Assembly (NCBI GenBank): GCA_026996295.1
Contig: JALWLL010000081.1
Coordinates: 1 to 39,372 of the forward strand
Direction: 5' to 3'
DNA from: Sulfurimonas sp.
Lineage (GTDB): Bacteria; Campylobacterota; Campylobacteria; Campylobacterales; Sulfurimonadaceae
DNA: 39,372 nucleotides
Part shown: positions 1 to 39,372 of the stretch, piece by piece
Layout: each line of letters opens with the position of its first letter
Numbering within the stretch: the stretch's first letter is position 1
The notes under the pieces: generated by a model
The model's database searches: none
What the model was told of the DNA's origin: nothing
What the model saw: the letters and a program-made list of their open reading frames with translations, nothing else
Position numbers and translations under genes: made by a program

Positions 1-102
<102 letters not shown>

Positions 103-143
103 TGTTATATTTCAGCCGTGACTTCGATTTTGAAGAAACGGCG

Positions 144-281
144 CTAATGATTTAGCCACTTTAAAATTATCAATAGTAATTGGGATATTGATAATATTTT
201 AGCGATCTCTTCCAAACCTTTTAATACTTCTTTTTCATTTGTATGAGTGAAATTAAAACAGAAAAAGCACTCACAAACGCT
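144..281 (-). pseudogene. Possible relic of a PLP-dependent aminotransferase C-terminus
   Basis: This minus-strand stretch is open between two stops for 45 codons and has no credible start. Its translation runs CFNFTHTNEKEVLKGLEEIA and then KIL, which reads like the last strand and helix of a class I/II PLP-dependent (including MocR-type) aminotransferase, where a short beta strand precedes an ExE(V/L)xxGLxxLAxxL helix. The codons upstream in the same frame hit a stop at 282-284. It lies in the spacer between gap and the AraC gene, where no intact gene is present. The resemblance is by eye only and a chance frame is possible. Confidence 0.3.
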
Positions 282-376
282 TCACTTCCAAAACTCAGCA
301 TTTTAAACGGAGATGTACTTGCGTTTATGCACTGGGTTTATTTGCATTGAGTTACTATTTGCCTATTAAAATATAA
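243..376 (+). pseudogene. Possible frameshifted remnant of a small membrane-protein gene
   Basis: An ATG at 243 opens 35 codons ending at 350 (beginning MSEIKTEKAL). From about 323 the neighbouring frame instead reads YALGLFALSYYLPIKI and stops at 376, which resembles the end of a hydrophobic membrane segment. Joining the two by a frameshift near 320-326 would give one longer product. There is no ribosome-binding site that favours the 243 start, and the region also overlaps the minus-strand relic at 144-281, so at most one of the two is a real remnant over the shared bases. The function is unknown. Confidence 0.2.
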
Positions 377-394
377 AAGAGGAGTACTGATTTT

Positions 395-1255
395 ATGACT
401 TACGTCGTTCCAAACTATTTTTTAGAATACAACTATAAAAATCTGACACAAATAGATACACTTCTATGTTTACACTCTATTACAAAAACACAAAACGACT
501 TTGTTGATGCAAGAAATACTATGCACAGTATGAATATCCTGATCGAGGGTTCAAAAATTATTCATACTACAAATGAAAATCTTACAATAAATGCAAAAGA
601 ATTGTGTTTTTTGACACAAAATAACTACTATATGAGCGAACGTATGACAAAAGATTCACGATATAAATCTATGATCCTTTACTTTGATGATGCCTTTGTT
701 TTAGAATTTATAAAAAAATATAAACTTCAATTAACTACTACTGAGGAACAAAACTCGCTTCAGATAAGTTATGCCAGTGATAAATATTTTCTAGAAAACA
801 TCATACAATTTGAAGAGTATTTAGAGAAAAGTTTTTCAACACAACTCTTAAAACTAAAGGTTGAAGAGATATTTTTACAGACCTTGCGTTTATCTCCTGC
901 AAATTTTCACTCCTTTTTAAATGCCATCCTAAATAAAACTGAGGCAAGAACCTTACATATTTTAGAATCCAACATAGATATGATAGAAAACATAGAAGAT
1001 ATGTGCAGAGTATCGCGTTTAACACCAAATCAACTTCGTAGATACATCAAAAAATATACAAACTCTACACCAAAAATATGGCTAGATACAAAAAGAGTTC
1101 AAAAAGCAGTACTTTTGCTTAAGAACTCCGATAAAAATATCTCTGAGATAGCAACAGAGTGTGGGTACTCTACAGTGTCTTGGTTTATATCTCAGTTTAA
1201 AAAAGAGTATAGTCTTACACCTAAAGAGTTTAGAGAACAAGATACTAATAAGTAA
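395..1255 (+). CDS. AraC family transcriptional regulator
   Basis: A 286-residue DNA-binding regulator. The last 100 residues (about 185-283) hold the double helix-turn-helix of the AraC/XylS family: a first helix pair around NIEDMCRVSRLTPNQLRRYI and a second around ISEIATECGYSTVSWFISQFKKEYSLTPKEFR, with the conserved GY-S-WF-QFKK-TP-FR pattern. The first 180 residues form the effector-binding or dimerisation part, which matches no ligand class I can name. The ATG has a good ribosome-binding site (AGAGGAG, 10 bases upstream). The next gene, a methyltransferase, starts 85 bases downstream on the same strand and is a plausible target or operon partner. The specific inducer cannot be read from the sequence. 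Confidence 0.92.
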   Translation: MTYVVPNYFLEYNYKNLTQIDTLLCLHSITKTQNDFVDARNTMHSMNILIEGSKIIHTTNENLTINAKELCFLTQNNYYMSERMTKDSRYKSMILYFDDAFVLEFIKKYKLQLTTTEEQNSLQISYASDKYFLENIIQFEEYLEKSFSTQLLKLKVEEIFLQTLRLSPANFHSFLNAILNKTEARTLHILESNIDMIENIEDMCRVSRLTPNQLRRYIKKYTNSTPKIWLDTKRVQKAVLLLKNSDKNISEIATECGYSTVSWFISQFKKEYSLTPKEFREQDTNK

Positions 1256-1340
1256 AATTCTTATACCATGTATCACTTTTCTTGTACCTCTAGTACTAGC
1301 TATTCATGTAAAATTGCTCCTATAAAAAAGGAGTTTTACA

Positions 1341-2102
1341 ATGAAAGAATCAAACCAATGGAATGCTAATGAGTATAATAAAAATGCAGACTTTGTTTCA
1401 AAACTTGGATTACCTGTCATAAATTTACTAGCACCAAAAAAAGATGAGAAGATTTTAGACTTAGGGTGTGGAGATGGAACACTTTCAGTGGAGATACAGA
1501 AGTATGGATCACAAGTCATAGCTGTCGATTTGAGTCCTGATATGGTTGCAAAAAGTAAGAAAAAAGGACTCAAAGCTTCTGTAATGAGTGCTACACAATT
1601 AGAATTTTATAATGAGTTTGATGCTGTCTTTTCAAACGCTGTGCTTCATTGGGTTACGGATGCAAGATTAGCCATTAAAAATGTCAAACAAGCACTCAAA
1701 GCAGATGGAAGGTTTATCGGAGAGTTTGGAGGCTGTGGGAATATACAAAGCTTACAAGAAGCTATGCAAACAGTGTTTGAGAGACATCCTGAGTATGGAG
1801 AGTTTCTAAATCCTTGGTTTTTTCCTAAAAAAGAGGAGTATGCCAAACTTTTAGAAGAGGATGGTTTTTGTGTTCACTATATAGAGATTATTGATCGTCC
1901 AACACCTATAGGAGATATAAAAGAGTGGTTAGATATATTTGCCAATGGAATCATGCAAAATGTGCCAACTTCAAAAAAAGAGAGTTTTAAGAAGGAAGTA
2001 GAGAACATACTTAAACCAAAACTTTTTACTCAAGAAAATGGATGGGTTGTGGATTATGTGAGACTTCGTTTTGCAGCACAAAAAGAAAACAATGAAAAAT
2101 AA
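1341..2102 (+). CDS. Class I SAM-dependent methyltransferase
   Basis: A 253-residue cytoplasmic methyltransferase of the Methyltransf_11/25 type. Motif I is ILDLGCGDGTLSVE (residues about 38-51), motif II is the acidic VIAVDLSPDM (about 59-68), and the post-II region is FDAVFSNAVLHWV (about 92-104), the pattern of small-molecule methyltransferases such as trans-aconitate methyltransferase (Tam) and ubiquinone/menaquinone-type enzymes. The substrate is not identifiable. The ATG has the site AAAAAGGAG. The 3' end overlaps the following hydrolase gene by 11 bases, so the two are translationally linked. It may be controlled by the upstream AraC protein, but that is inference from position. Confidence 0.92.
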   Translation: MKESNQWNANEYNKNADFVSKLGLPVINLLAPKKDEKILDLGCGDGTLSVEIQKYGSQVIAVDLSPDMVAKSKKKGLKASVMSATQLEFYNEFDAVFSNAVLHWVTDARLAIKNVKQALKADGRFIGEFGGCGNIQSLQEAMQTVFERHPEYGEFLNPWFFPKKEEYAKLLEEDGFCVHYIEIIDRPTPIGDIKEWLDIFANGIMQNVPTSKKESFKKEVENILKPKLFTQENGWVVDYVRLRFAAQKENNEK

Positions 2103-2688
2103 AGCACTCCTTATTATAGATATGCAAAATGATTTTGTACTACCTGATGCACCGCAATGCGTTGCAGGTGCAGTAGATGTTGTAAATAATATTGAAAAAG
2201 TACTTCAAATCTTTAGAGATAAGAATCTCCCTGTGTTTCACATCATTCGAGAGTACAGAGCAGATGGTAGTGACATAGAACATACTCGTTTAAAAGATTT
2301 TTTACAAAATCCCTACTGTGTGCCAAATACAGAGGGAAGTAAAGTCATTTCAGAGCTAACACCTCTTGAGGGTGAATATAAAATTATTAAAAATAGATTT
2401 AGTGGATTTATGCAAACTGAATTAGATTTTATGTTAAGGCGATTGAGAGTAGGGAAGCTTATTGTGTGTGGCATACAGTACCCAAACTGCATCCGTGCCA
2501 CTGTTTTTGATGGTATAGCTCTTGGATACAAGGTTGCACTTATTACTGATGCAACTGGAGCTAAAACAAAAAAAATAGCAGAAGCAAACATTTTTGATAT
2601 GCTTAATATTGGAGTAAACTGCTTAAGAGTAGCAGAAATTTTGGAAGAGAATTTTTTCGATGCTTATCTCTTTGACACTCTATCATAG
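2092..2688 (+). CDS. Isochorismatase-fold cysteine hydrolase
   Basis: A 198-residue hydrolase of the isochorismatase/nicotinamidase fold. I chose the ATG at 2092, which overlaps the methyltransferase by 11 bases, because the core strand KALLIIDMQNDF begins at once; the ATG at 2071 adds only a Lys-rich leader. The catalytic triad of the amidase branch is visible: Asp10 (IIDMQ), Lys100 (IIKNRFSGF) and Cys133 (GIQYPNCIRATV). The Cys argues for an amide or related hydrolase and against a true isochorismatase such as PhzD, which lacks the nucleophile. The substrate is unknown. It is the last gene of the AraC-methyltransferase group and faces the PhzF-family gene. Confidence 0.9.
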   Translation: MKNKALLIIDMQNDFVLPDAPQCVAGAVDVVNNIEKVLQIFRDKNLPVFHIIREYRADGSDIEHTRLKDFLQNPYCVPNTEGSKVISELTPLEGEYKIIKNRFSGFMQTELDFMLRRLRVGKLIVCGIQYPNCIRATVFDGIALGYKVALITDATGAKTKKIAEANIFDMLNIGVNCLRVAEILEENFFDAYLFDTLS

Positions 2689-2697
2689 GTGAAAATA

Positions 2698-2763
2698 ATG
2701 ACTAAAGAGTGGATTGAGGCTGTAAATGCTTTTACTGTTATTTGGCATAAATCTATTTTATAG
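2698..2763 (+). CDS. Short ORF of 21 residues, possibly a truncated gene start
   Basis: An ATG at 2698 lies 10 bases after the hydrolase stop, behind the weak site AGGTGAAA, and encodes MTKEWIEAVNAFTVIWHKSIL before a TAG that overlaps the end of the facing PhzF gene by 6 bases. The frame has no composition bias against being coding and its N-terminus looks like a soluble protein start. It may be the stump of a further gene in the plus-strand group cut off by the junction with the minus-strand operon, or simply chance. Confidence 0.2.
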   Translation: MTKEWIEAVNAFTVIWHKSIL

Positions 2764-3537
2764 CTCAATTTCCCCTTCTAAATACTTCACTCCATATCCA
2801 GATATCTCAACTCTCTCACCATCAACCTTACAAAACACTTCTCCACCTCTGAGAGAAATCTGTTTTGCATGAAACTTCCGTTTTTTAAGAACATTTATAT
2901 AATACGGGACTAACTGTGTAAATGCAGAACCGGTAACGGGATCTTCGTCTATGCCATATTTTGGTGCAAAAAAGCGTGTAACGAAATCATACTTTTTTGA
3001 GAGTGAAGTAATAATCACACCTCTTGCGTCAAGCTTTTTAAGTGCTTCTAAATTTGGTGCAAGATTTTGAATATACTCTTCACTATCAAACACCACAAGA
3101 TAGTCCATAGATTTATAACATGCTATCGGTATATCTTGAAAAGCCTCTAAAATATCTTGTGGTATTTCACATTGAGTAATCTTTTGGAGTGGAAAATCCA
3201 TAGTAAATTTTTCACCATCTCTTGCAACACGTAGAATTCCACTTTTTGAATAAAACACTATCTCTTCTTGATTTATACCTATAATCTCAAAAAGCACATA
3301 TGCACTTGCAAGTGTTGCGTGTCCACACATAGCTACTTCTGCATTTGGAGTAAACCATCGAATATGATATGCTTCATTTTCTTTTACAAAGTAAGCTGTT
3401 TCTGAGAGATTATTTTCCTCAGCAATTTTTTGCATAAGTGTATCATCTATCCACTCTTCTAGTGGTATTACAGCAGCAGGGTTTCCTTCAAAAATATTTT
3501 TAGCAAATGCATCTATTTGATAGATTTTGAGTTTCAT
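2758..3537 (-). CDS. PhzF family isomerase/epimerase-fold protein
   Basis: A 259-residue protein of the PhzF/YddE family, whose diaminopimelate-epimerase-like fold catalyses isomerisation without cofactor. Visible signatures are MKLKIYQIDAF at the N-terminus, GNPAAV (about 19-24), the catalytic Glu46 in NNLSETAYF, MCGHATLASA and DEDPVTGSAF. I chose the ATG at 3537 because family members start with this strand. An upstream in-frame ATG at 3582, two bases after the stop of the preceding gene, would add 15 residues. It is the last gene of the long minus-strand run. Family members are common outside phenazine clusters, so the name does not show phenazine synthesis; the substrate is unknown. Confidence 0.92.
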   Translation of the reverse strand: MKLKIYQIDAFAKNIFEGNPAAVIPLEEWIDDTLMQKIAEENNLSETAYFVKENEAYHIRWFTPNAEVAMCGHATLASAYVLFEIIGINQEEIVFYSKSGILRVARDGEKFTMDFPLQKITQCEIPQDILEAFQDIPIACYKSMDYLVVFDSEEYIQNLAPNLEALKKLDARGVIITSLSKKYDFVTRFFAPKYGIDEDPVTGSAFTQLVPYYINVLKKRKFHAKQISLRGGEVFCKVDGERVEISGYGVKYLEGEIEL

Positions 3538-3584
3538 ACTCTCTAAGTTTTTTTTCAAACCATATAGTTTTACGTGTGCCATTT

Positions 3585-4163
3585 TTACTCTTTTATATCT
3601 GGAAAGTTTGCCACCATATCGGCATAGCATCTGTTGTTTTGTAAAGCTTGTATCACTTCTGGAAGTGGGTCTGCATAAAGCTGTTTTATATCATACTCAT
3701 TTTCTTGTGGAGTAAATGCAAGCTTCTCAACGGGTGGTGTAAACTGGGCATCTACACCTTCCTTGTTTCCCCGTGCATCGATTTTATACCATCCATACGC
3801 TTTAAGATATACAGCATTAAGTCCATGAAGACAGTAAATTCCCTCTTCATATTCACTACAAGAAAGTCGTTGATAACAAAACGCAGCAGGGATGCTGTTT
3901 GCACGCAGTAGCGCTGCAAGTAAAATCGCTTTGGCATAACACCAGCCCGTTTTATGTTGTAACACTTCACTCGCTTTACAAGTGGTTATGTTATCTTGGA
4001 AGTCTCCACTGTGCCGAATTTCATCTCGAACAAATTCAAAGCACTTTTTGGCTATTTCAGTGTCATTTTTGCAGTTTTTTGCAAGTTTGTTAGCAAATTT
4101 TAGTAGCTCTTCATTTGAGAAATCTACTATCTCTGTTACTTGTAGATAATGGTTCAACTCCAT
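3585..4163 (-). CDS. Transglutaminase-like domain protein
   Basis: A 192-residue protein with the papain-like transglutaminase core. The catalytic triad is visible: Cys75 in HKTGWCYAKAILLAALLRA, His113 in CLHGLNAVYL and Asp129 in YKIDARGNKEG. Bacterial proteins of this small type usually act as peptidases or amidases rather than cross-linking enzymes, and no signal peptide is present, so it should be cytoplasmic. Its start overlaps the preceding methyltransferase-like gene by 10 bases and its stop lies two bases from an alternative start of the PhzF gene, so it is part of the same transcript. The substrate is unknown. Confidence 0.88.
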   Translation of the reverse strand: MELNHYLQVTEIVDFSNEELLKFANKLAKNCKNDTEIAKKCFEFVRDEIRHSGDFQDNITTCKASEVLQHKTGWCYAKAILLAALLRANSIPAAFCYQRLSCSEYEEGIYCLHGLNAVYLKAYGWYKIDARGNKEGVDAQFTPPVEKLAFTPQENEYDIKQLYADPLPEVIQALQNNRCYADMVANFPDIKE

Positions 4164-4828
4164 ATTTTTAACACCTCATTTGCCCCTCTTTGAAACTCAT
4201 AGTCACTTTTTAGTATCTCATAAGTATAGCCTTTTTTGGCAACATACTCCAAAACAGCATCAAGGTGTGTTGATCTTGCATTGTTTAAGTCAAGCAGGGG
4301 GAAGATGCGAACCTCATTTGCCACGCGAAGCATCTCTTTGATGGCATTTAGATGAAACTCTGCATCAAAATGCTCGCTATACAAAAACAAAAAATGCGAA
4401 CTCCAAGCAAGGTCAAACTTTTTCTCTTTGAAGCTTAGTCTTGGAAGTTCTTGATGTTGATATCGTCCACTTCTCTTGCCATCTTCATAATCTATCAAAA
4501 ACTCATCCATCGCATTTAGGCGCAACTTTATAAGACTCTCAATATCTTTGATATTCTTCCATACAAAATTATCTTTATTATCTCTGAGTTGCTTTGCCAC
4601 AACATGAGAAGTCTCTTGTACACGTTTTTGAATCTGCTCTTGAGTAAACTCATATATGGGGTCTATAGAGATGATATCTACACCTGCTTTTGTGAGTTCA
4701 CTGTTTACACTAGCGGGTCCATCTCCACATCCAAGTATCTTTTTTTCTTTATCTGCATCACTAAAGAGTCCCATCTCCCGATACTCTTTCAGATTTCTTC
4801 CCCATGGGACTACATGTTTTAGTTGCAT
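4154..4828 (-). CDS. Class I SAM methyltransferase-like protein
   Basis: A 224-residue protein with a Rossmann-type SAM-binding start: ILGCGDGPASVNSEL (about 31-45), then VDIISIDPIYEF (about 50-61) as the acidic second strand. A later KKFDLAWSSHFLFLYSE segment matches the post-II region and is followed by LRVANEVRIFPLLDL. The central stretch, rich in Lys and Asn, is a long insertion compared with minimal methyltransferases. This pattern resembles uncharacterised SAM-dependent methyltransferases; the substrate is unknown. It is separated by 29 bases from the thioesterase gene upstream and overlaps the transglutaminase gene downstream. Confidence 0.82.
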   Translation of the reverse strand: MQLKHVVPWGRNLKEYREMGLFSDADKEKKILGCGDGPASVNSELTKAGVDIISIDPIYEFTQEQIQKRVQETSHVVAKQLRDNKDNFVWKNIKDIESLIKLRLNAMDEFLIDYEDGKRSGRYQHQELPRLSFKEKKFDLAWSSHFLFLYSEHFDAEFHLNAIKEMLRVANEVRIFPLLDLNNARSTHLDAVLEYVAKKGYTYEILKSDYEFQRGANEVLKIWS

Positions 4829-4857
4829 CTCTCACTCCAAGTATATTGATGATTTAA

Positions 4858-5295
4858 TTATATAATATAATTAGTCACACGAGCAGTTGCATAAAGATTT
4901 TCTTCTACATCTTTTACAAGAACATCAAAAATAAGTCTTCTTTTTTTTGCTTCATACAGTGATGCCGTTACATAAATATACTTCACATCCATAGTTATGG
5001 CTTTTATGAGTTTAGACTCTATATTGCGAGTCATGTTTTTTGGTGCAATCAGCAAACTAAGTGGTCCAAGAGCATTGTCGATAGCTGCGATTATCATACC
5101 ACCTTGCATAGTAGAGTATGGATTGAGCCACTCTTTTAAAACAGGTATTTTTGTAGTGAGTGTTTCTTTTTCTTTATCAAAAGCAATGATTTCACACTGC
5201 ATAATAGTAAAACTTGGAGGAGGTAGTTCATATTCATGAAATGCATCGCCCAAGACACTACTAAAAAGCTCTTTTATATCTAATGATTTAATCAT
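4858..5295 (-). CDS. PaaI-type hotdog-fold thioesterase
   Basis: A 145-residue single hotdog domain of the PaaI/DUF4442 class, which hydrolyses acyl-CoA or acyl-ACP thioesters in the cytoplasm. The central helix motif is NPYSTMQGGMIIAAIDNALG (about 58-77), with the HGG-like position occupied by QGG, and it is followed by the strands ITMDVKYIYVTASLYEAKKR and VLVKDVEENLYATARV. The ATG overlaps the stop of a 30-codon ORF (ATGA), which suggests translational coupling. Together with the exporter genes upstream it points to handling of an acyl compound, but this is inference from context. Confidence 0.85.
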   Translation of the reverse strand: MIKSLDIKELFSSVLGDAFHEYELPPPSFTIMQCEIIAFDKEKETLTTKIPVLKEWLNPYSTMQGGMIIAAIDNALGPLSLLIAPKNMTRNIESKLIKAITMDVKYIYVTASLYEAKKRRLIFDVLVKDVEENLYATARVTNYII

Positions 5296-5384
5296 TTTGC
5301 ACTATCTCTTTGATCTTCATAGCTTTTGGCTTCTATCTTTTCATCACAGACTTCGATGATTTTCTTTTTTAAAGTAGCTGTCAT
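5292..5384 (-). CDS. Small coupled ORF of 30 residues
   Basis: An ATG at 5384 preceded by AAAAAGGAAC opens 30 codons (beginning MTATLKKKIIEVCDEKIEAK) that end in a TGA overlapping the thioesterase start codon as ATGA. The product is charged and helical with no membrane segment. Its first 18 residues resemble the N-terminus of small GreA/GreB-like coiled-coil proteins (KxKxxxxCxxKIxxK), so it may be the shortened start of such a gene. It may equally serve as a leader that couples translation into the thioesterase gene. The ribosome-binding site and the coupling make translation likely; the function is unknown. Confidence 0.5.
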   Translation of the reverse strand: MTATLKKKIIEVCDEKIEAKSYEDQRDSAK

Positions 5385-5399
5385 AAAGTTCCTTTTTGT

Positions 5400-5795
5400 T
5401 TAAACATTATAAGCTATAAAAGCCAATGATAGCGATAGATATAAGCATAAAGGAGAAAAATAGTTTGCATCGTAAATAGCAAATGGAGTAGATTTGATTT
5501 TTTTGAAAAAGCCTACATAATGAAAATCACCTACTGCCCTCATAGCAAATAAAACAGATAATATAAAAATACTCTCTTGTGCTCGTAAAACTATATAGGC
5601 AAAGAAGAGTAAAACAAATCCGACAATCATAGTCAAAAACTTTCCAGGGTAGAAAATTTTTACCTCTTGTGTAGTTGTTGGAAGTGCCTTATCTAGACCA
5701 ACCTTTCCACCAGCAGCCCAATAAAAATGAATCAACCCTAGTATTGTAAAAATGAGGCTATCAACTGTAAGTATGAAGTTCATTGTCTTTTCCAT
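5400..5795 (-). CDS. DUF3995-like integral membrane protein
   Basis: A 131-residue membrane protein with four predicted helices: about 7-25 (ILTVDSLIFTILGLIHFYW), 55-75, 80-98 and 112-130. The pattern HFYWAAGGKVGLDKALPT in the first loop and FHYVGFFKK before the last helix matches the small DUF3995 membrane family, whose function is unknown. I chose the ATG at 5795 because AAGGAAC lies 7-8 bases upstream; it overlaps the exporter gene by 35 bases. An ATG at 5783 is the alternative. Position in the run suggests a membrane accessory to the exporter, but nothing in the sequence proves this. Confidence 0.78.
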   Translation of the reverse strand: MEKTMNFILTVDSLIFTILGLIHFYWAAGGKVGLDKALPTTTQEVKIFYPGKFLTMIVGFVLLFFAYIVLRAQESIFILSVLFAMRAVGDFHYVGFFKKIKSTPFAIYDANYFSPLCLYLSLSLAFIAYNV

Positions 5796-8061
5796 TGTTC
5801 TGTTCCTTATTTTGTTTTTGAAAAAACAGACTAAGCAATGCAGGCAACAACACCAAGTCAAATAAAAGCGCAATGTTTAAAGCACTCACCGTAACTATTG
5901 CGAAGTTTACATTTGGCACAAAACTACTCACACCAAAGATGGCAAAAGTGACAGAGAGGATGAGGGTTGTGAGTATCATGGCATTGCCGCTATGACTGAT
6001 AATGTAGTCTATACTCTCTTCAAAATTTCGTACCTTGATAGACTCAAAATACTTGCTAAAAAAATGGATGCTATCATCCACCGCGATGCCTAAAATAACC
6101 GCAGCAGATATCGCCACCCCAATATCTACACTAATGCCCAAATACCCCATGATTCCACCTACAACAATGATGGGTGCAATATTTGGGAGTAAAAAGAGCC
6201 ACAACATTTTAAGATTTTTAAAAATAAGCAACATTGTAAACGCAACGATTGCCAAGGTCATAGAGATAGAGAGTATAAGTGTCTCGGTTACACTGGACTG
6301 CATATAGGCAAATATTGCCGTTTGTCCTTGCACAGCAGCACTGTATGGCGTTTCTTTTTTCCAATAATTTTTTATCCACTCTATCATTGCCAAATCTTTG
6401 GAAGTATCGACGATGTTCGTGTTTATGGTTAAACGCAGGTATCGCTCTTGTGTGTCCATCTTGTCGTTGAGCTCCATGCCTTGCGGTAAGCTCATGGAGT
6501 AAAGTAGAAGATACTGCGCAACTAACTTTTTATCATCTGGAAGTGCTGTTTTTGCATCGGGATTGAGTACCTTTTGCATCCTTTGTACTATATCTTTGAG
6601 TGAAGTAGTAAAACGTACATTGGTAAATCTGTTTTTAAATACCTTTTCAAATTCTACGATAGACTCTAAAAATTTCGGATCTTTCACACCCTCTTTTTTT
6701 CCAGAATCCAAGATGATCTCATAACGCATACTGCCGGTGAGATTTTTTTCTATAAACCCCGCTCCGCTTCGTACTATAGTGTCTTTAGAGAAGTATTTGA
6801 TAGAGTTACTATCTACTTTGAGATGAAAAAGTCCGAGAGAAACAAGGACTATCATAACTGCAAAACAGAGCACTATTTTTTTATCATGTCTTTGTATAAA
6901 TGCTCCATAGCCCTGAATATGGGCGAAGTTAAGTATCTGCACCGCTTTGACTTTATAGTCTCTCTTGCGTGTTAGTATAATGGCAGGCACCAAAGTGATA
7001 CTTAACAAAAATGCTAAAACTGCTCCACTTGTGATGGCAATGCCTAGTGTAGAGACAGGCTCTATCTTGCTTACTCCAAGCGTTGCAAATCCAACCGCTG
7101 TTGTAAAAGAGGTCAGTGCCATCGGCACGATATTTGAGCTGAGTGCCTGCGTGAGTGCCTCTTTTGTCTCAGAGCCTCTGCGCTTATAATAGACCCATGC
7201 CAGATAGAGGTGCATCGCATCGGCTATGGCAATGGCGGTGATAAATGAGGGGATATTTACCGTAAAATTATTGAGCTTATACCCTAAAAGCATCTGCAAA
7301 CTAAGCACACTTAAAAAAGTAAAAACAACAACGACAGAGGGTACTAACACACCAAAAAAACTTCTAAATATTAAAAATAAAAACGCTACTACCATCACAA
7401 CAGCAAGCGGCATTAACACCATAGCATCACTTTGTGAGATGGTAACAAGCGAAGCAGTAACGGCGGGGATACCTGTAATGTAGAACTTATAACCGCTTTT
7501 TTGTGACGCCTCTTTGAGAATTTTTTGCAGCTTTTGAAAAACAGCAATATTCACCGCTTCATCGCTTCCTAGTTTATCACTCAAAGAGAGTGCCAACATA
7601 GTTGTTTTAGCGTCTTTTGAGATGAGTTGGTTAAGAATGAGCTTGTCTTTGAGTGCCAATGAGCTTTTTTGTGTAAGGTTTTCATCACCATATAAAAAAT
7701 CCTCTACAATGATGTCATCATCTTCGCTGCTAATGTATTGATAGTTGCTCAGACTCTCAACCTTTCTTACACCCTCTAGCTTCTGAAACTTTTGTGTTAA
7801 TTCGAGTATGGTAGATACTGCGTGAGGATTAAAAATACCCCGCTCATCACGAAAGGCTACGATGAAAGTATCATCTCCGCTAAATCGGCTTCTAAATGCT
7901 TCGTAATCTTTGATGATTTTAGAGTCTTTATCGAACCATATTTTATAACTTCCCTCAAATGCCAAATTTTTTAAAGAAAGTGAAAGCAGTGCCACAAAAA
8001 GAGTAATACCTATGATAATAAAATACTTATAGCTGTCTAAAAAATCTATATATTTTTGCAT
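5761..8061 (-). CDS. RND/MMPL family exporter
   Basis: A 766-residue inner-membrane transporter of the RND superfamily, MMPL branch. It has a TM helix near residues 14-32, a periplasmic domain, five to six helices in the first half (about 205-365), a second periplasmic domain (about 410-590) and the last helix group (about 595-755). The duplicated segments AIAIADAMHLYLAWVY and ILGIAVDDSIHFFSKYF carry the charged residues of proton relay. Such proteins export lipids or other hydrophobic molecules. An ATG at 8061 with AGGAGAG just upstream is preferred to the adjacent GTG at 8064. The preceding two genes supply a periplasmic LolA-like and an outer-membrane partner, giving an envelope-spanning set. 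Confidence 0.92.
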   Translation of the reverse strand: MQKYIDFLDSYKYFIIIGITLFVALLSLSLKNLAFEGSYKIWFDKDSKIIKDYEAFRSRFSGDDTFIVAFRDERGIFNPHAVSTILELTQKFQKLEGVRKVESLSNYQYISSEDDDIIVEDFLYGDENLTQKSSLALKDKLILNQLISKDAKTTMLALSLSDKLGSDEAVNIAVFQKLQKILKEASQKSGYKFYITGIPAVTASLVTISQSDAMVLMPLAVVMVVAFLFLIFRSFFGVLVPSVVVVFTFLSVLSLQMLLGYKLNNFTVNIPSFITAIAIADAMHLYLAWVYYKRRGSETKEALTQALSSNIVPMALTSFTTAVGFATLGVSKIEPVSTLGIAITSGAVLAFLLSITLVPAIILTRKRDYKVKAVQILNFAHIQGYGAFIQRHDKKIVLCFAVMIVLVSLGLFHLKVDSNSIKYFSKDTIVRSGAGFIEKNLTGSMRYEIILDSGKKEGVKDPKFLESIVEFEKVFKNRFTNVRFTTSLKDIVQRMQKVLNPDAKTALPDDKKLVAQYLLLYSMSLPQGMELNDKMDTQERYLRLTINTNIVDTSKDLAMIEWIKNYWKKETPYSAAVQGQTAIFAYMQSSVTETLILSISMTLAIVAFTMLLIFKNLKMLWLFLLPNIAPIIVVGGIMGYLGISVDIGVAISAAVILGIAVDDSIHFFSKYFESIKVRNFEESIDYIISHSGNAMILTTLILSVTFAIFGVSSFVPNVNFAIVTVSALNIALLFDLVLLPALLSLFFQKQNKEQNNGKDNELHTYS

Positions 8062-8070
8062 CACTCTCTC

Positions 8071-9243
8071 CTAAAATGTGTAATGCAGTGCAAGTGTAAA
8101 ACGAGAAGCATTTCCAAAACGGCTCAGAAGTGTGTTATGTGTAGAGCTGTTTATTTGAAGATACTCTCCATTAAGAACAAAACTCTCATAGAGCCTTGTT
8201 TTTAGCGTTGCCTTTATCACCTGCTCATCTTTTTGCATATCTTGTAAGATGCCGACTTTAAGCTCACTGCTTCTGACATCATTCAAACTCATTCGCAAAG
8301 CGACAAAAACATCATTATCATATATCTCTGAAATATCTACATTTTTCAACTTCTCGTTATCACTATAAAGATAGCTGTAGTACTCCCCAAAAAGCGTTAT
8401 ATCAGAAGTGCCTACAACTTCATAAAAACTTTGCTCCACTCCAACACTAAGTTGTGTATAGTCACTCATCTTGATATCATCAAGTAGATCGGTGTAAGCG
8501 AGTTCCGTTTTAAAAATGGTGTCGTTATAGATGATATGTGAAAAGAGAAGGACTTTGTTTACTCTGTAAGCATACTGAGAGAGTGTTGTTGTAGAGATGG
8601 GGATGAAGCTGCGTTTGTTATCATACCCGTGTAGTACAATCAGGCTGGTTTCACTATCAAGGAGCGTATTGCTCACGAGATTTGTTTTGAGATAGAGTGT
8701 CGGTGTGTATCTAGTATCACTCAAATGCAGTGCTTTATCATACTCTAGCCGAAGAGGTGCATACGGCGTGTTATTTGTCGGCAGCGTTATATCTTCTTCA
8801 TAAAATTTTGCACCGACTTCCAAAGAGTTTTCATCAAAATAGCGTGAAATATCCGCACCAAAAGTACCATATTTTGCACTTTTATCAAAGGGATCTTTGA
8901 GATAATTCTTTTGATTGTAAACATCGGCAATATTAAATCCCTCTAGCTCTCCCCAATACTTCACTTTTTTACCTAAACTCACGCTGTAAGCATCGAAATC
9001 TTTGCTAATGTAGAGTTCATTCAGAAGTAAATAACGTCGCTCTTTATACTCATGACTATATAAGAACTCTACATTGGCATCTGTTTGAAAGTAAGCATTG
9101 TCCAAAGTGATTTTGCTCCTTCCATCAGCTACTATCTCATTGCTATAATTGCTATAGGCTATACCTGAAAGTCCAAGCTCTGTTTTTTGCTCAAATGCCA
9201 TCAAAACACCGACAATGCAAAAAAGAAAAAACACCACTTTCAT
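8071..9243 (-). CDS. Putative outer-membrane beta-barrel protein of the exporter operon
   Basis: A 390-residue protein with a Sec signal peptide (VVFFLFCIVGVLMAFEQ) and alternating amphipathic strands throughout, rich in Tyr and Ser, ending in a barrel-type terminal strand FTLALHYTF with aromatic last residue. It is most like DUF1302/alginate-export-type porins found beside LolA-like and MMPL genes, but no diagnostic motif is present. Its ATG overlaps the stop of the preceding LolA-like gene (ATGA), and the exporter gene starts 9 bases downstream, so the three are co-translated. Role as an outer-membrane exit or acceptor for the exported compound is inference. Confidence 0.75.
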   Translation of the reverse strand: MKVVFFLFCIVGVLMAFEQKTELGLSGIAYSNYSNEIVADGRSKITLDNAYFQTDANVEFLYSHEYKERRYLLLNELYISKDFDAYSVSLGKKVKYWGELEGFNIADVYNQKNYLKDPFDKSAKYGTFGADISRYFDENSLEVGAKFYEEDITLPTNNTPYAPLRLEYDKALHLSDTRYTPTLYLKTNLVSNTLLDSETSLIVLHGYDNKRSFIPISTTTLSQYAYRVNKVLLFSHIIYNDTIFKTELAYTDLLDDIKMSDYTQLSVGVEQSFYEVVGTSDITLFGEYYSYLYSDNEKLKNVDISEIYDNDVFVALRMSLNDVRSSELKVGILQDMQKDEQVIKATLKTRLYESFVLNGEYLQINSSTHNTLLSRFGNASRFTLALHYTF

Positions 9244-9986
9244 CGTAAGACTCTTTTTGAAAAGTCTTTTTTAGAGAGATCGGCTTTTATAGCATCACTG
9301 TCCCAAATCAAAGTGCTCTCTTTTTGGTTTTGCATATTTTTTATCACTATTTCATGCACCCTGTAAATACCATGAAGCAAAACATAGTTTTGAAAACTTA
9401 TCTTTTTTAAAACTCTTCCCTGTTTATCAAAGTACTCTCCAAAACGGGCTAAATGCTCTTTTGTATCTATATAAATAATTTGCTTTGAATAACCGCTGTT
9501 TTTATCTTTTGGAATACGCAAAACTTCAAAATATTTCACTCCATCTTTTGTTATTAGCTTTGCATCTTCTGGGTAACTATAGTTTTTATAATTTTGCGAA
9601 GCTATATCTTCATAAGAAAACTCACTCGCCATAAATGAGCCAGATTTATTGCGTGAGCTGATCCGCTTTACTCGTTTGAGTGCAGGCAGATAGAGCCACT
9701 GCTTATCATCACCTCCTATCACTTCATAACTGAGAAGTTTCGTATCTTTTAAATCATTTGGATAAAGAAATACAAGCAAAGATCTGTCACCATCTTCTCC
9801 TTCTAGCTTTTGTATCTCAAGTTTTCTTATGTTTGTATCTCCCTCGGCATTTTTTAAAACCATCGTCGTTTGTGAAATGCTGCTTTGATATCCAGATGTT
9901 TGCTCATATGCCCGCTGTGCAACTTCTTCACCACTTTGTGCTAATAGCACTGCAGACAAACATATAAATATAATGATTTTTTTCAT
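9240..9986 (-). CDS. LolA-like outer-membrane lipoprotein-sorting family protein
   Basis: A 248-residue periplasmic protein with signal peptide (IIIFICLSAVLLAQSGE, cleavage after LLAQ or near). The mature part has the LolA-like half-barrel order: GDRSLLVFLYPNDLKDTKLLSYE, DDKQWLYLPALKRVKRIS and SGSFMASEFSYEDIA, which are the landmarks of the COG2834/LolA_like (PF17131) family that accompanies RND/MMPL exporters. It probably shuttles a lipid or lipophilic product between the RND protein and the outer membrane. It is the first gene of the minus-strand operon and starts 26 bases from an operator-like palindrome. Confidence 0.88.
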   Translation of the reverse strand: MKKIIIFICLSAVLLAQSGEEVAQRAYEQTSGYQSSISQTTMVLKNAEGDTNIRKLEIQKLEGEDGDRSLLVFLYPNDLKDTKLLSYEVIGGDDKQWLYLPALKRVKRISSRNKSGSFMASEFSYEDIASQNYKNYSYPEDAKLITKDGVKYFEVLRIPKDKNSGYSKQIIYIDTKEHLARFGEYFDKQGRVLKKISFQNYVLLHGIYRVHEIVIKNMQNQKESTLIWDSDAIKADLSKKDFSKRVLR

Positions 9987-10009
9987 TATTTACCCCTTAA
10001 AAGTTTAAT

Positions 10010-10055
10010 GTGAACAATGTTAACATATAGAAACTTAAATGTAAACACTGTTTAC
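10010..10055. promoter_or_regulatory. Pair of TetR-type operators in the divergent promoter
   Basis: Two related palindromes lie in the 94-base spacer between the LolA-like gene and the divergent tetR gene: GTGAACAATGTTAAC (10010-10024, one mismatch) and GTAAACACTGTTTAC (10041-10055, perfect 7-base arms). Both fit GTnAACAnTGTTnAC. Their centres are 31 bases apart, about three helical turns, so bound dimers would sit on one DNA face. This is the classic layout of autoregulation plus control of a divergent exporter operon by a TetR repressor. Confidence 0.75.
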
Positions 10056-10080
10056 TTTTGAGTTATGTTAAAATTAGACT

Positions 10081-10740
10081 ATGATTAAACATGAATACCA
10101 TCACGGGAACCTCAAAGAGGAGTTCATAACTATTGCTATGGATTTTATAGCCAAAGAGGATGTGGAAAAACTGACCCTTAAAGTGCTCTCAGATGCAACA
10201 GGAACTTCTCGCTCTGCCATCTATAAGCATTTTAAAAATAAAGATGCCCTTATTGAGACCATCATAGAAAAAGGGTTTGAGAAGTTTGATGTAGCAACAA
10301 CACCCTATCTTCATGATAAGAACAAAGCACTGATTGACAGGTTCTATTTGACAGGCAAGCTCTATGTTGAGTTTGCAAAAAACAATCCAAATCTTTACAG
10401 ACTGCTCTTTGGTAAAAAGTATGCACATATACGAGAAGAGCTTTTAAGTATAAAAGATGAAGACTGCAGCGGTTTTGCAGCGCTTCAAACAACAGTAGAA
10501 GATGGACAGAAGCAGGGCATACTCAAAAAAGAAGACAGTTACAGGCAAGCTATTGTCATCTGGGCAACTATGCACGGCTTGTCTTCACTTATCATCGATG
10601 GTTTTATGGATGTTGAGGAGAGTTATGAAGAGATTTACAACACCCTTTTTGAAACACTCCTTGCTGGAATGGTGGCAAATAAAGTAAAAATCATCTCAAC
10701 CATTCCACTGCTCAACAAACTGCTACAGCCAAAAAACTAA
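10081..10740 (+). CDS. TetR/AcrR family repressor, divergent to the exporter operon
   Basis: A 219-residue regulator. The N-terminal helix-turn-helix (about 10-56) reads LTLKVLSDATGTSRSAIYKHFKNKDALIE, the standard TetR recognition pattern; the HHGNLKEEFI opening is typical of the TetR_C_13/WHG group. The rest is a helical ligand-binding domain (about 75-205) with the WATMHGLSSLIIDG segment common in this subgroup. The start ATG follows the second of two matched palindromes by 25 bases, so it very likely represses itself and the minus-strand operon. The inducing ligand is unknown; the exported substrate or a precursor is a reasonable guess. Confidence 0.92.
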   Translation: MIKHEYHHGNLKEEFITIAMDFIAKEDVEKLTLKVLSDATGTSRSAIYKHFKNKDALIETIIEKGFEKFDVATTPYLHDKNKALIDRFYLTGKLYVEFAKNNPNLYRLLFGKKYAHIREELLSIKDEDCSGFAALQTTVEDGQKQGILKKEDSYRQAIVIWATMHGLSSLIIDGFMDVEESYEEIYNTLFETLLAGMVANKVKIISTIPLLNKLLQPKN

Positions 10741-10795
10741 AACTATTTTAAGTAGATCTCTATCATTTTACTTTTTGCCATAAGGTTTGTAGTAC

Positions 10796-10849
10796 ATTAA
10801 AGCAGTTTATAAATTTAAAGAAATTTATAAACTTTCTTTAGGCTTTAAT
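10796..10849. repeat. Large nested inverted repeat between the two tetR genes
   Basis: The inner part is a perfect palindrome with 13-base arms, AGTTTATAAATTT (10804-10816) and its complement (10821-10833), with the four-base loop AAAG. An outer pair, ATTAAAGC (10796-10803) and GCTTTAAT (10842-10849), extends it to 21 pairs with an eight-base bulge on the right. It follows the first tetR stop by 55 bases. A transcription terminator is possible, though no clean T run follows, and an operator for the second TetR is the alternative. Confidence 0.7.
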
Positions 10850-10884
10850 ATAACTACTTTCAAATGTTATATATAATTTTTAAG

Positions 10885-10908
10885 CTATAATGTTTCTATA
10901 AATTATAG
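10885..10908 (+). promoter_or_regulatory. Probable promoter with inverted repeat ahead of the second tetR
   Basis: The hexamer TATAAT (10886-10891) lies 28 bases before the start codon in a periodic AT-rich stretch, as is usual for sigma-70 promoters in Campylobacterota where the -35 box is weak. It is part of an inverted repeat CTATAAT (10885-10891) and ATTATAG (10902-10908) with a ten-base spacer, which could be a binding site overlapping the transcription start. Confidence 0.45.
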
Positions 10909-10918
10909 GATACAATTA

Positions 10919-11512
10919 ATGGCTAGGATTACTAAGCAAGAGAGAAGAGTAAGTATTATTTTGGCTGCTTTGAAACTGTTTTCAGAAAAAGGTTTTTACA
11001 TCACCACCATTCCGGATATTGCTAAAAAAGTTGGCATGAGTGTCGGGAACTTCTATAACTATTTTACCTCAAAAGATGCACTTGCAAAAGAATTAATTAT
11101 GTATATTTCAGAGTATTTAGGTAAAAGCATTCGAGAAATAAATGATAAAGATATTCCTACAGAAGAAAAAATTTATGAGATAGTCTCTATGTATTTTAAT
11201 ATGGCAGATGAGAGACCTGAAATGATAGAGTATTTTTTAAGGGTTTACCTGTCAAATCGTGAAGTATTTGAAGATGGGTGTGAAGGCATGCTGTGTGTGT
11301 CAGCATTTGTAACAGAGATGATGATGTTTTTTGATAATGGTGTTGAGCGTGGTGAACTGCATAATCAAGACTTTTTTTCTGCTTTTGGGCTCTTTATGGG
11401 GTATCTTGGTGGTATGGTTTTTCTCTTTGGAGAGAAGATTCTTCCAGAACCATTAGAATGGTATAAAGAATCAATTTCGCAAAATATTTACAATGCACTC
11501 AAAACAAGATAA
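10919..11512 (+). CDS. TetR family regulator linked to the hydrogen-sensing hydrogenase
   Basis: A 197-residue regulator. The helix-turn-helix (about 12-56) reads LFSEKGFYITTIPDIAKKVG, followed by SVGNFYNYFTSKDALAKELI, a standard TetR recognition domain. The C-terminal helical domain (about 70-190) is of no recognised ligand class and contains a Cys pair (GCEGMLCVS) that may be incidental. Its 3' end overlaps the small subunit of a cytoplasmic hydrogenase by 20 bases, so the regulator and hydrogenase are made together. I infer that it controls the downstream hydABC operon in response to hydrogen, possibly by contact with that hydrogenase. Direct binding has not been shown by anything in the sequence. 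Confidence 0.9.
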   Translation: MARITKQERRVSIILAALKLFSEKGFYITTIPDIAKKVGMSVGNFYNYFTSKDALAKELIMYISEYLGKSIREINDKDIPTEEKIYEIVSMYFNMADERPEMIEYFLRVYLSNREVFEDGCEGMLCVSAFVTEMMMFFDNGVERGELHNQDFFSAFGLFMGYLGGMVFLFGEKILPEPLEWYKESISQNIYNALKTR

Positions 11513-12398
11513 AAAACCATCTATAATATGGTTTCAAGGGCTTACGTGCAATGGTAACACACACTCATTTTTAAATCTTGAAAATTTGAAAAATCTTTTG
11601 GATAAATTTGAAATATTATCGCATCCATCGCTCCCGTCAACTCAAAATTTTAATACTGTTTTATCATGTACTTTAGAATGTGATATCTTTATCTTTGAGG
11701 GAGCTTATGATCCTCTTATGAAGCGTAATGATACTTTAGTTTCTAAAATTGTAGAGTATTATGCAAAATCTACAAAACATATTATAGCATTAGGCTCTTG
11801 CGCAAGTTTTGGAGGATTATTTAAAGCAAGTGCTCCTGATAGAAACAGTGGTCTGCTTTTTAATGAGCAAGAAAAATCTGGACCACTTCTAAAATATGAG
11901 TCAAAAGTTATTAACATATCTGGTTGTCCTATACATCCTGAGTGGTTGGCATATACTTTACATATGATTGCAAAAGGAAGAGAGGTTGAGATTAATAAAC
12001 TTCATCGTCCTATCGAGCTTTATAGTACTTTAGCACATCATGGATGCACTAGAAATGAGTACTTCGAGTGGAAAGTAGATGCTGATGATTTTGGAGAAAA
12101 AGAGGGATGTCTTTATTATAAACAAGGGTGTCGTGCTCCAATGACTCACTCTTCTTGTAATAAAATACTGTGGAATGAGGTGAGTTCAAAGACAAGAGTT
12201 GGAACACCATGTTTTGGTTGTACAGAACCAGATTTTCCAAGGCAAAACCTCTTTGCTACAAAAACAAATATGTCCATTCCTGAGGATGTTCCAATTGGAA
12301 TTGCTAAACGTAGTTACTTGACGATGGCGGGTATTGCAAAAACATTTCATATTAAACGATTAGAAGGAAAACTCATTGATTACAAAACAGCTGATTGA
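11493..12398 (+). CDS. Cytoplasmic [NiFe] hydrogenase small subunit, group 2 (sensor) type
   Basis: A 301-residue iron-sulfur subunit without Tat signal or membrane anchor, so cytoplasmic. Residues 12-26 read IWFQGLTCNGNTHSF: the second proximal-cluster position is Asn22 rather than Cys, as in cyanobacterial HupS-like group 2a subunits. Other cluster ligands are in LGSCASFGG, SGCPIHPEW, HHGCTRNEY, GCLYYKQGC, SSCNK and CFGCTEPDFP, which give the distal, medial and remaining proximal ligands. Group 2 enzymes act as uptake hydrogenases or as HupU/HoxB-type hydrogen sensors. The TetR gene upstream and the membrane hydrogenase downstream favour a sensor. The ATG lies inside the tetR 3' end; the ribosome-binding site is weak, consistent with coupling. 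Confidence 0.9.
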   Translation: MHSKQDKKPSIIWFQGLTCNGNTHSFLNLENLKNLLDKFEILSHPSLPSTQNFNTVLSCTLECDIFIFEGAYDPLMKRNDTLVSKIVEYYAKSTKHIIALGSCASFGGLFKASAPDRNSGLLFNEQEKSGPLLKYESKVINISGCPIHPEWLAYTLHMIAKGREVEINKLHRPIELYSTLAHHGCTRNEYFEWKVDADDFGEKEGCLYYKQGCRAPMTHSSCNKILWNEVSSKTRVGTPCFGCTEPDFPRQNLFATKTNMSIPEDVPIGIAKRSYLTMAGIAKTFHIKRLEGKLIDYKTAD

Positions 12399-13674
12399 TC
12401 AGATAGAGGGTGAAGCATCTATTTTCTTTGATATAAAGGATAATGTAGTTGACTTTGCAACTATTGCATTTCCCCATTTTCGTGGTATAGAGTCTATCTT
12501 AAAAGGAAAAAATGCATTAGATGCCTTGGTAATTACCCCAAGAGTTTGCGGTATTTGTGGACATGCCCATTTAATGGCAACAGTGCGTGCCATAGAGGAT
12601 GCCTATAAAAATGCAGGTTATCCTATAGAGTTAAGTAAAAAAATTACAATAATTAGAGAATTTACACTTGTAATGGAGATAATTCAAAACCATTTTAAGT
12701 GGATTTATCTGACAATTATTCCAGAAGTTGCTAAGTTGAATAACTCTACTAAAGTACAAACACCTTTAAAGGGTGCCTATGCAGCAAGCATAGCTTCTAA
12801 GGCGATAGCTGTTTTTGCAGGACAATGGCCTCATTCATCCTATATGATACCCGGTGGAATTACAGCAGATCCAACAAATATCGATCTCTTAAAAGCAGAG
12901 TCTTATGTAGATGAACTTATATCTTTTTTTGAAAAGGAGTCTATAGGTGTTTCGCTTGATGCATTTCTCTCTTTTGAATCATGTAAAGACTTTAATACTC
13001 TTAAAAGTGATTTTTCCTATCTTGAAAGTAGTTTAATGAACATAAAAATGAATGAAAAAGGTTTTGCTTATGACAGGTTCTTAGTTATTGGTACACATAC
13101 ATTTTCAAAACCCTCAAAACTAAAACAGACCCGACCATTTAGTATTGACGCAAAATATGTAACGACTGTGGATACTTATTCTCCAGACCAAGCCTCTTAC
13201 GCAAAGAACGCACAATACAAAAATGCCTTTTATGAAACAGGACCGTTAGCCAGAGCTATGGCAGGAAATCTTAAAATAGTAAAAAATATGCATCGTCGCT
13301 TTAAAGACAGTGCTTATACAAGAGTTATGGCAAGAGTATTTGAAGTTGCCACACTGCTTGAACATGCAAAAGAATTATTGTCTGGTATAGATATTTCTCA
13401 AAAATCGTTTCTCAAAAGTGTAGATATTTCAAAAATTACGGCAAGAGGAGTCGGTGTTGTAGAAGCACCTCGTGGCCCACTACTACATACGGTTGATATT
13501 AAAGATGGGCTCATTCAAGAGTATAAAATAGTTACACCTACCCAGTTTAATATTGGAAGTAGCACAAAAACGAACCCAACACCTGCACAAAAAGCTATGA
13601 TGAAAACTACTCAAGATGAAGCAGTTTTTATTTTTCGTACATTTGATGTTTGCTCCGTCTGTACAACTCATTAA
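12376..13674 (+). CDS. Cytoplasmic [NiFe] hydrogenase large subunit, group 2 (sensor) type
   Basis: A 432-residue catalytic subunit. The L1 motif is RVCGICGHAH (Cys58, Cys61) and the L2 motif at the extreme C-terminus is FDVCSVCTTH (Cys426, Cys429), so all four Ni-Fe cysteines are present. The canonical Pro of DPCxxC is replaced by Val. The protein stops right after the final His, so no maturation protease is needed, as in regulatory hydrogenases. ETGPLARAMAG and VEAPRGPLLH are the other conserved landmarks. The start is a TTG at 12376 with AAGGAAA upstream, overlapping the small subunit by 23 bases. Together they form the probable hydrogen-sensing dimer. Confidence 0.9.
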   Translation: MITKQLIDQIEGEASIFFDIKDNVVDFATIAFPHFRGIESILKGKNALDALVITPRVCGICGHAHLMATVRAIEDAYKNAGYPIELSKKITIIREFTLVMEIIQNHFKWIYLTIIPEVAKLNNSTKVQTPLKGAYAASIASKAIAVFAGQWPHSSYMIPGGITADPTNIDLLKAESYVDELISFFEKESIGVSLDAFLSFESCKDFNTLKSDFSYLESSLMNIKMNEKGFAYDRFLVIGTHTFSKPSKLKQTRPFSIDAKYVTTVDTYSPDQASYAKNAQYKNAFYETGPLARAMAGNLKIVKNMHRRFKDSAYTRVMARVFEVATLLEHAKELLSGIDISQKSFLKSVDISKITARGVGVVEAPRGPLLHTVDIKDGLIQEYKIVTPTQFNIGSSTKTNPTPAQKAMMKTTQDEAVFIFRTFDVCSVCTTH

Positions 13675-13771
13675 AATATCCAATACAGTCCATAAATTAT
13701 ATAAGAAATAGATAGTTTAATCTAAATTTAAAAAAAATAATATTTGTTTAAGTTATTCTTTTGTAGCATAG

Positions 13772-13789
13772 TGAATGATTATTCATTAA
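13772..13789. promoter_or_regulatory. TetR-style palindrome immediately upstream of hydA
   Basis: TGAATGATTATTCATTAA holds overlapping inverted repeats (TGAAT/ATTCA and AATGA/TCATT) and resembles operators of TetR-family proteins of the TGAATGA-n4-TCATTCA type. It lies 21 bases before the hydA start codon and just ahead of its ribosome-binding site AGAGGAG (13797-13803), in the 135-base spacer after the sensor genes. I propose it as the site through which the neighbouring TetR protein controls the membrane hydrogenase operon. Confidence 0.55.
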
Positions 13790-13809
13790 GTAAAAAAGAG
13801 GAGTTGGCT

Positions 13810-15045
13810 ATGGCGGATAGAATAGAGGGTGTAAAAAAGCTTTTTACATCTAAAAGTGCACGTGTAGAAACAAATAGAGGTGATGCCCATTATGAAAAAC
13901 TGTTTCAGTTATGTCAGGCAAGAATTGAGGAATTAAAAACACAAACACCATCAAGGAATCGTTTAGATATAGATGATTTACTAAAAGATCAGGGGATTAA
14001 TCGTCGTGATTTTATGAAGTGGGCAAGTGCAGTAACAGGGATGTTGATGTTACCTGCATCATTTACGCCACTAGTAGCAGATGCGGCACTGCTTATGAAC
14101 AGAGCTCCTGTTATTTGGATTGAGCTTTCAGACTGTGCTGGAAATACTGAAGCAATGCTTCGTTCAGATGGACCAAAAATTGATGAAATTCTTTTAGATA
14201 TTATCTCTTTAGAGTTTAATGAAACAATAATGGCTGCTTCTGGTCATCAAGCTGAAGCTCAACTAGAAGATGCAATGCATACTTTTAAAGATAAGTATCT
14301 CCTTTTTGTAGAGGGAGCAATCCCAATGGGTATGAATGGTCAATTTGGTACTATTGGTGCACATGGTGAAACTTTCTATGATCACTTAATGCGTATAAGT
14401 AAACATGCTGCTGCTATTGTTGCAGTTGGCTCTTGTGCTACATTTGGTGGTGTTCCAGCGGCATCTCCAAATCCCACAGGTGCAGTTGGTGTTATGGATG
14501 TTGTAAAAGGAAAACCTCTTATTAATATCCCTGCGTGTCCAGCTAACCCTGCAAATATGGTTGGTGTAATTATTCACTACATTTTGACAGGTCAAGTTCC
14601 TGAGTTAGATTCACTACTTCGTCCTAAATTTGCATTTGGTTATAGAATTCATGATAATTGTGAGCGTCGAGCACACTTTGATGCTGGTGAATTTGTTGAA
14701 GAGTGGGGAGATGAGGGTGCTAAAAACAACTTCTGTCTCTATAAAGTTGGATGTAAAGGTCCAATGACATTTAACAACTGCTCAATCGTGCGTTACAACG
14801 AAGGTGTAAACTGGCCAGTAGGTGTTGGTCGTGGTTGTATCGGTTGTTCTGAGCCAGATTTTTGGGATAAATATGCTTATGAGCGCCCAATGGCAGATGC
14901 AAACATAAAAGCACCTACTGGTGGCGTTGAAAAAACTGTAGATGAGTTTGGTTTGGGACTATTAACAGCAGCAGGTATCGGTATTGGTATTCATGCTGCA
15001 GCAAGTATTTTAGCAGGTAAAAAAGAAGATGGGGGAGAAGCGTAA
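13810..15045 (+). CDS. hydA: Membrane-bound uptake [NiFe] hydrogenase small subunit
   Basis: A 411-residue Tat-exported electron-transfer subunit of the group 1 respiratory hydrogenase. I chose the ATG at 13810 because AGAGGAG lies six bases upstream. A 64-residue leader precedes the twin-arginine motif NRRDFMKW (Arg65-Arg66), as in other Campylobacterota HydA proteins. A C-terminal membrane anchor (GLGLLTAAGIGIGIHAAASI) follows the cluster region. Distal and medial cluster ligands are standard (IHDNC, NFCLYKVGC, FNNC, GCIGC). The proximal CxxC motif instead reads DCAGNTEA (Cys109, Asn112), with VGSCATFGG and PACPANP giving the other two ligands. It passes electrons from HydB to HydC and the quinone pool. 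Confidence 0.95.
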   Translation: MADRIEGVKKLFTSKSARVETNRGDAHYEKLFQLCQARIEELKTQTPSRNRLDIDDLLKDQGINRRDFMKWASAVTGMLMLPASFTPLVADAALLMNRAPVIWIELSDCAGNTEAMLRSDGPKIDEILLDIISLEFNETIMAASGHQAEAQLEDAMHTFKDKYLLFVEGAIPMGMNGQFGTIGAHGETFYDHLMRISKHAAAIVAVGSCATFGGVPAASPNPTGAVGVMDVVKGKPLINIPACPANPANMVGVIIHYILTGQVPELDSLLRPKFAFGYRIHDNCERRAHFDAGEFVEEWGDEGAKNNFCLYKVGCKGPMTFNNCSIVRYNEGVNWPVGVGRGCIGCSEPDFWDKYAYERPMADANIKAPTGGVEKTVDEFGLGLLTAAGIGIGIHAAASILAGKKEDGGEA

Positions 15046-16823
15046 TGGCAAAAAAACACATAATAGTAGATCCAATTACTAGAATTGAAGGTCACTTGAG
15101 AGTTGAAGCAATAATTGATGAAAATAATACAATTGTAGATGCATATACATCATCTACACTCTTTCGTGGAATTGAGACAATTCTTCAAGGTCGTGATCCT
15201 CGTGATGCTGGTCTTTTAGCAATGCGTATCTGTGGTGTGTGTACGGGTACACACTACCAAAGAAGTATAGAAGCAGTTGAAGATGCATTTGATGTGACTA
15301 TTCCTAAAAATGCTCGTATAGTTCGTAACCTTATTCAGGGTGCACTTTATGTTCACGATCACTTAGTTCACTTCTATCACCTGCATGCACTTGACTTTGT
15401 TGATGTGGTTTCAGCACTTTCGGCTGATCCTAAAAAGACTTCAGAAGAAGCTGTAAAATGGGCTGGTGTTGCTGGTACTAACCCTTTTATTGAAGGTGCC
15501 GGACAGTTTAAAGAGATTCAAGACAGAGTTGCTAAGTTTGTGAAGCAGGGTCGTCTGGGAATCTTTGGAAATGGTTACTGGGGTAACAAACACTATAAAC
15601 TTACACCTGAACAGAACTTAATTGGTGTTGCTCACTATCTTAAGGCTCTTGATATTCAAAGAGATATGGCAAAAATGCAAGCTATATTTGGTGGAAAAAA
15701 CCCACACCCTCAATCAATCGTAGTTGGTGGTGTGACTTGTGTTCAAGATATTAAAAACCCTGCACGTATAGCACTTTTTAAGACACTTTTAAAAGAGAGT
15801 ACAAAGTTTATTAAACAAGCATATCTTCCAGATGTTTATATGGCAGGAACTATGTATGCAGATGAAGCGACTGACAGCTCAGCTACATTTACTGCCCATA
15901 AAAAAGGCAAAGGTGTCGGTGGAACCGGTGGAGGTCTGCTGAACTATATGTCCTATGGAGATTTCCGTCTTGATGATACAGGTTTTTACAAGTCTGCGCT
16001 TTTATTTCCTTCTGGTGTTGTTTTAAATGGAGATTTAAGTAAAGTCTATCCATTTGATCCGGCAAAAGTTGAAGAGGATGTTACACACGCTTGGTATGAT
16101 GCCAAAGGCCCTCAACATCCGTATGAAGGTACGACTATTCCTAAATATACCGGCCTAGAGAAAAAAGCAGATGGTATGGCGTATCTTAAAACAGATGAGA
16201 AGTACTCTTGGATTAAGTCTCCAATCTATGATGATAAGAGAATGGAAGTTGGACCTCTTGCGCGTATGGTTATAGGTGTTGCATCTGGACATGAATTAAT
16301 AACGAAGTATGTTACGAATTTCTTAAAACGTGGTAATTTACCAACAGAAGTCCTCTTTTCTACTATTGGGCGTACTGCTGCTCGTGCTATCGAGACTGAA
16401 CTTATGGCTGATGAGATGATGAAGTGGGTAGATGAGTTAGCCGCAAATGTTGCAGCTGGTGATGATAGTACTTGGACAGATTTTGACTTTGATAAAGTAA
16501 GTAAAAAGACAAAAGGTGTAGGTCTTGCAGAAGCCCCTCGTGGTGCATTAGGCCACTGGGTGAAAGTTGAAGATGGAAAAATCTCTAACTACCAAGCAGT
16601 TGTACCATCTACATGGAATGCAGCTCCAAGAGACTATAAAGGACGTTTAGGGGCTTATGAAGCAGCATTGATTGGTACAAAAGTAGCAGATCCAGAACAA
16701 CCTTTGGAAATCATCCGTACAATTCACAGCTTTGACCCTTGTATCGCGTGTGCTGTGCATGTAGTAGATACAAAAGGTAAAGAGCTCGGTGTCTATAAAA
16801 TAGATACACAATGTAGCATCTAA
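15045..16823 (+). CDS. hydB: Membrane-bound uptake [NiFe] hydrogenase large subunit
   Basis: The 592-residue catalytic subunit that oxidises hydrogen in the periplasm and is carried out with HydA by the Tat pathway. The Ni-Fe ligands are in MRICGVCTGTH (Cys63, Cys66) and FDPCIACAVH (Cys566, Cys569). Twenty residues follow the final His (VVDTKGKELGVYKIDTQCSI), the tail removed by the HydD/HybD protease after nickel insertion. Other landmarks are VDPITRIEGH at the N-terminus, VGPLARM and LAEAPRGALGHW. The start codon overlaps the hydA stop (TAATG), which keeps subunit synthesis balanced. Confidence 0.97.
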   Translation: MAKKHIIVDPITRIEGHLRVEAIIDENNTIVDAYTSSTLFRGIETILQGRDPRDAGLLAMRICGVCTGTHYQRSIEAVEDAFDVTIPKNARIVRNLIQGALYVHDHLVHFYHLHALDFVDVVSALSADPKKTSEEAVKWAGVAGTNPFIEGAGQFKEIQDRVAKFVKQGRLGIFGNGYWGNKHYKLTPEQNLIGVAHYLKALDIQRDMAKMQAIFGGKNPHPQSIVVGGVTCVQDIKNPARIALFKTLLKESTKFIKQAYLPDVYMAGTMYADEATDSSATFTAHKKGKGVGGTGGGLLNYMSYGDFRLDDTGFYKSALLFPSGVVLNGDLSKVYPFDPAKVEEDVTHAWYDAKGPQHPYEGTTIPKYTGLEKKADGMAYLKTDEKYSWIKSPIYDDKRMEVGPLARMVIGVASGHELITKYVTNFLKRGNLPTEVLFSTIGRTAARAIETELMADEMMKWVDELAANVAAGDDSTWTDFDFDKVSKKTKGVGLAEAPRGALGHWVKVEDGKISNYQAVVPSTWNAAPRDYKGRLGAYEAALIGTKVADPEQPLEIIRTIHSFDPCIACAVHVVDTKGKELGVYKIDTQCSI

Positions 16824-16834
16824 AGGAGCTTATT

Positions 16835-17569
16835 ATGAAAGCTGGATACAAACAAGTTAAACGGATGACTGGCATGATGAGAAGCATTCACTTTGTGAAT
16901 ATCATCTCAATGATTGTAGCGGTTATAACAGGGTTGTATATTGCAGATCCATACTACCAAGCTTTTATAGCTGAGGATGCAGTAGATAAATATGTGATGG
17001 CATGGAATAGGTGGGGACATTTTATTGTTGCTATTATATTTGATGTAACATCTATCATAGTTGCATACCTATTTTTCTTTTCTCGTTTTGAAAAACCTTA
17101 TAAAAAGGTTATTCCAACAAAGAGAAATATTGTTGAATTTTTTGAGGTTCTTTTAAATTTGCTTACACTAAATCGTCGTAAAAAATTTGATTCAACGCAT
17201 AGTGATAGCTTTAATACTGTCTATTTTGCAATATTTCATCTTCTATTAGCATGGATGCTTTTTACTGGCTTACAATTGTATGTACATGTATTTCCTCATG
17301 GAGATAGCTCTATTGGTGCTTGGTGGCCATGGATGTTGCACCTTGTAACAGACTGGACCCTAGTTGTTTCTTCTTGGATGGTTGGAACTACTGCAACGGG
17401 TGCTAATATTATGGATGTTAGAATATCTCATCACTTAACAATGTGGTTACTTCTTGTATGGGTAGCATTTCACATCTACTACCAAATATGGCGCACTATC
17501 TTCTGGAAAGAGGGAGATATTGCTATTGCTGTAGGTGGTTCTAAATTTATTAAAGAGGATAAAGCTTAG
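16835..17569 (+). CDS. hydC: Hydrogenase cytochrome b subunit
   Basis: A 244-residue inner-membrane di-heme cytochrome b that anchors HydAB and passes electrons to menaquinone. Helices lie near residues 13-35, 53-76, 126-148 and 182-215, with candidate heme His residues in the first (RSIHFVN), second (RWGHFIVAI), third (AIFHLLLAW) and last (DVRISHHLTMWLLLVWVAFHIYYQIWR, of which HH and HIYYQ are family landmarks). The ATG has an excellent ribosome-binding site, AAAGGAG. It lies 11 bases after hydB in the same operon. Length and topology match Wolinella/Helicobacter HydC. Confidence 0.94.
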   Translation: MKAGYKQVKRMTGMMRSIHFVNIISMIVAVITGLYIADPYYQAFIAEDAVDKYVMAWNRWGHFIVAIIFDVTSIIVAYLFFFSRFEKPYKKVIPTKRNIVEFFEVLLNLLTLNRRKKFDSTHSDSFNTVYFAIFHLLLAWMLFTGLQLYVHVFPHGDSSIGAWWPWMLHLVTDWTLVVSSWMVGTTATGANIMDVRISHHLTMWLLLVWVAFHIYYQIWRTIFWKEGDIAIAVGGSKFIKEDKA

Positions 17570-17619
17570 GCTTTACCTCTTACTCCTTCCATTTAAATTA
17601 AAATATTCAAAGGTATATA

Positions 17620-19545
17620 ATGGCATTTGTCTTAGAGATAGAAACTCCATTTACACGAAACTATATTAAAAACTATATTATCAGCATTATAAGAAGATAC
17701 GGCATAAATGCAGTAGTGAAGCAAGATACGCTCAGCATAAAATGTGCTTTTGCATCAGAACATGAAAAACTCCAAGAGTGTCTTGAAGCAATAGCACAAG
17801 AGTTGCCGGCATCTCTCTTTTTTAAATCCTCTAAACATTATGAGATAGAGGGAGAACCAACACAACTGCCTGAAATAGAGAATGAATACCCAGTAAATGT
17901 TGGACTTTGTCCATCTTGCCAAAAAGAGCTTTTTGATGTAAGCTCACGTCGTTACTACTATCCATTTACTTCTTGTAGTTGCTGTGGTGGAAATCACAGT
18001 TTTGTAAGCTCCTACCCTTATAAACGTGTGAATACGTCATTTAAATTTTTAGCACCGTGTGCAAAGTGTCAAGATGAGCAACACAATGTTGGTTTTAGAG
18101 AAACACATGAGATAAACTCCTGTCATGAGTGTGGTGTACCCGTAAGACTTGTCAACAAGACGAGTGAGCGTTATGCAAATGATGCAGGGAGTTTTAGAAC
18201 AATGTTTGAAGTAGCTGCCAAGGCTATTAATGACAATAAAAAACTGTTGGTAAAAACGACATTTGGCTATAGAATTTTTTATAAAGCAGACAAGCTTAAC
18301 CATGACTCGATTCTTTTAATGATAAATGCCTCTAAAATTACAGACCATCTCTCACTTATCACAGAAGAGTATCAAGCACTGTTGAGCATTGAGCGACCAG
18401 TGCTGAATGTTACACTTAAAAATGAGGAACTGAAAGAGGCTACAGGGGTAAATACATCGTATGTGAAGTATCCTGATGAAGGTTTTACTATGCTTTTAGG
18501 TGCAGAGTTGCAAAGACTTGGTGTAGATTATATAGCATATGAGGAGTGTGATGAGAGTTGTGATGCTGATATGCTTATGGATTATGATTTAGAAGTTAAA
18601 ATGCAGAGTGATATGCGAGTCTTTTTAAATAAAGATGATCTTTTTATTGCAGAGGGGCATAGGCTCTCATTTCCTTCACACAATTTTAGTGCTCAATCTT
18701 TAGTGAGTGTAGCACATGGATATGTAGGTTTGCCACGAGGAGAGAAGATGCTTTTTGATACTATGGAGAATTTTGACTCTATTCATGTACACAAAGCAAA
18801 TCTCCTTGAGGGTGTAGAGGAGAAGTTTCATGAAAATCAAAAGATATTTTTGCAAGATGAAGCCTCTTTTCTCTCCGTAATAGCAGAACACAATGCCTTT
18901 GATAAAAAATGTGTGGGTGCTTACTTTGATGAGATACCATCTTTTTTGTACTATGATGGAAAAAATGTCTTAAGAGTTGTCCCACCAAAAGAGTTTGATG
19001 GCTCAAAAATAATTGAAGATATAGCGACTTTGCGTGAGGGCTCAGACAAGCTTATCATAAATTTAGAAAAAAATCTTCCTGATATCTATGCAAAACTTGC
19101 TTCTTTAGAGGAAAAAGAGTCTGTGAAACTTTTTGAAGCTGTTGCGATTTTACTTGGTATTGAAGATGAGTCTATGCGAGGTGTTACGAAAGAGGCGATG
19201 CGCTTTGTCGGTAAGGGTGGTATTCAGATAGATACGCATGTGAGTGACAATCGCTTTGATAATGCTGCGTTTTTAGCAAGTATTATCTCTTATCAGTTGG
19301 CAGGTGTAGAGACATCTATACTTGCATACTCGATTTTTGAGAGTTTTGGAGACTATTTTAATGATATACTTCAAGAGTTAAAAGTAAAAACAAAAGCAAC
19401 AGAGATAGTGTTATGTGGTACGCACTTTGCAAATCAGTCACTCTTTTCAAGAATGCAGCGAAATCTTAAAATGACGCCGCCTCTTATGAATAAAAACTAC
19501 CCAATAGGCAAGGAGAATGCAGTTGTCGGCGGAGTATTCCTCTAA
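17620..19545 (+). CDS. hydE: HydE: HypF-like zinc-finger protein of the hydrogenase operon
   Basis: A 641-residue cytoplasmic protein. Residues about 1-85 resemble a degenerate acylphosphatase-like module. Next come HypF-type zinc-finger pairs: CPSCQKELFD, SCSCCGGNH, CAKCQDEQH and CHECG (about 97-178). A YrdC-like middle part and a Kae1-like C-terminal part (ending GGVFL) follow but lack the clear catalytic signatures found in the HypF encoded next. This matches HydE of Helicobacter and Wolinella, found next to hydABC and needed for hydrogenase activity by an unclear mechanism. The start has the site AAAGG. The 3' end overlaps hypF by 29 bases. Confidence 0.82.
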   Translation: MAFVLEIETPFTRNYIKNYIISIIRRYGINAVVKQDTLSIKCAFASEHEKLQECLEAIAQELPASLFFKSSKHYEIEGEPTQLPEIENEYPVNVGLCPSCQKELFDVSSRRYYYPFTSCSCCGGNHSFVSSYPYKRVNTSFKFLAPCAKCQDEQHNVGFRETHEINSCHECGVPVRLVNKTSERYANDAGSFRTMFEVAAKAINDNKKLLVKTTFGYRIFYKADKLNHDSILLMINASKITDHLSLITEEYQALLSIERPVLNVTLKNEELKEATGVNTSYVKYPDEGFTMLLGAELQRLGVDYIAYEECDESCDADMLMDYDLEVKMQSDMRVFLNKDDLFIAEGHRLSFPSHNFSAQSLVSVAHGYVGLPRGEKMLFDTMENFDSIHVHKANLLEGVEEKFHENQKIFLQDEASFLSVIAEHNAFDKKCVGAYFDEIPSFLYYDGKNVLRVVPPKEFDGSKIIEDIATLREGSDKLIINLEKNLPDIYAKLASLEEKESVKLFEAVAILLGIEDESMRGVTKEAMRFVGKGGIQIDTHVSDNRFDNAAFLASIISYQLAGVETSILAYSIFESFGDYFNDILQELKVKTKATEIVLCGTHFANQSLFSRMQRNLKMTPPLMNKNYPIGKENAVVGGVFL

Positions 19546-21802
19546 TAAAAAAAGCTTCAAACTTACCATAAAAGGAATAGTGCAAGGTGTAGGCTTCCGT
19601 CCTTTTGTCTATCAATTGGCTACAAAGTACCATCTTGGTGGAATTGTAAGTAATAATGGCTCCGGTGTGCTTGTTATTATAGAAGGTAAAGAAAAAGAGA
19701 TAGAATTTTTTTTACGTGATCTAGTCTCAAACAATCCATCTCTTTCTCGCATAGATAGCCTTGAAAAAGAGCAGATAGAACTACAAAACAGAACAACATT
19801 TGAGATAATAGAGTCAAACTCTGGCAGTATCTCAACTATGTTAAGTCCTGATATCTCTTTGTGTAGTGATTGCTTGGCAGAAATGAAAGATAAAAATAAT
19901 CGTAGATATGCCTACCCGTTTATCAACTGTACAAATTGTGGACCAAGGTATAGCATTATAAATAATCTGCCATATGATAGAAAAAATACTTCAATGAAAA
20001 GTTTTGCTATGTGTAAAGAGTGTCAAAAGGAGTATAATAATCCAAATGACAGACGCTATCATGCACAACCTATCTCTTGTTATAGGTGTGGTCCTAAACT
20101 TAAATACATCTCACTTTTTGGAGATGAGGAACAAGATGGACAAAAAGCGATTGAGAAGATCTGTTCACTCATTAAAGAGGGTGAAGTTGTTGCTATTAAA
20201 GGGATTGGTGGATTTCATGTAGTCTGCGATGCGACCAATAACGATGCAGTCGCAAGTTTGAGAAAAAACAAACACAGACCGACAAAACCACTGGCAGTTA
20301 TGTTTAAAAATATCACCGCCATAAAAAAGTTTGCCTCTTTAAAAAAAGAGGATGAAGCACTGATACTCTCAAAAGAGAGACCTATTGTGATCGTTGCAAA
20401 AAAAGAGAATACACTTTTAAGTGAGTTTATAGCACCAAACATTGATAGGATAGGTGTCTTTTTACCCTATACTCCGCTTCATGAACTTTTACTTCATAAA
20501 TTGAACCTTCCAATAGTAGCAACGAGTGCAAATCTAAGTGGTGAGCCTATCATCTTAGATGAGAATGAGATATTTAAAAAGATGCCGTTTGTTACATCTC
20601 ACCTTTTAACTTACAATAGAGAGATAGTAAATGCCTGCGATGATAGTGTCGTGCAATCTACCTTTTATGATCGTATTACATTGCGTATGGCAAGAGGGTA
20701 TGCACCTTATAGTATGCATCTTGAAAAAAGAGCTTCTAAGAAGATCTTAGCCCTTGGTGCAAATCAAAAGGTGAGTATTGCTTTAGCTTTTGATGATAAT
20801 GTTATTATCTCTCCTCATATTGGTGATTTGGGGTCCATCGAGTCAAATGAGTACTTTTTCAAAGCACTCGCTACACTTAAAAGAGTTTATAATTTTGAAC
20901 CAGAAGTGATAGTATGCGATAAACATCCACGCTACGAAACAACACACTTTGCAAAAGAGTATGCTCTAAAGCATCCTAATGTTTCCATGATTGAGTTACA
21001 ACACCATTATGCTCATGCACTTGCTGCTATGGCAGAGTATGCTTTAGATGAAGATGTTTTGGCATTTTGTTTTGATGGAACAGGGTATGGAGATGACGGT
21101 AATTTATGGGGTGGAGAGGTTATGCTTGCTTCAACGCAAACCTATAAGAGGGTGTGTCATTTTAAAGAACTCTCTCTATTAGGAGGTGAAAAGGCAGTAA
21201 AAGAACCAAAAAGAGTAGCGCTTTCACTTCTTTTTAATACTTTCAGCCTTGATGAGATTTTACAGATGAAGTCAATAAACGGAAAACTCTTTAATGAAAA
21301 TGAGATTAAAACACTTTATCAAATGTATGAGCGAGGCATTAATGCGCCTATGACATCTTCTTTGGGAAGAGTTTTTGACGGGGTCTATGCGCTTAGTGGA
21401 TATAGAGACAATATAAGCTATGAAGGGGAGAGCGGTCTTATACTTGAGAGTGTTAGCCTGAAATCAAAAACAAAAGCTACTTATAGTTATGATATTAAAG
21501 ATGGAGTTATAGACTATACTCCAATGATTTTAGAGATACTCAAAGAGAATAATAAAGCAGATATTGCCAAAAAATTTATCTTAACTGTGAGTAAAATAGT
21601 TATAGATATAAGCTCTCAGTATCCAAAGTTGCCTGTAGTGCTGAGTGGTGGAGTATTTCAAAATAAGATATTGGTAGCAGAGATAACAAAAATATTTCAT
21701 AAGATGGGTAGAAAATATTATATTCAGAACAAGACACCTTTAAACGATGGTGGGATCTCATTGGGTCAGGTCTATTTTGCGTTGAATCAAAAGGATAATT
21801 AA
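19517..21802 (+). CDS. hypF: Carbamoyltransferase HypF, [NiFe] cofactor maturation
   Basis: A 761-residue enzyme that makes the cyanide ligand precursor of the NiFe centre from carbamoyl phosphate, handing a carbamoyl group to HypE. Domains in order: acylphosphatase (about 15-100, GIVQGVGFRPFVYQLA), two zinc fingers (about 115-190, CSDCLAEM, NCTNCGPRY, MCKECQKEY, SCYRCGPK), a YrdC-like domain (about 200-390, KGIGGFHVVCDA, KPLAVMF, TSANLSGEPI) and a Kae1-like domain (about 410-755, HHYAHALAAMAEY, DGTGYGDDGNLWGGE, LSGGVFQN). The length is normal. The ATG is only one base from AGGAG; a TTG at 19523 would be better spaced. Its partners hypE, hypC and hypD are not in the window. Confidence 0.97.
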   Translation: MQLSAEYSSNKKSFKLTIKGIVQGVGFRPFVYQLATKYHLGGIVSNNGSGVLVIIEGKEKEIEFFLRDLVSNNPSLSRIDSLEKEQIELQNRTTFEIIESNSGSISTMLSPDISLCSDCLAEMKDKNNRRYAYPFINCTNCGPRYSIINNLPYDRKNTSMKSFAMCKECQKEYNNPNDRRYHAQPISCYRCGPKLKYISLFGDEEQDGQKAIEKICSLIKEGEVVAIKGIGGFHVVCDATNNDAVASLRKNKHRPTKPLAVMFKNITAIKKFASLKKEDEALILSKERPIVIVAKKENTLLSEFIAPNIDRIGVFLPYTPLHELLLHKLNLPIVATSANLSGEPIILDENEIFKKMPFVTSHLLTYNREIVNACDDSVVQSTFYDRITLRMARGYAPYSMHLEKRASKKILALGANQKVSIALAFDDNVIISPHIGDLGSIESNEYFFKALATLKRVYNFEPEVIVCDKHPRYETTHFAKEYALKHPNVSMIELQHHYAHALAAMAEYALDEDVLAFCFDGTGYGDDGNLWGGEVMLASTQTYKRVCHFKELSLLGGEKAVKEPKRVALSLLFNTFSLDEILQMKSINGKLFNENEIKTLYQMYERGINAPMTSSLGRVFDGVYALSGYRDNISYEGESGLILESVSLKSKTKATYSYDIKDGVIDYTPMILEILKENNKADIAKKFILTVSKIVIDISSQYPKLPVVLSGGVFQNKILVAEITKIFHKMGRKYYIQNKTPLNDGGISLGQVYFALNQKDN

Positions 21803-21803
21803 A

Positions 21804-22361
21804 ATGGAGAAAAGAGTAGCACTCATTGGAAGTGGTAATGCGTTTTTTAAAGATGAGGGTATAGGTCTTTATGGCGCAAAGTATTTAAAAGAAAATTATA
21901 GCTTTTCACCTGAAGTTGAGATTGTTGATGGAGGGACACTTGGCTTTAAATTGATGCCACTGCTACAGGAGTTTGATGATGTTATAATCATAAATACTGC
22001 TTCTGATGAGAGTAGAAATATAGGAGATATTACTGTCAAAACAAGCGATGAGTTTTTAGAGGGAACTCTTATTAAGAAAACTGCCAATGAGGTTGAAATA
22101 GCAGAGATGCTGCAAATTTGTTCTTTAACTGAATCTATGGCAGAGACTACCGTCGTAAGTATCGTTCCAAAAGATATAATATCTGTAGAGGTGGGTTTAA
22201 CCCAAGAACTTCAAGATGCTTGGCACAACTATGTGGAGATAACTCTTGCCCAATTACAAAAGGTAGGCGTGGAGGTTGTCAAAAAAGAAAAAGAGGTTAC
22301 TTTGGAAATGATACTTGATATATTCGCCAACCCTAGTATAGAGCATGAAAGAGGATTCTAA
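21804..22361 (+). CDS. hydD: Hydrogenase maturation protease HydD (HybD family) with altered metal-site residues
   Basis: A 185-residue endopeptidase of the HybD/HyaD (M52) family that trims the HydB C-terminal tail. The fold landmarks are LIGSGNAFFKDEGIG (Glu18 matching the metal-binding Glu16 of HybD) and EIVDGGTLGFKLMP. By hand alignment the other two nickel ligands of HybD, Asp62 and His93, fall on Asn64 (IIINTAS) and Asn95 (TANEVEIAEML). It starts one base after the hypF stop with AAGGA upstream. The extra C-terminus (about 160-185) is longer than in HybD. The role is inferred from its position; whether it is active with this metal site is open. Confidence 0.88.
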   Translation: MEKRVALIGSGNAFFKDEGIGLYGAKYLKENYSFSPEVEIVDGGTLGFKLMPLLQEFDDVIIINTASDESRNIGDITVKTSDEFLEGTLIKKTANEVEIAEMLQICSLTESMAETTVVSIVPKDIISVEVGLTQELQDAWHNYVEITLAQLQKVGVEVVKKEKEVTLEMILDIFANPSIEHERGF

Positions 22362-22389
22362 GGAGGTGTTCAAAAAAACTGTGCCTATC

Positions 22390-22698
22390 TTAAGCCTTGA
22401 TGTCTAAAAGCGAGCCAAACATCTCATCTTGCGTTTTGATGGCTGTGACGTTGAGTGCTGTTGCATTTTGCACTGTGATTTGATCGGTGATCTCTTTTGT
22501 AAGGTCAGTTTGGCTTTTGGCTGATCCGTTATCATCTGCCAAACGCTTAGAAGTGCCCACTGAGTTATCAGTAGTGCTGATCACTTTCGTGTCTGTAGGT
22601 ATGAAACCATCAGTATTTACATTTGCAATATTGTTTGCATTTGTGTTCATCAATGTTTGCTGCGCTGCAATAGAAGAGATATTTGATGTTATATTCAT
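22390..22698 (-). CDS. Mini flagellar rod/hook-like axial protein
   Basis: A 102-residue protein that keeps only the two ends of flagellar axial proteins. Residues about 1-32 hold the N-terminal rod motif (MNTNANNIANVNTDGF), and about 66-102 match the C-terminal coiled helix of FlgC/FlgE/FlgG-type proteins (QTDLTKEITDQITVQNATAL, then MFGSLLDI). The two helices would pair as in a rod protein, with a short Ser/Thr-rich linker in place of the middle domain. The start has a strong ribosome-binding site (TAAGGAG). It stands alone with no flagellar neighbours and faces the hydD end. It may be a flagellum-associated accessory subunit; the function is unknown. Confidence 0.72.
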   Translation of the reverse strand: MNITSNISSIAAQQTLMNTNANNIANVNTDGFIPTDTKVISTTDNSVGTSKRLADDNGSAKSQTDLTKEITDQITVQNATALNVTAIKTQDEMFGSLLDIKA

Positions 22699-22777
22699 AG
22701 CTTTTCTCCTTACTCATAAAACAATTATAATCTTAAAGGGGTAAAGGGAAGTTTACAAATCGAAAGTAAGTGATTTT

Positions 22778-22808
22778 AAAAAGGTACATATACCACAGAA
22801 GGTATATG
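22778..22808 (-). terminator. Rho-independent terminator of dapD
   Basis: Perfect 8-base arms CATATACC (22787-22794) and GGTATATG (22801-22808) enclose a six-base loop. Read on the minus strand, the hairpin begins 8 bases after the dapD stop and is followed, after TACC, by a run of five T (22778-22782). Confidence 0.65.
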
Positions 22809-22815
22809 CAAAAAA

Positions 22816-24015
22816 TTAGTGAAGATCCGCGTTTAGCTTGATCTCTCTTGTTGAGCGAGATGCAGTGATCTCACCGTTGAGTGAGTTTTGTCTAAAGTGA
22901 ATACCGTTAAGTCCTGCAAGATCTTTTGCTTTAAAGATCTCACCCTCCATAGTTAAACCTGTGTTCACCTCTTGAATCTTTTCTAGTTGTTCAGGGTAGA
23001 TACCAACTTTTGTGCCCTCAAGAATAGCTAAACCTGCATCGATGATACAACCGTCACCAAGAGGGATACCACATGTTGAGTTTGCACCTAAAAGAGTGTT
23101 TTTGCCGATAGAGATAGGGTTGCCGTCTGTACCGCTTAAAACTCCAAGGATAGAAGCACCACCACCTACATCACTACCGCTTCCAACAATGGCAGAACTT
23201 GAAATACGACCCTCAACCATAACAGGTCCGGTTGTTCCTGCATTGAAGTTTATGTATGAAGCACCAGGCATTACAGTTGTTCCCGCAGCAAGTTGCGCAC
23301 CAAAACGTACTTTGGAAGTATCTAAAATACGTGTATTGTCAGCTGGAATGATGTGCTGAAGGAATCTTGGGAATTTATCTACAAAATCAATATGAGGGTA
23401 TTCATTTGCCAGCTTTAGCTCAATTTCAAACTCTCTTAAGTAGTCAAGTTCAATTGGTTGACCGTTTGACCATGCTACATTTGGCAGTGCACCAAAAGCA
23501 CCATCCAAGCAGATCTCACGAAGAGCGACTTTTGCCTGAGAAAGTGCATATAGCTTGAGGTATGTTGCCTCTACACTTTCAAGTGCAGCATCATTGAAAA
23601 TGAAAGTTACTTTAAACTCACCTTCAAAACTTCCATTGTTAATGATTTGGGAGTATAAAGCAGAAACTACCTGAATATTTTTGTGTGCATCACCATGTGC
23701 TTCATCTGCGTATGGAGTAAACGCGTTTAAACAGCTTTTTAAAAACTCCAGATTGATATTGCAAACAACTTCATTTTGCGTAAAGTCAACTTCTACACCC
23801 TGTTCTGCAAGTGCTTGAATAAAGATAGCAGCACTTCCAAAGTTTTCGTCCCAGTTAACAAGCGGGTAGGTTGCCTGAAGAGATTTTTCTACATTTAGTT
23901 GACCTAGATCTACTCTACATATACCAAATGCCAAAGGGTCTTTATAGCCCTTAGTTGAAGTTTTTATGTTTTCTATCAGTGCTTTAAAAGCATCCGTTGT
24001 TTCGATTATTTTCAT
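22816..24015 (-). CDS. dapD: Tetrahydrodipicolinate N-succinyltransferase
   Basis: A 399-residue enzyme of lysine and diaminopimelate synthesis that transfers succinyl from succinyl-CoA to tetrahydrodipicolinate. The N-terminal two-thirds is the Campylobacterota/actinobacterial-type long domain. The C-terminal part (about 235-360) is a left-handed beta-helix built of hexapeptide repeats: VRFGAQLAAGTTVMPGASYI, NFNAGTTGPVMVEGRISSSA, GSGSDVGGGASILGVLSG and ISIGKNTLLGANSTCGIPLG. The long form matches that of Campylobacter and relatives rather than the 274-residue E. coli DapD. It is transcribed alone, divergent from the ankyrin gene, and ends at a clear terminator. Confidence 0.93.
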   Translation of the reverse strand: MKIIETTDAFKALIENIKTSTKGYKDPLAFGICRVDLGQLNVEKSLQATYPLVNWDENFGSAAIFIQALAEQGVEVDFTQNEVVCNINLEFLKSCLNAFTPYADEAHGDAHKNIQVVSALYSQIINNGSFEGEFKVTFIFNDAALESVEATYLKLYALSQAKVALREICLDGAFGALPNVAWSNGQPIELDYLREFEIELKLANEYPHIDFVDKFPRFLQHIIPADNTRILDTSKVRFGAQLAAGTTVMPGASYINFNAGTTGPVMVEGRISSSAIVGSGSDVGGGASILGVLSGTDGNPISIGKNTLLGANSTCGIPLGDGCIIDAGLAILEGTKVGIYPEQLEKIQEVNTGLTMEGEIFKAKDLAGLNGIHFRQNSLNGEITASRSTREIKLNADLH

Positions 24016-24090
24016 GAATTCTCGCTTAAGTGATTTATAGATGCAATTATACTTAAAAAGTACTAATGAGATTTCATATATACTTCCATC

Positions 24091-24594
24091 ATGAATAAAT
24101 GGCTAGAATTTTTAAGAAACAACGATTTCTTAGCAGTAAAAAAATATATAAAAAGTGGCGCTGATCTCAATGATGCCAATGAAAATGGTGAGTCAGTCCT
24201 TGCATGTGCGCTCAGATACCGTTGTGATGATGAGCTTTTAATGCTTCTCATAGAAAACGGTGCAGATATACATGACTTTGATGAAGAGGGTGTGAGCATA
24301 TTTGATATGGCGATCACATATGACAATATCACAATGGTTGAGTATTTGCTTAGTAAGGGTGTCGATGTGAACAAAACACATAGAAAAAGTGGTTTTACTT
24401 CATTGATGGCAGCAACCTGTTATGGTCGTGTAGAGATCGTTAAGCTTTTACTAAAGCATGGTGCTGATCAAGATGCTGTAGATTCAAAAGGTTTCAATGC
24501 CATTGATTTTGCAAGAAAAATGAATAAAAAAAGCGTTCTTGAGCTTTTAAACTATGATGCAAACTCTCCAAGGAACACAAGTTATGCAAGGTAG
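24091..24594 (+). CDS. Ankyrin-repeat protein
   Basis: A 167-residue cytoplasmic protein made almost entirely of four ankyrin repeats: about 10-40 (DFLAVKKYIKSGADLNDANE), 41-75 (DELLMLLIENGADIHDFDEE), 76-108 (ITMVEYLLSKGVDVNKTHRK) and 109-145 (VEIVKLLLKHGADQDAVDSK). There is no signal peptide, so it works inside the cell as a protein-binding scaffold. Its partner is unknown. The ATG lacks a strong ribosome-binding site. The 75-base spacer to dapD holds both divergent promoters. Confidence 0.92.
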   Translation: MNKWLEFLRNNDFLAVKKYIKSGADLNDANENGESVLACALRYRCDDELLMLLIENGADIHDFDEEGVSIFDMAITYDNITMVEYLLSKGVDVNKTHRKSGFTSLMAATCYGRVEIVKLLLKHGADQDAVDSKGFNAIDFARKMNKKSVLELLNYDANSPRNTSYAR

Positions 24595-24596
24595 TT

Positions 24597-24788
24597 TTAG
24601 TGAAAAAACTTCCCTTGCTTTTCGTTGTCAAGCGGCTTTCTTTTCTCTTTAGCGAGCCACTCCTGTAAAAGAGACTCAACCACTTTAGAGAGGCTCATTT
24701 TATAGCGCGCCCGCGAGTACTTCATCGCTTCATCCCAAGTCTGTCTGTCAATCAGTAAACTTCTCGTTACTTCATCTTTTGGCTTCAT
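24597..24788 (-). CDS. Small ribbon-helix-helix-like DNA-binding protein
   Basis: A 63-residue basic protein. The order strand (VTRSLLIDRQTWDEAMKY), then helix-helix (KMSLSKVVESLLQEWLAKEK) matches CopG/MetJ-type ribbon-helix-helix proteins, with the strand placed at residues about 7-13. Such small proteins act as dimeric repressors, often of their own gene, or as antitoxins. A perfect 14-base palindrome sits 24-37 bases upstream of its start. No toxin-like gene adjoins it on the downstream side; the DUF6166/HTH gene upstream on the same strand is the only close partner. It ends two bases from the ankyrin gene on the opposite strand. Confidence 0.72.
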   Translation of the reverse strand: MKPKDEVTRSLLIDRQTWDEAMKYSRARYKMSLSKVVESLLQEWLAKEKRKPLDNEKQGKFFH

Positions 24789-24811
24789 ATATGTTCCACT
24801 TATTATATAAT

Positions 24812-24825
24812 TTACTATATAGTAA
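24812..24825. promoter_or_regulatory. Perfect 14-base palindrome in the ribbon-helix-helix gene promoter
   Basis: TTACTATATAGTAA is its own reverse complement and overlaps the likely -35/-10 region of the minus-strand gene starting at 24788 (TATAAT-like ATTATATAA follows toward the gene). Ribbon-helix-helix repressors typically bind such short AT-rich palindromes, so autoregulation is likely. Confidence 0.55.
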
Positions 24826-24844
24826 TATATTTTGACTTCTAAAC

Positions 24845-25456
24845 TTATGAAACTTGTAAAAGTTGTTGAAAATTTCTGTAACTATCAACGATCTTTTGAT
24901 TTTTTTGATTTTGTATATAAAATTCTATCGCTTTTTTACCAAGTCTTGGGATCTCGTTTTTTACTGCCCAACTGCTTATGGTGCCTTCTGGAACTTCGAG
25001 TATCTCGGCGAGATGCTTTTGTGTTATACCAAGTTCCTTACAAACATCTTTGACAACATTGTTTTTTGCTCTTTTGGCTTTTTTGGCTTTTTTGATAACA
25101 GGTGTATTTTCTTGGAGTAGTGGAGTGTTTTCAAGAGGCGTTTGTCCATGTTTGTTGATCCACTCTAAAACATCTGCTGCACTAAGTAACCAGTCTCTTG
25201 AGTTAAGGGAGCGTATAACATCGTTTGCAAATTTTGAAGCATTCTCTTTTGCAAACTCTAAGTTTGTCAATTGATACAGCATCGAAAAAGCAAGTTGCGT
25301 AGGTCCTGAACCGTTATAGCCCCAATCAAAGCCGTCTTTGGATTGAGCAAACAGTTCATAGAGTGTTGGAAGTTCAACCTCTCCATAGGTGACATATCTA
25401 CTGCCCAAAAGCGTCTTGTGCCCTTTAAAAACGTGGTTGTTCCTTGCGATTGTCAT
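24845..25456 (-). CDS. DUF6166 domain plus C-terminal helix-turn-helix protein
   Basis: A 203-residue protein in two parts. Residues about 5-110 match the DUF6166 pattern: FKGHKTLLGSRYVTYGEVEL at the start, then FDWGYNGSGPTQLAFSMLYQ and a helical end SRDWLLSAADVLEWI. After a Lys-rich linker (KKAKKAKRAK), residues about 138-178 form an XRE/LuxR-like helix-turn-helix: CKELGITQKHLAEILEVPEG and TISSWAVKNEIPRLGKKAIEF. DUF6166 is found in phage and plasmid genes as well as chromosomes, with unknown function. I chose the ATG at 25456 because GAGAG precedes it; the longer frame upstream overlaps a small membrane ORF. It is probably cotranscribed with that ORF. Confidence 0.72.
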   Translation of the reverse strand: MTIARNNHVFKGHKTLLGSRYVTYGEVELPTLYELFAQSKDGFDWGYNGSGPTQLAFSMLYQLTNLEFAKENASKFANDVIRSLNSRDWLLSAADVLEWINKHGQTPLENTPLLQENTPVIKKAKKAKRAKNNVVKDVCKELGITQKHLAEILEVPEGTISSWAVKNEIPRLGKKAIEFYIQNQKNQKIVDSYRNFQQLLQVS

Positions 25457-25466
25457 ACTTTCTCTC

Positions 25467-25592
25467 TTATATTTTAAATGTAAAATGCTCAGTATCTTCT
25501 TTAAACTCTTTTTTTTCTGCAGTAAAAGAGAGTTTATAGATAACATATATGCAAACAATTAGCAAAAAAAGTACCAATAACCAAACTAACAT
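25467..25592 (-). CDS. Small single-span membrane protein of 41 residues
   Basis: An ATG at 25592 with AAGGA eight bases upstream opens 41 codons. Residues 2-20 are one hydrophobic helix (LVWLLVLFLLIVCIYVIYK) followed by a charged cytoplasmic-looking tail (EKKEFKEDTEHF). The stop is 10 bases before the DUF6166/HTH gene on the same strand, so the two are likely an operon. The positive/negative charge pattern and ribosome-binding site make this a real small gene candidate. The function is unknown; it has no motif of the cytochrome oxidase or ATP-synthase small subunits. Confidence 0.6.
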   Translation of the reverse strand: MLVWLLVLFLLIVCIYVIYKLSFTAEKKEFKEDTEHFTFKI

Positions 25593-25640
25593 AAGAAAAA
25601 TCCTTGAGTTATGATATTTTATAGATCGGCAGGAAAATAA

Positions 25641-26372
25641 TTATATTAATCTGTAGGCTATCTTGGCTTCTTGAAGTTCTTTGCAAAAGAGTTCAAAATA
25701 ATGTTTGAGTTTCTCTTTGTTATAGCCACTCAGTGAGAGCTCAACGGAGGGTTTGTTGTTTTGAAATATAGGCAAAGAGGAAAGTTCCACTTCTGAGGGC
25801 AGTTTTTGCATCAGTGTGATAAGCGTGTTTTCACTTGTTTGTGCCAGCAAAGTGTACCTGTATTTTTTCTGGGCATTACAAAAATGTGTTTGTATAACTT
25901 GCGAGATCATGGGGTGAGACATCTCGGGGAAACCAGGAACGAAAAAAAATCTCTGCTGCAATGAAAAACCGGACATATTGTTGATGGGGTTATGCAGAAG
26001 ATGTGCACCTTCTGGAAGATCTGACATGTGGATTCTGTGGGGATAGGCTGCATCACCAAACTTCTCAATGATATCCTGCTCAAACTTTTTGTGTCGCACA
26101 AGAGGTTTTGAGGTAAAAACATCGGCGGCTATCTCTCTTGTGAGATCATCCGGAGTTGAGCCTATACCGCCAAAAGAGAACATAACGGCTTTGGGATCAC
26201 TTTTTATGAGATGAAAAGTTCTTTTTATAAGTTCCACATCATCTTTTACTATAAAAGAGGCAAACATCTCTCTGGAGCATTTTGCCAACTCTTTTTGTAC
26301 AAATGCAAAGTGTTTATCACTCCGTCTGGCATTTAAAATTTCGGTTCCTATTATCAATGTATAAAAATTCAT
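25641..26372 (-). CDS. CinA N-terminal (molybdopterin-binding fold) domain protein
   Basis: A 243-residue cytoplasmic protein of the MoCF/CinA_N family. Landmarks are LIIGTEILNARRSDKHFAFV at the N-terminus, VMFSFGGIGSTPDDLTREIA (about 79-98) with the GGxGxTPDD pattern, and FFVPGFPEMSHPMISQ (about 147-162). The domain is found in CinA, where it acts in NAD/nucleotide salvage as an ADP-ribose or pyrophosphate hydrolase, and is here without the C-terminal nicotinamide-nucleotide amidase part. Residues 165-243 form the small C-terminal subdomain. It is divergent from the acidic 95-residue gene. Confidence 0.85.
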   Translation of the reverse strand: MNFYTLIIGTEILNARRSDKHFAFVQKELAKCSREMFASFIVKDDVELIKRTFHLIKSDPKAVMFSFGGIGSTPDDLTREIAADVFTSKPLVRHKKFEQDIIEKFGDAAYPHRIHMSDLPEGAHLLHNPINNMSGFSLQQRFFFVPGFPEMSHPMISQVIQTHFCNAQKKYRYTLLAQTSENTLITLMQKLPSEVELSSLPIFQNNKPSVELSLSGYNKEKLKHYFELFCKELQEAKIAYRLI

Positions 26373-26418
26373 ACAAAATTATAGTATCATTTCATTTAAA
26401 TAAAATATAGGATATACA

Positions 26419-26706
26419 ATGTCACAAGCACAAAAGCTAGAAGAACTTCTTACAAAGAGTGTTATTCCGGATCTTGATGAAAGACTCGATGAAATATTTG
26501 CGGAGATTGCCGACAACAAAGAGGCCAGTGCAGATGCAAAAGAAGAGATCGAAGAGCTTCGTGAGTTTAAAGCAGATCTTCAAGATGTACTCGCCGATAT
26601 AAAAAGCGGTGATATGGAAGAAGATGAGTGTAAAGAACTTATAAACGATATACTAGAAGCACAAAAAGATAGTGAAGAAGATTTCGGATTTGTAGAAGAG
26701 CAGTAG
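26419..26706 (+). CDS. Acidic coiled-coil protein of unknown function
   Basis: A 95-residue, strongly acidic cytoplasmic protein, nearly all helix with heptad-like Leu/Ile spacing from residue 5 to 85 (LEELLTKSVIPDLDERLDEI, then EEIEELREFKADLQDVLADI). No known domain is recognised. It looks like the small conserved hypothetical proteins common in Campylobacterota. The ATG follows the site AGGAT. It is divergent from the CinA-domain gene and ends at a hairpin shared with the facing adk gene. The function is unknown. Confidence 0.78.
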   Translation: MSQAQKLEELLTKSVIPDLDERLDEIFAEIADNKEASADAKEEIEELREFKADLQDVLADIKSGDMEEDECKELINDILEAQKDSEEDFGFVEEQ

Positions 26707-26709
26707 CAT

Positions 26710-26728
26710 AAACACCCCATCGGTGTTT
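26710..26728. terminator. Shared terminator hairpin between convergent genes
   Basis: AAACACC (26710-26716) and GGTGTTT (26722-26728) form a 7-pair stem with a five-base loop, three bases after the acidic-protein stop and nine bases before the end of the facing adk gene. A-rich and T-rich stem ends on both sides suit termination in both directions, though no long T run follows. Confidence 0.55.
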
Positions 26729-26737
26729 AGTGCAACA

Positions 26738-27307
26738 CTAGATTTTGGATTTTATAAAGCTTTCCATCTCATTGACTATAGCGTCGATATCTCTCTCCCC
26801 GTTGATCACTTTTAAAATATTTTTATCATTATAAAAAGCTCTAATAGCCTGTAGAGGTTGCGTGTAGATTTTCATTCTGTTGTTAAAGACCTCATTGTTG
26901 TCATCAGCACCACGTGCACGTCCAAGAACTCTTTGGCGTGCTACATTTTCACTTACCTCTACTTCTATAACGCTGATGAGTTCAACATCATTTTCATCTT
27001 TGAGGTAGTTGTCAAGCTCTTGCATCTGCTCAACACTTCTAGGATAACCATCGATCACTACCACATCAGTTTTGGCATTTTTAATAGCATTTAAAATAGT
27101 TTTGATCGCTATGTCTATGGGAACAATGGCACCTTTAGAGATATATTTGTTTATCTCTTGACCAATTTCACTCCCGCTTGCAACTTCTGCACGAAGCATA
27201 TCACCTGTAGAGTAGTGTGTGATATTTTCATTTTTTTGTGCTATAAGCTCGGCATCTGTAGTTTTACCGGAGCCGGGAGCTCCAATGATCAAGAAAAGCT
27301 TTTTCAT
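26738..27307 (-). CDS. adk: Adenylate kinase, short form
   Basis: A 189-residue nucleoside monophosphate kinase that interconverts AMP, ATP and ADP. The P-loop is [14 protein letters not shown] (about 7-20), the AMP-binding segment is [11 protein letters not shown] (about 32-42), and [12 protein letters not shown] (about 83-94) is the second AMP-binding motif. [18 protein letters not shown] (about 128-145) contains the short lid and its Arg residues. This short type is usual for Campylobacterota. It lies three bases downstream of aspS on the same strand, a conserved pairing. A second, long-form adenylate kinase is encoded at 30061. Confidence 0.92.
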
Positions 27308-27310
27308 AAT

Positions 27311-29068
27311 TTATGCTTTAACTTGTTCTCTTAGACGGATATGCAAGTCTCTAAGCTGTGTATTGTCAACTTCACTAGGTGCTTTTGTTAAGATACATGA
27401 CGCCTTTTGTGTTTTAGGGAAAGCTATAACATCACGGATAGAGGATTTTTTGGTGATAAGCATCATCAGCCTGTCAAAACCTATTGCAAATCCACCGTGT
27501 GGAGGTGCTCCAAATTTAAGAGCATCGAGTAAGAAACCAAATTTTTCTTGAGCTTCCTCTTCGCTGATTCCAAGGAGTTTAAAGATCTCTTCTTGCACTT
27601 CCTCTTTGTGGATACGGATAGACCCACCACCGAGTTCAACACCGTTGAGCACAATATCATATGCGATAGATTCTATCTCCTCAACATCTTCTTTGTCTGT
27701 ATCTTTAGGCATAGTAAACGGATGATGTAAGGCTTTTACTTTACCATCTTCTACCTCAAACATCGGAAAATCAACAACCCAAACAAATTCAAAAGCGTTC
27801 TCATCGATAAGGTTCATTTTTTCATGTTCAGCTATGAAAATTCTAAAACGACCCATGTAGTCAAGAACAGTTTTTTTATCGCCTGCGCCAAAGAAAACGA
27901 CATCGCCCACTTCAAGCTCAGTTCTCTCTATAATAGCCTGTATGTCATCTTCTGAGAAAAATTTTGTCAGTGGACCTTTAAGACCATCCTCTTTCATTTG
28001 GAAGTAACCAAGACCATGTGCACCAAATTTGCGTACAAACTCTTCAAAACCTTTCATCTCACGTTTTGAGAAGATAAGGTCTGCACCCGGAACTTTCAGT
28101 GCTTTTATGCGATTTGTGTGTGGTTTTTTTGCTATATTTGTAAAAATCTCGTTATCACATCTTTGAAAAATATCAATAACATCTACCATCTTAAGATCAT
28201 AACGCAAGTCCGGCTTGTCTGAACCGTACCACTCTATAGCATCTTTGTAAGATATGCGGTTAAAAGGTGGTTGTATCTCGATATCTGCAGCTTTGAACAT
28301 TGCAGTTAGCAGATCTTCTGCTATTTTGATTACATCTTCTTGATCGCAAAAACTCATCTCAACATCTATTTGGGTAAATTCCGGCTGTCTGTCCGCACGC
28401 AGGTCTTCATCACGAAAACATTTTGCTATTTGAAAATAGCGGTCAAACCCACCAACCATCAAGAGCTGCTTAAACAGTTGCGGAGACTGTGGAAGTGCAT
28501 AAAATTCACCATTATGTACACGAGACGGTACAAGATAATCACGAGCTCCTTCTGGAGTTGATTTGGTCAAAATAGGAGTTTCAACTTCCAAGAAGCCATT
28601 TGTATCGAGGATATTTCTTGCTGCTATAGCCGCTTTTGAGCGAAGACGAAAAGCTTCATACATCTCAGGATCTCTCAGCTCAAGGTAGCGGTACTTGAGT
28701 CTTGTTTCTTCACCGACATTTTTATCGCCGATCACAAAAGGTATGGGAGCAGATTTGTTTTCGATGATAAGCTCTTGTACGATGATCTCGATAGTACCTG
28801 TTTTAAGACGTGGGTTTGTAAGCCCTTCACCACGAAGACGAACTTTTCCCTTTGCGATAAGAACAAATTCATCGCGAACACCATCAGCAACTTTATGTGC
28901 TTGTGGACCATCTTCTGGGTCACATGTCAGTTGAACAAGTCCTGTTTTATCACGCAGATCGATAAAGATAATCCCACCGTGATCACGATAACTATTGGCC
29001 CAACCGGTTACAACAACCTCTTGTCCTACATTTTCTTCATTTAAGTCTGTACAGTAATGAGTTCTCAA
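27311..29068 (-). CDS. aspS: Aspartyl-tRNA synthetase
   Basis: A 585-residue class II synthetase. The N-terminal OB fold (about 1-105) reads [20 protein letters not shown]. Motif 2 is [20 protein letters not shown] (about 211-230) and motif 3 is [16 protein letters not shown] (about 519-534). The GAD insertion domain (about 275-410) marks the bacterial type. Many Campylobacterota AspRS are nondiscriminating and also load tRNA-Asn, which needs GatCAB; the sequence read by eye does not settle this. The start is a TTG at 29068 (TTG AGA ACT CAT). It is divergent from nadK. Confidence 0.96.
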
Positions 29069-29148
29069 AATATAGAGTCCTATTAAAAAATTTTTGCGAT
29101 TATATCTAAAAAAAGTGTATAATCATCTAAAAGATTTAAAGAGTTATT

Positions 29149-30003
29149 GTGCAAAACAGTCATATAAAAAAAATCGGTGTTATTTTAAGACCCTCCACTC
29201 CAGAACTTAGAGAGAGCTTTTTCAGACTTAAAAAGATCTTCAATAAACACGACATAGAAGTATATATAGATACTATCAGTGCTGCCATGATAGATGTGAT
29301 GGGTATGGAGTTTGATCTGCTCTGTAAGCAGTGTGACGCACTTGTGACACTTGGTGGAGACGGTACACTCATATCGGCTGTAAGACGATCTTTTAACTAC
29401 GACAAACCGATACTTGGCATTTATGCGGGAAATCTCGGTTTTTTAGCAGATATAAGTATGGATGAGCTTGATGAATTTGTTGGCAATATGCTCAAAGGCA
29501 AAAGCCGCATAGATGAACGCTCGGTTTTAGAAGCCAAGATCATAAAAAAGGGTGAAGAGATCACTATGTATGCTTTTAATGACATAGTCCTCACAAGACC
29601 TTCCATATCAAACATGATCCACATAGAAACCCTTGTTGACGCAAAAGCCTTTAACACATACTATGGAGACGGCGTTATCGTCTCAACACCTACAGGTTCA
29701 ACGGCATATAACCTTTCAGCGGGCGGCCCTGTACTTTTTCCACTTACTCAGGTTTTTGCACTTACTCCGATCTGTCCACACTCCTTGACACAAAGACCGG
29801 TTGTGCTTCCCGGAAAATTTTCAATAGAGATGAAAACACCTCAAAACAGAGCACTAATCATCATAGACGGTCAGGATATGCACGAGTTGGGGCAGGGGGA
29901 GAGCATACATATAAGACTAGCTTCTAAAACAGTGAAGCTGATACACAGAGAAGAGTTTAACTATTTTGATGTGCTTAAAGAAAAACTGGGCTGGGGTGAT
30001 TAA
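29149..30003 (+). CDS. nadK: NAD kinase
   Basis: A 284-residue cytoplasmic enzyme that phosphorylates NAD to NADP. The diagnostic GGDGTL motif lies in VTLGGDGTLISAVR (about 66-79), followed by GIYAGNLGFLADIS (about 90-103). The second conserved segment is DGVIVSTPTGSTAYNLSAGG (about 173-192), and the C-terminal one is RPVVLPG. The start is a GTG at 29149 behind AAAGAG. In many relatives nadK is followed by recN, but here a long-form adenylate kinase follows 57 bases downstream. Confidence 0.95.
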   Translation: MQNSHIKKIGVILRPSTPELRESFFRLKKIFNKHDIEVYIDTISAAMIDVMGMEFDLLCKQCDALVTLGGDGTLISAVRRSFNYDKPILGIYAGNLGFLADISMDELDEFVGNMLKGKSRIDERSVLEAKIIKKGEEITMYAFNDIVLTRPSISNMIHIETLVDAKAFNTYYGDGVIVSTPTGSTAYNLSAGGPVLFPLTQVFALTPICPHSLTQRPVVLPGKFSIEMKTPQNRALIIIDGQDMHELGQGESIHIRLASKTVKLIHREEFNYFDVLKEKLGWGD

Positions 30004-30024
30004 CACTATATTTAAATTCATTAG

Positions 30025-30708
<684 letters not shown>

Positions 30709-30710
30709 AT

Positions 30711-31547
30711 CTATTCACAGCTAAACCTGAAACTATCATCAAGGGTAAGGGGAAGAATGAGAGTTCTAAGCCCCTGAGCCCTTGCATCTGCACATAAGAG
30801 ATCTCTTGCTCCATTTGTATTGTCCACATATTTTTGTGCATATTCTGCATTGAAAACTACTTTGTTCGCATCTACAAAAGGCTGAAGCTTACTACACTCG
30901 TTATAGTAGTGACACTGCTCATTGAGACTAAAATCAAAGTAGGGCTCAAGCTCTGCAATTTGATCCAGATCATTTTTAAGCCCGACAAGAAGATTTCTGT
31001 TTTTGGCTTGTGTTGCTATAAATATGTTGTAATCGATCTGATCTTGAGCGCTGAGCGCAAATCCTGTGTTGTTTGTATAACCATCCATATTGTCAGGCTC
31101 TACACCGTCGCACCCTTTTTCTACAGCCAAATCAAGTCTCGCTTGCATAATTGGTTTTAAGATATCACTGCGTATATCAAGCCACTTTTCTCCAGCCCAT
31201 CCATCGAGATCATTGCCAAGAACTTCGGGAGGAAATGAAGTGTTATCCTCGCGCCACTCCTCATAGGAACCACCGCTGAAGTAGCAAATAACAACCTTGC
31301 CTTCATCATGCAGTGAACTGATGAGCGTTTTGTTAGAGTCAAAAAGATCTATATCATACACATCAACATCATAGCCCGTATTTATCGTGCCTTGGAGTTG
31401 CCATTGCCAGGAGGTACCTGAGTTGAGCAGTGTGTTGTCTCGTATTTCGTCTTGAGACTCAGAGCTGCTGCACCCAAGAAGAAATATGCTTAAAAGAAGA
31501 GTGGTAATTGAAATATTGTTTATATTATTGCAAATTTTGTGTATCAT
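30711..31547 (-). CDS. GH114-like endo-alpha-1,4-polygalactosaminidase lipoprotein
   Basis: A 278-residue lipoprotein: the signal helix ISITTLLLSIFLLGC ends in the lipobox Cys at about residue 28. I chose the ATG at 31547, which places this signal correctly. The mature part has the TIM-barrel landmarks of glycoside hydrolase family 114: GTSWQWQLQGTINTGYDVDV, VVICYFSGGSYEEWR, GWAGEKWLDIR, CDGVEPDNMDGY with the acidic pair, and FDFSLNEQCHYYNEC. Such enzymes cut alpha-1,4-galactosaminogalactan or Pel-like polysaccharide. The role here may be biofilm or exopolysaccharide turnover. It is divergent from a rhodanese gene. Confidence 0.88.
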   Translation of the reverse strand: MIHKICNNINNISITTLLLSIFLLGCSSSESQDEIRDNTLLNSGTSWQWQLQGTINTGYDVDVYDIDLFDSNKTLISSLHDEGKVVICYFSGGSYEEWREDNTSFPPEVLGNDLDGWAGEKWLDIRSDILKPIMQARLDLAVEKGCDGVEPDNMDGYTNNTGFALSAQDQIDYNIFIATQAKNRNLLVGLKNDLDQIAELEPYFDFSLNEQCHYYNECSKLQPFVDANKVVFNAEYAQKYVDNTNGARDLLCADARAQGLRTLILPLTLDDSFRFSCE

Positions 31548-31584
31548 GCTTTTATTGTATTGAAATTTATATAAAGGTTTGTTT

Positions 31585-32010
31585 ATGAAAAAATTAAGTA
31601 ACATCGTATTTTTTATAGCTATAGTTTGTGCTGCTGTTTTTTTACTCTATCAAAAGGGTTATATACTTACAAATTATGACTCCGTTACTCCTTTAGAAGC
31701 ACAAAACATGATCAAAAAACAAGATGGCAATGTTACGATACTGGATGTAAGAACGCTTGGTGAGTACCAACAGGAGGGGCATTTGGTAAATTCCCTACTT
31801 ATCCCGTCTGCTACACTTGCATCACAACTCGATACTCTGCAAAAGTATAAAGATACAAAGCTTCTTGTGTATTGCAGAAGCGGCAACAGAAGTGCGAAGG
31901 CTTCCCGAGTTTTAAGTGAGCATGGTTTTCATGTTTACAACATAAAAGGGGGCATACAAGAGTGGAAAAAGGCTCATCTTCCGGTTGAGACCATTCGTTA
32001 CGGAAGATAA
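31585..32010 (+). CDS. Membrane-anchored rhodanese-domain protein
   Basis: A 141-residue protein with an N-terminal signal anchor (LSNIVFFIAIVCAAVFLLYQ) and one rhodanese domain (about 35-136) facing the periplasm. Landmarks are VTILDVRTLGEYQQEGHL and the catalytic loop LVYCRSGNRSAKAS with active-site Cys at about residue 93. Such proteins carry sulfane sulfur, which fits a sulfur-oxidising organism, though the donor and acceptor are unknown. I chose the ATG at 31585, with AAGG eight bases upstream, over the TTG at 31579. Its stop adjoins the facing thiI gene directly. Confidence 0.9.
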   Translation: MKKLSNIVFFIAIVCAAVFLLYQKGYILTNYDSVTPLEAQNMIKKQDGNVTILDVRTLGEYQQEGHLVNSLLIPSATLASQLDTLQKYKDTKLLVYCRSGNRSAKASRVLSEHGFHVYNIKGGIQEWKKAHLPVETIRYGR

Positions 32011-33450
32011 CTAAGGTCTGTACACTCTTATATTGGTGTAATTCTTTGCATCTCTGAGATATTGAGCGTGTAATTGCGACATGATCCCTTTGTCACAGTA
32101 TAGTAGATACTCTTTGTCTTGAGGAAGTTTTTCAAACTCGGTTTTAAGCTTGTGAAAAGGTATCTTGATGCTTTTGCATGAAGTTTGTATGCACTCCTCT
32201 TCTGGGCGAATATCTATCACCACAAAATGCTCTGCATTGAGATCTTTTACGATCTCAACAGCTTCAAGCGTGTTAATATCTTCAACAATCTCATCAACAC
32301 AAAGTACCTGAGCTTCCTCCACTGCCCGATCAACGACACTATAGTCGAACTTCTGAGCCACTTTTTGCATACGCTTGAAAGAGCCGTGTGTTATAGGGTT
32401 TTGAGAGATAACACCACAATACTCAGGCATACTTTCTGCGAAATGGCGTGTGCCTATCTGCTGTGCAATGGCTATGATCTCCGGCTTGTTCATGGTGCAA
32501 AGCGGTCGTAGTATAAGTTTGTCGCTTGCTTCATCTATGAGTGCAAGATTACGAAGTGTCTGGCTTGAAACCTGAGCCACACTCTCACCTGTTAGAAGTG
32601 CGTCTATGTCCATATCGTCCGCCACTTTTTGTGCGGCACGAAGCATAAGACGCTTCAGCATCACACCCATATATGTTGGTGGAGTAGAGCGAAAAATCTC
32701 CTCAATGGTTTGCTCAAAGTTAACCGAGACAAATTTCACTTTATGAGAGGAGCCAAATTTTGACCACAAATAAAGTGCTACCTGTTTCACGCCTATCTCG
32801 TGTGCCATGCCACCAAGGTTGAAAAAGACAAAGTGTGTTTTGATACCCCGCTTCATCGTCAGGTAAGAAGCCACAGTAGAGTCAAATCCTCCGGACATAA
32901 GGGAGAGTATATCTCCTTGTGTTCCTATGGGATAGCCACTGAGTCCTTTGTATCTTGTTGTGATGATGTTAAGCTGTGCACCTATAAGTTCAAGCTCTAT
33001 GGTTTTTTCCGGGTTTTTGAGGCTTACCTTAGTTGCTTTGGAGTGTGCAAGCAGGTAACCCCCTACCGTTCTTTCGATATCCATAGAGGTAAATGGATGC
33101 TGACCGTTTCGTTTTGCACGTACTACAAAAGTCTTCTCAGCAAGTGAGTCTATTACAAGCTCTCCCACTTTTGTTTTGATTTTGTCAAGTGTATCCATGT
33201 TGTCAAACTGTAAAACTTCTAAAACCTGTTCGATCCCTGGTGTTTCTTGCAGTTTTTGTCTTACTTCGGGCAAAACACTCTTTGGTGTAAAAACTTCGAG
33301 TTTGTCAGAATATTTTTTGACTGTTATCTCTGAGTCGATCTTTCCTAAAATAGTTTGTAGATTTACATAAAGTTGTCCAACCATCTGCCGTTTTGCAGAT
33401 GATCCTTTGATCATGATCTCTGGAAAAAGTTTAAGTATAAATTTTTGCAC
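32011..33450 (-). CDS. thiI: tRNA uridine 4-sulfurtransferase with C-terminal rhodanese domain
   Basis: A 479-residue enzyme that adds sulfur to U8 of tRNA, and supplies sulfur for the thiazole of thiamine in some bacteria. Domains in order: an N-terminal ferredoxin-like part, a THUMP domain (about 60-165), the PP-loop ATPase SLMSGGFDSTVASYL (about 183-197), the catalytic MPEYCGVIS Cys (about 345) and a C-terminal rhodanese domain (about 405-479) with LLYCDKG as its active loop. The presence of the rhodanese domain matches the E. coli-type enzyme. The start is a GTG at 33450 behind AAGG. A free rhodanese is encoded on the facing strand. Confidence 0.95.
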   Translation of the reverse strand: MQKFILKLFPEIMIKGSSAKRQMVGQLYVNLQTILGKIDSEITVKKYSDKLEVFTPKSVLPEVRQKLQETPGIEQVLEVLQFDNMDTLDKIKTKVGELVIDSLAEKTFVVRAKRNGQHPFTSMDIERTVGGYLLAHSKATKVSLKNPEKTIELELIGAQLNIITTRYKGLSGYPIGTQGDILSLMSGGFDSTVASYLTMKRGIKTHFVFFNLGGMAHEIGVKQVALYLWSKFGSSHKVKFVSVNFEQTIEEIFRSTPPTYMGVMLKRLMLRAAQKVADDMDIDALLTGESVAQVSSQTLRNLALIDEASDKLILRPLCTMNKPEIIAIAQQIGTRHFAESMPEYCGVISQNPITHGSFKRMQKVAQKFDYSVVDRAVEEAQVLCVDEIVEDINTLEAVEIVKDLNAEHFVVIDIRPEEECIQTSCKSIKIPFHKLKTEFEKLPQDKEYLLYCDKGIMSQLHAQYLRDAKNYTNIRVYRP

Positions 33451-33592
33451 TAAAAGCCTTTTGTATAATTGTCGATGAAATTATATCTAATCTAAAAGCT
33501 ATTATGTGTTTAAAACTAAGCTTTAACCGTACTTTGATAGTAAAGATTAACGTATAAAAGTATTCTTTTAAACCAAAGCACAAGGTCTTTCT

Positions 33593-34333
33593 TTAATTAA
33601 AGCGACTGTTAAACTCACTTGGAGTGATTTTTCCATCACTGTTAGTATCTATAGATTCAAAAGATGGTGCTTTAACTGCATTACGCATTGGGTAGCCGGC
33701 TTTAGCTCTTGCTTCTTGTTTTTGTGTTCTTGTTTTAAGAAATTCCTCTTTTGTAATAATATTATCGTTATTAAGATCAAAATAAGTAAATGATGAGCGA
33801 TGTTCTTTTTTACTTACTCCTTGACATCCTTTTCTTTTTTTCCTTTTCGTATGAGTATTTTGAAATGCCGTAAATTCCTCTGGAGTGATTTTTCCATCAC
33901 CGTTAGTATCAAAAGATGAGAAAGTTGGGCGCTTCTGCATACCGTGCCCTCTAAAGTTAGCGGGAGGAAAGTTGTCAAACATCCATTCAGAAACCTTTTT
34001 TAGCTCTTCAGGAGTGATATTTCCTTTTTGTGAAGGCATTAAACCAAATCGTGCAATTTTTTGTGGCATACAAACTGCTTTTTCCTTTGTTGGGTTTTGT
34101 ACGTACTCAACTATAAAATCAATTGCATTCTCTTTCTTTGGGTAAGCCATTTTAACATGTTTCATAACACCCATCAGTGGAGGGGCAACCATATTTGTTC
34201 TATTGGTTGGTATGGTTTTAACGTGGCACATAGCACATTTTGCATCAAATATTTTTTCGGCATCTTCTGAAGCAAAAAGAGATGTGGCTAATGCTAAAGT
34301 ACCAATCAGTATCGTCATTTGTTTTGTTTTCAT
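33593..34333 (-). CDS. Periplasmic cytochrome c fused to three EF-hands
   Basis: A 246-residue exported protein. Signal peptide residues 1-21 end in LFA. A class I cytochrome c domain (about 22-122) binds heme at CAMCH (Cys33, Cys36, His37), with the likely Met99 ligand in RFGLMPSQKG. Three EF-hand loops follow: DTNGDGKITPEE (about 142-153), DLNNDNIITKEE (about 186-197) and DTNSDGKITPSE (about 229-240). This suggests electron transfer influenced or stabilised by calcium. The site TAAGGAG precedes the ATG. Its partner is unknown; the heme protein at 36485 is the nearest candidate, though an unrelated gene lies between. Confidence 0.88.
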   Translation of the reverse strand: MKTKQMTILIGTLALATSLFASEDAEKIFDAKCAMCHVKTIPTNRTNMVAPPLMGVMKHVKMAYPKKENAIDFIVEYVQNPTKEKAVCMPQKIARFGLMPSQKGNITPEELKKVSEWMFDNFPPANFRGHGMQKRPTFSSFDTNGDGKITPEEFTAFQNTHTKRKKRKGCQGVSKKEHRSSFTYFDLNNDNIITKEEFLKTRTQKQEARAKAGYPMRNAVKAPSFESIDTNSDGKITPSEFNSRFN

Positions 34334-34444
34334 AATAAACTCCTTAGGTTATATGATGGGGTATTGTTACATTCTAATGTTAATTATATATTAAAAAAAA
34401 TTTATCTAAAAAAGATTTTGGCATGGACTTTTGATTTTGGGATC

Positions 34445-34540
34445 TTATTTGCTATTTAAGGTTTCAATCCAAAGGTTGCTTTCGCCTCTGTTTTCACGGA
34501 TAAATCCTTGCCTGTAAAATCCTATAAGCTTTGATCCAAA
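34445..34540 (-). pseudogene. Possible relic reading frame between the cytochrome and GH26-like genes
   Basis: In the 230-base spacer this minus-strand frame is open for 31 codons between stops and reads like real protein (GSKLIGFYRQGFIRENRGES, then NLWIETLNSK). The middle resembles the end of a small enzyme domain such as an acetyltransferase, but no family can be named. It has no start codon and follows a stop at 34541, just past the end of the GH26-like gene. The rest of the spacer holds the cytochrome promoter. Chance openness cannot be ruled out. Confidence 0.25.
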
Positions 34541-34563
34541 CTAGGTGTTTTTTTTGTATTTTC

Positions 34564-36435
34564 CTACTTGGGTAGAGTATTCCATATTTCAATATCATCA
34601 ATCCATTGATATTTTGGATTTGCATCCCCGTATATTTGAGTCAGTATAATGAACTCAATAGGTTTTGAATTTCGAGTAGTTGGCCCGTAATGATCACCAA
34701 TTACTTTTCCATTTATTTTCCATAACGCTCTACCATCATCACCCTCACTCCAATGCCAGAAAAATTCAGTCATAAACCACTCATCCATAGGAACCGGAAC
34801 CGTTTTGTTGTCAATTTCCCAAATCGAGCTTTGAGGGTTTTCATCACCTTGCCAATGCCAATATGGTATTCCATCATCATCTGTATAAATATACGCAATC
34901 AATCTAAATCCATCATTTTTTTCATAATCTTTTGTCTTATACTCAAAAATTGCTCGCCACATATCCACTTTGAGTAAACTTGCACTATCCATTTTCATCC
35001 AATATTTTATGTATAAGTCCTTTTTTCCCTCTTGGATATTTAAAATTTCATATGGGCATTGAGTTATTCCTAGGTCATAGTTTTGGAGATTGTACAAAGC
35101 TTTAGTATAGTCTCCATTATGCCCGATAACGGTTTGAATTTCACTCTTAACAGCTTGATGGTTGTCATCATCTATGTAATGTAAAGAACTTTCACTTGCC
35201 CCAAGTATATCTATTGGCCAGGAGAAACCTGTTTCATTGTCTGTACCTCTGATATATCTGTAGTCTTCACTAAATTGATAGGCTGTATTGTCGATATATA
35301 CTCCATCTTCAAAGCCTGATTTAAATAGAAGTGTGGGTTCAGCAGAGGAAATAAATCTTTCATTTTGAATTATCTGCTTAAATACTTCTTGCACCTCCAA
35401 AGAGGAGTCCAGCCTGATTGTAGTCATTGTTCCATCTTCATTTTCCCAATTTTCATGCCAAGGGCTAATTGCAGAAAATGTTATGTAGGGATTATCTAAA
35501 ATTGTTTGAAATGCATCTTTCAGCCATGCACTTTTATTGCCATCTGGGTGATTGTCTGTTACACCAAATTCCAAAAGTGCAATAGGTCTTGTGCTATTGA
35601 TCTCTTTATATGAATCTACATAATTTTCAAGCTGAACAGAAAATTCTAAACCCTCCCACTCCTCATCTAATGTTTGCGCTCCATAGAGGCTAAATCCCAC
35701 CCAGTCTATATAATGATCACCTGGATAGTAGTACTTGGGTTGGTTCCACTCCTCATTTGGAAAAGAAGTGTAATTGAAATGATAAAACCATGTTATATGG
35801 TTGACCTCCTCTTTCTTAAAGATATCAATAATATGCCTATATGCATCTCTGTATCTTTCGGGACCATCCGGGTAACTCGGGTCACCATATTCCTCTTTTG
35901 TGTCTGCTCCGTTAAATATACCGCTGTATCCGAACCAGTTTCCATTTGCTTCAACTGCAAAATCGACAAGCAAAGGGATGTTATCCTCTTTCGCATCTTG
36001 AGCCCATTGTATCAATTCTTTATCAAAAGCACCATCTATGATTTTTTGCAATGAGAAGTACGTTTCAGCGATTTCTTGGGTTTCATTGCTTCTGGGCATC
36101 AATCTTACATAAGGGATGGTTTGTGTATCGTTGATCGCATGAATATGCTCTTTTGGGTATTTTATGCCGTTAAACCAATTTTGAGAAAAACATGCCCATA
36201 CTATTTTTTTATCAAAAATTGTCTCAAAGTCTATGATTTTTTGACTTGTAACCTGATCTTCAGATCCCCCAAAATCAGGAAACGCACCAAAATAGATTTT
36301 ATCATAAGTTGGTGGAAGAAGCTTTGCATCTGTTGCTTCTTCCAGATCTGTTTGAGGTAAATTGTCTTTACTGCTACTGCTATTTTCACATCCGGTTAAC
36401 AAAAGCAAGGCTATTGTAAGCATTAATGCTTTCAT
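34564..36435 (-). CDS. GH26-like glycoside hydrolase lipoprotein with C-terminal lectin-like domain
   Basis: A 623-residue lipoprotein: ALMLTIALLLLTGC gives a lipobox Cys at about 16. Residues about 45-355 form a TIM-barrel glycosidase of GH26 type, with the likely acid/base Glu162 in DFAVEANGNWFGYSG and the nucleophile Glu289 in PIALLEFGVTD. The region about 370-623 is a beta-sandwich like polysaccharide lyase/concanavalin-type domains (GRALWKINGKVIGDHYGPTT, YQWIDDIEIWNTLPK). It probably cuts a mannan- or other hexose-type exopolysaccharide at the cell surface. I chose the ATG at 36435 over the TTG at 36441. The substrate is inferred only from family. Confidence 0.82.
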   Translation of the reverse strand: MKALMLTIALLLLTGCENSSSSKDNLPQTDLEEATDAKLLPPTYDKIYFGAFPDFGGSEDQVTSQKIIDFETIFDKKIVWACFSQNWFNGIKYPKEHIHAINDTQTIPYVRLMPRSNETQEIAETYFSLQKIIDGAFDKELIQWAQDAKEDNIPLLVDFAVEANGNWFGYSGIFNGADTKEEYGDPSYPDGPERYRDAYRHIIDIFKKEEVNHITWFYHFNYTSFPNEEWNQPKYYYPGDHYIDWVGFSLYGAQTLDEEWEGLEFSVQLENYVDSYKEINSTRPIALLEFGVTDNHPDGNKSAWLKDAFQTILDNPYITFSAISPWHENWENEDGTMTTIRLDSSLEVQEVFKQIIQNERFISSAEPTLLFKSGFEDGVYIDNTAYQFSEDYRYIRGTDNETGFSWPIDILGASESSLHYIDDDNHQAVKSEIQTVIGHNGDYTKALYNLQNYDLGITQCPYEILNIQEGKKDLYIKYWMKMDSASLLKVDMWRAIFEYKTKDYEKNDGFRLIAYIYTDDDGIPYWHWQGDENPQSSIWEIDNKTVPVPMDEWFMTEFFWHWSEGDDGRALWKINGKVIGDHYGPTTRNSKPIEFIILTQIYGDANPKYQWIDDIEIWNTLPK

Positions 36436-36484
36436 AAACAAAGTTATCCCCTCTACACTTTTTTAGCTAAACGGTATATATTTT

Positions 36485-36994
36485 TTAGTGCCCATGCTTG
36501 TGAATTGGTTTTTCTGTCTTAAGCGCTGGAAACCTATGTGTTGCAAATTTTGAATGACAACCGACACAGGCATTGATCATCTTAAAAAAATAAAAATTTG
36601 CCAACTCTGCATTTTTGTTTTCAGCTACATGCATAAGCATTCCTGCATCTTTATGAAAAGATTGATCTAGTTCTATAAATGCAGGTGTAAGCTTGCTATG
36701 TAGTTCCTTTGCTTGCTCTTTTGTTAGTTTTTGCTTTAAAATATAACTATTTTTTATTTTTTTTGCTGTCTTTTTAACCTCAGACCAATTACCAGAAGCA
36801 AGTTCCGGAATAAGCGACATCATTCCCTTTTGTAAGGCGGTCATCTCTTGTGATAATAAGCCCCTAAGTTCAGGTGAGAGAGCTTCAATACCTTTTTTGG
36901 TGCAAGTAATATGTTCTGTATGTTCTCCCGCATATATAGAGATACAAAGTACCGTACTTAACAGCACAACGGAGTTTTTTACTGTTTTTTTCAT
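36485..36994 (-). CDS. Exported monoheme c-type cytochrome-like protein
   Basis: A 168-residue periplasmic protein. Signal residues about 1-21 (NSVVLLSTVLCISIYAG) precede a four-helix bundle (about 40-130) rich in Leu and Lys. A single heme site CVGCH lies near the C-terminus (about 142-146), as in cytochrome c-prime/cytochrome c556-like folds, and the tail is His-rich (HKHGH). The site AAAGGAG precedes the ATG at 36994. The redox partner is unknown. An unrelated GH26-like gene separates it from the EF-hand cytochrome on the same strand. Confidence 0.82.
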   Translation of the reverse strand: MKKTVKNSVVLLSTVLCISIYAGEHTEHITCTKKGIEALSPELRGLLSQEMTALQKGMMSLIPELASGNWSEVKKTAKKIKNSYILKQKLTKEQAKELHSKLTPAFIELDQSFHKDAGMLMHVAENKNAELANFYFFKMINACVGCHSKFATHRFPALKTEKPIHKHGH

Positions 36995-37122
36995 TTTATT
37001 TACTCCTTTGCATAAATTGTACATAAATAATACTTAAAGTAATAAGCACAATCTATTTGTTTTTACATGCCACTTTTTTTGTGAAATATTTACAATAAGC
37101 TTGATGCACAACCAGCATTTTT

Positions 37123-37344
37123 TTACGCCTGTTTGTATTTTTTGTTTGTGTTATTAAGGAAAGTCTTCTTCATGGCAGCCCCATCTTTTGCCTTGTAAAA
37201 AGTGAGCTGACCCGTCTCTAAACAAAAGCGATTACGCGTATCAAAAAGTACTTTAGCGCTGAGTTTATGGATGAAGACACTATATATTAGACCTGTGAAT
37301 CTAAAAGCTCTCCAGTGTTTTGTAAAAACTTTTACTATCCATCT
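37123..37344 (-). pseudogene. Possible decayed coding stretch downstream of msrA
   Basis: The 276-base gap between msrA and the heme-protein gene is open on the minus strand for 73 codons between stops, running from inside msrA to 37123. The part past msrA reads HKLSAKVLFDTRNRFCLETG and then QLTFYKAKDG, which looks protein-like, but there is no start codon and no family is recognised. The remaining bases (37025-37122) are AT-rich and probably hold the promoter of the heme-protein gene. Chance is possible. Confidence 0.22.
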
Positions 37345-38014
37345 TTATGACTAGGATCTCTTTGCCACCCAGCGGTTGTATGGAAGCTGTTTTCTCTTTT
37401 GACTTCTCAAATTTCACACCGGTTGCATGATTTGGACAGTAACCAAAAGGATTTTTTTTGAGATAGTCTTGATGGTACTCTTCTGCATCATAGAACTTTA
37501 CAAGGGGTTTAATCTCAGTGGTGATAGTTCCCAAACCGGCTTTTGTAAGTAACTTTTGGTAGAGCTTTTTTGTCTCAAAGGCTATCTTCTTTTGTTGTTG
37601 TGTGGTAAAGTAGATACCACTTCTGTAGTTGTTACCGATGTCATTTCCCTGACCGTCTGTTTGTGTGGGATCATGTAACTCCCAAAAAGATTTTATGAGC
37701 AGTTCTGGGCTGACTTTTGTTTTGTCATAAACCACCTCTACACCCTCGGCATAGTTGATGAGTTTTGAGTCTTTTGGAAGGTATCTGTACTTAAGCACAT
37801 TCTTATATGTGGGATTGGCAAAATTACCGTCAACATATCCAGACTTTGCACTGAGTACGCCTTGGATGTTGTCAAAGTGTTTTTCTACACCCCAAAAGCA
37901 TCCTGCTGCAAAGACTATGGTCTCTGTATTTTTATCAGCCAAAAGCACACTTCCCACACCCATACTTAAAGTAGTAAGTAGCAAGATGATGAGTTTTGTG
38001 ATAGTTGCTTTCAT
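37301..38014 (-). CDS. msrA: Peptide methionine sulfoxide reductase A, exported
   Basis: A 237-residue enzyme that reduces methionine-S-sulfoxide in damaged proteins. The active-site motif is FAAGCFWGVEKHF (Cys39), with SGYVDG, NYRSGIYF and EEYHQDYLKKNP as further landmarks and the resolving-type Cys in FGYCPNHATG (about 194). A signal peptide (LIILLLTTLSMGVGSVLLA) precedes it, so it acts in the periplasm and would need a periplasmic electron donor. The C-terminal 35 residues after the core (KFEKSKEKTA onward) are an extension of unknown role. It lies two bases downstream of tmk on the same strand. Confidence 0.94.
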   Translation of the reverse strand: MKATITKLIILLLTTLSMGVGSVLLADKNTETIVFAAGCFWGVEKHFDNIQGVLSAKSGYVDGNFANPTYKNVLKYRYLPKDSKLINYAEGVEVVYDKTKVSPELLIKSFWELHDPTQTDGQGNDIGNNYRSGIYFTTQQQKKIAFETKKLYQKLLTKAGLGTITTEIKPLVKFYDAEEYHQDYLKKNPFGYCPNHATGVKFEKSKEKTASIQPLGGKEILVIKMDSKSFYKTLESF

Positions 38015-38016
38015 AA

Positions 38017-38601
38017 TTAACCTTGAGGTGTATTAATATTAACTAATATCTCATTAGTAATATCCTCTATGGAACCTGTAGCATCAACCTCGATAAGCTC
38101 TATGTTGAGAAGTTTGGCCGCTTCTATGATGGCATCTTGTATATTGAGCAGGTACTCACTTCCACGAAGCTCTATGCCGTCTAACTCTTTTTGCGACAGT
38201 CTAAACTCAAGTTCTTCTTTGCTCAAACGAAGCAAAAAAACTTTCTCAGGGTAAACTCCCCCCGTTGCAAATCTGTTAAGATGCACGATGGCTGTTTCTT
38301 TGATCTCGCCTTGGATCAAGGCATAGGCAACCCCACTGATAACACTTCTGTCAGAGATGATCATTTTGTCTAAATTAGGCTCTATAACCTCTTGTATATG
38401 TTCTGCTCTGTCTGCTAAAAAGAGCAAAAATTCGGCACGCTTACTTTTGGTGCATGCTGAGAGCACCATTTCACGTATCTGCCTGCCGATTTTCGTACCG
38501 CCTGGCTCTTTTGTGATAACGGCTTCTGGAAAATGTTTTGAAAGTGCAGAGATCTGGGTACTTTTTCCCGCGGTATCGATCCCCTCTATGGCAATGTACA
38601 T
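38017..38601 (-). CDS. tmk: Thymidylate kinase
   Basis: A 194-residue enzyme that phosphorylates dTMP to dTDP. The P-loop is IEGIDTAGKSTQ (about 4-15), the DR motif is ISDRSVISGVAY (about 81-92), and the short lid is in GVYPEKVFLLRLS. EPGGTKIGRQIRE (about 37-49) is the base-binding region. The N-terminus overlaps the end of coaD by 16 bases, and the order ubiX-coaD-tmk is characteristic of Campylobacterota. Length is normal. Confidence 0.95.
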   Translation of the reverse strand: MYIAIEGIDTAGKSTQISALSKHFPEAVITKEPGGTKIGRQIREMVLSACTKSKRAEFLLFLADRAEHIQEVIEPNLDKMIISDRSVISGVAYALIQGEIKETAIVHLNRFATGGVYPEKVFLLRLSKEELEFRLSQKELDGIELRGSEYLLNIQDAIIEAAKLLNIELIEVDATGSIEDITNEILVNINTPQG

Positions 38602-39077
38602 GAGTTCATACTCCCTATGATTTGTTGTACCTCTTTTGGAAGGAGGTGTTTTGTTTTTCCGTTAAATTTTAAAAGGTTGCGCACTATGGAAGAACTTATA
38701 AATGCATGTTGAAGTTTTGGCATCAGGTAAACAGTCTCTATGGTGTCATCGAGCGAGTTGTTCAGGTAGCCGAGTTGGAGTTCATACTCAAAATCACTCA
38801 CAGCACGCAGACCGCGTATGAGGACGCTTGCGTTGTGCTCATGTGCCAGATCGACTGTGAGATTGTCAAAACCTACCACTCTTACATTTTCAAGGTCTTT
38901 AATGGCAACTTCTACCATGTTGATCCTCTCCTCAAGCGTAAATCTCGGTTTTTTGTCCACTGAAACGGCAACGGCTACAATCACCTCATCAAAAAGGTTT
39001 TTTGCTCTCTCAATAATGTCATAGTGACCATTTGTGATCGGGTCAAAAGTCCCGGGATAGAGTGCTATTTTGTTCAT
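38586..39077 (-). CDS. coaD: Phosphopantetheine adenylyltransferase
   Basis: A 163-residue enzyme of coenzyme A synthesis, joining ATP and 4'-phosphopantetheine. Landmarks are ALYPGTFDPITNGHYDII (about 4-21, with the nucleotidyltransferase TxGH motif), LIRGLRAVSDFEYE (about 88-101) and FISSSIVRNLLKF (about 128-140). I chose the ATG at 39077: it starts on the family N-terminus, has GGGA upstream and lies one base after the ubiX stop. It overlaps tmk by 16 bases. Confidence 0.96.
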   Translation of the reverse strand: MNKIALYPGTFDPITNGHYDIIERAKNLFDEVIVAVAVSVDKKPRFTLEERINMVEVAIKDLENVRVVGFDNLTVDLAHEHNASVLIRGLRAVSDFEYELQLGYLNNSLDDTIETVYLMPKLQHAFISSSIVRNLLKFNGKTKHLLPKEVQQIIGSMNSCTLP

Positions 39078-39078
39078 A

Positions 39079-39372
39079 TTATTCCCATCTTTTATATAAG
39101 TTATTTTCAATACCAAGCAGATCCAGCCACTTGCCGATGATAAAGTTTTCCATCTCATCGAGGGTTTGCTGCTCAGAGTAGTAAGCCATAACAGGCGGTG
39201 CTATGATGATACCCAAAGAGGCAAGTTTATGCATGTTCTCAAGCGCAATAGCTGAAAAAGGCATCTCTCTTGGTGCAAGTATAAGCTTTTTTTGCTCTTT
39301 TATCATTACGCTTGCACACCGTGTTATGAGGTTGTCAGAGATGCCACATGCTATCTTTGCCAAGGTGTTCAT
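39079..39372 (-). CDS. ubiX: Flavin prenyltransferase UbiX, C-terminal part (cut by window edge)
   Basis: The last 97 or so residues of the enzyme that joins dimethylallyl phosphate to FMN to make the prenyl-FMN cofactor of UbiD decarboxylases. Landmarks are NTLAKIACGISDNLITRCA, KKLILAPREMPFSAIALENM and IIAPPVMAYY. The gene runs off the right edge of the window, so the apparent ATG at 39372 is an internal Met and not the start. It leads the ubiX-coaD-tmk-msrA run. Confidence 0.94.
   Translation of the reverse strand: MNTLAKIACGISDNLITRCASVMIKEQKKLILAPREMPFSAIALENMHKLASLGIIIAPPVMAYYSEQQTLDEMENFIIGKWLDLLGIENNLYKRWE

Follow-up and report, generated by a model that had tools for sequence, protein, structure and literature searches.

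Three overlapping genes of a Sulfurimonas sp., namely tetR and the small and large subunit genes of a cytoplasmic NiFe hydrogenase, probably constitute a kinase-free switch responsive to H2, in which the TetR protein would repress the adjoining respiratory hydrogenase operon hydABC and the cytoplasmic hydrogenase would relieve this repression in the presence of H2. The comparison of related genomes makes it very likely that TetR acts on hydABC through a palindrome before hydA, and the hydrogenase pair is the probable H2 input to TetR. The whole stretch of DNA that was analysed, referred to as the window, is 39,372 nucleotides long, and it carries the following features:

10919..11512, + strand: tetR, TetR-family regulator of 197 amino acids (Pfam TetR_N, 6.1e-16; 60-row alignment; AlphaFold model; TetR fold in the PDB)
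11493..12398, + strand: hydrogenase small subunit (HupS/HuaS-like), 301 amino acids, no Tat signal, CxxN at the proximal-cluster motif (ORF, Pfam, alignment)
12376..13674, + strand: hydrogenase large subunit (HupL/HuaL-like), 432 amino acids, TTG start, four NiFe cysteines, no C-terminal tail
13764..13769, + strand: possible -10 hexamer TAGCAT, directly 5' of the operator (sequence; weak)
13772..13789, no strand: predicted TetR operator TGAATGATTATTCATTAA (motif discovery; uniqueness in the genome; conserved at hydA promoters)
13810..15045, + strand: hydA, small subunit with a Tat-like signal, proposed target
15045..16823, + strand: hydB, large subunit
16835..17569, + strand: hydC, cytochrome b-like subunit (TIGR02125, 89 bits, below the cut-off of 121.5)
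17620..22361, + strand: HypF-like protein, hypF and HycI-type protease, 3' of hydABC on the same strand

The open reading frames in the window overlap by 20 bases (tetR and small subunit) and 23 bases (small and large subunit), and 135 bases separate the stop codon of the large subunit from the start of hydA at 13810, which confirms the distances given for this locus and its Tat-type hydrogenase operon in the initial annotation; the phrase "fused by overlap" used there holds for the overlap and not for the fusion, the genes being separate, and the tetR/small subunit overlap is found in 56 of 73 loci when start codons are called mechanically and the named loci are included. The HydA match to Pfam TAT_signal reaches 21.9 bits, just below the cut-off of 22.7, and at the threshold used the whole genome holds two NiFe large subunits, that of the tetR locus and HydB.

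The coupling of tetR to the hydrogenase pair recurs in related genomes. The class was sampled with 298 genomes, of which 68 have the large subunit (full-length, E below 1e-40) and likewise 68 have tetR (E at most 1e-30, 29 genera), with both present in 67 (Fisher p 9e-65, relatedness ignored). The order tetR-small-large, which the initial annotation had proposed to follow across Campylobacterota genomes, was conserved: tetR lies 5' of the pair on the same strand in 67 of the 68 large-subunit genomes, the exception (G295) having its large subunit at a contig end, and the order is therefore not ascribed to chance. Nor is tetR found as often beside unrelated genes, as only one of its 68 orthologues, that of G143, is without the hydrogenase pair. 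Of ten named related loci (seven from Sulfurimonas and one each from Sulfurimonadaceae, Campylobacterales and Arcobacteraceae), nine have tetR 5' and co-oriented, and the tenth begins inside the large subunit region. Around the 67 loci taken in addition to that of the window, identity to the window's proteins was 53-93% for TetR, about 39-88% for the small subunit and about 37-87% for the large subunit, and the module was kept while its target varied (HydB about 71-97% or about 48-52% identical). Four loci were dropped or of limited use, namely L066 (small subunit split), L095 (a stop in tetR, with wider gaps), L042 (starting at the large subunit region) and L062 (contig end), L110 was left out of the alignments, and L039 and L040, duplicates of L044 and L045, were excluded from the counts. 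A search of the phylum for TetR (249 genomes, 175 rows without a match) gave matches which, as far as listed, all came from the order that the sample already covered.

The initial annotation had proposed that TetR controls hydABC, and a TetR-type palindrome, the predicted operator, was found before hydA. A de novo palindrome search of 67 stretches of 260 bases 3' of the large subunit gave TGAATGAATATTCATTCA with an EM score of 429, in comparison to 29-35 in three block-shuffled sets, for which fewer restarts were used. The scores in these stretches were 382 to 429 for widths 16 and 18, and a PWM of width 20 gave a different motif with a lower score (150), so that width 18 was kept. In the window the palindrome TGAATGATTATTCATTAA lies 20 bases 5' of the hydA start codon, and it is the single place in the genome with at most one mismatch to RAATGANTANTCATTY; places with two mismatches number 33 further in comparison to 55 in the backwards control. 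At a threshold of at least 14 bits, 119 sites were found in 1.52 Mb of locus sequence in comparison to 1 in the reversed sequence, a count that is inflated because 18 of those loci were chosen for holding a site.

TetR might instead repress its own operon, tetR-small-large, with hydABC not a target, which we consider highly improbable. A passage of PMC5357620 places tetR directly upstream of hupSL in Sulfurospirillum multivorans, a likeness of group 2d to the present loci, and proposes it as a possible repressor of hupSL, and weak sites of 14.5 to 14.9 bits stand 5' of tetR in L077, L090, L102 and L110. Against this, the 74 stretches before tetR gave a weak AT-rich pattern only, with best scores of 62 to 85 (controls 26 to 38) in comparison to the 382 to 429 after the large subunit, and the operator stays at hydA even when hydA is far from tetR (L134, L136, L138 and L142) or divergent (L054).

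The palindrome also follows tetR across genomes. Among the 69 genomes with the pair or tetR, it was found at a hydA with at least 14 bits in 61 and with 10 to 14 bits in 5, while 3 had none at the hydA examined. Of the promoters before HydB-like matches, some of which are paralogues with identity down to 23%, a site was present in 70 of 83 in genomes with the module or tetR, in comparison to 1 of 20 hand-picked rather than random control promoters from 18 genomes lacking the module (relatedness ignored). The 70 sites include 49 inside the stretches used for motif training and 21 outside, among the latter those at the four distant hydA genes named above and those of second hydrogenase operons, each with its own site, in six loci of family f7. 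Genome-wide, the exact pattern was present in 40 of the 68 genomes that have tetR and in 21 of the 230 that lack it; the backwards control gave 4 and 13, respectively (relatedness again ignored).

That a different regulator binds the hydA palindrome, the linkage of tetR to the hydrogenase genes having some other cause, we regard as very unlikely. In its favour, the tetR-negative genome G165 carries the operator at hydA, and binding of the palindrome by TetR is a prediction; in disfavour, site presence tracks tetR presence, and the site is a TetR-type palindrome, and the protein has S41, G43 and Y46-F49 invariant in what is presumed to be its recognition helix. The hydB region of G129, another genome without tetR, has no site; G288 and G191 have the operator 3' of the large subunit and none at the hydA examined, and G060 has none there. 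Counted from the operator, the pattern TA...T occurs most often at -8, in 16 promoters out of an alignment of at most 70, a weak signal, and the position of the operator between the possible -10 hexamer and the start codon fits, as weak evidence, repression rather than activation by TetR.

Further predicted targets came from 18 loci chosen, from among the matches listed, because they hold an exact site at a distance from the hydrogenase module. In 8 of the 18 the site precedes hydA, hypB, nrfHA or group-4-like hydrogenase operons: hydA in L136 and L138; a small membrane-type protein without a Pfam match, followed by a CobW/HypB gene, in L134 and L137; NrfH-like and NrfA genes in L135 (26.1 bits); and proton-antiporter-type subunits in L143, L144 and L146 of family f5. 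In L128-L131 of family f7 the site lies in an intergenic stretch, with an ORF for a hydrophobic peptide of 31 or 32 residues in L128, L129 and L131; in L133 it lies at a pyridine nucleotide-disulphide oxidoreductase; and in five of the 18 (L132, L139, L140, L141 and L145) no hydrogen link is evident. The f5 operons L187, L188, L189 and L190 (G040 twice, G028 and G039) carry antiporter-type ORFs and a CNGCD small-subunit motif, their large subunits end in DPCMSCTAR or DPCISCTER like those of group 4 hydrogenases, and the start of the large subunit in L144 matches NiFeSe_Hases and Complex1_49kDa; the designation of these operons as group-4-like is our own reading of the sequences.

The regulator has the features of its family, an N-terminal TetR helix-turn-helix (TetR_N, the only Pfam match) and an all-helical C-terminal domain, as judged by Pfam, the AlphaFold model and a fold search. 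An unusual fold was considered and discarded: the model (pLDDT 86.7), poorly defined at residues 111-120 (pLDDT 54) directly before C121, is of the normal TetR fold, and the search returned ordinary TetR folds. In an alignment of 60 of the 71 available sequences, the C-terminal half was better conserved than the DNA-binding half (mean entropy 0.74 for residues 99-173 in comparison to 1.24 for residues 1-60), and C121 and C126 were invariant in all 60 orthologues. Both cysteines are missing from six of the seven nearest paralogues, four of which have another cysteine pair a few residues off; the seventh, which has both, is encoded near a sensor locus. FadR, HapR/SmcR and RutR resemble this protein in the TetR_N domain, the TetR fold and a palindromic operator, here predicted, at a promoter; the protein differs from them in that conservation is higher in its C-terminal than in its DNA-binding domain, in its invariant cysteine pair and in a constant genetic link to a hydrogenase. 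In G125 and G225, paralogues (42-50%) are neighbours of an Ech-like cluster, but this did not amount to a recurring tetR-hydrogenase theme, as those in G061 and G105 adjoin mod-like or other genes.

The hydrogenase pair is cytoplasmic in character, as the initial annotation had held. Pfam matches were Oxidored_q6 and NiFe_hyd_SSU_C for the small subunit and NiFeSe_Hases for the large subunit; by sequence and Pfam the N-terminus of the small subunit, MHSKQDKKPSIIWFQG, lacks a Tat motif. The L2 motif of the large subunit, DVCSVCTTH, is also the exact end of the protein. In the 71 members of the large-subunit family, as in HoxC, no residue follows L2, in comparison to 20 residues in HydB; the four NiFe cysteines are kept in 71 of 71, and L2 closes with His in 50 members, with Gln in 18 and with Lys in 3. 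Of the 71 small subunits, 37 were aligned with HoxB, and at the second Cys position of the proximal motif 33 of these have Asn, 3 have Cys and 1 has Asp. The best PDB match of the large subunit by sequence is 7utd, Hydrogenase-2 large subunit, which we take to be Huc of group 2a, and the identity to HoxC is 25%. From its resemblance to published huaSL/hupSL loci, the pair probably belongs to the same family as group 2d (HuaSL, Sulfurospirillum HupSL, and Aquifex hydrogenase III / Hydrogenobacter Hup2).

HupUV/HoxBC sensors signal through the HupT/HoxJ histidine kinase and the HupR/HoxA regulator. No kinase or response regulator was found among the neighbours scanned between 9240 and 24015, in agreement with the initial annotation, which had also raised the alternative of a hupT/hoxJ-type kinase elsewhere in the genome; in a search of the genome with HoxJ at E <= 0.001, none of the 15 matches began before residue 164, so that the HoxJ input domain (residues 1-163) went unmatched. 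The pair resembles HupUV/HoxBC in being a cytoplasmic small-large pair without a Tat signal and with a large subunit lacking a C-terminal tail, and 71 of 71 large subunits have Ile at the HoxC Ile62 position, which presumably bears on the gas channel. It differs in that HoxC Phe110 is shared by only 8 of 71, in that the proximal motif is CxxN and Lys (in the window) stands at the HoxB medial-cysteine position, so that the HoxB-like set of cysteines is absent, and in that TetR and a predicted, simple palindromic operator are linked to it in place of the kinase and response regulator.

Under the preferred reading, TetR would bind the palindrome at 13772-13789 near the likely start of hydABC transcription and, when bound, would hold the expression of the respiratory hydrogenase low; with H2 present, the cytoplasmic pair would oxidise H2 and dock on TetR at its C-terminal domain, which is unusually well conserved, and might reduce C121 and C126 there, upon which TetR would release the operator and hydABC would be transcribed. 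The sequences themselves show how the genes are coupled and where the predicted operator and its regulon lie, and those checks of the initial annotation that were run favour its view of TetR as the output of the sensor. We infer repression, H2 as the signal and the contact between the proteins; the cysteine relay is doubtful. A bolder picture, for now tentative, is that of a two-part gas sensor in which electrons from H2 would pass straight from a NiFe hydrogenase to the invariant cysteine pair of a one-component repressor, TetR, serving as a class-wide H2 switch for respiratory hydrogenases and, in relatives, for group-4-like hydrogenases, nrfHA, hyp genes and a membrane peptide of roughly 31 residues.

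It is also conceivable, if rather unlikely, that TetR represses hydABC through the operator but senses another signal (a small ligand, redox or a metal), the hydrogenase being a working enzyme that shares no more than a transcript with tetR and reduces ferredoxin, the role proposed for hydrogenase III of Aquifex. This would suit the four NiFe cysteines kept throughout the family and the genome G143, where the pair is missing although tetR with its two cysteines and the operator at hydA are retained, and published passages already propose ferredoxin reduction or reverse electron transport (PMC5357620, PMC4584964). The co-occurrence in 67 of 68 genomes, with tetR in 29 genera, is nevertheless tighter than a working enzyme needs; in the available passages the function of group 2d is called unresolved, with a regulatory role possible, and detection of the enzyme in Aquifex is said to have been difficult (PMC10052474), and both the failure to find soluble H2 uptake activity in Sulfurimonas denitrificans (PMC4584964) and the decrease of huaSL with H2 in Arcobacter butzleri hDNRA1 (PMC12286921) argue against it.

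The last two observations also favour the H2-responsive switch as the best explanation. Passages of PMC12286921 report that with H2 two hynAB sets of hDNRA1 rise 2.3- to 6.2-fold and nrfA 4-fold, while its group 2d huaSL falls; the f7 layout with a nearby second hydrogenase resembles the description given there of this strain. The published expression data, as far as those passages go, are mixed, and counted against the switch are hynAB in Sulfurospirillum sp. hDNRA2, which did not differ between growth with H2 and with formate (attributed by the authors to H2 arising from the formate; PMC12286921), and hydB transcripts in S. multivorans, which H2 did not significantly raise (these authors suggest a missing H2 sensor; PMC5357620), together with G143, G288, G191, G060, G165 and the five exact-site loci without a hydrogen link.

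A hydrogenase-based H2 sensor is of a known kind and the proposed TetR output architecture is new, as is, relative to the initial annotation, the palindrome before hydA. If the switch is real, hydrogenase-based H2 sensing would be possible without a kinase and a simpler part would be at hand for H2-responsive gene switches; the hydA site suggests how many bacteria of the class could turn on hydrogen metabolism without the usual kinase relay. Published passages leave the role of the cytoplasmic group 2 enzyme in these bacteria open between sensing and ferredoxin reduction (PMC4584964, PMC10052474) or call it H2-sensing (PMC2628731 among them); the present proposal differs from these group 2d roles, which are given as unresolved, ferredoxin reduction or undefined sensing. 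The link from tetR through the operator to hydABC is absent from the published passages on group 2d hydrogenases, the places covered in PMC6682613, 12 of 28, name no H2-responsive regulator, and titles and abstract openings among the matches listed (subscription papers and preprints lying outside the scope) do not connect H2 sensing by a hydrogenase with a TetR; the papers listed for HuaSL were unrelated. Naming also differs between the passages, the Sulfurimonas enzyme being placed in group 2b (PMC7952632) and huaSL in group 2d (PMC12286921).

The tetR gene and its predicted operator were found in several arrangements in the related loci, including one in which the hydrogenase pair (small and large subunit) is absent and its place is taken by an antisense pyridine nucleotide-disulphide oxidoreductase gene:

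7263-10691 of locus L142 (genome G143): tetR with both cysteines (C121 and C126) and the hydA operator present, hydrogenase pair absent.

The tetR-hydrogenase pair was also found to be carried on two plasmid records, NZ_CP041407 of Sulfurimonas paralvinellae and NZ_CP087125 (L126) of Sulfurovum mangrovi, the latter having another hydrogenase large subunit and a cytochrome b gene downstream of the pair.

In two loci the operator lies after the large subunit, and none was found at the hydA examined in either; in L047 a DUF4395 gene follows the site:

6924 of L047 (G288) and 7061 of L048 (G191): strong operator, 24.6 bits.

In L036 (4757-5448) and L037 (11300-12234), the stretch between operator and hydA appears to contain fragments left over from a disrupted gene for a membrane protein or cytochrome.

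The operator also heads group-4-like membrane hydrogenase operons in f5 family genomes (L187, L188, L189 and L190), three of the four being followed by further redox genes, and in three f7 family genomes a conserved hydrophobic ORF of 31 or 32 residues lies downstream of a strong operator:

4056-4151 of L128, 4102-4197 of L129, and from 4056 on the minus strand of L131: hydrophobic peptide ORF.

Another locus fetched for an exact operator site away from the sensor encodes a fusion in which a pyridine nucleotide-disulphide oxidoreductase and a BFD-like domain are joined to a hydrogenase small subunit:

4115-6538 of L141 (G129): 807-aa fusion protein.

Two further genes of the window were considered:

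17620-19545: HypF-like protein, 641 aa, between hydC and the full hypF.
10081-10740: second TetR gene, oriented away from neighbouring LolA-like and MMPL-type transporter genes (divergent).

The HypF-like protein, relatives of which were found again in many related loci, has a single zf-HYPF finger, and its HypF_C_2 domain is only partial. The second TetR gene, which is unrelated to the hydrogenase-linked tetR and is separated from the transporter genes by GTAAACACTGTTTAC (9950-10080), is probably the local regulator of its own locus. An Ech-like small/large cluster was also seen near TetR paralogues in L177 (G125) and L136 (G225).
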